A stretch of 47,126 nt of DNA, taken from contig NZ_RAWE01000058.1 in NCBI RefSeq assembly GCF_003611695.1, positions 1 to 47,126 of the forward strand, read 5' to 3'. The translations under genes were made by a program, and so were the position numbers. The notes under the pieces were generated by a model. The model did no database searches. It was not told where the DNA came from and saw only the letters and a program-made list of their open reading frames with translations. Source of the stretch: Corallococcus carmarthensis (GTDB lineage: Bacteria; Myxococcota; Myxococcia; Myxococcales; Myxococcaceae). This document shows positions 1 to 47,126 of this stretch, in pieces. Positions within the stretch are counted from its first letter, which is position 1. Every line of letters begins with the position of its first letter.

Positions 1-248
1 GTGGTGGGGCTGGTGGTGGTCGACGACCCGGTTTCACTGGGGCCGGGCACTCCCGGCGCCGGCGAGGTGCCCGGCACGGGCGTGGGCACGGAGCCCGGCG
101 ACAGGGTGCCGGGCGAGGCGGTCGAGGTCCCCGGAGCCCCCGTCCCCGGAGCGTTCGAGGGAGCGGGCGTGGGTGCGATTTGCGCGCCCGACACGCCACC
201 GGTGAGCATCATTGCCACTGCGACGACCCTGCCGACTTCTCTGCCCAT
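1..248 (-). CDS. Secreted Pro/Gly/Thr-rich protein, 3' part beyond the window
   Basis: The reverse strand from the ATG at 248 is open to the left edge (82 codons). It begins MGREVGRVVAVAMMLTGGVSGA, a plausible signal peptide (basic start, hydrophobic core, small residues at the likely cleavage site after GVSGA). A low-complexity region of repeated APGTG/PGTS/PGSVP units follows, typical of linkers in exported proteins. A loose purine-rich site (gaggcgg) lies about 12 bases upstream of the ATG. The functional domain must lie outside the window, so no function can be given. The competing forward frame over the same bases looks like a shadow because it is only low-complexity Gly/Pro/Val. Confidence 0.55.
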   Translation of the reverse strand, partial: MGREVGRVVAVAMMLTGGVSGAQIAPTPAPSNAPGTGAPGTSTASPGTLSPGSVPTPVPGTSPAPGVPGPSETGSSTTTSPT

Positions 249-481
249 GCTGTGGTCCGCCTCGTGTGCGACCGGGCATATCCGGAAGCCCGCGACGGTG
301 CAGCATTTCTGTGCACCCTTGGGCCCTGCCGGATGTCGGCTTCCATCCAGTCGGCTCGCGCGGGAAGGCGCGTAGAGGGCGTGACAGTCGCGGACATTCA
401 GTACAGACAAAGCTTGGTCGGCGCGCGCAAGGACCGCAGAATCCCGCGCCGGTTTCGACGCCTTCCTTCAAGGAAAACCCC

Positions 482-1402
482 ATGGCCTACACCGACCGCG
501 TCAAGCAGATCCTCTCCTGGTATCCCTCCGACTCCCCCGGCACGCTGACGAACCTGGCGCGCCTGCTCAACCACGGCACGCTCGCCGGCACGGGCAAGCT
601 GGTCATCCTCCCGGTGGATCAGGGCTTCGAGCACGGCCCCGCGCGCTCCTTCGGTCCGAACCCCGCCGGGTATGATCCTGACTACCACGCGCAGCTGGCC
701 ATCGAGTCCGGCTGCAACGCGTACGCGGCGCCGCTGGGCTTCCTGGAGGCCGTCGCGGGCAAGCTCCAGGGCGAGATCCCCCTCATCCTGAAGGTGAACA
801 ACTCCGACTCGCTGGCCAAGACGGCCGCGCCCATGTCCGCGGTGACGTCGTCCGTGAAGGACGCGGTGCGCCTGGGCTGCGTGGCGGTGGGCTACACCAT
901 CTACCCGGGCTCCGCGGCCCGCAACGAGCAGTACGAGGACCTGCGCGACATCATCGCGGAGGCCAAGTCCTACGGTCTGCCCACGGTGCTCTGGGCCTAC
1001 CCGCGCGGCGCGCTGTCCAAGGAGGGTGAGACGGCCATCGACGTGGTGGCGTACGCGGCGCAGATCAGCGCGCAGCTGGGCGCGCACATCATCAAGGTGA
1101 AGCCGCCCACGGACTTCCTGGAGCAGGCGGAGGCGAAGAAGGCCTTCGAGAAGGCGAACATCTCCACCAAGACGCTCGCGGACCGCGTGCGCGAGGTGGT
1201 GCGCTCCGCGTTCAACGGCAAGCGCATCGTCATCTTCTCCGGCGGCGAGTCGAAGGAGACGTCCGCCCTCATCGACGACATCCGGCAGATCCACCAGGGT
1301 GGCGGCTTCGGCTCCATCATGGGCCGCAACGCGTTCCAGCGGCCGCACGCCGAGTCCATCAAGCTGCTCAAGGACGTGATGAACATCTTCGCGGGCAAGT
1401 AG
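482..1402 (+). CDS. fbaB: Class I fructose-bisphosphate aldolase (DhnA/FbaB type)
   Basis: This 306-residue cytoplasmic enzyme should interconvert fructose 1,6-bisphosphate with dihydroxyacetone phosphate and glyceraldehyde 3-phosphate through a Schiff base, in glycolysis and gluconeogenesis. The sequence has the FbaB/DhnA hallmarks: LVILPVDQGFEHGP near the start, the VNNSD strand, WAYPRG, the HIIKVKPP strand carrying the expected Schiff-base Lys, and IVIFSGGESK with GGFGSIMGRN for phosphate binding. The length is normal for the family. The ATG is preceded by AAGGA at good spacing. The gene stands alone: it diverges from the exported protein on the left, and 178 bases separate it from the kinase on the right. 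A weak hairpin at 1439-1464 (7-bp stem, no T-run) could end its transcript. Confidence 0.95.
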   Translation: MAYTDRVKQILSWYPSDSPGTLTNLARLLNHGTLAGTGKLVILPVDQGFEHGPARSFGPNPAGYDPDYHAQLAIESGCNAYAAPLGFLEAVAGKLQGEIPLILKVNNSDSLAKTAAPMSAVTSSVKDAVRLGCVAVGYTIYPGSAARNEQYEDLRDIIAEAKSYGLPTVLWAYPRGALSKEGETAIDVVAYAAQISAQLGAHIIKVKPPTDFLEQAEAKKAFEKANISTKTLADRVREVVRSAFNGKRIVIFSGGESKETSALIDDIRQIHQGGGFGSIMGRNAFQRPHAESIKLLKDVMNIFAGK

Positions 1403-1580
1403 CCCCCCGCGCGCTGTCACCCGTGGCGTGGCGCCCTTCCCGTCCTGACTGTTCGCGGGACGGGCTCCATGTCCGGGGACCGTTCCGCCGTCAACGCTGG
1501 CGGGCGGTCCGGGCCTTGGACGGCCGGACTCCACGTGCCCTCCCCTGGCCCGGGCGCCGGGGTTCGATTACGGAACGGAG

Positions 1581-4500
1581 ATGAGTCAGGGATCCAGGAC
1601 GCCCGGCGCTGGCGGCTCGGAAGCGCCCACGCTGGAGCCGGACGACGCGGACCGCGCGGCCCAGGAGGTGCTCGCCGGAGGCGGCGAGATGGGCGCGCTG
1701 ATGCGGTCCATGGACTGGTCCCAGACGCCGCTGGGTCCGGTGTCCTCCTGGCCGCAGTCCCTGCGCACCATCGCCAGCACCGTCATCCACTCGGGCTTCC
1801 CCATGATGGTGTTCTGGGGGCCGCGGCTGGTGAAGCTCTACAACGACGCCTACCGCCCCATGCTGGGCGGCAAGCACCCCTTCGCCATGGGGCGGCCCGG
1901 GCGCGAGGTCTGGGCGGAGATCTGGGACGACATCGGCCCGTGGATCGAGCAGGTCCGCACCGAGGGCCGCGCCATCCTGGCGGAGAACCAGCGCCTCTTC
2001 CTCGAGCGCAACGGCTTCCTGGAGGAGACCTACTTCACCTTCTCCTACAGCCCCGTCCGCGACGAGTCGGGGGCCGTCAACGGGGTGCTGGACACGGCGG
2101 TGGAGACCACCAGCCAGGTGCTGGACGCGCGCCGCCTCAGGACGCTGCACGAAGTGGCCTCGCGCGCGGGCGGGAGCCTCCGCGTCCAGGACGCGTGCAT
2201 CCAGGCCATGGAGGCGCTCGCCACCAACCCCGAGGACCTGCCCTTCGCGCTGCTCTACCGCATCGACGCGGACGGCGCCCAGGCCCGGCTGGAGGCGCGC
2301 ATGGGTCTGGAGGGGAATGGGGCCTTCTGCCCTGGAGAGGTGGGCCTGGATCCGGGCGCGGCCGCTCCCTGGCCCCTGGCCCAGGTGATCCGCTCCGGAC
2401 AGGCCGAGCGGGTCCACGGGCTGGAGGCGCGCTTCGGTCCCCTCCCCTTGCGCGGCGGCGTGCCGCAGCCGGGCTCCGCGCTCGTCCTCCCCGTGGCCCG
2501 CTCCGGCGAGTCGAACCCGACGGGCCTGCTGGTGCTGGGCCTGTCCCCCCGGCTGCCGGCGGATGCGTCGTACCTGTCGTTCCTGGAGCTGGTCGCCGGG
2601 GGGCTGGGCGCGGCACGCTCCGGGGCCCGCGCGTACGAGGACGCCCGGCGGCAGGCGGAGTCCCTGGCGGAGCTGGACCGGGCGAAGACGGCCTTCTTCT
2701 CCAACGTCAGCCATGAGTTCCGCACGCCGCTGACGCTGATGCTGGGGCCGCTGGCGGACGCGCTCACGGATCCGGAGCATCCCCTGCACTCCCGGCAGCG
2801 GGAGCGGTTGATGCTCGTGCAGCGCAACAGCCAGCGGCTGCTCAAGCTGGTGAACAGCCTGCTCGACTTCAGCCGCCTGGAGGCGGGCCGCATGCGGGCC
2901 CTCTTCGAGCCCACGGACCTGGGGCCGCTCACCGCGGGGCTCGCGGGCGCGTTCGATTCGCTGGTGGCGAAGGCGGGGCTGCGGCTCCAGGTGGACTGCC
3001 CCCGCCTGTCCACGCCCGTCTGGGTGGACCGCGATCTCTGGGAGAAGGTCGTCCTCAACCTCCTCTCCAACGCCTTCAAGTTCACCTTCCAGGGCACCCT
3101 CACCGTCCGCTTGCGCGAGCACGCCGACCGGGTGGAGCTGTCCGTCAGCGACACGGGGATGGGCATCCCCGCGCACGAGCTGCCCCGCGTCTTCGAGCGC
3201 TTCCATCGGGTGGAGGGCGTGCGGGGCCGCAGCCATGAGGGCAGCGGCATTGGCCTGGCGCTGGTGCGCGAGCTGGTGGAGCTGCACGGCGGCCGCATCT
3301 GCGCGAAGAGCACCGTGGATCAGGGCAGCACCTTCACGGTGTCGCTGCCCAAGGGCACGGCGCACCTGCCGCAGGAGCAGCTGAGGAAGCCCGCCCAGGA
3401 GCCCCTCCGGGCCCCGAACCCGGAGGTCTTCGTCCAGGAGGCGGCGCAGTGGCTGTCGGACTCGGCGGACGACACGCCCGTGCCCGTCCCCGTCCCGGAG
3501 GCGCCCCCGGGCGTCGTGCGGGGCCACGTGCTCCTGGCGGACGACAACGCGGACATGCGCGACTACGTGCGGCGGTCGCTGGAGGGACGCTTCACGGTGA
3601 CGGCGGTGGCGGACGGCCGCTCCGCGCTGGCCCTGGCGCGGCAACGGCCGCCGGACGTGGTGCTGTCGGACGTGATGATGCCGGGGCTGGACGGCTTCGC
3701 GCTCCTGCGTGCGCTGAAGGAGGATCCGCGCACGGCCCACGTCCCCGTCATCCTCCTGTCCGCGCGCGCGGGCGAGGAGGCGAAGGTGGAGGGCCTCACC
3801 GCCGGCGCGGACGACTACCTGGTGAAGCCCTTCGGCGTGCGCGAACTGGTGGCGCGGCTGGAGGGAACGGTGAACGCGGCGCGGGGCCGCGCCCAGCGCG
3901 AGGAGCTGCTCGAGGCCCTCCAGCTGTCGGAGACGCGCTACCGGCTGGCCACCCGGGCCACGAAGGACGCCGTCTGGGACCTGGACCTCCGCACGCAACA
4001 GCTGACCTGGAGCGAGGGCATCTACACGCTCTTCGGCTACGCGGCCGGCGAGGTGCCCCCCGGCCTGGACTGGTGGACGGACGCCGTCCATCCGGAGGAC
4101 CGCGAGCAGGCCGTGGAGAGCCTCCACGCCATCGCCGACGCGCCCGGCGGCAGCGACTGGCGCGCCGAGTACCGCTTCCGCCGGCGGGACGGCACCTATG
4201 CCCAGGTGGAGGACCGCGGCTGGGTGGTGCGCGATGCCGCCGGCACGGCGGTGCGCATGGTGGGCGCCATGCAGGACGTCACCCTGCGCAAGGCCGCGGA
4301 CGCCGCCCTGCGCCGCAGCGAGGAGGAGTTCCGCACGCTCGCGGAGGCGCTGCCCGAAGCCGTCTTCGTCACCACCCCGGATGGCGCGTTCACCTACGTG
4401 AATGCCGTCCTGTCGGAGCAGACCGGCCTGAGCGCGGAGGTGCTGTTGGACCGGGGCTACCGGCGCGTCATCCACCCCGACGACATGGCCCCCAGCGGCG

Positions 4501-5405
4501 AGCTCTGGGCGGAGGCGCTGAAGCGCGGAGAGCGCTTCCAGACCGAGCACCGGGTGCTCTACCGGGACGGCCAGTACCGCTGGCACCTGGTGCGCGCCCT
4601 GTCCGTGAAGGACGCGGAGGGCCGGGTGCTCAAGTGGGTGGGCACCTCCATGGACGTCCACGAGCTGCGCCAGGCCCAGGCGCAGCAACAGCAGCGCGCG
4701 GACTTCGAACAGCAGCTCATCGGCATCGTCAGCCACGACCTGCGCAACCCCGTGAGCGCCATCCTCCTGGGCGCCGCCAGCCTGATGCGCCGCGAGGAAC
4801 TGGACGACCGCAGCACCAAGGCCGTCAGCCGGATCCAGTCCGCCGCGGAGCGGGCCCACCGGATGATCCGCGACCTGCTCGACTTCACCCAGGCGCGCCT
4901 GGGCGGAGGGCTGCGCATCCAGCGCCGCGCGTCGGACCTGCACGAAATCGTGGACGGCGTGCTGGAGGAGATCGACGCCACACACCCGGACCGGGAGATC
5001 CGCCGGCGCCGGAGCGGCAGCGGCCTGGGCGACTGGGATCCGGACCGGCTGGGGCAGATGGCCCAGAACCTGGTGACCAACGCGCTGAAGTACAGCCCCC
5101 GGGACACGCCCGTCCTCGTGGAGACGCACGGCGGGGGCGAAGCGGTGACGCTGTCCATCCACAACGAGGGGCCGCCCATCCCCCCGGGGCGCCTGAGCCA
5201 GCTCTTCCAGCCGCTGCAGCGCGCCAGCGGCGAGGTGGACAACAGCAGCCGGAGCATCGGGCTGGGGCTCTACATCGTGAAGCAGCTGGTGGAGGCCCAC
5301 GGCGGCACCGTCACCGTGACATCCACCGCCGACGCGGGCACCACCTTCACCGTGCGGCTTCCCCGCCACGTCCCGGCGGCGGTCGCGGTCTGGGCGAGCC
5401 CGTAG
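1581..5405 (+). CDS. Hybrid sensor histidine kinase with two kinase cores (PAS-GAF-HK-REC-PAS-PAS-HK)
   Basis: This is a 1274-residue soluble protein with no signal peptide or membrane helix. Domains in order: N-terminal PAS-like sensor (about 40-175), GAF-like region (about 180-345), HisKA with SHEFRTPL (phospho-acceptor His378), HATPase (N box NLLSNAFKF near 493; SDTGMGIP and GSGIGLALV boxes), receiver about 645-765 (phospho-acceptor Asp697 in LSDVMMPG, Lys in LVKPF), two PAS domains (about 780-1040), a second HisKA with SHDLRNP (His1052), and a second HATPase (NLVTNALKYSP, SIGLGLYIV). In the second ATPase the usual DxGxG box reads HNEGPPIP, a variant that occurs in many kinases. The protein could run a phosphorelay internally or signal to an unlinked regulator. 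No partner response regulator is adjacent. It starts just after GGAACGGAG and ends before a strong hairpin terminator. Confidence 0.93.
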   Translation: MSQGSRTPGAGGSEAPTLEPDDADRAAQEVLAGGGEMGALMRSMDWSQTPLGPVSSWPQSLRTIASTVIHSGFPMMVFWGPRLVKLYNDAYRPMLGGKHPFAMGRPGREVWAEIWDDIGPWIEQVRTEGRAILAENQRLFLERNGFLEETYFTFSYSPVRDESGAVNGVLDTAVETTSQVLDARRLRTLHEVASRAGGSLRVQDACIQAMEALATNPEDLPFALLYRIDADGAQARLEARMGLEGNGAFCPGEVGLDPGAAAPWPLAQVIRSGQAERVHGLEARFGPLPLRGGVPQPGSALVLPVARSGESNPTGLLVLGLSPRLPADASYLSFLELVAGGLGAARSGARAYEDARRQAESLAELDRAKTAFFSNVSHEFRTPLTLMLGPLADALTDPEHPLHSRQRERLMLVQRNSQRLLKLVNSLLDFSRLEAGRMRALFEPTDLGPLTAGLAGAFDSLVAKAGLRLQVDCPRLSTPVWVDRDLWEKVVLNLLSNAFKFTFQGTLTVRLREHADRVELSVSDTGMGIPAHELPRVFERFHRVEGVRGRSHEGSGIGLALVRELVELHGGRICAKSTVDQGSTFTVSLPKGTAHLPQEQLRKPAQEPLRAPNPEVFVQEAAQWLSDSADDTPVPVPVPEAPPGVVRGHVLLADDNADMRDYVRRSLEGRFTVTAVADGRSALALARQRPPDVVLSDVMMPGLDGFALLRALKEDPRTAHVPVILLSARAGEEAKVEGLTAGADDYLVKPFGVRELVARLEGTVNAARGRAQREELLEALQLSETRYRLATRATKDAVWDLDLRTQQLTWSEGIYTLFGYAAGEVPPGLDWWTDAVHPEDREQAVESLHAIADAPGGSDWRAEYRFRRRDGTYAQVEDRGWVVRDAAGTAVRMVGAMQDVTLRKAADAALRRSEEEFRTLAEALPEAVFVTTPDGAFTYVNAVLSEQTGLSAEVLLDRGYRRVIHPDDMAPSGELWAEALKRGERFQTEHRVLYRDGQYRWHLVRALSVKDAEGRVLKWVGTSMDVHELRQAQAQQQQRADFEQQLIGIVSHDLRNPVSAILLGAASLMRREELDDRSTKAVSRIQSAAERAHRMIRDLLDFTQARLGGGLRIQRRASDLHEIVDGVLEEIDATHPDREIRRRRSGSGLGDWDPDRLGQMAQNLVTNALKYSPRDTPVLVETHGGGEAVTLSIHNEGPPIPPGRLSQLFQPLQRASGEVDNSSRSIGLGLYIVKQLVEAHGGTVTVTSTADAGTTFTVRLPRHVPAAVAVWASP

Positions 5406-5449
5406 CGAAGGCTCCAGGGCCGCACCCGGCGGAGGCCCCAAAAGCGAAA

Positions 5450-5475
5450 GGCCCGCGAGATTTCTCTCGCGGGCC
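5450..5475. terminator. Bidirectional hairpin terminator
   Basis: A perfect 11-bp inverted repeat (ggcccgcgaga / tctcgcgggcc) with a 4-base loop lies 44 bases after the kinase stop and 15 bases beyond the 3' end of the convergent tRNA-Ala. On the minus strand it is followed by CTTTCGCTTTT, a fair T-rich tail, so it probably ends the tRNA transcript and may also stop the kinase mRNA. Confidence 0.7.
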
Positions 5476-5490
5476 TCTCTCAATTCAGTG

Positions 5491-5563
<73 letters not shown>

Positions 5564-5629
5564 GACTTTTGCTGCGTGCTTCCCGGTCCGCCGTGGGGGG
5601 CGGCCCGTGCCGTGAAGGCGGCGCGACTT

Positions 5630-6037
5630 CTACGGCTTCTTCGTTCCCGTTGCCACAACTTTTTGCGGCTTCGCGACGCTTTTTACCTTCAACCGTTCCG
5701 CCACCTCTTCCCCTTCCCGGAGCAGGTCGGTGAGGGACGCGGCGTGGTCCGCCGCCGCCTTCTCCGCCGCCGCGATGGACTGGAGATACCGGGCAAAGCC
5801 CTGGGGCAGCTCCAGCCTGCCCGCCTGCACGGCCTGCCACACGGCCTCGCCGAGCTCGCGGTGGGTCTGCTCCTTCTTGTCCTTGAGGAAGGCCGCCTTG
5901 CCGTTGGCCCGCGCAAGCTCCGTGTTGCGCTCGACCGCCTCCCGCAGCTTGGCCAGCTTGGACTCGGCCGCCTGGAAGGCTTCGTTGATCTGCCGCATCA
6001 CTTCGGTCTGCTTCGGATCTGCCGCCACGGCTGTCAC
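5630..6037 (-). CDS. Small coiled-coil protein of unknown function
   Basis: The product has 135 residues and is rich in Ala, Glu and Lys, with heptad-like stretches (residues about 15-60 and 85-120) and a basic tail (KPQKVVATGTKKP). There is no signal peptide, membrane helix or recognisable catalytic motif. The start used is GTG at 6037. Its only Shine-Dalgarno-like bases (GAGG) abut the start, so the in-frame ATG 13 codons later (MRQINEAF) is a real alternative. It sits between the rRNA methyltransferase gene and tRNA-Ala, all on the minus strand. I do not recognise a named family. A structural or adaptor role is only a guess. Confidence 0.7.
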   Translation of the reverse strand: MTAVAADPKQTEVMRQINEAFQAAESKLAKLREAVERNTELARANGKAAFLKDKKEQTHRELGEAVWQAVQAGRLELPQGFARYLQSIAAAEKAAADHAASLTDLLREGEEVAERLKVKSVAKPQKVVATGTKKP

Positions 6038-6088
6038 CCTCGGGAGAGGAGAAGGTCGCTCGTGCGTAACGTGGCGGCTCGGCGACTG

Positions 6089-7468
6089 TCAACCCGCCTT
6101 GCGGACCAGCCGGGCGGCGAAGAAGCCCCCGCCGGGGACCCGGGGTGGCAGGGCGCGCAGGAAGGGGCCGTCCACCCCCACCTGGAGCTCCGGCGCCCAC
6201 CCTTCCCCCACCGGCTCCAGGGCGAAGCCCGGGTGCTTCGCGAGGAAGCCCTCCACCACCGCGTCGTTCTCCTCCGGCAGCACGGAGCACGTGGCGTAGA
6301 CGATGCGCGCCCCGGGCTTCACCTGCGCGGCCACCTCCGCGAGCAGCGCGGACTGCGTGGCCTGGAACTCCGAGATGGCCTTCGCGGACAGCTTCCACTT
6401 CTGATCCGGCTCGCGCGCCAGCGACCCCGTCCCGCTGCACGGCGCGTCCACCAGCACCACGTCCACCGCGTCCAGCGGCACCGGGTGCGGGAACGCCACC
6501 TGCTTCAGGCCGAACTCACGCACCCGGTCGCGCGCGTCCGAAAGCCGCCGCTTGGAGCGGTCCCCCGCGAGCACCTTCCCCTTCGCGCCCACCAGGTCCG
6601 CGAGCCCCAGCGTCTTGCCGCCGGCCCCCGCGCACACGTCCGCCACGGCGAGCCCCGTCAGCGACGCCCCGGGCGGCAGGCACGCCAGGACGATGAGCTG
6701 ACTGCCCACGTCCTGCACCTGGAGCCGCCGGCCCTTCATCGTCCGCGACTCGAAGATGCGGTGGCTTGCGTCCGCGACACGCAGCGCGTCCGGAGCGCAC
6801 GGCACCGCCTCCGCCGCCACGCCCTCCTCCGCCAGCGCCGCGAGCACCGCGTCCCGCGTCCCCGGAGGCCGCGCGCGGAAGTGCAGCGAGGGCTCCTCAT
6901 CCAACGACGCCATCAGCCCCGCGAGCGTCGCCTCCGGATACACCTGCGACAGCCGCTGCGTGAGCCACCCCGGGAACGAGTACCGGGTGGCCAGCCGCTC
7001 GACGACGGCCTCCGCGCCCTCCGCCGCGGGAGGCTCCGCGAGAGGCTTCGTCACCAGCCCCTCCAGCACCGCGTCATGCAGCGTGCGCGGACGCACCGGC
7101 CCCGGCAGCTTCACCTCCGGGCCGATGCGCGCCCAGGCCTCGCCACAGAAGAGCCTGCGCCAGAGCGTGTAGCGCACCAGCGCCTGGTCCTCCGTGAGCA
7201 CGTGCTTCCCCGGCGAATGCCCCAGCTGCCGCGCCGCCAGGTCCAACAGGCGCGTGTGCCGGGACAGCTCGCGCGCCGCCAGGGCCACGAAGCGCCGCTC
7301 CTGCCCGCCCAGCCCTTCCGCGTCCCGCAGCGCGGTGGCGAGCGCGGCCTTCAGCGGTTCGCCCTTGAGGACGGCGATGTGCGTTTCAATGGCCGCGGTG
7401 GCCGCGCGCCGGGACGGACGCCCCAGACGTGACGGATCATGCGGCGTGGGCCAGAGGGGGATGTCCAA
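6089..7468 (-). CDS. RsmB/NOP-family RNA (cytosine-5) methyltransferase
   Basis: This 459-residue protein has an N-terminal NusB-like helical domain (about 20-150) and a C-terminal S-adenosylmethionine methyltransferase domain. The SAM site is ADVCAGAGGKTLGLA. DAPCSGTG (motif IV) and YATCSVLPEEN (motif VI) carry the two cysteines used by m5C RNA methyltransferases: one attacks cytosine C6, the other helps release. By family it should methylate 16S rRNA (the RsmB target is C967), but paralogues with other RNA targets exist, so I leave the symbol blank. It ends FFAARLVRKAG, as is usual for the family. The receiver-cupin gene starts upstream and ends 15 bases before this start. Confidence 0.9.
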   Translation of the reverse strand: MDIPLWPTPHDPSRLGRPSRRAATAAIETHIAVLKGEPLKAALATALRDAEGLGGQERRFVALAARELSRHTRLLDLAARQLGHSPGKHVLTEDQALVRYTLWRRLFCGEAWARIGPEVKLPGPVRPRTLHDAVLEGLVTKPLAEPPAAEGAEAVVERLATRYSFPGWLTQRLSQVYPEATLAGLMASLDEEPSLHFRARPPGTRDAVLAALAEEGVAAEAVPCAPDALRVADASHRIFESRTMKGRRLQVQDVGSQLIVLACLPPGASLTGLAVADVCAGAGGKTLGLADLVGAKGKVLAGDRSKRRLSDARDRVREFGLKQVAFPHPVPLDAVDVVLVDAPCSGTGSLAREPDQKWKLSAKAISEFQATQSALLAEVAAQVKPGARIVYATCSVLPEENDAVVEGFLAKHPGFALEPVGEGWAPELQVGVDGPFLRALPPRVPGGGFFAARLVRKAG

Positions 7469-7483
7469 GGGTGACCTCTTCGC

Positions 7484-8149
7484 CTAGCCGCGCAGCGGCA
7501 CGCACACGGCCAGCGCACCGGCTTGCGTCTTCACCTGGGGCGACGCGCCCAGGGCCAGGAAGAGGTAGCACGGCGCGGCATAGCGCTCCCCGTCCAGCTC
7601 CAGGTCGCCCTCCATCAGGAGGATCCCGTGGGCACACTGGGGGCGGCTCCAGGCGAAGGCGGCCTCGGGTGCCAGCCGCATCCACATCCGGGCGCTGTCC
7701 GGCACTGCACCCGCGCACCGCACTCCGGGCGAAGGCTCCATCCAGTCCGGCGAGTCCCCGGACAGGGGCTCCCGGGCCGCGGCGGCCACCTGGCGCTTGA
7801 GGTCCAGGAAGCGCTCCACCAGCCCCAGGATGTCATCCACCTGGAAGGGTTTGATCAACAGCGCGTCCGGCTCCAAGGGGTGAAGGACCTGGGCGACCTC
7901 GTCGGGACCGGCGGCGCTGACGATGGCCACCGGGTGGCGCTGGCGGCGCGCGGCCTCCAGGACGCCCCGGCCGTCCGCGTGCCCTCCGGCGATGCGCATG
8001 TCGGTCATCACCAGCTCGAAGCGGTCCGCCGCCAGGGCGCGCAGCGCTTCGTCGAGGGTGCCCACCGCCTGCACGTCCGCCAGCTCGGAGACCAGCTCTC
8101 CCATTCCTTCGCGGAGGCTCGGGTCGTCCTCGACCAGCAGCACCTTCAT
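7484..8149 (-). CDS. Response regulator: receiver domain plus ChrR/cupin-like C-terminus
   Basis: The first about 120 of 221 residues form a receiver domain: MKVLLVEDDPSLRE (acidic pocket), VMTDMRIAGG (phospho-acceptor Asp), AIVSAAG (Ser/Thr switch) and LLIKPF (conserved Lys). The rest (about 135-221) is not a DNA-binding or enzymatic output. It contains HGILLMEGDLELDGERYAAPCYLFLALG followed by a hydrophobic end, in the style of the ChrR-type cupin domain that senses oxidants or metals in anti-sigma factors. I chose the ATG at 8149 because GGAAG lies at the right distance. The longer reading from 8212 adds 21 poorly conserved-looking residues and has no ribosome site. The gene ends 15 bases before the methyltransferase gene and may be co-transcribed with it. 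Confidence 0.85.
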   Translation of the reverse strand: MKVLLVEDDPSLREGMGELVSELADVQAVGTLDEALRALAADRFELVMTDMRIAGGHADGRGVLEAARRQRHPVAIVSAAGPDEVAQVLHPLEPDALLIKPFQVDDILGLVERFLDLKRQVAAAAREPLSGDSPDWMEPSPGVRCAGAVPDSARMWMRLAPEAAFAWSRPQCAHGILLMEGDLELDGERYAAPCYLFLALGASPQVKTQAGALAVCVPLRG

Positions 8150-8239
8150 CGCGTCTTCCAGCGCGGGGGACAGGGGGGCGCTTTCACGTTCGGGCGGTCC
8201 GGAAGACGGCATCTCGGGCGCCGGGTCTGCGTTTGAAGA

Positions 8240-8325
8240 TGGCCCTCCCCGGACTCGAACCGGGACGCGGGGTCAGCCGCAGCGGATTTTGAGTCCGCCT
8301 CGTCTACCAATTTCGACAGAGGGCC
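8240..8325 (-). tRNA. tRNA-Leu (anticodon CAA)
   Basis: The 86-base reverse-strand sequence has acceptor stem GGCCCTC/GAGGGCC with discriminator A. The anticodon arm is GCGGA-CTCAAAA-TCCGC (anticodon CAA). A long variable arm follows (TGCGGCTGACCCCGC), as required for a class II leucine tRNA, then T arm CCCGG-TTCGAGT-CCGGG. The CCA end is not encoded. It diverges from the gene at 8425, with about 100 bases for both promoters. Confidence 0.97.
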
Positions 8326-8424
8326 CCTTGGGTGTGAGCGAGGCGGCCGAACGTATATCGCGCCTTCGGTTCGTGTGCATCCGAAGATTGCGGTGGTCCA
8401 CGCACACCGCTAAAGGGGCAGCGC

Positions 8425-9168
8425 ATGTACAACCTCCTCATCTCCCTGGCCGTCGGGCTGGCGGTCGGCGTGCTGGTGAAGTTCGCCGGCGGCTTCTCCT
8501 GGTGGGCCGGCATCGTGCCCGGCGTCATCGCCCTCTTCGCCACCTACATCGTGCTCGCCCGCCGGGTCTCCACCCGGGTCCAGGCACTGATGACGACGGT
8601 GCAGAATGATCTCCAGGGCCAGCCCGCCAACCAGAAGGAAGCCCAGGGGCGCGTGGACCGGGCCGTCAAGACGCTGGAGCAGGGCCTCGTCTGGGACAAG
8701 TGGCAGTTCCTCATCGGGCCGGAGCTGCACGCGCAGATCGGCATGCTGAAGTACATGGTGAAGGACCTGGACGGCGCGAAGCCCCACCTGGAGAAGGCCA
8801 GCGGCCGCAACTACATGGCCAAGGCCATGGAGGGCGCCCTGCACTTCCGCCGCAACGACGTGCCCGCCATGAAGACGTCCTTCGAGGCCGCGGTGAAGAG
8901 CGGCAAGAAGGAGTCCATCGTCTGGGCCGTGTACGCGTGGTGCCTCCTGCAGCAGAAGGACAAGGACGGGGCCCAGCGCGTGCTCGCACGCGGCGTGGAG
9001 CTGAACCCCTCCGACGAGAAGCTCAAGGGCAGCCTCGCCCAGCTGCAGAACGACAAGCGCCTGAAGATGAAGCCCTACGAGCCGCTCTGGTGGCAGTTCG
9101 GCCTGGAGGCGCCGCCGATGATGCCGCCCATGGGTGGCCGCCGCGTGCAGTTCACGAACCGGCGCTGA
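8425..9168 (+). CDS. Membrane-anchored helical-repeat (TPR-like) protein
   Basis: The protein has 247 residues. Residues 3-45 form two closely spaced hydrophobic helices (LLISLAVGLAVGVLVKFAGG and IVPGVIALFATYIVLA) that should anchor it in the inner membrane. The remainder is alpha-helical with TPR-like spacing (GMLKYMVKDLDGAKPHLEKA, AMEGALHFRRNDVPAMKTSFEAAV, AWCLLQQKDKDGAQRVLARGVELNPSDEKL), ending in a Pro/Met-rich tail (PPMMPPMGG). Such proteins usually scaffold protein complexes at the membrane, but no partner is evident here. The ATG follows AAAGGGG at suitable distance. A hairpin at 9173-9202 (8-bp stem, no T-run) follows the stop and may terminate transcription. Confidence 0.85.
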   Translation: MYNLLISLAVGLAVGVLVKFAGGFSWWAGIVPGVIALFATYIVLARRVSTRVQALMTTVQNDLQGQPANQKEAQGRVDRAVKTLEQGLVWDKWQFLIGPELHAQIGMLKYMVKDLDGAKPHLEKASGRNYMAKAMEGALHFRRNDVPAMKTSFEAAVKSGKKESIVWAVYAWCLLQQKDKDGAQRVLARGVELNPSDEKLKGSLAQLQNDKRLKMKPYEPLWWQFGLEAPPMMPPMGGRRVQFTNRR

Positions 9169-9730
9169 AGGCGCGGTGGCAGTGATGGCCCGGCGCCACC
9201 GCAATGGCGCCGGAGTCCCCCTTCGCGGCCCGCCGCGATCCCCTTCGCGGCCTGCCGCGATCCCGTCGATGGCGCCGCTTCGTCGCGCGCTTCCGGGGAG
9301 TACCCAACGGATCAGCCGCTCCACCCCACCTCCGGGCGCCCCTCCGGAGCGGCCCGCGTCCGGCAATTCCTACCGTGCGCGCCGCGCCCACGCTGCAACG
9401 TCTTCCGGTCGTCTTGTTGGCTGTCGCGCTGCCCCCCTTGCAACCCCCTGAAAAGAGGCCGGCCGTCGCGTGCAGCGCGGGGCACAGGGCTTGCTCTCGG
9501 GCAGGGACACGCGGGCGTCCGGGGCGGAAGACTCCAAAGCCCCCGCGGAGGCGGACGGGCTTGGCAGCCGGAGGTCTCGGGTGAAGGTTGGATGGGTGGG
9601 TGGGTGCTTGCAGAACGAGGCGGCGGCGGGTGCGCGTGGGGCGCAAGGGCGTGGGGAGCACCTCGAAGGGCGTGGCGCCCGAGACTTTCGGCCTGCCATT
9701 TCGGGACAGGCAAGCGGAGCGAACCAGTTC
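9169..9730. other. 562-base gene-free interval
   Basis: No convincing gene lies here. The frames that stay open on either strand are low-complexity Arg/Pro/Ala readings without a ribosome site. The interval holds a hairpin at 9173-9202 just after the upstream stop, a short tandem duplication (9218-9263), a G-rich stretch (9590-9612) and presumably the promoter of the diguanylate cyclase. An in-frame extension of the cyclase back to 9470 is possible on paper but has no domain-like sequence. Confidence 0.6.
9218..9263. repeat. Short tandem duplication, 22-base period
   Basis: Two adjacent copies of ccccttcgcggcc/tgccgcgatcc differ by one base (c/t) and overlap by two bases. Each copy also has partial internal symmetry (gcggc...gccgc). 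It lies in the non-coding interval before the cyclase gene. Confidence 0.7.
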
Positions 9731-10687
9731 ATGGAACGGCACGGCCGTAGCAGTGAGCGCGCGCTCCTGCTCATCATCGAGGACGACACCGGCGTACGCG
9801 AAGGCCTGATGGACCTGCTCGCCCCGCGCTTCGACGTGCTGGCCGCGGCGGACGCGGACGCGGGCGTGGAGCTGGCACGCGAGCACCGCCCGGACCTGGT
9901 GCTGCTGGATCGCTTCCTGCCCTCCGGGGATGGGCTGGCGGTCCTGGAGACGCTCCAGGGCGACGTGCGCACGGAGACGGTGCCGGTCATCTTCCTCACA
10001 GGGGACGCGGACGAGGCGACCCTGGAGAAATGCCTGGAGATGGGCGCCGTGGACTTCATCCACAAGCCGGCGAGCTCGCGCGAACTGCTCGCCCGCATCG
10101 ACCGCGCGGTGCGCCAGAGCGAGCAGCAGCGCAAGCTCCAGGTGCTGGCGCAGACGGACGCGCTCACCGGCCTGGCGAACTTCCGGGCGCTGTCGGTGCG
10201 GCTGGAGGACGAGTTCAAGCGCGCCGTGCGCTACGGCTACGCGCTGAGCGTGGTGGTCATCGACCTGGACCACCTCAAGGCCATCAACGACGGCATGGGC
10301 CACGACGTGGGCAACCGCGCCATCCTGGCCCTGGCCACCCTCATGCAGGGCAACCTGCGCGAGTCCGACTTCGCGGCGCGCTTCGGCGGCGACGAGTTCG
10401 TCGTGCTGCTGCCGCACCAGACGTCGCTGGAGGCCGCGGTGTTCGCGGAACGCCTGCGCTCGGAGCTGCGGAGCGTGAACGTGCAGCGCGGTGACGGGCG
10501 CCCGGCGCCCTTCGGGTTGAGCATCAGCGTGGGCGTGGCGGACCACACGGCCGACTCCCCGCGTGAGAGCACGGAAGCCTTGCTGAAGGCGGCGGACGCC
10601 GCGCTCTACGAGGCCAAGCGGGAGGGGCGCGACCGGGTGGTGGTGTACGGCCAGTCGCTCCACTCCCCTGTGGCGCAGCGGCACTGA
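9731..10687 (+). CDS. Response-regulator diguanylate cyclase (REC-GGDEF)
   Basis: This 318-residue cytoplasmic protein should make c-di-GMP from two GTP when phosphorylated. The receiver (about 10-128) has LLIIEDD, Asp60 in LVLLDRFLP, a TGD switch strand and FIHKP. The GGDEF domain (about 145-310) has the intact signature GGDEF at 219-223 and an RESD inhibitory site at 210-213, exactly five residues before it, so feedback inhibition is expected. DALTGLANFRAL and DLDHLKAINDGMGH are also standard. The ATG at 9731 follows a GGAG-type site. The flavoprotein-receiver fusion starts 25 bases downstream, so the two are probably one operon. No cognate kinase is adjacent. Confidence 0.95.
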   Translation: MERHGRSSERALLLIIEDDTGVREGLMDLLAPRFDVLAAADADAGVELAREHRPDLVLLDRFLPSGDGLAVLETLQGDVRTETVPVIFLTGDADEATLEKCLEMGAVDFIHKPASSRELLARIDRAVRQSEQQRKLQVLAQTDALTGLANFRALSVRLEDEFKRAVRYGYALSVVVIDLDHLKAINDGMGHDVGNRAILALATLMQGNLRESDFAARFGGDEFVVLLPHQTSLEAAVFAERLRSELRSVNVQRGDGRPAPFGLSISVGVADHTADSPRESTEALLKAADAALYEAKREGRDRVVVYGQSLHSPVAQRH

Positions 10688-10712
10688 CGGCGGGAAGGAA
10701 CGAGGGCGCGCG

Positions 10713-12449
10713 ATGAGCGGGACCAGCAAGCTGGCGAGTGGTTCGAGGGTGGCGATCGTCGGCGGCGGCATCGCCGGAGCGGGGCTCGCGGCTTCGCTGC
10801 TCTTCAACGGCCGCGCGCGGGGCGTGGCCCTGGATGTGCGCGTCTACGCGGGGGGCACCGAGGAGCGCACCGCGCCCCCTGCCCTGCTGACGCCGGAGTG
10901 CCGCTCGAGGCTGGCCGCGCTGGGTTGCCGCATCCCGCCGGAATGGCGCGCGCACGAGCTGCGCGGCGTGGAGGTGATTTCCCAGGGCGAGCGCGAACTG
11001 CTGCCGTGCGCGGCCGGCGGCCTGTGGGTCGTGGACGGTTGGCCCCGGGGTGAAGGCGGCCTGGACATGGTGCGCCACGTGCTGTCCACGGCGGCCAGCG
11101 CGCAGGGCGCCCGGTTCGTGGATCGCCACGTGGAGCGAGTGGAGCGGCAGGCGCCCGCCCCGGACGCGCCCGCGGCGGTGCGCAACGCGGGCCCCCTGGT
11201 GGTCCGCGCGCAAGGCAGCGGCGAGCGCTTCCATGCGGTGGCCCTGGCCGCGGGCGCGGGGCCGCTGCTGGGTGACGCGTTCTTCAAGGGCTTCCGTCCG
11301 GCGCCGTCCATGCCGGCGGTGCAGGCGCGGATCCAGGGCGCGATGACGGGGCGGGACCTCGCGCCGGTGGCGCGCCTGTGGGTGGCCCCGCTGCCTTCCG
11401 TGGATGCGCTGTTCCTCATCCCGGGCGCGTCGTCCGTGTATGCGCTGGCGTTCGGCGCGGCGGTGACACCCGCGGACCTGTGCCAGGTGCTGATGATGGC
11501 CGCGCGCGACGGCCTGATCGAGGAGGGCTTCGAGGTCGCCGCGCTGGAGACGACGCGGCTGCCCTTCGGTCCCGGCCGCACGCTGGTGGCGCCCGGGCAG
11601 CTGGCGGTGGGCCCCGCGGCCTTTGGCCATCCGTTGCAGGTGGGCCTGTCGGAGACGCTGGCGTCGTGCAGCCGCGCCGCGGTGGCGCTGCTGGATGGCG
11701 GGCTGGACGCGCCGTCACTGGAGCGCAGGTACGTGCGCGACGGGCTGGGCGAGCTGATGGAGGACGCGGCGGCGGGAGCGCGCTCCATCACCTGGCTGCG
11801 CCGCGCGGGCAAGCGGGCGCCCGCGGCATTTGTCGCTGCGCGGGCGAAGCACGCGTCGGGCGGCGTGTACGGCGGCGGCGTGCTGGGACTGAGCTCCCCC
11901 ACCCCGCTGGGATTGCTGTCCGCGGCGCGATGGTCGGGCGTGCGCGAGGTGGTGGGTTCGTGGCTGCGCACGCCGATGGAGCCCGTCCCCACGTTCGTGC
12001 CGGAGGTGGAGCCGGACCTGTACTACGTGGTGGACGACGACGCGGACACGCGCGAGGCGCTCACGCTGCTGTTGGAGAGCACCGGCGCACGCGTGGTCGC
12101 CTTCGCGGACGAACTGGCGCTGTTCTGCGCGGTGGCGCGCCGTCCGCCCACCGCCATCCTGTTGGACGTGGTGCTGCACTGGGTGGATGGCCTGCGCCTG
12201 TGTGAAGGCCTCAAGCAGCACCCGCTCACCCGCGACACGCGAGTGCTGGTGATGAGCGGCCTCAACCGTCCGCACGTGCGTCAGCGCGCGCTCGACGCGG
12301 GCGCGGAGGCCTTCCTCCCCAAGCCGGTGAACCCGGACCGCCTCCTCTGCCAGCTCACTGGCCGCGTGCCGGACCCGCTCGGCGCGCCGCTCGAAGTCAT
12401 CCGGCCCGCAGTCGTGGAAACATTTGGCGAAGACCGTTTTGCCTCCTGA
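10713..12449 (+). CDS. FAD-dependent oxidoreductase-like protein fused to a receiver domain
   Basis: Residues about 10-420 of 578 form a flavoprotein fold: the Rossmann motif VAIVGGGIAGAGLA at the N-terminus, LAAGAGP after the helical part, and a second FAD segment LAVGPAAFGHPLQVGLSETLASC. That segment matches the geranylgeranyl-reductase/FixC pattern except that the usual GD is GP. Residues about 434-555 are a receiver domain: YYVVDDDADTRE (acidic pocket), Asp485 in ILLDVVLHWVDG, VMSGLN, and FLPKPVNPDRL with the conserved Lys. Phosphorylation could gate the flavin domain, or the flavin domain could be a redox sensor. Both are inference. There is no signal peptide. It lies 25 bases after the diguanylate cyclase. 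Confidence 0.88.
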   Translation: MSGTSKLASGSRVAIVGGGIAGAGLAASLLFNGRARGVALDVRVYAGGTEERTAPPALLTPECRSRLAALGCRIPPEWRAHELRGVEVISQGERELLPCAAGGLWVVDGWPRGEGGLDMVRHVLSTAASAQGARFVDRHVERVERQAPAPDAPAAVRNAGPLVVRAQGSGERFHAVALAAGAGPLLGDAFFKGFRPAPSMPAVQARIQGAMTGRDLAPVARLWVAPLPSVDALFLIPGASSVYALAFGAAVTPADLCQVLMMAARDGLIEEGFEVAALETTRLPFGPGRTLVAPGQLAVGPAAFGHPLQVGLSETLASCSRAAVALLDGGLDAPSLERRYVRDGLGELMEDAAAGARSITWLRRAGKRAPAAFVAARAKHASGGVYGGGVLGLSSPTPLGLLSAARWSGVREVVGSWLRTPMEPVPTFVPEVEPDLYYVVDDDADTREALTLLLESTGARVVAFADELALFCAVARRPPTAILLDVVLHWVDGLRLCEGLKQHPLTRDTRVLVMSGLNRPHVRQRALDAGAEAFLPKPVNPDRLLCQLTGRVPDPLGAPLEVIRPAVVETFGEDRFAS

Positions 12450-12482
12450 CACCTACCTGCACGCAACTGAGATCACATCGAC

Positions 12483-12545
12483 GGGATAATCCCTACAAAA
12501 GCATGAAGCTTCGCACTTCATGCTCCATCTAAAAGGGAATCCCTC
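12483..12545 (+). promoter_or_regulatory. Leader with dyads ahead of the 292-residue protein gene
   Basis: This stretch is AT-richer than its surroundings. It contains a short dyad (gggat-a-atccc, 12484-12494) overlapping a GATAAT -10-like hexamer, then a perfect 9-bp stem (agcatgaag / cttcatgct) with a 7-base loop at 12500-12524. The ribosome site AAAAGGGA follows at 12531-12538, eight bases before the ATG. No good -35 was found. The hairpin could be a 5' UTR stability or control element, or the terminator of the upstream gene. Confidence 0.45.
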
Positions 12546-13424
12546 ATGTTCGCCTCGAAGCTGTCGCGCGTCGGCCAGACGTCGTCCCGGTTGTTCAAGC
12601 ACACGTCGGAGTTCACCCGTTCCTTCTCCACGAAGGTCCTGTCGCCAGAGCAGGCGCTCAAGGAGCGCGCGGATCAGAACCGCGTGCGGTTCCAGCAGCA
12701 CGACATCCTGAGCGACATCATGGACGTCGAGGATCGGCGCGACGGCGGCAACAACCAGTTCGTGCCGCGCATCCGGCCGGACGTGGAGCTGACCCGCCGG
12801 GACAACTTCCCGTTCAACGAGGTCCAGCCGAAGTACGACACGCCGAAGTCGGCCATCGACCGGGACGGCCGGCTGCAACCGGTCGAGCCGAAGGACCGCA
12901 CGGTGACGCTCACCGCGCACGTGGACGGCGCGAAGGAGACGAAGGCCCAGTCGCCCTTCACATCCTTCAGCGGCGTACCCGTGGGCGTGGATGGACAGGC
13001 CACGGAGAAGAAGCTCGTGGACAACCCGGACTACGGCCAGAGCCGCATCGTCCACAACCCGGCCCAGGACGCGAAGGGCGGGGACGTGTTCGATCAGTTC
13101 GACATCCAGCGCGACATCCGCACGTCCTCGCATCCGGGCCTGGATGAGACGGCCGTGAACCGCAGCCAGCCCGGCAAGCCGGTGTGGCAGCCGGAGCCGC
13201 ACGAGCGGAAGTTCCTGGCGGACGTCGGCGTGGATCCGACGAAGGCCAGCTTCACCTACCGCGAGCGCGCGATGATGAACTCCGCGCGGGATCAGGAGTA
13301 CCTGGTGCGCGGCACCATCCACGACTTCACGCTGGAGCGTCCGGATGACCAGGGCGGCCTGAAGCACGTGTCACGCGATCAGTTCGCCGACCAGTTCGAC
13401 GCCGCGCACAAGAAGACGAAGTAG
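12546..13424 (+). CDS. Unknown 292-residue charged protein
   Basis: I do not recognise this protein. It has no signal peptide or membrane helix. The N-terminus (1-35) is basic and Ser/Phe-rich (FKHTSEFTRSFSTK). The rest is strongly charged, rich in Asp, Arg, Gln, Pro and Lys, and probably partly disordered. It has recurring short Asp-Arg/Pro motifs and no Cys pairs or catalytic signatures. Initiation is well supported by AAGGGA eight bases upstream of the ATG. It follows the flavoprotein fusion after 96 bases that contain a hairpin, so it likely has its own transcript or control. The base composition of the coding part resembles that of its neighbours. Confidence 0.8.
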   Translation: MFASKLSRVGQTSSRLFKHTSEFTRSFSTKVLSPEQALKERADQNRVRFQQHDILSDIMDVEDRRDGGNNQFVPRIRPDVELTRRDNFPFNEVQPKYDTPKSAIDRDGRLQPVEPKDRTVTLTAHVDGAKETKAQSPFTSFSGVPVGVDGQATEKKLVDNPDYGQSRIVHNPAQDAKGGDVFDQFDIQRDIRTSSHPGLDETAVNRSQPGKPVWQPEPHERKFLADVGVDPTKASFTYRERAMMNSARDQEYLVRGTIHDFTLERPDDQGGLKHVSRDQFADQFDAAHKKTK

Positions 13425-13473
13425 GCGGCGAACCGGACTGCGCTGGACACCCGCATGGGTCCCGAGCCACGGG

Positions 13474-14279
13474 TTGTGGGGTGTCCACCCGGTGCACAGG
13501 GTGGGCGCCGTCTACGTCACCGAGCGCGAGGCCGGCCGCGTCACCCTGCTGCGCGACACGAACGGCGACGGCGCCGCGGACCAGACCGTCGTCTTGGCAA
13601 GCTGTACGTGTCCGTGGGCAGCACGTGCAACGCGTGCGCGGACGCCAACCCGGAGAACGCCACGCTGCTGCGCTTCGAGCCGGACGGCACGGACCGCGCC
13701 GTGTTCGCGAAGGGGCTGCGCAACACCATCGGGTTCGCGTGGCATCCGGTGTCCGGCCAGCTCTGGGACATGGACCACGGCTCGGACTCGCGCGGGGACG
13801 ACTATCCGCCGGAGGAGCTCAACCGCATCCAGGAGGGCGCGGACTACGGCTGGCCCTACTGCCTGGGCAAGCAGGAGCCAGACGCGTTCCTCAGCCAGGA
13901 GCCGCCGGACATGCAGTCGCGCCCGGAGTACTGCGCGAAGACCCAGGCGCCCGTCCTGGAGTACCAGGAGCACTCGGCGCCCATGAACCTGACCTTCTAT
14001 ACGGGCACCCTCTTCCCCGCGGAGTTCCAGGGCAACGCTTTCGTGGCGATGCGCGGCTCGTGGAACCGCCACCCGCCCACCGGCTACAAGGTCGTCCGCG
14101 TCCGCTTCGACGCGCAGGGCACGCCCACCGCGTTCGAGGACTTCGCGTCGGGCTGGCTCGGCGCGGACGGCACCACGCAGTTCGCCCGGTTGGCGGACAC
14201 CGCGGTGGCCGCCGACGGGGCGCTGCTCGTCACGGACGATGCGAACGGCGTCATCTACCGCATTCGCTATTCGGGCTGA
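13474..14279 (+). pseudogene. Remnant of a PQQ-dependent (glucose/sorbosone type) sugar dehydrogenase
   Basis: Two pieces of one beta-propeller enzyme lie in different frames. From about 13500, one frame reads VGAVYVTEREAGRVTLL then RDTNGDGAADQTVVLA, an early propeller blade. At about 13592-13602 homology jumps to another frame that reads GKLYVSVGSTCNACADANPE, then LRNTIGFAWHP, MDHGSDSRGDDYPPEELNRI and YGWPYC, the family's conserved C-terminal half, down to the stop at 14279. An intact relative would have roughly 80-100 residues between these blocks, plus an N-terminal signal peptide, both absent here. The simplest reading is an internal deletion with a frame change and loss of the 5' end. 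The enzyme would have oxidised sugars in the periplasm. Sequencing error alone would not explain the missing residues. Confidence 0.75.
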
Positions 14280-14290
14280 GTTTCACTCAC

Positions 14291-14317
14291 TGATATCATT
14301 GATTCACTCGCAGTGAA
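14291..14317. promoter_or_regulatory. AT-rich double dyad between convergent genes
   Basis: Immediately after the pseudogene stop there is an 8-bp palindrome tgatatca (14291-14298) and a 6-bp stem ttcact-cgc-agtgaa (14303-14317). A further ttcactc copy lies at 14282-14288. The segment is far richer in A/T than the rest of the window. It could be an operator, a weak terminator for the convergent genes, or a scar of the rearrangement that broke the pseudogene. Confidence 0.35.
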
Positions 14318-14341
14318 CAAGCACCAGCCCCGTCCTGGCGC

Positions 14342-14935
14342 TCAGGCATGCACGTGCCGGATGCCCCGCCGCAGCATGAGCGAGCCGGACATCATCGAGA
14401 TGCCTCGGAAGAAGACGGCGAGCCCGACCAGGGTGCCCACGAGCCACACGGAGGACGCGGGCCACCGGGCCATGACGCTGAGGCCCAGGACCAGGGAGAT
14501 GAGGCCGTAGGCCAGGTCCCAGCCCCACTGGAAGTAGCGGTCCATGACGGAGGTGATGACGTGGAAGAGGCCGCTGGCGAAGAAGTAGCCGGCGATCAGC
14601 AGCGTCAGCGAGGCGAGCCCCGCGGCCGGGTACATGACGGTGAGGATGCCGACGACGGTGGTGAGGACGCCGCCGAGCATGAAGGACCAGAAGGTGCCCC
14701 GGCCTTCACCGCGTGAGCGCACGGCCGCGGCGATCTCCAGGACGCCACCAATCACCAGCATCATGCCCACGAAGAAGACGGTGACCATGCTGGTGAAGAA
14801 CGTGGCGCCCAGCAGCACGACGCCCGCGATCGACGTCAGCAGGCCCAGGATGAAGGGGGCGCCCCACATCGTCGAGGCTCCTCGGGGAGGACGGTCCGGC
14901 CGGGTCTCCGGCACGCGTTCGACGTTCGTATCCAT
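14342..14935 (-). CDS. HdeD/DUF308-like integral membrane protein
   Basis: The 197-residue protein has about six hydrophobic helices from residue 25 to 185 (for example ILGLLTSIAGVVLLGATFF, MVTVFFVGMMLVIGGVLEIAAAV, SLTLLIAGYFFASGLFHVI), short loops and a basic C-terminus. The repeated small-residue pattern with conserved GGVLE and ASGLFH-type turns fits the HdeD family. Its E. coli founder contributes to acid resistance at high cell density, but the biochemical role is unclear. The N-terminus (1-22) is hydrophilic and Pro/Arg-rich. It stands alone on the minus strand. The 168 bases upstream of it, before miaA's 3' end, show nothing I can name. Confidence 0.85.
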   Translation of the reverse strand: MDTNVERVPETRPDRPPRGASTMWGAPFILGLLTSIAGVVLLGATFFTSMVTVFFVGMMLVIGGVLEIAAAVRSRGEGRGTFWSFMLGGVLTTVVGILTVMYPAAGLASLTLLIAGYFFASGLFHVITSVMDRYFQWGWDLAYGLISLVLGLSVMARWPASSVWLVGTLVGLAVFFRGISMMSGSLMLRRGIRHVHA

Positions 14936-15103
14936 GGCGATCTCCGCGGTGATGGCTGCCCGCCTCGGGCCCTCGGCCGCCTATCGGTCCGGGAGTGAAC
15001 GTGGGGGAAGCGTTCCTCGTGGAAGATGGGAGCGGCGCCGGGTGCGAACAATCCGCGCCCCCTGACGAAATGAGGCAAAGCGGCGAGCAGGGGCCGGAGT
15101 GCC

Positions 15104-16015
15104 CTACCGCGTCTGGAGGGCGGGGCGGGCGTACGGCGGCGACAGGAACACCGCGCCGGGCTCCTTGCGGAACCAGGTGAGCTGCCGCTTGGAGTACCGC
15201 CGGGTCTCCCGCGCGGTGTCGGCGATGGCCTCTTCGCGCGTCATGCGCCCCTCCACCACGGCGCGAGCCTGCACGTAGCCGACGCTGCGCATGGGGGCCG
15301 CGTCCGCGTAGCCCTGGTCCAGCAGCGCCCGTGTCTCCTCCACGAGGCCACGCGAGAAGAGCGCCTCTGTGCGCGCATTGATGGCGGAGTAGAGGGCCTC
15401 GCGCGGCGGGTCGAGCACGTACAACTGGAAGGGATAGCGATCCGGCGCGAAGGCATGGGCGCGGCGGAACTCGGAGGCGGGGACGCCCGTCTGCGCGTGG
15501 ATCTCGAGCGCGCGGACGACGCGCACCAGGTCCTGGGTGGGCAGCTTCGCGGCGGTCTCCGGATCCACCTCGGCCAGCCGGCGGTGCACGGCCTCCCTCC
15601 CCTGCTCCGCCGCGAGCGACTCCAACTCCGCGCGCAGCGAAGGCAGGGCGCCGGGCGCGTCCACCACGCCGTGCAGCAGGATGCGCAGGTAGAGACCGGT
15701 GCCGCCCACGACGAACACGGGCCTGCCTCGTGAGGCGATGTCCGCGATGGCCGCGTCCGCGCGGCGTTGGTACTCAGCGGCGGAGAACGGCTCCAGCGGA
15801 TCCACGCAGGAGACCAGGTGGTGCGGCACGGCGGCCAGTTCCTCGGCGGAGGGCTTCGCGGTGCCGATGTCGAAGGCGCGGTACACCTGCTGCGAATCCG
15901 CGCTGACGATCTCCCCGCCCACGTCGCGAGCCCAGGCGATGGCCAACGCCGTCTTCCCCGACGCCGTGGGTCCAGCGATCACCGTCAAAGGCACCCGCGT
16001 CTCGGCCACCGTCAT
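15104..16015 (-). CDS. miaA: tRNA dimethylallyltransferase MiaA
   Basis: This 303-residue enzyme transfers a dimethylallyl group to N6 of adenosine 37 in tRNAs that read U-starting codons. Family motifs are intact: P-loop VIAGPTASGKTALA near the start, SADSQQVYRAFDIGTAKP with the catalytic Asp, HHLVSCVDP, VVGGTGLYLRILLHG and the tRNA-binding SVGYVQ plus RRYSKRQLTWFRK. I chose the ATG at 16015 over longer frames because it has GGGAGG upstream and gives the normal family length. The HPr-kinase-like gene ends 52 bases upstream on the same strand, so miaA could receive read-through from that operon. Confidence 0.96.
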   Translation of the reverse strand: MTVAETRVPLTVIAGPTASGKTALAIAWARDVGGEIVSADSQQVYRAFDIGTAKPSAEELAAVPHHLVSCVDPLEPFSAAEYQRRADAAIADIASRGRPVFVVGGTGLYLRILLHGVVDAPGALPSLRAELESLAAEQGREAVHRRLAEVDPETAAKLPTQDLVRVVRALEIHAQTGVPASEFRRAHAFAPDRYPFQLYVLDPPREALYSAINARTEALFSRGLVEETRALLDQGYADAAPMRSVGYVQARAVVEGRMTREEAIADTARETRRYSKRQLTWFRKEPGAVFLSPPYARPALQTR

Positions 16016-16067
16016 CCGCCTCCCACGCCCGCTGTAACGCAGACGCGGGGCAAGCGCGAGCCCCGCC

Positions 16068-16919
16068 CTAAGGCCGCACCACCGCATCCAGCCGCGAGCG
16101 CACCACGTCCGCCGCGCTGGCATCCCGCGCGAACACGAGCCGCGCGGTCTCCACGGACGACAGCACGCGTCCCGCCGCGCCCACCAGCGCACCCCGGCCC
16201 GCGGCCGTGGGTTCGGGCAGCAGCGCGTTCAGCAGCAGCACCCGGGCCACCTCCCCCGCGCCCTGCGTTTCCCACCGCGACGCCGCGTCCCAGCCCAGCG
16301 TGCCCACCGCGACAAGCGTCGCTTCGGCCGTTCGAATCGGCACGTTCCAGGGGGTTCCCGAGGCCCGCCACCCGCCACCGTGTACGGGCCACACCGCCAC
16401 CAGCTCATCCGCGAGCACGACGCCGCCCGCCTCACGCCACAGCCCGCCCAGGGTGCTCTTGCCCGCGCCGGAGTGGCCCACGAACAGCGCGGTCCGGCCC
16501 TCGTGCACCAGGCCCACGCCGTGGATCAACAGCCCGCCGCGCTTCGCCAACGCGGACGCGAGCATCACCTTGATCACGTTCTCCACCGGGTACCGGCCTG
16601 AACCGGTGACGTCCGCGTGGCTCCTGTCCTGGGAGAGCACCGCGGAGTACTCCGAGCCCTCCACCCGCAGCGTTCCCGAGTCACCGGGCTCAAGCCGGGG
16701 CAGCTCCTGCACGGTGGGCGGAGCAGTGGGAGTGGAAGGTGTCCGCATCACCAGCCGGGCATCGGAAGCCACGGCGTCTGGAGCGAGGAACGCGCCGAAC
16801 ACGCGCCGGAGCGGGCTTGCGAGCGCTTCCTCCTCCACGTCCAGCGACACCGTCCACCCGGCCAGGGTGATCCGGAGCGCGCCGTCACGGGGACCCGCGA
16901 GGGGGTCCCCGCGGTTCAC
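16068..16919 (-). CDS. HPr-kinase-like P-loop protein of a PqqD-linked operon
   Basis: The 283-residue product has a variable N-terminal beta-rich region and a C-terminal nucleotide-binding core. The core has LLIHGVGLVHEGRTALFVG then GHSGAGKST (148-156), and GGVVLADELVAV with the acidic residues that follow the P-loop in HPr kinase (HprK) folds. It lacks the phosphotransferase-system neighbours of true HprK. Relatives in RiPP clusters phosphorylate a Ser of a precursor peptide, which fits the small ORF just upstream. The start is GTG at 16919, overlapping that ORF's stop by four bases (GTGA), with GGAG about nine bases upstream. The longer open frame to 16991 would run over the small ORF and is rejected. 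Alternative: a kinase for another protein or small molecule. Confidence 0.85.
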   Translation of the reverse strand: MNRGDPLAGPRDGALRITLAGWTVSLDVEEEALASPLRRVFGAFLAPDAVASDARLVMRTPSTPTAPPTVQELPRLEPGDSGTLRVEGSEYSAVLSQDRSHADVTGSGRYPVENVIKVMLASALAKRGGLLIHGVGLVHEGRTALFVGHSGAGKSTLGGLWREAGGVVLADELVAVWPVHGGGWRASGTPWNVPIRTAEATLVAVGTLGWDAASRWETQGAGEVARVLLLNALLPEPTAAGRGALVGAAGRVLSSVETARLVFARDASAADVVRSRLDAVVRP

Positions 16920-17077
16920 GGCACGCACTCCGATTCGCCGGGGATGGTGCACGTGGAGAGCTGCGCCAGCGCGACGAAGGGCTGCTCCCACAGGATGGCG
17001 GGAGGCACGTACGCGGCGGGCGCGGCCGGCTTCGGCACGGAGGGACCCGCGAGTGGTTGTGAAGGTCGCTGGCTCAC
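16916..17077 (-). CDS. Candidate RiPP precursor peptide (53 residues)
   Basis: This short frame on the reverse strand fills the space between the 1008-residue protein and the kinase exactly. GTG at 17077 is preceded by AGGTGG at 8 bases, 12 bases after the upstream stop. Its TGA overlaps the kinase GTG. Residues 1-22 are Pro/Ala-rich. Then comes YVPPAILWEQPF (23-34), whose Tyr23, Pro26 and Ile28 match the YxxPx(L/I) signature that lasso-type leaders present to RRE proteins. The tail has Ser41, Thr42, Cys43, Thr44, Gly47, Ser49 and Cys51 and ends CVP. A PqqD-like RRE protein and an HPr-kinase-like protein are in the same operon. Function is inferred. An alternative in-frame GTG lies four codons earlier. 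Confidence 0.72.
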   Translation of the reverse strand: MSQRPSQPLAGPSVPKPAAPAAYVPPAILWEQPFVALAQLSTCTIPGESECVP

Positions 17078-17089
17078 GTGATGGCCCAC

Positions 17090-20000
17090 CTAGAAGGGCA
17101 CCGGGAAGGCACAGATTCGACCATCCAGAGTACCGACATGCAACCGGCTAACGGTGTGATCGATGGTCGGCGTGCCGATGATCTGCGCCGGCCCCACCGT
17201 CACCTGCCCGGAATCCACACCCGTATCCAACTCCAACTGATGCACCTTGCCGTCCGAGCTGTTGACGTAGATGCGCGCCACGCCGTTCTGGTTGAGGCTG
17301 AACGAACCGGTTGAACCCACGATGGCCGTCGACCACAGCAGCACCGGCATGTTGGTCGCGTCCATCTCATAGCGCTCCACCTTGCCGTCCGCCGTGCTTA
17401 TCACGAAGCCCCGGCCCAGGGGCCGCGCGAAGCTGGTGAGCGCGCCCACCGCGGCGGGCCGCACGTCGACCGTCCATGCCTTCATGTACGTGGTTCCATT
17501 CACGCCGTGCACCCGGCCATCGCTGGTGGCGACGAGGGCCTGGTTGGTCGTGGCGTTGCGGACCACGCCGAACTCCAGGTCTCCCAGCGCCAGCCGCGCG
17601 ACCTCCGCGCCCGTAAGGCTGTTGAGCACGCGCAGCGTGGCGGTGCTCACCCCCGACATGGTCGCTACGTAGAGCCGGTTCGTCGTGTAGTCCACCATCA
17701 TGCCGCCGCTCACCATGCCCAGATCCCCGGGGCGGTAGCGCCAGATGAGGGCGCCCGTGGCCGCGTTCAGCGCGACCACCTGATTCTGCGCGGATGAGTT
17801 GCGCGTACCGAAGAACGCCAGGTCCACGTTCGAGTACGTCGTCCGGTACTCCGGGTTCGCGTAGTCCAGCAGCTGCGTCACCGGGAACGAGCTGATGCTC
17901 CCCAGCCCCAGCGTCGTGTTCTTCCACAGGAACTCGCCCGTGGCTGCGTTGAGCACCGCCGGCACGCCGGTAGTGTCACCCACGACGAGCCACTGCTGCC
18001 CGGGCCGGCCCAGCAGCGGCACCACCGGAAAGCGGGTTTCGATCTTGGCGGGCATCTTCACTGGCCGGAAGCGCTCCGCGCCGTCCTCGGACGGGTTCAC
18101 GGTGTTCGTGAGCATGCCCACCACCGAGTCGTTGGACGAGCTGAAGATGCCCACGCCCAGCTCCGTAATGGGCTGATGGAGCGAGGACATGCCCACCGAG
18201 TAGCACCACAGCGGGTTGCCCGCCACGCGCGCCCGGGGCGTGGCCAGAAGGCCCACCGAGGTGGGCTGGTTGCCTGGCCCGTACCGCAGCTGGTCGTCCG
18301 CGTTGAACACCCGGTAGTAGTACGTCGTGCCGTTCGTCACCGACGTGTCCGTGAAGGACGACGCGGAGCTGAACTCATCCGTGTACGCCACGGTCGCGTT
18401 GCCCAGCACGTCCCCCACCGCGTAGCGCACACCGCTGGTCGGCGCGGTGTTGGGCGTCGCCCCCTGCGCGCGCAGCACCAGGGTGCCGCCGTGGTTGAAG
18501 GGGTTGTCCCAGGTGAGCGTCACGCTGCCGTCGCGGGCCACGCCGGTGAGGCGCCCCACGTCCGGGGACGCGGTCACCGCGAGCAGCGTCATCGTCCCCT
18601 CCACGCGGATGCGCGGATCGTTGTAGCCCTGGTTCAGCTCCAGCCGGTGGCGGAACGCCGTGTCCGCGGTGACGGCGGTGAAGCCCGAATACGTGATGCG
18701 GAAGGTGGCCTCGCCCCCCACCGGGATGCCGGACTCCGACTCCCAGGTGTACCCGGCCGCGTCCGTGGAGACGACCCAGTCACCAAAGGCCTGCGGACCC
18801 GAGGCGGCCACCGCGAAGTAGTTCACCGCGGGCTTGAACAGCTTCACCTCGTAGATGGGCAGCGAGCCCCGGTTCTGCACCGTGTACGCCACCGTCACGG
18901 CCGTGGCCGCGGTGGACATCGTCTCCTGGCTCAGCCGCACGCGGTGCTCCACGATGCGGCCCTTGCGCGCGGTGACGACATCCCCCGCCACCGCCGAGCC
19001 GTTGAGCGTCCCGTCCACCTGCGCCTGGAACTGGTAGCTGGCGCCGGGCGTGCCCGACACCTGGTAGCGCCACGTGAACTGCGCGGAAGCCCCCGGCGCC
19101 AGCTGCGCCACGCTCTCCGGAGACGGGCCGGCCACGAGCGTCGCCGCCGCGCTGCCCGACCGCACCGGCGTGCGCGGACGCACCTGGGCGTACGTGTTCG
19201 TGGTGGAGGTGTTGAACACCGTCAGGCGCAGCGTCACCTGATCACCGGCGAATGCGTCCACGACGTCCATGTCCGCCGCCGCGACCAGGTTGCCCACGTC
19301 CGCCATGGGCGAGTCCACGAGCGGCGCGTTGGACGGGGTGGCGGCCGTCGTGCGCGCCCGGACACGCGCGGACACGGCGCCAGCGGCGGTGGGCCGCAGG
19401 TTGACGGCGATGACGCCCGCGGCCCGCACCGCCACCGTCTTGTTGGCGTCCTTGCTCAGGGTGGTGAGGGGCACGCTGCTCGTGGACGTGGGGTTGTCCA
19501 CGGTCACGGTGGCCGAGCCCGTCCCGCGGTTCTCCACCACCACGCGCGCCACGGTCGTGCCGTTGACCGCCAGCACGCGGGGCGCCAGCGTCACGTTCGC
19601 GGCCAGGATGCCGCGTGTCCACGGGGTCATGGTGTTGATGTTGTACGTGTAGTTCGTGCCGTCGCACTGGTCGCGGCCGTAGGTGCCCGTCGCGAGGCGC
19701 TCGGTGGCGTTGTCCGTGGTGCGGTTTGACGGCGCCACCACGCTCAGCACGAAGCGCGCGGACTCGTTCCGCCCCAGGCCGCGCCCTTCGTCCACACACC
19801 CCAGCGTGGACTGGAAGGTGATGCGCCGTTCGTTGGAGTCGATGTACTCGACCTTCCAGTTCGGGTTCTCCTCCGCCGGCAGGCCGGCCAGCAGCTGATA
19901 GCCGGTGGGGATGACGAAGGACACCTCCGACAACCGGGCGTCGTTCACGGCCGTGGACGTGTTGGTCACCTCCACGACGAGGTCGGACGCGTCGTCCATC

Positions 20001-20116
20001 ACCACCCGCGCGACCGTCTCTCCGGCGGCGGGGACGGGGCGCACGGTCCAGGTCGTCTGGGGAAAGCCCACCGCGGGCAACAGCATGGCGACGAGCGCGA
20101 GGATGCGGACGTTCAT
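17090..20116 (-). CDS. Large secreted beta-sandwich/propeller protein
   Basis: This is a 1008-residue exported protein. The signal peptide is MNVRILALVAMLLPAVGFPQ. Residues about 25-160 resemble conserved-repeat (DUF11-like) sandwiches of surface proteins. Residues about 165-560 contain several CARDB-like Ig-type domains (VARVVVENRGTGSATVTV, VTLRLTVFNTSTTNTYAQV, AYTVQNRGSLPIYEVKLF). Residues about 565-690 look like fibronectin III (DGSVTLTWDNPF, TYYYRVFNADDQ). From about 700 to the end it has PQQ-like propeller blades (VLNAATGEFLWKN, VVALNAATGALIWRY, STADGKVERYEMD, VGTLDGRICAFPVPF). It probably acts outside the cytoplasm as a binding or display scaffold. No catalytic residues are evident. ATG 20116 has GAGG at 7 bases and lies 13 bases after the lipoprotein stop. 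Confidence 0.9.
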   Translation of the reverse strand: MNVRILALVAMLLPAVGFPQTTWTVRPVPAAGETVARVVMDDASDLVVEVTNTSTAVNDARLSEVSFVIPTGYQLLAGLPAEENPNWKVEYIDSNERRITFQSTLGCVDEGRGLGRNESARFVLSVVAPSNRTTDNATERLATGTYGRDQCDGTNYTYNINTMTPWTRGILAANVTLAPRVLAVNGTTVARVVVENRGTGSATVTVDNPTSTSSVPLTTLSKDANKTVAVRAAGVIAVNLRPTAAGAVSARVRARTTAATPSNAPLVDSPMADVGNLVAAADMDVVDAFAGDQVTLRLTVFNTSTTNTYAQVRPRTPVRSGSAAATLVAGPSPESVAQLAPGASAQFTWRYQVSGTPGASYQFQAQVDGTLNGSAVAGDVVTARKGRIVEHRVRLSQETMSTAATAVTVAYTVQNRGSLPIYEVKLFKPAVNYFAVAASGPQAFGDWVVSTDAAGYTWESESGIPVGGEATFRITYSGFTAVTADTAFRHRLELNQGYNDPRIRVEGTMTLLAVTASPDVGRLTGVARDGSVTLTWDNPFNHGGTLVLRAQGATPNTAPTSGVRYAVGDVLGNATVAYTDEFSSASSFTDTSVTNGTTYYYRVFNADDQLRYGPGNQPTSVGLLATPRARVAGNPLWCYSVGMSSLHQPITELGVGIFSSSNDSVVGMLTNTVNPSEDGAERFRPVKMPAKIETRFPVVPLLGRPGQQWLVVGDTTGVPAVLNAATGEFLWKNTTLGLGSISSFPVTQLLDYANPEYRTTYSNVDLAFFGTRNSSAQNQVVALNAATGALIWRYRPGDLGMVSGGMMVDYTTNRLYVATMSGVSTATLRVLNSLTGAEVARLALGDLEFGVVRNATTNQALVATSDGRVHGVNGTTYMKAWTVDVRPAAVGALTSFARPLGRGFVISTADGKVERYEMDATNMPVLLWSTAIVGSTGSFSLNQNGVARIYVNSSDGKVHQLELDTGVDSGQVTVGPAQIIGTPTIDHTVSRLHVGTLDGRICAFPVPF

Positions 20117-20129
20117 GGCGTGCCTCACG

Positions 20130-20714
20130 TCACGGCTCCAGGGTGAAGGACGTGGCGGCCAGCTGCGCCCCATCCAGGAAGAAGCGCACCTGCCAGGTGC
20201 CCGTCATGCGCGCCATGGACACCGGCGTGCCCGCCACCGGCAGCGAATAGCGCAGCGTGCGCGTCTCCTCCGGCGGCGCCTCCACCGTCGCGCTCCGCTT
20301 CTCGTACGGACGCCCGCCCGGCGCGATGAACTCCACGTCCACCAGGCCCTTGTTCCGCACGCCGCTCACCACGAAGTCCACGTCCACCTGCAGCACCTCG
20401 GACAGGGCCGTGGGCTCCGCGCCAGCGCCCACCACCGCCGCGCTCCCGGACGGGGGCGGCAGCGCCACCGGAGGCGGCTCCTCCTCCACGACCTCGTCCG
20501 GAGGCGGCTCTTCCTCGCCGGGCACCTGCGCCGGGGGCGGCGGCCGGGCCACGCTCCCGCCACCGGCCAGCACGTCCGTCGGATCCACGGGGGTGACGGA
20601 ACCACCGCCCTGCCCCGGCTTCACGGCCGTGGGCGGCGGCAGGGGGGACACCCCTTCCGTGCACGCCGACAGCATCACCACCCCCGCCAGCACCGCCACG
20701 AGCGCTCGCGTCAT
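20130..20714 (-). CDS. Lipoprotein with Pro/Glu-rich linker and beta-sandwich domain
   Basis: The 194-residue protein starts MTRALVAVLAGVVMLSAC, a clear type II signal with lipobox LSAC (Cys18 lipidated). A linker of Pro, Gly and Glu (about 20-95) is followed by a compact beta-rich domain ending in WQVRFFLDGAQLAATSFTLEP, like a small Ig-type fold. Its ATG overlaps the PqqD stop (ATGA), so translation is coupled. It is probably a membrane partner of the large secreted protein encoded next. No catalytic motif is seen. The fold statement is inference from the strand pattern. Confidence 0.88.
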   Translation of the reverse strand: MTRALVAVLAGVVMLSACTEGVSPLPPPTAVKPGQGGGSVTPVDPTDVLAGGGSVARPPPPAQVPGEEEPPPDEVVEEEPPPVALPPPSGSAAVVGAGAEPTALSEVLQVDVDFVVSGVRNKGLVDVEFIAPGGRPYEKRSATVEAPPEETRTLRYSLPVAGTPVSMARMTGTWQVRFFLDGAQLAATSFTLEP

Positions 20715-21025
20715 GTCTCCTCCAGAGGCGCGGCACCGGCCGGCGCGCGCACTTCATCCAACAGACCGCGCCGCTGGAGTTCCTCCAGGAAGCGCAGCGT
20801 GTCGGTCAGCACCGGACCGACGTCGGTCGAAAACTCGGAAGCCACCTGCTCCGCCACTGCCCGGGCCGTGTGCTGTCCATCGCACAGCGCCCAGATGCGC
20901 GCCGCCGTCGGGTTGAGCCCGCGCAGCGTGCGCCCCTCCGCGTCCAGCACCAGGAAGTCCGCGCCAAAGCCCTCCCCCGAGGTCCCCTGCCGCCGCCGGG
21001 GAACGCTGCCTTCCTGAAAGCTCAT
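20711..21025 (-). CDS. PqqD-family RRE protein
   Basis: This 104-residue protein has the winged-helix-like PqqD pattern: FGADFLVLDAEGRTLRGLNPTAARIWALCDG, then QHTARAVAEQVASEFSTDVGPVLTDTLRFLEELQRRGLLDEV. The N-(P/x)TAxxIWxLxDG core followed by a helix pair and LxxxGL(L/I) ending is the signature of RiPP recognition elements, which bind leader peptides and deliver them to modifying enzymes. The start at ATG 21025 overlaps the upstream peptidase stop (ATGA), and its own stop overlaps the lipoprotein start. PqqD-like proteins also occur in polysaccharide-linked operons, so a RiPP role depends on the small ORF at 16916-17077. Confidence 0.88.
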   Translation of the reverse strand: MSFQEGSVPRRRQGTSGEGFGADFLVLDAEGRTLRGLNPTAARIWALCDGQHTARAVAEQVASEFSTDVGPVLTDTLRFLEELQRRGLLDEVRAPAGAAPLEET

Positions 21026-21432
21026 GCGCGGCCCGTCCTTCCCAGCCACGCGGCCACCCGGCGCTTCAGCGTCGCGCGCAAGCGGCCCACGAGGCGCGGC
21101 CCCACGTCCCAGCGCTCCATCTCCAGCAGCGCGCCGCCCCGGCGCACACGCCGGGCCCGTCCAAGGATACGGAAGAGGGGCAGCGGCGGATCTTCCAACC
21201 CGCCATTGTCCCCACGAAGCGCGCACACGCTGCCGTCACACCAGCGCACGCGGTGCAGCACCAGCGAGGACTCGAAGCGCGCCAGCACCACCTCACCCGG
21301 GCGCGGCGCCTCCGCCAGCGGCTCCACCTCCGCCACGTCGCCCGCACGCAACGACGGCCACATGCTGTCCCCGGCGACGGGGATCCAACGCGGGCCATCG
21401 ATCACGGAGGCGGGCTGGGGAGCGCTCGACAT
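21022..21432 (-). CDS. S24/S26-family signal-peptidase-like protein (Ser-His type)
   Basis: The 136-residue protein carries the compact S26 catalytic fold: WIPVAGDSMWPSLRAGDVAEVEP with nucleophile Ser23, then EVVLARF and LVLHRVRW with His60 where SipW/eukaryotic-type signal peptidases place His instead of Lys, and LRGDNGG as the box-D-like strand. It has no obvious N-terminal membrane anchor. The C-terminus (about 105-136) is basic and helical. It could cleave a precursor or an exported partner. ATG 21432 is used. A TTG at 21453 in the same frame is possible, and neither has an ideal ribosome site. It is the first gene of the operon that ends with the kinase. Confidence 0.8.
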   Translation of the reverse strand: MSSAPQPASVIDGPRWIPVAGDSMWPSLRAGDVAEVEPLAEAPRPGEVVLARFESSLVLHRVRWCDGSVCALRGDNGGLEDPPLPLFRILGRARRVRRGGALLEMERWDVGPRLVGRLRATLKRRVAAWLGRTGRA

Positions 21433-21563
21433 TGACGACGAAAGGTACTCCAAACTCTCAAGCGCCGCGAATCTCCGCGCCCTCGTTCCCCCAGCGATTC
21501 CCAGGACTTACGCTGCTTAACACCTTTACTCCGGGATTTTCACGGAAGACAGGCCGCCCCCCT

Positions 21564-21595
21564 CCCCTCCGGCCAGGCGCGTCATGCCGGAGGGG
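21564..21595 (-). terminator. Hairpin after hisS
   Basis: A perfect 10-bp inverted repeat (cccctccggc / gccggagggg) with a 12-base loop starts nine bases beyond the hisS stop on the minus strand. No T-run follows, so it is a weak or factor-assisted terminator at best. The remaining about 110 bases to the peptidase gene should hold the promoter of the PqqD/HprK operon. I see no clear -35/-10 there. Confidence 0.45.
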
Positions 21596-21604
21596 CGCTT
21601 GGGA

Positions 21605-22897
21605 TCAGGCCGCGGGCACCGGGGCCGCGGCTTCCGGCTGGGCGCGCACGGTGGCGGCGACGTTGTCCAACGCCACCGGGACGGGCTCGCCGCCCGCCAT
21701 GGGCTTGAGCTTCGCCTGGCCACTGGTGCGCTCCTGCTCGCCCAGCACCAGCGTGAAGCGGGCGCCGGACTTGTCCGCGCGCTTCATCTGGCTCTTGAGG
21801 CTGCCGCCGCGCGTGTCGAAGTCCACCTTCAGGCCTTCACGGCGCAGACGGCTGGCCAGCGCCAGGCCCTCGTCCTGCGAGCCCTCGTCCGCCACGGCGA
21901 TGAACAGGTCCGGCCGCTGGGTGAACGTCTTGCCGCCTTCCTTCAGCAGCAGCACCAGCCGGTCCAGGCCCATGGCGTAGCCCACCGCGGGCACGTCCGG
22001 CCCGCCCAGGCCCTTCATCATCTTGTCGTAGCGCCCGCCGCCGCCCACCGTGCTGGCGGTGCCCAGCGCGGGGTGCGAGGCGATGAACTCGAAGACGGTG
22101 CGCGTGTAGTAGTCCAGGCCGCGCACCAGCCGGTGGTTCACGACGTAGCGGATGCCCAGCACGCCCAGCTTGCGCTGCAGGTCCGTGAAGTGCGCGCGGC
22201 ACGGCTCGCACAGGAACTCCAGCACGTTGGGCCCGGCCGCGGCCACCGCCTGGCACTTCTCGTTCTTGCAGTCCAGGACGCGCAGCGGGTTGCGCTCCAG
22301 CCGCTGCTGGCAGTCCGCGCACAGCTCTTCCCGGTGCGCGTTGAGGTACTCCACCAGCTTGGCGTGGTACGCGGGCCGGCAGTTGTCGTCGCCCAGCGAG
22401 TTGATGTTCAGGGTGACGTCCTTGAGGCCCAGGGCCTCCAGGAACTGCACCACCACGTCCATCAGCTCCGCGTCCTGCGCGGGCTCCTTCGCGCCGTAGG
22501 CCTCCGCGCCAATCTGGGAGAACTGGCGGTAGCGGCCCGTCTTCATCCGCTCGTAGCGGAACATGGGCCCCATGTAGAACCAGCGCGACACCGGCTCCTG
22601 GTTGCTCACCGAGTGCTCGATGTACGCGCGCGCGGCGGGCGCGGTGCCCTCGGGACGCAGGGACAGGCTGCGGCCGCCCTTGTCCTCGAAGGTGTACATC
22701 TCCTTGCCGACGATGTCCGTCTCCTCGCCCACGCTGCGCACGAAGAGGGCCGTGTCCTCCACCATCGGCGTGCGCACCTCGCCGTAGCCGAAGCGGCCGA
22801 ACAGCGTGCGCGCGGTGGACTCCACGAACTGCCAGACCTCAATCTCGCCCGGCAGAAGGTCGTTCATCCCCTTCACGCCGTTGATCTTCTGGCTCAC
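21605..22897 (-). CDS. hisS: Histidyl-tRNA synthetase
   Basis: This 430-residue class II synthetase charges tRNA-His. It shows KINGVKGMNDLLPGE at the start, motif 2 (WFYMGPMFRYERMKTGRYRQFSQIGAE), the histidine-binding motif LVRGLDYYTRTVFE, motif 3 (YAMGLDRLVLLL) and an anticodon-binding domain (from about 325: PDLFIAVADEG, LRREGLKVDFDTRGGSLKSQMKRADKSGARFTLVLG). A Cys-rich insertion (DCQQ...CKNEKC...CEPC, about 190-225) occurs in some bacterial HisRS. The start is GTG at 22897, overlapping the psd stop by four bases (GTGA), so the two are translationally coupled. Confidence 0.97.
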   Translation of the reverse strand: MSQKINGVKGMNDLLPGEIEVWQFVESTARTLFGRFGYGEVRTPMVEDTALFVRSVGEETDIVGKEMYTFEDKGGRSLSLRPEGTAPAARAYIEHSVSNQEPVSRWFYMGPMFRYERMKTGRYRQFSQIGAEAYGAKEPAQDAELMDVVVQFLEALGLKDVTLNINSLGDDNCRPAYHAKLVEYLNAHREELCADCQQRLERNPLRVLDCKNEKCQAVAAAGPNVLEFLCEPCRAHFTDLQRKLGVLGIRYVVNHRLVRGLDYYTRTVFEFIASHPALGTASTVGGGGRYDKMMKGLGGPDVPAVGYAMGLDRLVLLLKEGGKTFTQRPDLFIAVADEGSQDEGLALASRLRREGLKVDFDTRGGSLKSQMKRADKSGARFTLVLGEQERTSGQAKLKPMAGGEPVPVALDNVAATVRAQPEAAAPVPAA

Positions 22898-23736
22898 GTG
22901 ATGACTCCGATGCGCGTGCCCATGCGCACCACCGCTTCCGGCTGCATGCTGTCATCCCAGCGCACGCGCCCGGGCTCGAAGCAGAGGATGACGGTGGAGC
23001 CCATCTCGAAGCGGCCCAGCTCGCCGCCCTTCTCCACCGGGATGCCCGCGCCGTAGCGGTGCACCTTGCCCGGCTGTCCGATGTGCGTGGTGATGTCCTC
23101 GTAGGACGCCTTGATGCGCGACACGCAGGTGGCGCCCACCTTCACCACGGCGACCTTGCCGGCCACGGTGTCCAGGTACGTCACCAGCCGCTCGTTCACG
23201 CAGAACAGCGACTGCTTGTTCTTCACCGACGCGGGGTTCACCGGCCAGAACTCACCCGGGATGTACGCGTACCCGGTGATGGTGCCGCCCAGCGGCGCGT
23301 GGATGCGGTGGTAGTCGCGCGGAGACAGGTACACCGTCGTCCAGGCGCCGCCGTGGAAGGGCTTCGCGGCCTGCGAGTCCCCCAGCAGCTCGTCCACCGT
23401 GTACTCGATGCCCTTCGCCTGCAGGCAGCGGCCGTTGTCCGCGTAGCCCACCTGGGACACCCGGCCGTCCACCGGGGACACGACGACCTTCTCGCCCGCG
23501 TCCACCGGGCGCAGGCCCGGCTTGAGGGCGCGCGTGAAGAACTGGGCGAAGGTCGGGTACTTCTCGAAGGCGTGCTCCGCCTCCTCCATGTCCACGTTGT
23601 ACGCCTTGGCGAAGGTGCGCATGGCCCAGTGATGCACCGGCGCGGGCGCGGGCAGGCGCGTGGCCAGGCCCACCGCGGAGGACACCGCCGACTTGGGCAG
23701 CACGCGCATCAACTTCATGAAGGTCTGTTCGTTCAT
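22894..23736 (-). CDS. psd: Phosphatidylserine decarboxylase proenzyme
   Basis: This 280-residue enzyme makes phosphatidylethanolamine from phosphatidylserine at the inner membrane. Family landmarks are present: YPTFAQFFTRALKPGLRPVD, VVSPVDGRVSQVG, SPRDYHRIHAPLGG with the conserved Asp-His pair, and FEMGSTVILCFEPG, the self-cleavage site. The site is MGST here rather than the more common LGST, and the Ser becomes the pyruvoyl group. Length is typical of type I bacterial enzymes. The ATG at 23736 begins MNEQTFMKLMRVLPK. The stop overlaps the hisS start. Confidence 0.96.
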   Translation of the reverse strand: MNEQTFMKLMRVLPKSAVSSAVGLATRLPAPAPVHHWAMRTFAKAYNVDMEEAEHAFEKYPTFAQFFTRALKPGLRPVDAGEKVVVSPVDGRVSQVGYADNGRCLQAKGIEYTVDELLGDSQAAKPFHGGAWTTVYLSPRDYHRIHAPLGGTITGYAYIPGEFWPVNPASVKNKQSLFCVNERLVTYLDTVAGKVAVVKVGATCVSRIKASYEDITTHIGQPGKVHRYGAGIPVEKGGELGRFEMGSTVILCFEPGRVRWDDSMQPEAVVRMGTRIGVIT

Positions 23737-23765
23737 CGAAGGTCGTCAGCTCGTAAGAGAGAGGT

Positions 23766-24449
23766 TCAACGCCCGACACCGTCGGGCACCACGCCGCCGT
23801 CCTCATAACGGCGGACGTTGCGCACGGCGCTCTTGGGTAACAGCGCCAGCACGCGGCCGTCTTCAATCAACAGCGCGGTGTCCCGGTGGGTCGGGAACTC
23901 CAGCTGGCAGGACGCCCGGTCGCTCAGCTGCCAGGTGTCCCGCATCCCCCGCCCCTCCACCGTGATGGGCACGGAGCGGGTGAAGCAGCCCCGGAAGCCC
24001 GCCACCAGCTCGGAGGCCGGGGTGCCCGTCTGGGGCCCGGCAATCACGCCGGCGTCTCCCAGCCCGGCGTCCACCGGCTCCGCCGCCTGGCGCTCGGGCG
24101 GCCGCGGATAGTTCGTCTGGGAGGGGTCCTGGGTGGGCAGCGTGCGGGCGTTGGCCACCGCGCGGCGCTTCTCCTCCTGGGCCGCCTGCATGCGCGTCCG
24201 TCCCTCCTGGATGCGCTGGAGCAGGGACTGGGACGCGGCGGCGTCCACGCTGTCCGCGGGGACGCGCTGCAGCTGCGCTTCAATCTCCCCGATGGAGGGG
24301 TCCAGGTACGCCCCGTCCAGCTTCTGGGCGTAGAGCGCCGTCCACCGGTGGCTGGCCTGCTCGAACTCGGGCGAGGGCGGCGCGGGGGCGCGGCTGCACC
24401 CGGAGACGAACAGGAGGGCTGCGAGGCCAAGGCCCATGAAGGGCCGCAT
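23766..24449 (-). CDS. Lipoprotein of unknown function
   Basis: The product has 227 residues from the ATG at 24449, giving MRPFMGLGLAALLFVSGC, a clean lipoprotein signal with lipobox VSGC. A helical Gln/Ala/Arg-rich segment (about 25-110) is followed by a Pro-rich linker. A C-terminal beta-rich domain follows with two Cys (FRGCFTRSVPITVEGRGMRDTWQLSDRASCQLEFP) that may pair, and it ends in a hydrophilic tail. A GTG at 24473 in frame would only lengthen the cytoplasmic start and lacks a better ribosome site. It precedes psd by 29 bases and may be co-transcribed. No family is recognised. Confidence 0.82.
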   Translation of the reverse strand: MRPFMGLGLAALLFVSGCSRAPAPPSPEFEQASHRWTALYAQKLDGAYLDPSIGEIEAQLQRVPADSVDAAASQSLLQRIQEGRTRMQAAQEEKRRAVANARTLPTQDPSQTNYPRPPERQAAEPVDAGLGDAGVIAGPQTGTPASELVAGFRGCFTRSVPITVEGRGMRDTWQLSDRASCQLEFPTHRDTALLIEDGRVLALLPKSAVRNVRRYEDGGVVPDGVGR

Positions 24450-24503
24450 CGGACGGGGGACCTGGGGGCGCACGGCCCCGGTTTATGCCACCTTCCGTCC
24501 GGC

Positions 24504-24529
24504 CGCGCCGCTTTTCCGCACGCGGCGCG
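24504..24529 (-). terminator. GC hairpin after the metallophosphoesterase gene
   Basis: An 8-bp inverted repeat (cgcgccgc / gcggcgcg) with a 10-base loop lies nine bases beyond the stop at 24539 on the minus strand. No T-run follows, so terminator activity is uncertain. Confidence 0.3.
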
Positions 24530-24538
24530 TTGAGCGGC

Positions 24539-25270
24539 CTAGACGCCCAGGAACAACCGCTTGCCGAAGTTGAGCGCCAGGTCCGCGTCGAAGATCTTCT
24601 GCGCGGAGGTTTCGATGTCGTACTCCACGCGCAGGTACTCCACCGTGCGCGCGTCCGTGTCGCAGATGACGAAGCAGGCCCGGTTGTCGTAGTCGCGCGG
24701 CTGGCCCACGCTCCCCACGGACACGATGTACTTGTAGCCCTTGCGCAGCACGAACTTCTGGGCCACCACGTCGTTCACCTCGCCATTGCCAATGGCGAAC
24801 GCGCGGCACAGGTGGCTGTGGCCGATGAAGGTCACTTCCGGCAGCTCCGCCACGTACGGCGTCAGCTCCCGTGCCTGCTCCAGCGCGAAGATGTACTCGT
24901 ACGCCTTCGGGTCGATGGGCGAGCCGTGGCAGAAGCCCACCTCGCCAATGCGGTACGTGTACGGGAGGCTGCGCAGCCAGGCCAGGTTCTCGTCGGAGAT
25001 GACGTTGGCGCTCCAGTCGAGCGCGTGCCGGGCGGCGTCGTAGTAGTACGAGTAGTCCATCCGCCCCGCCACCGCGGCGTCGTGGTTGCCCAGCAGCGTG
25101 ATCTCCGCCACCGAGCGCACCAGGTCACAGCACGGGTTGGGGGACGCCCCATAACCGACGATGTCCCCCAGTGACACGAAGCGGTCCACCTTCTGGTGCT
25201 CCGCCACCCTCAGCACTTCCGTGAGGGCCTCGATGTTGGAGTGGATGTCGGAGATGACGGCGATGCGCAT
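24539..25270 (-). CDS. Calcineurin-like metallophosphoesterase (YfcE/MPE type)
   Basis: This 243-residue cytoplasmic two-metal phosphoesterase has all five motifs: AVISDIHSN (Asp, His), SLGDIVGYG (Asp), LLGNHDAA (Asn, His), FCHGSP (His) and IGHSHLCR (His-x-His). The fold is that of small MPEs acting on phosphodiesters or phosphoproteins, and the substrate is not inferable. It starts seven bases after the PilZ gene's stop, so the pair is one transcript. That suggests, without proof, a c-di-GMP-linked role. Confidence 0.92.
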   Translation of the reverse strand: MRIAVISDIHSNIEALTEVLRVAEHQKVDRFVSLGDIVGYGASPNPCCDLVRSVAEITLLGNHDAAVAGRMDYSYYYDAARHALDWSANVISDENLAWLRSLPYTYRIGEVGFCHGSPIDPKAYEYIFALEQARELTPYVAELPEVTFIGHSHLCRAFAIGNGEVNDVVAQKFVLRKGYKYIVSVGSVGQPRDYDNRACFVICDTDARTVEYLRVEYDIETSAQKIFDADLALNFGKRLFLGV

Positions 25271-25277
25271 GGGAGCC

Positions 25278-25616
25278 CTATAGGGGGGTCTGCTGCTGGG
25301 AGATGATGCGCCGCAGACTCGTCAGTGCGTCCGCGTCCAACGCTTCGAATCTCAGGCCCATGCCCGGGGGCCGGCCGGCGGGTTGCTCATCCTGCCGCAA
25401 CCAGACGACCGTGGCCTGTGCCTGCAACTGCGTGTCCGTCGCCTGCTGGGTGAGCCGCACCTGTGCCCGCGTCCCCGCCGCCAGCGGGGTGCTCGTCCTG
25501 AGGAAGAGGCCTCCCTCGCTCAGGTTGGCGATGCGTGCATACAGGGTCACGTTCTCACCCTCGCACCAGCAGCGCAGGAGGGTGCCGACCCGCGCGTGCT
25601 TTCGATTTTCGCTCAA
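25278..25616 (-). CDS. PilZ-domain c-di-GMP-binding protein
   Basis: This 112-residue single-domain protein has both c-di-GMP contact motifs: the RxxxR-type start (RKHAR) and NLSEGGLFLRT, the (D/N)xSxxG box. The usual barrel strands follow (AQVRLTQQ, AQATVVWLRQD, GMGLRFEAL) with a closing helix (LTSLRRIISQQ). This matches the myxobacterial TIGR02266-type PilZ proteins. It is expected to bind c-di-GMP and act on a partner, possibly the metallophosphoesterase encoded seven bases downstream. The 166 bases upstream hold no gene. Confidence 0.93.
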   Translation of the reverse strand: MSENRKHARVGTLLRCWCEGENVTLYARIANLSEGGLFLRTSTPLAAGTRAQVRLTQQATDTQLQAQATVVWLRQDEQPAGRPPGMGLRFEALDADALTSLRRIISQQQTPL

Positions 25617-25782
25617 CCGGGGGGACCTCCCGACGTGGAATCTTCCCGGCCACGTCGGCGCTGAAAAAGGACGTCCGCACCGGATTTATTCATCCACTGC
25701 GTTCGGTCGAGCCTAGGGAGGGTGGGTGCGGCCCGTCAAGTTCCACACCGGATCAAGGCCTCCCTGGCGGACAAGGGCTCCC

Positions 25783-26712
25783 CTACCCGCCCAGCGGGCC
25801 CAGGTCGTCGAAGTGGGTGAGCTTCTTGAACTCGGCGAAGCGGGCGTGGATCTCCGGGCGCTGCACCTCGCGCAGGCGCTCCAGGCTGAACTTCTCCACG
25901 GTGAAGGAGGCCATCACGCTGCCCATGACCATGGCCTTGCGCAAGAGCTGCTGATCCACCTTGCCGGTGGCGGAGCTGGCCAGGGTGCCCATGAAGCCGC
26001 CGGCGAAGGTGTCACCCGCGCCGGTGGGGTCGAACACCTCCGACAGGGGGAACGCCGGGCAGGCGAAGATGTGGTCCTGGTCGAAGAGGAGCGCGCCGTG
26101 CTCGCCGCGCTTGATGACCACGCGGGACGGGCCCATGGCCAGGATGGCGCGCGCGGCCTTCACCACGTTGTGCTCGCCGGACAGCTGGCGCGCTTCCGCG
26201 TCGTTGATGAAGAGCAGGTTCACGCGCTGGAGCGTCTTGAGCAGCGCGGGGCGGCTGCCCTGGATCCAGAAGTTCATCGTGTCCGCGGCCACCAGCTTGG
26301 GCGCCTTCACCTGATCCAGCACGCGCGACTGGAGCTCCGGGTGGATGTTGCCCAGGAAGACGTAGGGCGTCTCGCGGTAGGCGGCCGGCAGGTTCGGCGA
26401 GAAGGACTCGAAGACGTTGAGCTGGGTGTCCAGCGTCTGCGCCTCGTTGAGCTCCCAGCCGTACTTGCCCTTCCAGCGGAAGGTGCGGCCGGCCTCGCGG
26501 GTGAGCCCCTCCAGGTCGATGCCGCGCCCGCGCAGGAACTGCAGGTGCGACTCCGGGAAGTCCTCGCCAATCACCGCCACCAGCTGCACGGGGCCGAAGA
26601 AGGACGCGGTGGTGGAGAAGTAGGTGGCCGAGCCACCCAGCACGTCCTCCTTCTTGCCGAAGGGCGTTTCCAGCGAGTCCAGCGCGATTGAACCGACGAC
26701 GAGCAGAGACAT
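25783..26712 (-). CDS. PfkB-family carbohydrate/nucleoside kinase
   Basis: This 309-residue ribokinase-fold enzyme starts LLVVGSIALDSLETPFG, has GGSATYFSTTASFFG (substrate-side glycines) and the C-terminal signature EVFDPTGAGDTFAGGFMG, with the anion hole and catalytic Asp in GAGD. The substrate cannot be read from sequence; sugar kinases and adenosine kinases share these motifs. Length is normal. The MCE gene start is 127 bases upstream on the same strand, with no gene between. Confidence 0.92.
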   Translation of the reverse strand: MSLLVVGSIALDSLETPFGKKEDVLGGSATYFSTTASFFGPVQLVAVIGEDFPESHLQFLRGRGIDLEGLTREAGRTFRWKGKYGWELNEAQTLDTQLNVFESFSPNLPAAYRETPYVFLGNIHPELQSRVLDQVKAPKLVAADTMNFWIQGSRPALLKTLQRVNLLFINDAEARQLSGEHNVVKAARAILAMGPSRVVIKRGEHGALLFDQDHIFACPAFPLSEVFDPTGAGDTFAGGFMGTLASSATGKVDQQLLRKAMVMGSVMASFTVEKFSLERLREVQRPEIHARFAEFKKLTHFDDLGPLGG

Positions 26713-26839
26713 GGAGGCTTCTTCCTGGGGGTGACCCGGCGCGGGTACGGCTTCGCGTCAGGGCACGGCGCGTTCCAGGGGAAACCCCGTGCCCGTGCCG
26801 GGTACGACACCTTCCCGGCAACGTCAAGGACTACACACC

Positions 26840-28369
26840 CTAGAAGGCGGGAACGCCGATGGTGGTGATGAGGGCCTTCAGGTCGTCGTCGGTGAAGAAG
26901 AAGCCCGCGCCAAAGAAGAAGTCGCGGCCGGCGATGAGGCGCTTGGTGGCCGCGTCGCGCTGCTTGGCGTTGAGGATGTCGTCCATGCCCGCCACGACGA
27001 ACAGGTGGTCGAACGCCTGGGCGCGCAGGGTGGCGCGAAGGCGCGGGTAGCGCAGCTCGTCCGCGGTGAAGTTGAACGCGTCCATCTTCAGGGTGAGCGC
27101 GTCGTCGAAGAAGTGCAGGTCCGCGCCCACACCGCCAGTGGACTCGATGAGGCCCACGCGCAGGGTGGTGAAGTAGTAGCGCTTGGCGAACTGGAGGCTG
27201 ACCTTGAAGGACTCCTTGGTCACCTTCTGCGTCTGGATGACCGGGTCGCCGTCCGACGGCGGGTTCGTCTGCACCACCTGCGTGCTGACGGAGCCGCGAG
27301 GGTCGTCGATGATCTCCAGCAGGTAGTACTTGTCCGGCTTGGGGATGAGCCGCAGCGACAGGCCGTTCTTCGACGCCCCCTGGGACACCAGGTACGTGCT
27401 GAACAGGCCCACCTCCGTCTGGAGGGTGGAGAGGCGGGTGGCGAACTCGCTGACGTCGGTGACGGCCTCGCCCAGGCGCTGGCCCAGCTGCTCGTCGGTG
27501 AGCAGCGCGCCCGCGGCGCCTTCGCCGTCCTTCACCTTGCGGGTGATCTCCTCCAGGTTGGCGAGCGTGTTGTCCAGCCGGCCCAGCGTCTGCTTGAGGC
27601 TGGAGACGCTCTCCTTGAACTCCCCTTCCCCGCTGCCCACGATGTTCTTGACGGTGCCCAGCACCTCGCGGACGTCCTGGGTGATGCGCTCCACGTTGGT
27701 GACGATGCGCGTCACCTCCGCGCCGTTGCCCTGGGTGAGGGCGCGCACGTCGGAGGACACGCCCTCCACGTTCGCCATGATGGTGTCCAGGCGGTCCGTG
27801 TTGCGGCGCACCGTCGCGTCCACCGAGTCCGACAGGCGGACCAGGTTCTCGACAATCCGCTCCAGGCTGCCCGCGCCCTTCTCACCGCCCAGCACCTCGC
27901 GCAGCGCGCCCGTCACCTGCTGGATGTCGGAGGTGATCTGCGACAGGGACTCGAAGACGGCCTCCACGCCCTGGGTGTCGATGACGCGGCGGATCTGCCC
28001 GCCGTTCTCCAGCTCCGGGGCCTGCTCCGTGCCGGGGTTCAGGTCCAGCAGGTAGTCGCCCAGGAGCGACTCCGAGCGCTTGGTGACCGCGGCGTCCTGG
28101 CGGATGTCCACGCCCTTGCGGATCTTCAGCCAGATCTTCGCGCGGGTGCCCTCCAGGCTGATGTCGCTGATCTCACCCACGGGGATGCCGGCGATCTGCA
28201 CCCGGCCACGCACCGCCAGACCGGACGCGTCCCGGAAGTAGGCCCACACCTTGGTGGAGTCTCTGTCGCTCAGTCCGCCCTTCGTGGCGAACAACACGAA
28301 CGTGATGAGGAAACCACCGGCGGCGAGGACCAGCAGGCCAACACGGAAGGGCGTGACGAGCTTCTTCAC
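26840..28369 (-). CDS. MCE (MlaD-like) protein with long helical stalk and barrel-like C-terminus
   Basis: The 509-residue protein has one N-terminal membrane anchor (VGLLVLAAGGFLITFVLFA, about 10-30), one MCE domain (about 38-125: VWAYFRDASGLAVRGRVQIAGIPVGEISDISL, SLLGDYLLDLNPG), then about 190 residues of amphipathic helix with periodic Val/Leu/Ile. The C-terminal region (about 320-509) has alternating aromatic strands (YYLLEIIDD, RYYFTTLRVGLIE, VGADLHFFDDALTLKMDAF, FFFGAGFFFTDDD) and ends in Phe, like an outer-membrane barrel. By family it moves lipids between the membranes with the MlaE/MlaF pair upstream (119 bases away). The barrel reading is inference. Confidence 0.9.
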   Translation of the reverse strand: MKKLVTPFRVGLLVLAAGGFLITFVLFATKGGLSDRDSTKVWAYFRDASGLAVRGRVQIAGIPVGEISDISLEGTRAKIWLKIRKGVDIRQDAAVTKRSESLLGDYLLDLNPGTEQAPELENGGQIRRVIDTQGVEAVFESLSQITSDIQQVTGALREVLGGEKGAGSLERIVENLVRLSDSVDATVRRNTDRLDTIMANVEGVSSDVRALTQGNGAEVTRIVTNVERITQDVREVLGTVKNIVGSGEGEFKESVSSLKQTLGRLDNTLANLEEITRKVKDGEGAAGALLTDEQLGQRLGEAVTDVSEFATRLSTLQTEVGLFSTYLVSQGASKNGLSLRLIPKPDKYYLLEIIDDPRGSVSTQVVQTNPPSDGDPVIQTQKVTKESFKVSLQFAKRYYFTTLRVGLIESTGGVGADLHFFDDALTLKMDAFNFTADELRYPRLRATLRAQAFDHLFVVAGMDDILNAKQRDAATKRLIAGRDFFFGAGFFFTDDDLKALITTIGVPAF

Positions 28370-28488
28370 CTGATGTGACTCCGAGCGCTACCACCGGCCG
28401 CGCGCGACTCTAACGATTTGCATGCCGGGTGCCAGCTTTTCATGAAGGGCTGGAATCCTTGGGGGACCGCATTCCCTACCCGAAGGTC

Positions 28489-29262
28489 TTAGTTCTTGCC
28501 GAACCACGTCTGGAGGAAGACCTGGACGGCCGGGTGCTGGGACTCCCGCAGCTGCTCCGGCGAACCGTGCTCCACGATGACGCCCTTGGACAGGAAGGCG
28601 ATCTGGTTGGCCACGTTGAAGGCGGACGCGATGTCGTGGCTGATGACCACGCTGGTGACGCCCAGTTCCTTCTGCGCGGTGAGGATCATGTCGTCCACGG
28701 AGTCCGTGGTGATGGGATCCAGGCCGGTGGTGGGCTCGTCGTAGAGGACGACCTTGGGATCCAGCACCACCGCGCGCGCCAGGCCCACGCGCTTGCGCAT
28801 GCCGCCGGACAGGTCCGCGGGGAAGCGGCCCTCCACCTCGCGCTTGAGGCCCATGAGGTCCAGGCGCTTGCGCACCTGCACGCGGATCTCGTCTTCGGAC
28901 AGCGTCGTGTGCTGGCGCAGGGGGAAGGCGACGTTCTCGAACACCGTCATGGAGTCGAAGAGCGCGGCGGCCTGGAACACCATGCCGAAGCTGCGGCGCA
29001 CCTGCTGCAGCCCTTCCACGCTCATGGGGACGATGTCCTGCCCGTCGATGATGACCTTGCCGCTGTCCGGCTTGAGCAGGCCGATCATGTGCTTCATCAA
29101 CACCGTCTTGCCGGAGCCGGAGCCGCCCAGGATGACGCAGGTGCTGCCCGCGGGCACGGTGAGGTTGATGCCAGTGAGGACCTTGTTGCCCGCGAACGTC
29201 TTGTGCAGGTCCACGATGTCGATCATGGCCCGCGCGGAGCCGGGCGGAGTCTGGGGGCCCAT
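28489..29262 (-). CDS. mlaF: ABC transporter ATPase, MlaF type
   Basis: This 257-residue ATPase powers retrograde or anterograde lipid transport with MlaE. It has Walker A (ILGGSGSGKTVLMKHMIG), Q-loop (GMVFQAAALFDSMTV), signature (LSGGMRKRVGLARAV), Walker B (VVLYDEPTTGLDP) and the H-loop (VVISHD). FQAAALFDSMTVFENVAFPL is characteristic of the Mla/Ttg2A subgroup. ATG 29262 overlaps the permease stop (TGATG), which I take as the start. The more usual family start MIDIV at 29226 is an alternative, and neither has a strong ribosome site. Confidence 0.95.
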   Translation of the reverse strand: MGPQTPPGSARAMIDIVDLHKTFAGNKVLTGINLTVPAGSTCVILGGSGSGKTVLMKHMIGLLKPDSGKVIIDGQDIVPMSVEGLQQVRRSFGMVFQAAALFDSMTVFENVAFPLRQHTTLSEDEIRVQVRKRLDLMGLKREVEGRFPADLSGGMRKRVGLARAVVLDPKVVLYDEPTTGLDPITTDSVDDMILTAQKELGVTSVVISHDIASAFNVANQIAFLSKGVIVEHGSPEQLRESQHPAVQVFLQTWFGKN

Positions 29263-30077
29263 CAGTGCATCAACATGCCGACGATGAAGTCGAGGATGAA
29301 GATGGCCAGCGCGCTCGACACCATGGCCTCCGTGGTGGCCTGGCCCACGCCCTTGGCGCCGCCGGACGCGTTGTAGCCCTTGAAGCAACAGATGAGGGCC
29401 ACGGAGAGACCGAAGATGGCGCCCTTGATCAGGCCCTCGTAGACGTCCGCTGGCGCCATCCACTGCTGGGTGCGTGACAGGAACGTGCCGGGGGAGATGC
29501 CCAGGCCGAACACGGCGACGATGTACGCGCCCGTCATGCCCGTGGTGTTGAAGAGCATGGTGAGCGCGGGGACCATGAACAGGCCCGCGAGCACCCGGGG
29601 CACCAGCAGGTACTGCACCGGGTTGACGGCCATGGTCTCCAGCGCGTCCACCTGCTCGGTGACGCGCATGGTGCCCAGCTCCGTGCACATGGCGGAGCCG
29701 GCGCGCATGGTGACCATCAGCGCGGCGAACACGGAGGCCAGCTCGCGCGTGAGCGTCAGGGCGACGGTGGGGCCCACCAGGCTCTCCGCGTCGAACAGGG
29801 CGAACGCGGTGGAGGTCTGGAGGGCGAACACCATGCCGGTGAACGTGCCGGTGAGCCCCACGATGAAGATGGAGCCCACGCCCACGAAGTCCAGCTGGGT
29901 GAAGAGGTTCTGCAGCCGGAACGGGCGGCGCACGCTCCAGCGGAAGACGTCCAGGCCCAGGGCGACGACGCCGCCAATGCTGCTGACGACGTCGATGATG
30001 CCCTTGCCGAGGCCCTCCACCGACTGGGAGAAGGCGCCGGTGAACCGGTTGGGTTTGCTGGGGGTCTCGGTGGTCAT
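29262..30077 (-). CDS. mlaE: ABC transporter permease, MlaE type
   Basis: This 271-residue permease of the MlaE family (lipid asymmetry/MCE transport) has an amphipathic N-terminus, about five membrane helices, and the conserved motifs FVGVGSIFIVGLTGTFTGMVFALQ, LTRELASVFAALMVTMRAGSAMCTELGTMRVTEQVDALETMAVNP and a C-terminal GVGQATTEAMVSSALAIFILDF. It couples to the MlaF ATPase through a one-base overlap and presumably to the MCE protein further down. The 238 bases to the divergent zinc-ribbon gene hold both promoters and no other gene. Confidence 0.96.
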   Translation of the reverse strand: MTTETPSKPNRFTGAFSQSVEGLGKGIIDVVSSIGGVVALGLDVFRWSVRRPFRLQNLFTQLDFVGVGSIFIVGLTGTFTGMVFALQTSTAFALFDAESLVGPTVALTLTRELASVFAALMVTMRAGSAMCTELGTMRVTEQVDALETMAVNPVQYLLVPRVLAGLFMVPALTMLFNTTGMTGAYIVAVFGLGISPGTFLSRTQQWMAPADVYEGLIKGAIFGLSVALICCFKGYNASGGAKGVGQATTEAMVSSALAIFILDFIVGMLMH

Positions 30078-30315
30078 GCGCTCAGGCGGGCGACTCTACG
30101 TGCTCCGGACGGCGGCACAAGGGAACTGAAGAGCCGCCCCATCCCACCCCTACCTCCATTGGCTGGTCGCCAGGGGGGCTCCCGCGCCGCGTGAAGGTGG
30201 GATGCGATGGGGCTTCCTCCGCCTGGGGTCGGCCGTTATGTTCCGCGGCCCTCTTTACTTTCCACGCCCGGCGCGCCCCTGAGGGGGAGTTGCCGGGCCA
30301 GAGCGACACGACAGC

Positions 30316-30876
30316 ATGGCTACTCTGAAGGTCGGCGGCGAGGTGGATGCCCAGTGCACCCGCTGCAAGATGAATCTGGCGCACACCATCCTCGCGATGG
30401 TGGGTCCGAAGATCGTGCGCGTCCGTTGCAATACCTGCGGCGGTGATCACGCGTTCCGGGGCACGGCGGGCGTCACGGATCGCCCCAAGCCGGCCTCGAC
30501 CCGGGCCCCGCGCGCCGCGTCTGGCACGCCCCGCGCGGAGAAGGTGGTCATCTCCTTCGACGAGCAGCTGGCGGGCAAGGACATCGCGAGCGCTCCCAAG
30601 TACAGCCCCAAGGACACCTACAAGGTGGATCAGGTGCTCCACCACCCGACGTTCGGGGTGGGCCTGGTGACGGCGGTGCGCGGCGACAAGGTGGACCTCA
30701 CCTTCCGCTCGGACACCAAGACCCTGGTGCACGGCCGCGGTGGGGCCCCGGCGGAGCGGCCCGCCTTCAGCCCGCCCACGAACAAGCAGGCGGGCCCCGC
30801 GGACAAGCCCATGGCCGAGCTGCCTCCCGGGATGGAAGAAGCCGCCGCTGAGACTTCCCTGCCTTCCGGGGATTGA
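30316..30876 (+). CDS. Zinc-ribbon protein with Tudor-like (UvrD/CarD-type) C-terminal motif
   Basis: This 186-residue soluble protein has CxxC pairs Cys14/Cys17 and Cys38/Cys41, which form a zinc ribbon, followed by a basic Pro/Ala linker. A second region (about 95-140) contains YKVDQVLHHPTFGVGLVTAV, then KVDLTF and KTLVH. HPxFGxGxV followed by V-x-L-x-F-x(5)-K-x-L is the pattern of the small Tudor/KOW-like modules at the UvrD/PcrA C-terminus and CarD N-terminus, which touch RNA polymerase. The tail is Pro-rich and probably disordered. A transcription- or repair-related role is inference. It starts 45 bases before the next gene's start and likely shares its transcript. Confidence 0.82.
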   Translation: MATLKVGGEVDAQCTRCKMNLAHTILAMVGPKIVRVRCNTCGGDHAFRGTAGVTDRPKPASTRAPRAASGTPRAEKVVISFDEQLAGKDIASAPKYSPKDTYKVDQVLHHPTFGVGLVTAVRGDKVDLTFRSDTKTLVHGRGGAPAERPAFSPPTNKQAGPADKPMAELPPGMEEAAAETSLPSGD

Positions 30877-30921
30877 CCCGGAGGCCGGAGCGGCGGTCAA
30901 CTGGGGCGCTGGGTTTCCCGT

Positions 30922-32328
30922 ATGCGTCCGCCGCTCCACTTCGCTGTCTGCCTCCTGATGCTGGGTGCCGCCGTGGCGCGGGCGGAACCGCCGGAGGTGG
31001 AAGCGACGCCCGGGCGCGTGGTGCTCGGGAAGGACGCGGCCGTGGAGGTGCGGGTGCGGGTGCCGAAGGGCGCCGGCCCCGTGCGCGCGGCGGCCTCTTC
31101 CGGCACCTGGGCGCAAGAGCGGCTGGAAGGTGGCGCCGAGCGCGTCTTCCACTGGACGCCTCCGCCGGTGCGCTACCCGCTGTGGGCGGTGCTCGCGTTC
31201 TGGGTGGAGGACGGCCGCGCGCCGGACGTCACCACCCTCCAGCTGCCCCTCCTGGGTCGCACCACGCTGGACGTTTCCACCGCGCCGGGCGCGGACGTGG
31301 TGGTCGTGGTGGGCGACGCGCGCTTCGGACCGGTGAAGGCGGACGGGCGTGGACGGGCGCAGGTGCCCGTGGAGGTGCCTCCGGACGCGACGGAGGCGCG
31401 CGTGCTCGCGACCCGGGGCACGCTCACCACGGATCGCAGCACACCGCTGGAGGTCCCCGCCGTGCGTCCACTCGTCGCCGCGCTCACGCCGGCTCCGCTG
31501 CCTGGAGACGGCGGTGGCTGGCTGATCATCGCGGGGGATGAAGCGCGGATTTCATCGTCGGAGCTGGACGTGGTCGCGGAGGGTGCCACGGTGCAGGCGG
31601 TGTCCCTGGAGCGCGCGCGCTTCAAGGTGCAGCCGCGCGCGGACGCCACGGACGTGACCGTCACGGTGCGCTGGAGTGACGCGCCCGTCGAGGACGCGGT
31701 GAGGCTCCAGAGCACGGTGAGGCCCGCCGCCGCACGGCCCGCGGAGGAGGTGATCATCCCGGATACCCCCTACGTTTCCCCGGCACACCCTGTTGCGCGC
31801 CCGATCTCGGGACAAACGTCGCTGTTCCTCCTGGGCGGCGTCGCGTTCGCGAGCGGCGCCAATGGGGGACCGCTGTTGGGATTGGGCGTGTCCGTGCCGC
31901 TGCCGGTGTGGCGCGAGCGATTGGCGGCGGAGGCGGAGTTGGGCCTGCGTCACGCGAGCCTGGACGGTCGGCAGGGAGCCACGATCGTGCACTCGCGCGT
32001 GTGGGGGATTCCCCTGCTTTTGTCCGCGCGGGTCACCCTTTTCCAGCATGGTTCCTTTCAGCTGGACGGCCGTGCAGGCGGCGGTGTGCTGGCTTTGAAC
32101 CATCGCCTGTCGACGGAGCCGGTTGAGACCGGTGACGTCTTTCCTGACGCCGTGGATGAGCGCAAAGTGCGCGCCATGGGATTCCTGGCCGCGCAGGGCG
32201 CGTATGCCATTGGTCGCTGGAGCGTCATCACCGAGGTGCGCGCGGCACTGGCGCCCGTGGAGACGCCGTCACTGCGCGCGGAACTGGGTGGCGTGTCCGT
32301 GTCCGCGGGACTGAGGTTCATTCCGTGA
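30922..32328 (+). CDS. Exported protein with Ig-like front and outer-membrane-barrel-like C-terminus
   Basis: The 468-residue protein has signal peptide MRPPLHFAVCLLMLGAAVARA. Residues about 25-270 have beta-sandwich strand patterns with many Val/Asp/Arg (two or three Ig-like units). Residues about 290-468 resemble a small membrane barrel: SLFLLGGVAFASGANGGPLLGLGVSVPLPVW, RLAAEAELGLRHASL, FQLDGRAGGGVLALNHR, AYAIGRWSVITEVRAALAPV, VSVSAGLRFIP. A terminal aromatic and alternating residues suit insertion by BAM. It is translationally coupled to the lipoprotein gene (TGATG). The barrel and function are inference, and no homologue is recognised. Confidence 0.83.
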   Translation: MRPPLHFAVCLLMLGAAVARAEPPEVEATPGRVVLGKDAAVEVRVRVPKGAGPVRAAASSGTWAQERLEGGAERVFHWTPPPVRYPLWAVLAFWVEDGRAPDVTTLQLPLLGRTTLDVSTAPGADVVVVVGDARFGPVKADGRGRAQVPVEVPPDATEARVLATRGTLTTDRSTPLEVPAVRPLVAALTPAPLPGDGGGWLIIAGDEARISSSELDVVAEGATVQAVSLERARFKVQPRADATDVTVTVRWSDAPVEDAVRLQSTVRPAAARPAEEVIIPDTPYVSPAHPVARPISGQTSLFLLGGVAFASGANGGPLLGLGVSVPLPVWRERLAAEAELGLRHASLDGRQGATIVHSRVWGIPLLLSARVTLFQHGSFQLDGRAGGGVLALNHRLSTEPVETGDVFPDAVDERKVRAMGFLAAQGAYAIGRWSVITEVRAALAPVETPSLRAELGGVSVSAGLRFIP

Positions 32329-33164
32329 TGCGCGCGGGCCTGGGCGTGGTCGGGATGGCGGTGCTGGCGTGGGCCTGCACGGGCGGCCCCGAGTCCCTGC
32401 CTCCGCCCACCATCGTCGACGTGGACCCCGCGACGCTGCCGGTGAACGCGAAGGACGAAGACCTCACCGTGCGGTTCGACGCGCGCTACAGCATGGCCGT
32501 GGACTACAGCGCGGAGAAGGTGGATGCGCGCATGGGTTCGGGCCGCGTCTGGGTGGATGAGAAGGAAGCGGCGGTGACGCGCTTCGACCCGGCGGGCGTC
32601 GCCATCGTGACGGTGCCCCGGGGCTTGGGCGCGGGCGCGCACGCGGTGCGGTTGCGGCTGGACGACGGGCGCGAAGCCGTGGCCGAGGGCGCCCTCACCC
32701 TGCGCCCGTCCGGGCAGGAGGTGGTGGATCCGCCCCTCCCCGAGGACGGCGGCGTGCTCATCCTGACCGACGCGGGGCCCATCTACGGCGACTTCGACGG
32801 CGGGGTCGACACCACGGACGGCGGCGAAGCCGTAGACGCAGGCCCCGGCCCCGATGATCCGATGCGCGAGGGCGACATCACGGGCTTCGCCTTCGACGCC
32901 ATCGAAGGCACGCGCATGAGCCGGACGTCCTTCGACATCACGGTGCGTGCCCAGGGGCCGCGGGCCGGGCACTTCAAGGGCTCCGTGGAGCTGATCGCGT
33001 CGCGCGGCACCGTGACGCCCACCAAGATTGGCCCCTGCGACAACGGCGTGTGCAACGCGACCATCGTCATGGAAGCGCCCGCGGGCAACGTGCACCTCAA
33101 CGCCCTGGACAGCTTCGGCGCGACCGGCGAATCCAACACCTTCCGGTTGGAGCCGTACAAGTAG
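32328..33164 (+). CDS. Lipoprotein with IPT/Ig-like domain
   Basis: The 278-residue protein starts MRAGLGVVGMAVLAWAC, a type II signal with lipobox AWAC. A first beta domain (about 28-130: PPTIVDVDPATLPVN, DLTVRFDARY, VTVPRGLGAGAHAVRLRLDDGR) resembles IPT/TIG Ig-like folds. An Asp/Gly/Pro-rich linker (about 135-180) and a second beta domain (about 185-278) with a Cys pair (GPCDNGVCNA) follow. ATG 32328 overlaps the previous stop (TGATG). An adjacent GTG at 32325 is equivalent. It is probably a surface partner of the barrel-like protein. It ends ten bases before the convergent pseudouridine synthase gene. Confidence 0.85.
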   Translation: MRAGLGVVGMAVLAWACTGGPESLPPPTIVDVDPATLPVNAKDEDLTVRFDARYSMAVDYSAEKVDARMGSGRVWVDEKEAAVTRFDPAGVAIVTVPRGLGAGAHAVRLRLDDGREAVAEGALTLRPSGQEVVDPPLPEDGGVLILTDAGPIYGDFDGGVDTTDGGEAVDAGPGPDDPMREGDITGFAFDAIEGTRMSRTSFDITVRAQGPRAGHFKGSVELIASRGTVTPTKIGPCDNGVCNATIVMEAPAGNVHLNALDSFGATGESNTFRLEPYK

Positions 33165-33173
33165 CGCCGGGCC

Positions 33174-33875
33174 TCACCCCGCCGCGCGCAGCAGCTCCAG
33201 CGTGCGCAGCATGTCCGGCGGCAGCGGCGCATCCACCCCGCGCGCGGGCACTCCCGGCAGCGCGGGCCACTCCACGCGAGCGGCGTGCAGCGGCGTGCGC
33301 GTCAGCACCTCCTGGGTCCCCTGCCCTCCCAGGTCCGCTTCCGTGAGCGGCGCCTCGCGGCCGTACTGGTGATCCACGAGCAACGGGTGCCCCAGCGACA
33401 GCAGGTGCACGCGGATCTGATGCGTGCGGCCCGTCAGCGGCTCCGCCTCCACCAGCGACGCGCGCGCGAAGGTCTCCACCGGACGCACCCGCGTGCGCGA
33501 CGGCTTCGCGTCCGGCTCCTCCGGCTTCGCCACGCGCATGCGCCCCTTGCGGCCCGCCACCAGCGGCGCGTCCACCATCCGGGGCGCCTCCAGCCGGCCC
33601 TCCACCAGGGCGCGGTAGCGCTTGCGCACCTTGCCCGCCTCGAAGGCCTGGGACAGTGCGCGGTGCACGTCCGCGTCCAGCGCGAACACCAGCGCGCCGG
33701 AGGTGTCGCGGTCCAGCCGGTGCACCACGTACACCTTGCGGCCCAGCTGGGCTTCCAGCGTGTCGCGCAGGGACGGACCGCCCTCGCGGCCGGGGATGAC
33801 GAGCACCCCGGCCGGCTTGTCCACCACCATCACGCCCGCGCCCTCGAAGAGGACGCGGGGAACGTCACCGCTCAT
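33174..33875 (-). CDS. RluA-family RNA pseudouridine synthase
   Basis: This 233-residue enzyme has the catalytic motif HRLDRDTSG, which holds the nucleophilic Asp, plus VMVVDKPAGVLV before it and the later LTGRTHQIRVHLLSLGHPLLVDHQYG. These place it in the RluA/RluC/RluD family, which isomerises uridines in rRNA or tRNA. It lacks the N-terminal S4 domain found in RluC/RluD, so it is closer to RluA-like short forms, and the target site cannot be assigned. Its ATG overlaps the M16 partner's stop (ATGA), making it the last gene of the kinase/M16 operon. Confidence 0.93.
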   Translation of the reverse strand: MSGDVPRVLFEGAGVMVVDKPAGVLVIPGREGGPSLRDTLEAQLGRKVYVVHRLDRDTSGALVFALDADVHRALSQAFEAGKVRKRYRALVEGRLEAPRMVDAPLVAGRKGRMRVAKPEEPDAKPSRTRVRPVETFARASLVEAEPLTGRTHQIRVHLLSLGHPLLVDHQYGREAPLTEADLGGQGTQEVLTRTPLHAARVEWPALPGVPARGVDAPLPPDMLRTLELLRAAG

Positions 33876-35362
33876 TCGTAGTCCGACGCCGGCACGACGG
33901 TGATGGGGCCCAGCCCCTCCAACAGCGGCTTCACCTCCGACGCCTTGCCCAGCACCACGATGACGGGCCGGTCCGCGAACGCGTACTTCTTCGAGGCCGC
34001 GGCCACGTCCTTGGGCGTCACCGCGCGCAGCCGGTCGCGGAACTTCTCCACCCAGTCGTCGCCCAGGCCGTGCATGCGCATGTCCGCGATGACGGAGGCC
34101 ACGGACTCGTTGGTCTCCGTGCGCAGCGGATACAGGCCGGCCAGGTAGCTCTGCGCGTCCTTCAGCTCACGGGGCTTGAGGCCCCCGTCGCGCACGCCGT
34201 GGATCTCCTTCAGCGCCACGTCGATGATCTCCCGCGTGGACGCCGTCTTCGTGAACGTGGACAGCGCGAAGATGCCGCCCGCGCTCATCGTGTCGAAGTA
34301 GGAGCTGACGCCGTAGGTGAGGCCCCGGTTGACGCGGATCTCGTTCATCAGCCGCGACGTGAAGCCGCCGCCCAGCGCGATGTTCATCGCCGTGGCCGGG
34401 AAGTAGTCCTCGTGGCCCAGCCAGAAGCCCGGGCCACCCAGGCGCACCTGGGACTGCGTCTGGTCCGGCTTGTCCACCAGCAGCACCGTCCCCGCCTTCG
34501 CCAGCGGCTCCTGCTTGCGAGGCAGCATCGGGTCCGCGTCGGGTCCGCCCGTCCAGCCGGCGAAGGCGCGCTCCGCCTCCGCGGCCACGGTCTCCGGGGC
34601 GATGGCGCCCACCACGGTGAGCATGGAGATTCTCGGCCCCATGCACTCGGCGTGGAAGCGGACCACGTCGTCGCGCGTGAAGGTGGACACGGTGCGCTTG
34701 ATGCCGCCCAGGTCCCGGCCATACGGATGGTCGCCCCACACGGCGCGCGTGAAGGCGCGGTCCGCGATGGCGGACGGATCATCCAGGTCGTTGGCGAACT
34801 GCGCCAGCGCGCGCTCCCGGGCGTCCACGACCTCCTGCTCCGGGAACGTGGGATCGCGCACCACCTGTCCCAGCACGTCGAGCATCGCGGAGAAGTGCTC
34901 CGCGGGCGTGGTGAGGTAGACGGACAGCACGTCCTCGTTGACGCCCGCGTAGAGGCTGGCGCCCACGAACTCGATGGCCTCGCTGATGCCATCCGCGTCC
35001 ATGCGCTTCGTGCCCCGGCGCAGCAGCCGCGCGGTGAAGTCCGCCAGGCCGTCCTTGCCCTGCGGATCCCACACGCCGCCCGCGCGCATCACCAGCCGCA
35101 CGGAGACCAGCGGCAGCGGTCCGCGCTCGGCGGCGATGACCTTCAGGCCCGTGGACGTGGTGCTCTCATGCAGCGCGGGCAGCTTCAGCTCGCCGGTGGC
35201 GGCGGACTTCGGCGCGGGAACGGTCTTCAGCTTCTTCACGCGCGCAGGGACGGCCTTCTTGACCTGCGCGACCTTCTTGCGCGCGGCGGTGGCCTGCTTG
35301 CGCACGGCCTTGGCGGCCTTGCGGACGGTGTTCTTCACGGAGGCGATCTTTCGGGAGGCCAT
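33872..35362 (-). CDS. Inactive M16-family peptidase subunit with histone-H1-like N-terminus
   Basis: The 496-residue protein has an unusual first about 55 residues, very rich in Lys, Ala, Arg and Val (VRKAAKAVRKQATAARKK and similar), resembling histone H1 or DNA-binding tails. The M16 fold follows from about 58. The HxxEH zinc site is missing: the aligned place reads GLADFTARLLRRGTK. The RxxxGLxY pair typical of the non-catalytic half is intact (RVNRGLTYGVSSYF). It therefore should be the substrate-binding partner of the active M16 enzyme encoded three bases upstream. The frame and codon usage of the tail look native, so it is not an assembly artefact. Confidence 0.93.
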   Translation of the reverse strand: MASRKIASVKNTVRKAAKAVRKQATAARKKVAQVKKAVPARVKKLKTVPAPKSAATGELKLPALHESTTSTGLKVIAAERGPLPLVSVRLVMRAGGVWDPQGKDGLADFTARLLRRGTKRMDADGISEAIEFVGASLYAGVNEDVLSVYLTTPAEHFSAMLDVLGQVVRDPTFPEQEVVDARERALAQFANDLDDPSAIADRAFTRAVWGDHPYGRDLGGIKRTVSTFTRDDVVRFHAECMGPRISMLTVVGAIAPETVAAEAERAFAGWTGGPDADPMLPRKQEPLAKAGTVLLVDKPDQTQSQVRLGGPGFWLGHEDYFPATAMNIALGGGFTSRLMNEIRVNRGLTYGVSSYFDTMSAGGIFALSTFTKTASTREIIDVALKEIHGVRDGGLKPRELKDAQSYLAGLYPLRTETNESVASVIADMRMHGLGDDWVEKFRDRLRAVTPKDVAAASKKYAFADRPVIVVLGKASEVKPLLEGLGPITVVPASDYE

Positions 35363-35365
35363 GGC

Positions 35366-36709
35366 TTACGCGTCCGCCGCTTCTTCGTCACCGGGCTCGT
35401 TGGCGCCGGCTTCGGGATGGAGGGTGACCACCGAGCGGCGCTCGGGGGCGAAGTACTTCGCGGCCACGGCCTTCACCTGCTCCGCCGTGACGGCCGAGTA
35501 GAAGGTCGGCAGGGAGAGGCCCTCGCGCCAGTCGCCCAGCAGGGCCTCGTAGTGGCCCAGGGCGTGGCCACGGCCGCTGTTGGTGGACAGCTCACGCAGG
35601 TGGTCCGCGCGCAGGTTGTTCTTCGCCTTCTGCAGCTCCTTGTCGGTGACACCCTCGCGCGCCAGCTTCTCCAGCTCCGCGTACAGCAGGGCCTCCACCT
35701 TCGCCGGATCCGAGTCCGGCTTGAGCTCCAGGTAGAACAGGACGGTCCCCGGGTCGATGCGCCAGCTCCAATCCAGCATCACCGACACGGCGGCCTTCTG
35801 GTCATAGACCAGGGACTTCACCAGCCGGCTGCCCTCGCCCTTGGTGAGGACGTACTGGACCACGTCCAGCACCAGCGTGTCCTCGTTGCTGGCGGCGGGG
35901 CCGCGGAAGCCGATCATCACCGACGGCGACTGCGCGGGGTGGCGCACCACGGCGCGGCGCTCGCCCTTCTGCTCCGGCTCCGCGTTGAGCACCGGCGCGG
36001 GCGTGGGGCCGCGCGGGATGTTGCCGTAGTAGCGCTTCACCAGCGCGAGCGTCTTCTTCGGGTCGATGTCCCCGACGATGTAGAGCACCGCGTTGTTGGG
36101 CGCGTAGTACGTGCGGAAGTACTGCTGGCAGTCGTCGCGGGTGATGTTCTCGATGTCCGCCATCCACCCGATGACGGGCCAGCGGTACGCGTGCGCCTTG
36201 TAGACGAGCGTGCCCAGCTCCTCGTCCATCATGCCGGGGATTTCATTGTCCACGCGGACGCGGCGCTCTTCCTTCACGACCTCGCGCTCGCTGGTCAGCG
36301 TCTCCTGGGAGATGCGCAGCGAGCGCATCCGGTCCGACTCCAGGTCGAGCACCGTCTCCAGCGCGTCGGCGGAGAAGTCGTCGTAGTACACCGTCATGTC
36401 GTTGGACGTGTACGCGTTCGAGCGGCCGCCGTTGGACTCCAGCGTCTTGTCGAACATCTTGGGGCCGTACTTCTTCGCCCCGTTGAACATCATGTGTTCG
36501 AACAGGTGGCTGATGCCGGTGATGCCGGGCCGCTCGTTGCGGCTGCCTACCTGGAAGAAGGTGTAGAGGCTGACGACCGGGGCCTGGTGGTTCGCCAGCA
36601 GGCGGACCTTGAGACCGTTGGGCAGCGTTGCCTCGTGAACGTCGAAGAGAGCGGCGAGGGTGGGGTCCACCGCGCGCACGGCGGTGGACCGCGGGGATGC
36701 CTTGGACAT
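35366..36709 (-). CDS. M16-family zinc peptidase (active subunit)
   Basis: This 447-residue protein is a pitrilysin/MPP-type metallopeptidase. The inverted zinc motif HLFEH is at 68-72 within GISHLFEHMMFNGAKKYG. The distal Glu lies in LDLESDRMRSL, and the rest follows the two-domain M16B layout (YYAPNNAVLYIVGDIDP). There is no signal peptide, so it probably works in the cytoplasm, degrading peptides as a heterodimer with the next gene's product. The start at ATG 36709 follows the response-regulator gene by 27 bases on the same strand. Confidence 0.95.
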   Translation of the reverse strand: MSKASPRSTAVRAVDPTLAALFDVHEATLPNGLKVRLLANHQAPVVSLYTFFQVGSRNERPGITGISHLFEHMMFNGAKKYGPKMFDKTLESNGGRSNAYTSNDMTVYYDDFSADALETVLDLESDRMRSLRISQETLTSEREVVKEERRVRVDNEIPGMMDEELGTLVYKAHAYRWPVIGWMADIENITRDDCQQYFRTYYAPNNAVLYIVGDIDPKKTLALVKRYYGNIPRGPTPAPVLNAEPEQKGERRAVVRHPAQSPSVMIGFRGPAASNEDTLVLDVVQYVLTKGEGSRLVKSLVYDQKAAVSVMLDWSWRIDPGTVLFYLELKPDSDPAKVEALLYAELEKLAREGVTDKELQKAKNNLRADHLRELSTNSGRGHALGHYEALLGDWREGLSLPTFYSAVTAEQVKAVAAKYFAPERRSVVTLHPEAGANEPGDEEAADA

Positions 36710-36736
36710 AGGTGCCTCACCGTAACCACGGCGGGG

Positions 36737-37405
36737 CTAGAGATCCACGACACCTTGACGCAAGGCCATCACCACCGCGTCCACGTGGGAGTTGACGCCC
36801 ATCTTCCGGTAGATATGCGACAGGTGCGTGCGCACCGTCCGCCGCTCCAGCGTCATCACCCGCCCCACTTCGGCGTTGGACAGGCCCTTGGCCACGTAGC
36901 GCAGGACGTCCAGCTCCAGGGCCGTCAGCCCCCAGGGCAGCTCGGCGGGCTTCTGGGCGGGCTTCGCCTGGACGGACTGGAAGTAGTTCCAGAAGCGCCG
37001 GGCGATGATGGGCTCCAGCACGGTGCCCCCGTCCATGACCTCCTGGATGCCGGAGCGGATCTTCTCCGGCCCCACCCGCTTCACCAGGTAGCCGGACGCG
37101 CCCGCCTGGATGGCTTCGTAGACCTTCTGTTCGTCCTCGAAGGACGTGAGGATGAGGATCTCCACCTCCGGGGCGCGGCGCTTGACCTTCTGGGTCACCT
37201 GGATGCCGTTCAACCCCGGCAGCTCCAGGTCCAGCAGGACGAGCTGCGGGCGCTCGCGGACGATGTCATCCACCGCCTGCTCGCCGTCCTGGGAGGTGCC
37301 CACCACCTCCAGCTCCGGAAAGGTGCCCAGCACCTTGACCAGGTTGCGCAGGAGCTGGGGCTGGTCCTCGACGACGAAGATGCGCGTGCGCTCCACGAAA
37401 CTCAC
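36737..37405 (-). CDS. NarL/FixJ-type response regulator
   Basis: The 222-residue protein has a receiver domain (FVVEDQPQLLRN, VLLDLELPGLNG with the phospho-acceptor Asp, ILTSFED, YLVKRVG) and a LuxR-type helix-turn-helix (LTALELDVLRYVAKGLSNAEVGRVMTLERRTVRTHLSHIYRKMGV). It should bind DNA as a dimer when phosphorylated. The GTG start overlaps the pseudokinase stop (GTGA), so the two are co-produced. No histidine kinase is nearby. The linked Ser/Thr-kinase-like protein may feed it, but that is inference. Confidence 0.94.
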   Translation of the reverse strand: MSFVERTRIFVVEDQPQLLRNLVKVLGTFPELEVVGTSQDGEQAVDDIVRERPQLVLLDLELPGLNGIQVTQKVKRRAPEVEILILTSFEDEQKVYEAIQAGASGYLVKRVGPEKIRSGIQEVMDGGTVLEPIIARRFWNYFQSVQAKPAQKPAELPWGLTALELDVLRYVAKGLSNAEVGRVMTLERRTVRTHLSHIYRKMGVNSHVDAVVMALRQGVVDL

Positions 37406-39684
37406 CGCCTGGTGGGGGGAGGCTGGAACTGTTCGTCCAGCTTCTGGTGCTGGCCCCGCGAGAAGCGGAGCTGGAAGTCCTTCTGCTCACCGGTGGAGAT
37501 GGCCACCACGCGGATGTCGCGAGTGCCCACCCGGATCGGGTAGCCCACCAGCGGCGTCGCGCGGCGCACCCGGGCCCCGTCGATGAACACGTTCGCCGGG
37601 ATGTTCGTGCGCAGCGTGAGGAAGGCCCGCTGGTTCTTGGGCGGGACGCCCGGTTCGGCGCCGTCCTCTTCCGCGTCCTCGTCCTCCACGTCGCGGGCGC
37701 CCGGGGTCGGCGGCGGCGCGGGCGGTGGGGGCGTGATGGGCTTGAGCGCGGACGGGTTCGCGGGCGGTGCCGGGGTGCCGTTCGCCACGGGCGCGTTCGG
37801 GTCGTAGCGGGGCAGCTCCGGTTCCTGCACCGGCTCCAGGCCCAGCCGCCACGCGGCGACCGCGAACATGAACAGGCCCACCAGCGCGATGCCGCCCGCG
37901 ATGAAGAGCAGGCGCTTGCGGCGGAGCGCGGTGTCCACCACGTCCATGCGCGGCGTCTCCACCGTGTCGAAGCGCTGGTGCACCGGCAGGTGCCGGTCCG
38001 ATGGCGCGGGCTCCGCCATGTCGTGGCGCACGCGGCCTTCCGCCTTCGGAGGGGCCGCGCGGCGCTCCGAACGAGGCTCGGAAGGAAGGGCTTCGGTGGG
38101 CTCGGCGCGGCCCCGGCGCTCCTGGCGGGGCGTGGCCGCGTCGGCGGCTTCCGGGGCGGGCGCGGCCCCACCCACGGCGGGGAGCGCCATCGTCTCCTGC
38201 GCGGGCGACCTGCCCCCGGCACCGCGCGCGGGACGCAGCGCCGGGCGCTTCGTGCTGGGCGGCGGCTCTTCTTCGGAGCCCAAGGGCGCACCCTGGGGTT
38301 GTCCGGGGCGCATGGCGGCACGGCGGCCGGTGGGCACGGGCGGTTCATCCTCGCCCAGGGCCGGCCCGGAGAAGTCCTCGATGACCTTCACGCGAGGATT
38401 GCGTGCCGCGCGTGAGGAAGGGCCCTCCGCGCCCCCCTGCGGACCGGCCTGACGGCGGGACTTCTGCGCGAGGACGCCGGGCGGCGCGTCCCAGCCCTGC
38501 TCCAGGGGTCCCGCATGCGAAGGGTCCGTGCTCCGCGCTTCGTTCGCGGACTCGGACTCCGGAGCGGATTCGTCGTCCGCGGGTGCATCGTCCCCATCCG
38601 CATCCGGCGCGTAGTCCTGGGGACGAAACGCCTCGAAGCCAGGAGCGGCTTCCTGCGTGTCGGCGGACGCCTCCTGCTCCGTGGGCGCGCGGCTGTACGG
38701 GGCGCGCTGGACGATGGACGCCTCGAGTTCCTCCGCGTGCAGGTCCTCCATCTCCGCGCCGGAGACGGGCTCCAGCTTGAAGGAATCCGCGAAGGGCACG
38801 GGCCCGGGAGCGGCGAGGCTCACCTCGTTGGGGAACAGCTCCGACACGAAGCGCCCCACCTCTTCCGTTCCGGGAAGGCCACCGCCCGCGGAGAGGAAGT
38901 TGCGCAGGGCCTGGGCGAACTCGCCGCACGAGCGGAAGCGCCGCTGGGGCGCGGGATCCAACGCGCGCATCACCGCCGGATCCAGCCGCGAGTTGATCCG
39001 CCGGTCCAACCGGCTGGGCGGGGGCAGCGTCTCGCGCCGGGTGCTCACGCCGCTGCCGGGCACCACGGCCTCACGCAACGTGAGCAGCTCGTAGGCGATG
39101 GCGCCCAGCGAGTACACGTCGGACGCCTCCGTGGCCTCCTCACCGCGCGTGACCTCCGGCGCGCGGTACGCGCTGCGGCCCCGGTGCGCGAACGTGCGCT
39201 TGAGCTGGGGCACGGACAGCAGCGCCTGGAGCGCGCCGAAGTCGCAGATGGCCGGATAGCCCTCGCGAGACAGGAGGACGTTGCCGGGGGTGATGGCCCC
39301 GTGGACGACGCCCGCGTCATGCGCGAGCTGCACGACCTCCAGGAGCTGGATGACGATGGAGAGCGCCACCGTGGGCGGCAGGAGGACTTCCTTCGTGTTG
39401 AGGCGCTGGAGCGCGATGCCCAGCGTGAAGCCGTCCACGTCCTCGCGGACCACGGCGAGCCGCTGGCGCACGAAGCCCACGTCCACGACGTGGAGGAGGC
39501 CCGGGTGGCGCACGGGTTGAAGCCGCCGCACGGTCTCCGCCAGCTCGCGGGCATAGGCGGGGTCGGAGGTGCGCGGCAGGAAGAGCTTCACCGCGACGGG
39601 GATGCTGGGCAGCAGCAGGGCTTCGTACAGCTCCGCCAGGTCCCCTGCCTCGGTGCGGCCGGTGAGCCGGTACGTCCCGCTCAT
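37402..39684 (-). CDS. Membrane Ser/Thr kinase-like protein, probable pseudokinase
   Basis: The 760-residue protein has an N-terminal Hanks-kinase fold (about 1-270), a long Pro/Glu/Ala-rich linker (about 300-590), one membrane helix (LLFIAGGIALVGLFMFAVAAW, about 600) and a C-terminal PEGA-like beta domain (LTLRTNIPANVFIDGARV). The kinase has VAVKLF, DFG (ICDFGAL) and YRAPEV. The glycine loop is degenerate (GRTEAGDLAELY), and the catalytic HRD reads HGA (VVHGAITPGNVLL), so the catalytic Asp is absent. It is thus expected to bind and scaffold rather than phosphorylate. The start MSGTYRL at 39684 overlaps the zinc-ribbon gene's stop. A longer frame from 39762 is rejected as low-complexity. Confidence 0.9.
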   Translation of the reverse strand: MSGTYRLTGRTEAGDLAELYEALLLPSIPVAVKLFLPRTSDPAYARELAETVRRLQPVRHPGLLHVVDVGFVRQRLAVVREDVDGFTLGIALQRLNTKEVLLPPTVALSIVIQLLEVVQLAHDAGVVHGAITPGNVLLSREGYPAICDFGALQALLSVPQLKRTFAHRGRSAYRAPEVTRGEEATEASDVYSLGAIAYELLTLREAVVPGSGVSTRRETLPPPSRLDRRINSRLDPAVMRALDPAPQRRFRSCGEFAQALRNFLSAGGGLPGTEEVGRFVSELFPNEVSLAAPGPVPFADSFKLEPVSGAEMEDLHAEELEASIVQRAPYSRAPTEQEASADTQEAAPGFEAFRPQDYAPDADGDDAPADDESAPESESANEARSTDPSHAGPLEQGWDAPPGVLAQKSRRQAGPQGGAEGPSSRAARNPRVKVIEDFSGPALGEDEPPVPTGRRAAMRPGQPQGAPLGSEEEPPPSTKRPALRPARGAGGRSPAQETMALPAVGGAAPAPEAADAATPRQERRGRAEPTEALPSEPRSERRAAPPKAEGRVRHDMAEPAPSDRHLPVHQRFDTVETPRMDVVDTALRRKRLLFIAGGIALVGLFMFAVAAWRLGLEPVQEPELPRYDPNAPVANGTPAPPANPSALKPITPPPPAPPPTPGARDVEDEDAEEDGAEPGVPPKNQRAFLTLRTNIPANVFIDGARVRRATPLVGYPIRVGTRDIRVVAISTGEQKDFQLRFSRGQHQKLDEQFQPPPTRR

Positions 39685-40004
39685 CGGGCCTTCCGGGGCG
39701 TCTTCGGCCCGGTGGCGCGGCGGCGGGACACTGCGGCGAACACGAAGCCGCACCAGACGCACGACTCACCGCGCCGTCCGCGCGGCAGCTCCAGGGTGCA
39801 ACCGGGGCAGCGCGGACGGGGCCTGGCGGTGCGGACGGTGGCGGCGGAGACGCTGGCGCGGGTGCGGACGGGGGGGGGCTTGCGCGCCTCCAGGGCGAGC
39901 CGGGCCTCCAGACGGCGCACCCGATCCTCCAGCGCGGTGATGCGAGCGGACAGGCGCGCGTGGAGGTCCTCGGCGGAGGCCGGGGATGGACGTGGGGTGC
40001 GCAT
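39681..40004 (-). CDS. Small coiled-coil/zinc-ribbon protein
   Basis: The 107-residue protein has a heptad helix (LHARLSARITALEDRVRRLEARL), a basic Thr/Arg linker and a C-terminal zinc ribbon with two CxxC pairs (CPGC and CVWCG), then a basic tail. It likely dimerises and contacts nucleic acid or another protein. The stop overlaps the pseudokinase ATG (ATGA), which supports it as a real gene. The start at ATG 40004 has no good ribosome site; other in-frame starts further upstream would enter the divergent HAD gene. It opens the operon that runs to 33174. Confidence 0.72.
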   Translation of the reverse strand: MRTPRPSPASAEDLHARLSARITALEDRVRRLEARLALEARKPPPVRTRASVSAATVRTARPRPRCPGCTLELPRGRRGESCVWCGFVFAAVSRRRATGPKTPRKAR

Positions 40005-40074
40005 CGTTGGACAGAGCGTGCCAGCCCCGTGCGAAGCCCGCAAGGACGCGGGCGAAGGGCGAGCGGCGCATGTT

Positions 40075-41784
40075 ATGTTTGGGGGTCTCGTGCCTCTACT
40101 CTCCCCTGCCCAGCCCATCCCGGGCGGACCCTCCGTGGATCCGCTGCACGGGAGCTTCCGTTCCTCCATCCGCCGCGAGCACGCCAACGACGCGGCCCGC
40201 CGGGCGAGGGACCTGCTCACCGACGACGTGCTCGGCCGGCTGCTCACCACCCCGCGTGAGGCCACCGCCCAGGTGCCGCATGCGCGGGACGTGTTCGTCA
40301 ACCGCAACCTGCGCATGGACCACGTCGAACTCATCGGGTTCGACATGGACTACACGCTGGCCATCTACCACATGCGCCGGCTGGAGCAGCTGTCGTTCGA
40401 CATGACGATCGCGAAGCTGATCAGCGAGTACGGCTACCCGCCGTTCGTGGGCGGCCTGCTCTACGACCACCACTTCGTGATGCGCGGCCTCGCGGTGGAC
40501 CGCGTGAACGGCAACGTCCTGAAGATGGACCGCTTCGGTCACGTGGGGCGCGCGTACCACGGCCTGCGGCCGCTGAAGCGCGATGCGTGGAAGGAGCTGT
40601 ACCGCAACAAGCGCGTGCGGCTGCGCAACCCGCAGTTCGCGTGGAACGACACGCTCTTCGCGCTGCCGGAGACATGCCTCTACTCGGGCATCATCGAGTT
40701 GATGGAGTCGCTGGGGCACACCGTGAACTACGGCAAGCTCTACGACGACATCCGGGAAGCCATCGACACGGTGCACCGGGACAACTCGCTCAAGCGGGAG
40801 ATCCGCAAGGATCTGGCGCGCTACGTGTTCCTGGATCCGGAGCTGGGGCCGGCGTTGCACAAGCTGCGCTCGGGTGGAAAGCGGCTGTTCCTGCTGACGA
40901 ACTCCGCGTGGGACTACACGAACGCGGTGATGCGCTACCTGTTGGACGGGCAGCTGCCGGAGTACCCCAGCTGGCGGAACTACTTCGACTTCACGGTGAC
41001 GGCGGCGGGCAAGCCGGCCTTCTTCACGGAGAACCGGCCGTTCCTGGAGCTGGATTCGTCCACGGAGGCAGGCAAGGTGGTGGGCGAGGCGAAGTCACTG
41101 GAGCGCGGCACGGTGTACTCCGGCGGCAACCTGGCCCAGTTCGAGGAGTTCACCGGTTACCGCGGCGAGCACGTCCTCTACGTGGGCGACCACATCTACG
41201 GCGACATCCTGAAGTCGAAGAAGTCGTCGCTGTGGCGCACGTGCATGATCGTCCAGGAGATTGAAGACGAGATCACGTACACGGATCAGCGGCGCGAGGA
41301 GATCGTCACGCTGTCCGAGGTGGAACTGACGCGCGCGCGGCTGGACGACGAGGTGAACCACCGCAAGACGGTGTTGAACACCCTGGAGCGCAGGCTGGAG
41401 CGCGAGGAGCTTCCGGAGCCGGAGCGGCAGGAGGTGGAGGAGCTGCGCAAGAAGACGAAGGCGGAGCTGGAGAAGCTGCGCCGTTCGTTGAAGGAGACCA
41501 ACGGCATCGCGGACACGCTGGAGCGCGACGTCGAGGAGGGCTTCAATCCGTACTGGGGCCTGCTGTTCAAGGAAGGCAACGAGAACAGCCGCTTCGGCTA
41601 CCAGGTGGAGCAGTACGCGTGTCTCTACACGAGCCGCGTGTCGAACTTCCTGCACCACTCGCCGATGCAATACTACCGCTCCCCGCGAGACCTGATGGCG
41701 CACGAGCAGGCCGGCGCGCTGTCGAGCAAGCTGTCCCCGATGGGCAGTGAAGGCCCGCCGAAGGGGTCGTCGGAGAAGGAGTAG
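40075..41784 (+). CDS. HAD-IG family 5'-nucleotidase-like hydrolase
   Basis: This 569-residue cytoplasmic protein of the cytosolic purine 5'-nucleotidase (NT5C2-like) HAD superfamily has the nucleophile motif IGFDMDYTLAIYH, motif II LFLLTNSAWDYT, and the late acidic motif LYVGDHIYGDI. A long acidic/basic coiled coil (about 430-500) is typical of bacterial members. It should hydrolyse nucleoside monophosphates such as IMP or GMP. The ATG at 40075 is used. GTG at 40090 with GGGGG upstream is an alternative start. It is divergent from the zinc-ribbon gene (70 bases) and convergent with the methyltransferase gene, two bases away. Confidence 0.93.
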   Translation: MFGGLVPLLSPAQPIPGGPSVDPLHGSFRSSIRREHANDAARRARDLLTDDVLGRLLTTPREATAQVPHARDVFVNRNLRMDHVELIGFDMDYTLAIYHMRRLEQLSFDMTIAKLISEYGYPPFVGGLLYDHHFVMRGLAVDRVNGNVLKMDRFGHVGRAYHGLRPLKRDAWKELYRNKRVRLRNPQFAWNDTLFALPETCLYSGIIELMESLGHTVNYGKLYDDIREAIDTVHRDNSLKREIRKDLARYVFLDPELGPALHKLRSGGKRLFLLTNSAWDYTNAVMRYLLDGQLPEYPSWRNYFDFTVTAAGKPAFFTENRPFLELDSSTEAGKVVGEAKSLERGTVYSGGNLAQFEEFTGYRGEHVLYVGDHIYGDILKSKKSSLWRTCMIVQEIEDEITYTDQRREEIVTLSEVELTRARLDDEVNHRKTVLNTLERRLEREELPEPERQEVEELRKKTKAELEKLRRSLKETNGIADTLERDVEEGFNPYWGLLFKEGNENSRFGYQVEQYACLYTSRVSNFLHHSPMQYYRSPRDLMAHEQAGALSSKLSPMGSEGPPKGSSEKE

Positions 41785-41786
41785 TT

Positions 41787-42569
41787 TCAGGGCGTCGCGG
41801 GCAGCCGGCCCCAGATGACGTCGCTGAAGCGCGACGTGGGCGCCGGCTCGATGCCCACCTTGCGCAGGTCGTCGGTGTGGCGAGCGCCCTTCACGACGAC
41901 CCACCGTCGGGCGACGCGCCTCCCCTCCTCCACCGCTTCGGGCGTGAGGGGGGCGTGTTCCGCGAAGCGGCGTAGGACGTCGAAGGCGGGCTGGGCCTTC
42001 TTCGGCTTGGCGAACATCGGGTCGAAGAAGACGACGTCGAAGGACTTCGCGGGCAGCGTCTTCAGGTACGCGTGCGCGTCCGCGTGGACCACTTCGATGG
42101 CGCAAGAGTCCGCGCCCCGGTCGTAGCGCTGGAGCCCCTCCGCGGCGACGATGCACAGGGGCAGGCTCTTCTCCAGGCCGACGACACGGCCCGCCGGACC
42201 CACGGCGAGCGACGCCACCAACGCGTCCTGTGCCAGGCCCAGGGTGCAGTCGAGCACGGCATCGCCTGGGACGATCTCCGCGACCTTGAGGAACGCATCA
42301 TCGCGCTGCCCCTGCCGAAGGCGCATGCGCCGCAGGTGAGCCATGCCCGCGTGGAAGCCGAACGAACCCTGCGGTTCCCACAGCGTCACGCCATCGCCGC
42401 CCACGACGAGCAGCGCATCCACCTTGGTGCCCAGCCAGGGCGCGATGCCCTCACTGGAGCGGCGCGGAAGGAACGGCAGGTTCCACCGCTGCGCCACGGC
42501 CCGCGCCTCACGCACCGTGGCCACGTCCGTCTTCGTGCTGGTGGTGACGGCGAGGGGAAGAGGACTCAT
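41787..42569 (-). CDS. RsmJ-like SAM-dependent methyltransferase
   Basis: This 260-residue class I methyltransferase has the SAM motif VLDCTLGLAQDALVASLAVG and the catalytic-region motif VVFFDPMFAKPKKAQPAF, which match the RsmJ (DUF548) layout of DxTxGLxxD and DPM(F/Y)P. RsmJ makes m2G1516 in 16S rRNA. The N-terminal about 100 residues are longer than in RsmJ and include a distinctive GIAPWLGTKVDALLVVGGDGVTLW module, so the exact substrate is uncertain. It diverges from the DUSAM gene with only 20 bases between the annotated starts. Confidence 0.88.
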   Translation of the reverse strand: MSPLPLAVTTSTKTDVATVREARAVAQRWNLPFLPRRSSEGIAPWLGTKVDALLVVGGDGVTLWEPQGSFGFHAGMAHLRRMRLRQGQRDDAFLKVAEIVPGDAVLDCTLGLAQDALVASLAVGPAGRVVGLEKSLPLCIVAAEGLQRYDRGADSCAIEVVHADAHAYLKTLPAKSFDVVFFDPMFAKPKKAQPAFDVLRRFAEHAPLTPEAVEEGRRVARRWVVVKGARHTDDLRKVGIEPAPTSRFSDVIWGRLPATP

Positions 42570-42589
42570 CGAGGAACGTATAGCTGGGT

Positions 42590-43003
42590 ATGGTCTTGAC
42601 CGTGCAGCGAAGGAGCGGCACGGCAGCCATGGTCGAAGACCTCGAAGGCGACTGGCATCAACTCCGTGTGCTCGACACGCACGCTCAGCAAGAAGGCACT
42701 GTCATCCTGGATGACGCCCTGCGCACACTCCTGCGACGGGCCGGCCCTTCCGTGGCCATCCCCCCTGCGGAAGTAGAGGCCGGCCTGCGCACCCCGGAGG
42801 CCGCGACCGCCCTCCTCCACCAGATGCGTCAGCGCGTCACGGAGGGTTCCCGGCGCATGAGCGACGCCCTCCACCGCATGTACCGCCTTCGCGACCAGGG
42901 CGATCTGGACGGCGCGCGCCAACAGATGCGGGACCTGCTCTCCGTGGAGGTCGTGCCGTACTACCGCGAGCTCGCGCAGGGGCAGCTCGCGGACCTGGAC
43001 TGA
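42590..43003 (+). CDS. DUSAM domain protein
   Basis: The 137-residue protein matches the myxobacterial DUSAM (TIGR02267/DUF2379-type) pattern: DWHQLRVLD near the start, RTLLRRAG, a middle EVEAGLRTPEAATALLHQMRQRV segment, then MSDALHRMYRLRDQGDLDGARQQMRDLLSVEVVPYYRE. This family is known as a paralogous family in Myxococcus-type genomes, and its function is unknown. The first ATG (42590) has a weak ribosome site. ATG at 42629 (MVEDLEGDW) fits family starts better, with GGAG upstream at long spacing. Its end is six bases from the convergent cyclase gene. Confidence 0.9.
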   Translation: MVLTVQRRSGTAAMVEDLEGDWHQLRVLDTHAQQEGTVILDDALRTLLRRAGPSVAIPPAEVEAGLRTPEAATALLHQMRQRVTEGSRRMSDALHRMYRLRDQGDLDGARQQMRDLLSVEVVPYYRELAQGQLADLD

Positions 43004-43009
43004 ACCGCC

Positions 43010-45172
43010 CTACTCCGCGACCGCCTGGAGCTTCCGGCCACCCTGCATCTGCGCCACCGTCACGGACTGGTTCCGGCCGTTGCGCTTCGAGTGGTACAGG
43101 CACTGGTCCGCCAGGTCGATCATCTGCTGCTTCTCCATGGCGTTGTCCGGGAACGTCGCGATGCCCAGCGACATCGTGATGCGCAGCGGGCCCATCTCCG
43201 TCTGGAACACCTCCGCCATCACCGCCTCGCGGATGCGCTCCGCGATGATCTTCGCGCCCTGCACGTCCGTCTCCGGCATCACCATCACGAACTCCTCGCC
43301 GCCGTAGCGCGCGACGACGTCCGTGTCCCGCGCCATCGTCTTGATGATGCGCGCCACGCCCTTGAGCACCTGGTCGCCCGTCGGGTGCCCGTACGTGTCG
43401 TTCACGTTCTTGAAGTGGTCCACGTCCGTCAACATGATGGAGCACTTGCGGTTGTACCGCCGCGCCTGCGCCAGGATGTCGTCCGCGCGCGACTGGAACG
43501 TGCGGTGGTTGAGCAGCCCCGTGAGGCCGTCCGTCGTCGCCATCCGCTCCATCTGCTCGTAGAGCTGCGCGCGCAACACCGCCTGCGCCGCCTGGATGGC
43601 GATGACTTCGATCATCCGCAGCACGTCCTGCTCGAACGCCGTCTTCTTGCGCGACCCCGCCACCAGCGTGCCCAGGATGCGGTCCCCCGCCACCAGCGGG
43701 AAGATCTTCAGCGCGCCCAGGCCGCGCACCTGCGTCTCTTCATCGAAGATGACCTGGCGGTCCATCGCCTTGATGTCCCGCCCCGGCAACGGCGCCCCGT
43801 AGCGCACGACGTTCGCCACCAGGCCGTTGTTGTCCTGGAACGTGCGCCCCTCCAGCGCCTTGCCCTGCGCCGTGACGCCCGTCATCCGCATCACGCGGTG
43901 CACCCGCTTGCCCTCCTGCTCCGACACCAACGTCACCGCGCAGAAGTCCAGCCCCGCCAGCTGCCGCGTCGCCTCCAGCACCGCCACGAACACCTGGTCC
44001 GGGCTGCCCGCGCGGTTCAGCTCCTCGATGGCCCGGAAGAACCGGTCCTTCTCGTCGCGCGTCTTGCGGATGTAGCTCATCACCCGCTCCACCTCGATGG
44101 AGCGCAGCACCTCTCCGGCGATGGTGGTCAGCATCTTCTCGTCCTGGTCGGTGAACGGCTCGTTCTTGAGCTTGTCCGCCACCAGCACGCCGCGCACCAG
44201 CCCGCTGCCCTCCAGGATGGGCACCGCAAGCAGCGCCTGCACCGTGGGACCGCCGCCCTCGTAGTACGTGACGCCCTTCAGCCCCTGCGGCGAGTTCATC
44301 CGCACCGGCGCGCGGCGCTTCAGCACTCCGCCGATGATGCCCTCGCCCGCGTTGAACTTCTCGCGCTGCACCCGCTCCGACGCCGAACGGCAGTCGTACA
44401 GCTTCAGGCTCCGGTCGTCCGACGTGAGCAGGAACGCCGCGCAGGTGTCCGTGCGCAGGCCCGTCTCCGCGATCTCCAGCGCCGCGTGCACCGCGCCTTC
44501 AATCTCCTTCACCGACGCGACGAGCCACTTCTCGTCGGAGTTCATCCCGCTGAAGCTGTCCTGCGTCCCGGAGGACACCAGCCGGAAGGTGCGCGCGCGC
44601 TCCTCCACCTCGCGGATGCGCTTCTGCACCGCGTCCGACTCCGCCCGCTTCGCCACCGCCATCCGCGCGGACAGCACCAGGTGGTACAGCCCCGCGAACA
44701 GCGCCAGGAACAGCGTGTGCGTCAGGAACCCGGTGACGTTCACCACCTGCCCGCCCAGCGTCACCAGCCCGTCGTACACCAGCGCCACGCCCAGCAGCGT
44801 CATGCCCGCATTGCGCGGCAGGAACGCCACCAGGAACGCCATCAGCAGGTAGACGATGGGGAACAGCTCCCCGCCGCCAATGGCCACCACGATGAAGGCC
44901 GCGGAGATGAGCCCGCCGCCCAACTCCAGGTCGTCGCGCAGGTCGATGATCGCGCCCACCGACGAGCGCATCGCCCGGCGCCACGCAGCCATGCCAATGC
45001 CGACGAGCAGCCCCACCACCAGCGCCGCTTCCGTCCACCCCAGCGTGTGCAGGCCCCGGAAGCCCCCCCGCGCCAGGTGCACGAAGGTGGCCAGCGCCAC
45101 CGCCGCGGGGATGGCGCGGAAGAACGCGCGCACGAGCTTCGCGGGAGAGGGCACCACGGACAGCGAGGTCAT
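43010..45172 (-). CDS. Membrane GAF-GAF-GGDEF diguanylate cyclase
   Basis: The 720-residue protein has an N-terminal membrane domain of about six helices (15-195), a short coiled coil, two GAF domains (about 240-370 and 395-545) and a C-terminal GGDEF domain with GGEEF preceded five residues earlier by RDTD, the inhibitory RxxD site. TTDGLTGLLNHRTF and DVDHFKNVNDTYGHPTGD are standard catalytic elements, so active c-di-GMP synthesis with feedback inhibition is expected. The architecture resembles the Myxococcus cytokinesis cyclase DmxA as I recall it. The ATG overlaps the stop of the FtsB-like gene (ATGA), which fits a division link. Identity with DmxA is inference. Confidence 0.94.
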   Translation of the reverse strand: MTSLSVVPSPAKLVRAFFRAIPAAVALATFVHLARGGFRGLHTLGWTEAALVVGLLVGIGMAAWRRAMRSSVGAIIDLRDDLELGGGLISAAFIVVAIGGGELFPIVYLLMAFLVAFLPRNAGMTLLGVALVYDGLVTLGGQVVNVTGFLTHTLFLALFAGLYHLVLSARMAVAKRAESDAVQKRIREVEERARTFRLVSSGTQDSFSGMNSDEKWLVASVKEIEGAVHAALEIAETGLRTDTCAAFLLTSDDRSLKLYDCRSASERVQREKFNAGEGIIGGVLKRRAPVRMNSPQGLKGVTYYEGGGPTVQALLAVPILEGSGLVRGVLVADKLKNEPFTDQDEKMLTTIAGEVLRSIEVERVMSYIRKTRDEKDRFFRAIEELNRAGSPDQVFVAVLEATRQLAGLDFCAVTLVSEQEGKRVHRVMRMTGVTAQGKALEGRTFQDNNGLVANVVRYGAPLPGRDIKAMDRQVIFDEETQVRGLGALKIFPLVAGDRILGTLVAGSRKKTAFEQDVLRMIEVIAIQAAQAVLRAQLYEQMERMATTDGLTGLLNHRTFQSRADDILAQARRYNRKCSIMLTDVDHFKNVNDTYGHPTGDQVLKGVARIIKTMARDTDVVARYGGEEFVMVMPETDVQGAKIIAERIREAVMAEVFQTEMGPLRITMSLGIATFPDNAMEKQQMIDLADQCLYHSKRNGRNQSVTVAQMQGGRKLQAVAE

Positions 45173-45450
45173 GGCGACTCCAGGTGGAAGACGATTTCGC
45201 CCGGCTTCACGTAGCCGAGCTCCTCACGGACCGACTGCTCCAGCGTCGCCGGGTCCTTGCGCAGCGCCGCGATCTCCTTGCGAAGCGCGTCGTTCTGCGC
45301 GGCCAGCGCGCGGTTGCGCTCGTCGAGCACCTCCACGTCCTGCCGCAGGCGCAGGTAACGACGGAAGCCCTTGGCGTCCGCCACCGAAGCGAGGCTCAGG
45401 GCCACCGCCACCACCGCCGCCACCATCAGGAGCTTTCGCCGGGACGTCAT
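45169..45450 (-). CDS. FtsB/DivIC-like septum formation initiator
   Basis: The 93-residue bitopic protein has a short basic N-terminus, one membrane helix (LMVAAVVAVALSLASVA), then a heptad coiled coil (LRQDVEVLDERNRALAAQNDALRKEIAALRKDP) and the conserved end EQSVREELGYVKPGEIVFHL. That is the DivIC/FtsB signature, which joins the FtsQLB complex and regulates septal peptidoglycan synthesis. ATG 45450 is chosen; the longer frame to 45600 is not protein-like. It overlaps the cyclase gene by four bases and lies 83 bases downstream of the TlpA-like gene's stop. Confidence 0.92.
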   Translation of the reverse strand: MTSRRKLLMVAAVVAVALSLASVADAKGFRRYLRLRQDVEVLDERNRALAAQNDALRKEIAALRKDPATLEQSVREELGYVKPGEIVFHLESP

Positions 45451-45533
45451 GAGCGCCGGCGAAGGTACCAGCGGCCCCCCTGCCCGCAAGAATTCCGCTC
45501 CAGCCCTGTAGCACTCCGGGCCGGGGCCGGAAC

Positions 45534-46058
45534 TCAGTCCGCCTTCAGCAGCTTTTCGATGGCCTTCGCCACGTCGGACTGGCCCTCGATGCCCTGCCAC
45601 GCGGCCACCGCGCGGCCGTGCTTGTCCAGCAGCACCGTGCTGGGCAGCGCCCGGATGCGGCCGAAGGCGCTCTCACCGGCGCGCATCCGCTCGTCCGACA
45701 GCAGCACCGGGTAGGGAAAGGCGTAGTGGTCCGCGAACGGCCCCAGCACCCGCCCCTCGTCGATGTCCATCCCCACCGCGACCACCTGGAAGCCCTGGGG
45801 ACCGTACGTCTCCTGGAGGTGCTTCAGCGTGGGCAGGTCCGCCAGGCACGGGAAGCACCAGGTGGCCATGAAGGACACCAGCACCACCTTGCCCGGCAGC
45901 TGGCGCGGGTCGTAGCGCGTGGGCCCCACCGACGGCAGCCACAGCGCCCGGTAGAACGCGGGCCCGGCGTCCACCGGGCCATTGCGGTGACAGCCGGAGA
46001 GGGCCAGCACGCCCAGCGCCACCGCGCACGCCAGCGCGCGTCGTCGCACCGGGCTCAC
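45534..46058 (-). CDS. TlpA-like thioredoxin-fold lipoprotein
   Basis: The 174-residue protein starts at GTG 46058, chosen because GGAGG lies nine bases upstream. It gives MSPVRRRALACAVALGVLALSGC, a lipoprotein signal with lipobox LSGC. The mature part is a TlpA/ResA-type thioredoxin fold: GKVVLVSFMATWCFPCLADLPTLKHL with the redox pair WCFPC, VVAVGMDID, and the cis-Pro strand LPSTVLLDKHGR. It should reduce disulfides outside the cytoplasm, for example in cytochrome maturation, though the partner is unknown. A longer frame overlapping the Fur gene is rejected. It starts four bases after the Fur stop. Confidence 0.93.
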   Translation of the reverse strand: MSPVRRRALACAVALGVLALSGCHRNGPVDAGPAFYRALWLPSVGPTRYDPRQLPGKVVLVSFMATWCFPCLADLPTLKHLQETYGPQGFQVVAVGMDIDEGRVLGPFADHYAFPYPVLLSDERMRAGESAFGRIRALPSTVLLDKHGRAVAAWQGIEGQSDVAKAIEKLLKAD

Positions 46059-46062
46059 GCGC

Positions 46063-46551
46063 TCAGGCCTCCGACTCCGGAGGGCCACCGCGGAGCTGAC
46101 ACTCACGGCATAGGCCGTACAGCTCCATCTTGTGCGACGTCACCGTGAAGCCGTGCTTGCGAGCCACCGCGTCCTGGAGCGTCTCGATGCGGTCGTTCTC
46201 GAACTCCACGATGGTGCCGCAGCTCGTGCAGATGAGGTGGTCGTGGTGCTCGCGCCCCGCCGCCGCCTCGTAGCGCGTCTGCCCGTCGCCGAAGTTGCGC
46301 GCGTGCGCGAGGCCGCACTCGTTGAGCAGCTTCATGGTCCGGTACACGGTGGCCACGGACACCTTGGTGTCCTGTTCGCGCACCTTGTTCCACAGCTCCT
46401 CCACGGACAGGTGGCCGCCCACCTCGAAGAACGTGTCGATGATGAGGCTGCGCTGGCGAGTGCTCTTCAGGCCGTGCTGGGCCATGTAGCGCGCCAGCAC
46501 CTCGTCCTTGTCCTTCTCAGAATGGGAGTGGCTGTGGTGATGGGTCGTCAT
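46063..46551 (-). CDS. Fur-family metalloregulator with His-rich N-terminus
   Basis: The 162-residue protein starts MTTHHHSHSHSEKDKDE, a histidine cluster absent from most Fur proteins, then GLKSTRQRSLIIDTFF (winged helix), VSVATVYRTMKLLNECGLA (recognition helix region), EHHDHLICTSCGTIVEFEN with CxxC, and a second CREC near the end. The HDH region plus the two CxxC pairs fit Fur/PerR-type regulators with a structural zinc site. Whether it senses Fe, Zn or peroxide cannot be told. ATG 46551 is used; GTG 46569 is possible. The TlpA-like gene follows after four bases and may be co-regulated. Confidence 0.94.
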   Translation of the reverse strand: MTTHHHSHSHSEKDKDEVLARYMAQHGLKSTRQRSLIIDTFFEVGGHLSVEELWNKVREQDTKVSVATVYRTMKLLNECGLAHARNFGDGQTRYEAAAGREHHDHLICTSCGTIVEFENDRIETLQDAVARKHGFTVTSHKMELYGLCRECQLRGGPPESEA

Positions 46552-46711
46552 CTGCAATCTCTGGAGCACCCCATGTGTTGAGGTGGGAATGCCTGCTCCC
46601 GCAAGCCAATTTCAGCAACCGGCCTCAGCAAGCGCCCATTTCCCTGCTGACTAGCACGGACTTCGCCTTGCGCCGCGCCTGGGCTGTTTACATTGAGGCC
46701 GGACTGGCTCA

Positions 46712-46740
46712 TTGACACCTGTCTGGCCGCGAAGATAGAG
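46712..46740 (+). promoter_or_regulatory. Possible sigma-70-type promoter of the 46786 gene
   Basis: A consensus -35 TTGACA (46712-46717) is followed, at 16-17 bases, by gATAGAg (46734-46740) as a weak -10. It points at the ATG at 46786 and lies in the 234-base divergent region between the Fur gene and that gene. No second good promoter and no clear Fur box were seen there by eye. Confidence 0.4.
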
Positions 46741-46785
46741 GCATCCGCCCTCGTAAACGAGCAATTTTCCGAACCTTTCCTTTCC

Positions 46786-47126
46786 ATGATCAGTCCCTGG
46801 CAGAGAAGACGGCAGCCCGATGATGTACCCACCCCGGTGGCGGTGGCGGTGTCGGACTTCTGCCGACGCGCGAAGGCTCCGGCCCCCGCACAGCAGGTCC
46901 GCGAGGCGCTCGCGCTCCTCACCGAGGAGGAGGACTTCCGGGTCCGCGCCCTCACGGACGGTGAACCGGAGGCGTCCCCCCTGGGGCCCTTCGCGGTGGT
47001 GGACATCCTGCGCGGCGTGACGCCGTCGCTCGCAGCCCAGCGCCAGGAGTGCGGCTTCTACGACGTGGTCCAGGAGCTGGCCCTGGTGCGCGAGGAGAAG
47101 ACGCCGCCCCCCGCGCCCGCCTCCAC
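46786..47126 (+). CDS. Unknown protein, 3' part beyond the window
   Basis: The frame from ATG 46786 is open to the right edge (113 codons). It has no signal peptide. After a basic start (MISPWQRRRQPDD) come FCRRAKAPAPAQQVREALALLTEEEDFRVRALTD, GPFAVVDILRGV and FYDVVQELALVREEK, then a Pro/Ala-rich stretch at the edge. It resembles a small helical regulatory or adaptor domain, but I do not recognise a family. It diverges from the Fur-like regulator, and a TTGACA-type promoter lies upstream. Confidence 0.7.
   Translation, partial: MISPWQRRRQPDDVPTPVAVAVSDFCRRAKAPAPAQQVREALALLTEEEDFRVRALTDGEPEASPLGPFAVVDILRGVTPSLAAQRQECGFYDVVQELALVREEKTPPPAPAS

Follow-up and report, generated by a model that had tools for sequence, protein, structure and literature searches.

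What do six genes running head to tail on the minus strand of Corallococcus carmarthensis (Myxococcota) DNA make together? They occupy positions 16068-21432 of the window, i.e., the whole 47,126-nucleotide stretch that was analysed, which belongs to a 10.8 Mb genome with a third-position GC of about 0.9 (Table 1). An earlier note had described them as a translationally coupled operon with the logic of a RiPP system, and its six genes and their junctions (ATGA, ATGA, 13 bases, 12 bases and GTGA) were all reproduced when recomputed. The RiPP logic was likewise supported, and the product of the conserved six-gene operon appears, by analogy, to be a small phosphorylated peptide, made in the manner of the linear polyphosphorylated peptides (LPP).

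Table 1. Genes of the operon and predicted parts of the precursor peptide, in window positions
Feature	Position	Strand	Remark
Ser-His S26/S24-like peptidase, predicted leader protease, 136 aa	21022..21432	-	
Discrete PqqD-like RiPP recognition element (RRE), 104 aa	20711..21025	-	
Lipoprotein, 194 aa	20130..20714	-	lipobox LSAC by eye
Large secreted protein, 1008 aa	17090..20116	-	
Precursor peptide, 53 aa (VSQRP...ECVP), GTG start	16916..17077	-	
Predicted leader, residues 1-38	16964..17077	-	
Predicted core, 15 residues, QLSTCTIPGESECVP	16919..16963	-	cut site inferred
Ser41 (core Ser3), predicted phosphate acceptor	16955..16957	-	
HprK/PEPCK-fold kinase, 283 aa	16068..16919	-	

The reading depends on the small ORF being conserved as a protein. 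Among 33 sequences its codon positions 1, 2 and 3 differed at 0.097, 0.098 and 0.234. For the leader part the values were 0.047, 0.039 and 0.217, revealing purifying selection that was strong on the leader, the core being much less constrained. This selection, together with the co-occurrence described below, ruled out a chance ORF, and the role of precursor proposed for it was supported. The Pfam scan returned no match for the peptide, and no signal peptide was seen on it by eye. Its leader has a variable Pro-rich N-terminus followed by Y23-V-P-P26-A-I-L-W-E-Q-P-F-V-A-L-A38, with an AxA-type end, and the Y, P, W, Q, F, V, L and A of this stretch were invariant in 12 aligned peptides. Counting from Tyr, position 16 was Ala in 39/39 type-1 peptides and position 19 was Ser in 38 of them, the remaining one having Ser at 20, while the core presented two cysteines in the arrangement C43-x-x-P-G-x-x-x-C51. 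Type-2 peptides had no AxA end and carried their hydroxyl residue mostly at position 20.

Strong matches to the peptide (E<=1e-9) occurred in 53 of 195 genomes, all within the family of the window, and the kinase was found at E<=1e-25 in 52 of these 53 and in no other among the 145 genomes searched for it. The order S26-PqqD-lipoprotein-propeller-peptide-kinase, placed between hisS and miaA, was kept in 34 of the 36 complete loci, and the operon was probably vertically inherited; no plasmid match to the kinase was obtained at E<=1e-3. The PqqD and kinase genes thus mostly travel with the peptide, the opposite of what the earlier note had named as grounds for refutation. In genome G091 the kinase lies on a different contig from S26-PqqD-peptide, and at seven of the kinase loci, L136-L141 and L087 (the last with 1 kb of upstream contig), PqqD, S26 and the peptide all went unmatched. 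A parallel system made of PqqD, an Ig/FG-GAP propeller, a peptide, a kinase and an S26 protein, sometimes GNAT-fused, was found in several genera. Moreover, of 76 related loci, chosen by likeness to the window kinase, 63 carried a YxPP-type ORF no more than about 1 kb from the start of the kinase (the one at L068 being probably spurious), with a pattern that was picked after the peptides had been seen; 17 same-strand ORFs of this type in 901 kb elsewhere gave an expectation of ~1.5 beside kinases.

The closest published parallel is the LPP family, reported in May 2026 from Bacillota and exemplified by the lpp cluster of Paenibacillus alginolyticus, in which an RRE, an HprK-like kinase and an archaeal-type (Ser-His) signal peptidase serve a precursor with a YxxP leader (PMC13381572). 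There, the kinase is the primary modifying enzyme and the peptidase is the leader protease, and the precursor consensus YxxPxVLxHQxIxFETxxS is cut after T-1 and phosphorylated on core S3 (PMC13381572). The window encodes the same combination, namely a predicted Ser-His signal-peptidase-like leader protease, a discrete Tyr-reading RRE and an HprK-like kinase without any cyclase, and its peptide shares the YxxP leader and the Ser at predicted core position 3, with Y23, P26, A38 and Ser41 at matching spacing. Written as Y1-P4-[IV]6-L7-Q10-A16|-S19, the window peptide is identical to the LPP consensus at Y1, P4, L7, Q10 and S19 and conservative at I6, and its A16 is allowed by the T/A rule of the LPP authors (PMC13381572), whereas the LPP leader residues H9, I12, F14 and E15 are unmatched. 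By this analogy, cleavage would fall after Ala38 and Ser41 is the predicted phosphate acceptor; LppK did not phosphorylate an S3T variant (PMC13381572), and one relative (G090, locus L071) carries Thr at the acceptor position.

Since the gene set and the leader logic match LPP, the maturases are known in kind; neither the absence of a known maturase nor the "phosphopeptide pathway of its own kind" put forward in the earlier note was supported. Several features nevertheless set the window system apart. The LPP core has 45 residues, against a predicted 15 with two Cys here, and the patchy distribution of LPP differs from the single genomic site seen in almost all complete loci. An NTP transferase and an MsbA-type exporter are counted among the LPP core genes (PMC13381572); neither is present in the window system, which adds a lipoprotein and an Ig/propeller protein, and it is this added pair and these missing genes that are unusual relative to LPP. 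The LPP authors regarded the family as confined to Bacillota and its biological role as unknown (PMC13381572). No published account of such a system outside Bacillota was found in the open-access literature, and neither "Myxo" nor "propeller" occurs in the main text of PMC13381572.

The recognition protein matched PqqD (PF05402, E 9.3e-15), and a role in PQQ biosynthesis was rejected on an equivalog score of 30.6 bits versus the 46 required. A second PqqD of the genome lies on a 3-kb contig, where no kinase was noticed. By phmmer, the LPP element LppB (9x8z) aligned to the window RRE over residues 22-90 at E 0.034, and the best PDB match was the lasso RRE TbiB1 (E 0.0036), so that the window protein is no nearer to LppB than to TbiB1. 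In the alignment to 9x8z, D75, F79 and N38 correspond to D70, F74 and N33 of the Tyr-reading pocket of LppB, and among 68 homologues this D was kept in 65, the F in 68 and the N in 51, being replaced by Ser in 16.

In its catalytic part the kinase adopts the HprK/PEPCK fold; residues 112-283 of the predicted model are mostly at pLDDT 80-96 and residues 1-111 below 50. Foldseek placed HprK/P first (1kkl, E 7.1e-5, prob 1.00, TMq 0.30, TMt 0.47), followed by PEPCK, whereas the best 50 VIA-align matches listed were all PEPCK (Z 11.9, rmsd 4.0, 169 residues aligned), without HprK among them; hhalign of the kinase against HprK gave 87.5% over 59 columns. The motifs His133, Walker A at about 148-156 and Asp171-Glu172 were preserved across 76 aligned kinases (His in all, Walker A Lys in 99%, Asp in 99% and Glu in 95%). 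The earlier proposal of the kinase as likely modifying enzyme was supported. Fold, P-loop, His and Asp-Glu motif are shared with HPr kinase/phosphorylase and PEPCK, from which the window kinase differs in having only about 13-19% identity in the structure matches. A plain HPr kinase was rejected because the genome has its own HprK, on contig C507. The Pfam scan gave nothing above a cut-off for the kinase, and the NCBIfam models HprK_rel_B (23.1/200 bits) and HprK_rel_A (17.2/200 bits) remained below theirs.

The peptidase matched Peptidase_S24 (PF00717, E 1.2e-7) and showed weak, below-cut-off matches (4e-4) to the TIGR02228 archaeal signal peptidase I and Ni-SOD protease models, reaching 20.2 of 51.85 bits for the archaeal one; phmmer found no match in the PDB, the predicted model was poor (mean pLDDT 49) and no membrane segment was seen by eye. 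Candidate catalytic residues are Ser23 (21364-21366), His60 (21253-21255) and Asp81, kept in 97%, 100% and 100% of 64 homologues, with Cys in place of the Ser in L086 and L089. Judged by motif, they would pair with S29, H68 and D93 of LppS (PMC13381572).

The remaining two products point to the cell envelope. The lipoprotein bears a Pro/Glu-rich stretch, and the 1008-residue protein combines an N-terminal Ig-like region, by weak matches, with a C-terminal BamB/ACSF4-like beta-propeller (Pfam ACSF4-type propeller 3.6e-10 and BamB 7.7e-6, both under cut-offs). The genetic tie of the peptide system to a secreted protein, put forward earlier, was supported. Within one order, separate systems unite a propeller protein of either type, BamB-like or FG-GAP, with peptide, RRE, kinase and protease in the same way.

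The Pfam scan took in 36 ORFs of the window, those at 10844-11992 and 12453-13367 on the minus strand overlapping opposite-strand genes, and left out some, e.g., 28489-29688, which adjoins MlaE. Among these 36, a lasso cyclase, a B2 protease and a radical SAM enzyme were absent, as the earlier note had stated, and neither an NTP transferase nor an MsbA-like exporter was found, 28489-29688 lying outside the scan; MlaD and MlaE genes are present in the window, farther from the operon.

Taken together, the operon is read, with a probability of roughly two in three, as an LPP-like RiPP pathway. The PqqD-like RRE would hold the precursor via Y23xxP26, the HprK-like kinase would phosphorylate Ser41, perhaps repeatedly, and the Ser-His S26 peptidase would then cut after Ala38. 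The molecule released would be a linear phosphopeptide of 15 residues, QL(pS)TCTIPGESECVP, in which the two Cys may form a pair, and it would act in concert with two envelope proteins of the same operon, the lipoprotein and the Ig/beta-propeller protein. Several observations weigh against this reading: the absent NTP transferase and exporter genes, the four unmatched leader residues, the Thr of G090, the type-1 peptides of G128 for which no type-1 kinase was found in draft contigs, the kinase of G091 on a separate contig, an RRE no nearer to LppB than to TbiB1, the differing type-2 peptides, and the Cys of L086 and L089. The gene content of this pathway, its conservation and motif spacing, the kinase fold and the Tyr-type RRE residues rest on data; the acceptor residue, the cut site and the order of steps would be those suggested by LPP, and both joint action with the secreted proteins and a route out of the cell are conjectural.

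Other origins of this gene set can be envisaged. A reduced radical SAM RiPP, whose ancestral radical SAM/SPASM maturase was lost or is encoded elsewhere and in which phosphorylation is secondary, is unlikely, although cluster L076, from another family, holds all six protein families (a relative of the lipoprotein included) in a different order, with a radical SAM/SPASM gene immediately following the kinase and an NTP_transf_5 gene upstream. Of the 80 loci fetched, six had a radical SAM match by tblastn (L076, L084, L088, L089, L090 and L135), there is one such gene in the Anaerolineales locus L147, and weak ScmC, ScmD and HprK_rel matches also favour this origin, the ScmC model matching relatives with a best value of 3.1e-7 for L088. 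However, all six loci are outside the family of the window, whose fetched type-1 loci gave no radical SAM match, the leader and the core Ser and Cys are kept without such an enzyme, and LPP are made without one (PMC13381572). The SynChlorMet, GeoRSP and HPr-rel-A cassettes of the NCBIfam models do resemble the operon in joining a PqqD-family chaperone to an HprK-related protein, but the window cluster has no radical SAM enzyme and its matches are under the curated cut-offs; membership was rejected, the PqqD protein scoring 29.1/100, 24.5/100 and 21.1/35 bits.

Somewhat less probable again is a purely intracellular role, in which the phosphorylated peptide, as a regulator or chaperone client, would control how the propeller protein is made or exported, without any secreted product. 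No exporter adjoins the operon, the peptide shows no signal sequence by eye, the propeller gene is tightly coupled, and genome G128 keeps two type-1 peptides with propeller and lipoprotein genes while a type-1 kinase was not found in its draft contigs; a released product nevertheless accounts better for the variable core with its Cys and for the presence of a dedicated protease. A lasso-type pathway with its cyclase elsewhere deserves very little credence. The earlier note had likened the RRE protein, the peptide and the kinase to parts of kinase-tailored lasso pathways, and paeninodin indeed shares an HprK-like kinase, an RRE and a Y/WxxP leader; the RRE match to TbiB1 and the existence of kinase-bearing lasso-like clusters (L148, with a lasso-like precursor and an AsnB-like protein, by eye) speak for a lasso-type pathway. 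In paeninodin the modified residue is the C-terminal Ser, whereas the predicted acceptor of the window is near the core N-terminus. Moreover, the absence of macrolactam cyclase and B2 from the 36 scanned ORFs led to rejection of a lasso pathway in the window, the protease is Ser-His and not B2, and the -2 residue would be Leu if the cut is after Ala38, versus the Thr usual in lasso leaders. Given the published LPP set of RRE, kinase, Ser-His peptidase and YxxP leader, LPP is nearer than lasso.

Within the LPP-like reading, the link of the peptide genes to a large secreted protein is unexplained. One tentative possibility is a RiPP lineage whose phosphorylated, Cys-bearing core serves as a dedicated ligand or prosthetic peptide of the surface Ig/beta-propeller protein of the same operon, the phosphopeptide module having arisen separately from Bacillota LPPs; since two propeller types are paired alike in separate systems, the pairing itself would then be the function. 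A conserved system beyond Bacillota, held at one locus across genera and tied to a defined secreted protein, offers a candidate phosphopeptide partner, as well as a short and specific target for detection. The YxPP-type ORFs beside kinases also hint at kinase-first RiPPs beyond the published survey, which began from LppS homologues (PMC13381572). In a Corallococcus relative, seven antiSMASH clusters are labelled "RRE-containing" (PMC8538283).

The sizes and junctions proposed earlier for the six genes (S26 peptidase, PqqD-like RRE protein, lipoprotein, 1008-residue secreted protein, 53-codon peptide and HprK-like kinase) were confirmed, all on the minus strand. The PqqD protein scored above the Pfam cut-off, as did the Peptidase_S24 match of the S26 protein, and the large secreted protein gave a BamB/ACSF4-like propeller match under it, with weak Ig-like matches N-terminal to the propeller; the precursor peptide had no domain match in Pfam or profile searches. 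Ser23, His60 and Asp81 of the S26 protein were kept across homologues. Two other S26-like genes (loci L086 and L089) carry Cys in place of the catalytic Ser (GTCMWP, GACMWP), which suggests a cysteine nucleophile.

The 53-codon ORF, previously read as a peptide gene, proved to be one: in relatives it is under purifying selection, with differences by codon position of 0.097/0.098/0.234 (0.265/0.224/0.433 for the kinase gene, 32 sequences). The median dN/dS was 0.27 in 494 of 528 pairs from 33 equal-length sequences, 34 pairs with dS outside 0.1–2 being left out, and the pairs are not independent because the sequences are related. Moreover, the differences were 0.047/0.039/0.217 in the leader and 0.150/0.161/0.252 in the core, a contrast that is the pattern of a RiPP precursor. 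In the 39 peptides of the window's type (type 1; 29 distinct segments), the Pro-rich N-terminus varies and leads into a shared stretch close to Y-x-[PA]-P-A-I-L-W-E-Q-P-F-V-A-L-A; the tail behind this stretch is less constant and holds Ser and two Cys, which mostly flank Pro-Gly.

Of the phylum's 195 genomes, 63 had a peptide-profile match at E<=0.1 and 53 had one at E<=1e-9; all 53 belong to the window's family and have one match each, save G128 with two. The kinase was matched in 93 of the 145 genomes of the order at E<=0.001; at E<=1e-25 it occurred in 52 of the 53 peptide genomes (G128 being the exception) and in no others, in agreement with the proposed co-occurrence. G128 and G091 are exceptions to strict linkage; in G090, the kinase match was 1.1e-22 and the peptide match, real-looking by eye, 0.007. 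All six genes were present in 36 of the 60 first-fetched loci (tblastn), and the order hisS-S26-PqqD-lipoprotein-propeller-peptide-kinase-miaA was conserved in 34 of these, the other two having no miaA or no hisS match.

The conserved His was found in all 76 aligned kinases, and Walker A and Asp-Glu in 95–99%. A structure model (alignment of five), confident for residues 112–283 and not for 1–111, had HprK/P and PEPCK as top Foldseek matches (VIA-align Z 11.9 against PEPCK); against the order's own HprK, hhalign gave 87.5% over 59 columns, and the true HprK is encoded by a separate gene in the genome. A YxPP-type ORF ended between -900 and +120 bases from the kinase domain start in 41 of 42 type 1 loci (profile E<=1e-50), one of them probably spurious (L068), and in 22 of 34 others, against a background of 17 same-strand ORFs per 901 kb, the pattern having been defined once peptides had been seen. 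The L044 peptide was missed by this filter and detected in a separate search. No such ORF was found at the filter position in the other 12 loci, of which seven (L087, L136–L141) also had no PqqD or S26 match and one (L076) has its peptide further upstream. L136–L141 hold HprK-like kinases of two genera, around which neither PqqD nor S26 nor a peptide was matched.

According to PMC13381572, which defines linear polyphosphorylated peptides (LPP), the archaeal-type signal peptidase LppS (S29, H68, D93) cuts after T-1, requiring the RRE protein LppB in vitro, and LppK phosphorylates core S3 and not Thr at that position; the leader motif is YxxPxVLxHQxIxFETxxS. Counting from Tyr, the window peptide has P4, I6, L7, Q10, Ala16 (39/39 type 1 peptides) and Ser19 (38/39), and predicted cleavage after Ala16 places Ser19 at core position 3. 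The window RRE has D75, F79 and N38 at the positions of LppB D70, F74 and N33. By analogy, the RRE would bind Y23xxP26, Ser41 would be phosphorylated and S26 would cut after Ala38, releasing 15 residues; from linkage alone, we infer a role for the lipoprotein and propeller protein.

The operon thus probably works like an LPP pathway; membership is not claimed because Pfam showed neither an NTP transferase nor an exporter, MsbA-type or other, among the 36 window ORFs scanned, motif positions H9, I12, F14 and E15 differ, the G090 peptide has Thr at the acceptor position, linkage fails in G128 and G091, type-2 peptides (the other YxPP kind) have no AxA at the end of the leader and mostly carry their Ser/Thr one position further on, the window RRE is not closer to LppB than to a lasso RRE, and the S26 triad was matched with LppS by motif only.

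Related systems occur elsewhere. In L076 (G015, a different family), the profile order is S26-PqqD-peptide-propeller-lipoprotein-kinase, with a radical SAM/SPASM gene after the kinase, NTP_transf_5 upstream and the peptide YEPPAIAWDEAFEPLT|AAS (bar, inferred cut site). A second system, in several genera, is made up of PqqD, a ~1950-residue secreted protein, a YxPP peptide, a kinase and an S26 protein. Its large proteins carried Ig-like and FG-GAP domains in 3/3 tested (L072, L089, L095; Pfam), and Pfam placed a GNAT domain C-terminal to the S26 part in L072; tblastn matched both in further loci, not all of which had the GNAT part. This fusion would perhaps link removal of the leader with acetylation of the N-terminus thereby exposed. 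The S26 of L149 aligned with that of the window at 33% identity, and no YxxP peptide was found adjoining its kinase-PqqD-S26 genes. By eye, L148 looks like a kinase-bearing lasso-like cluster outside Bacillota, and the small ORFs of L161 are apparently a multi-copy RiPP precursor.

Coordinates of features in the window and in fetched loci
Locus	Position	Feature
Window	26840-30077	Lipid transport genes, MlaD- and MlaE-type
L072	4218-5183	S26-like N-terminal region fused with GNAT acetyltransferase; full-length tblastn matches in other loci
L088	4249-9937	In series: PqqD, S26, radical SAM match, YEPP peptide, kinase, Peptidase_C25 (gingipain-type) protein; secreted partner a protease instead of a propeller
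L147 (Anaerolineales)	2855-12100	PqqD, radical SAM/SPASM, YxxP peptide (7460-7621), HprK-like kinase, large secreted protein resembling the L088 C25 peptidase by eye; flanked at either end, again by eye, by NTP-transferase-like genes
L149 (Clostridia bacterium, Bacillota relative)	1374-2747	Consecutive kinase, PqqD-like ORF end, S26
L148 (Promineifilum)	5199-8537	Lasso-like precursor (RPYRKPLLTRFGEIRTQ...), HprK-like kinase, AsnB-like protein by eye
L161 (3-kb contig C345, window's genome)	265-543; about 840-1120	Second PqqD-like gene and small ORFs repeating a phrase like MYIQSxIVRVSAxxDKCTCSLGMGV
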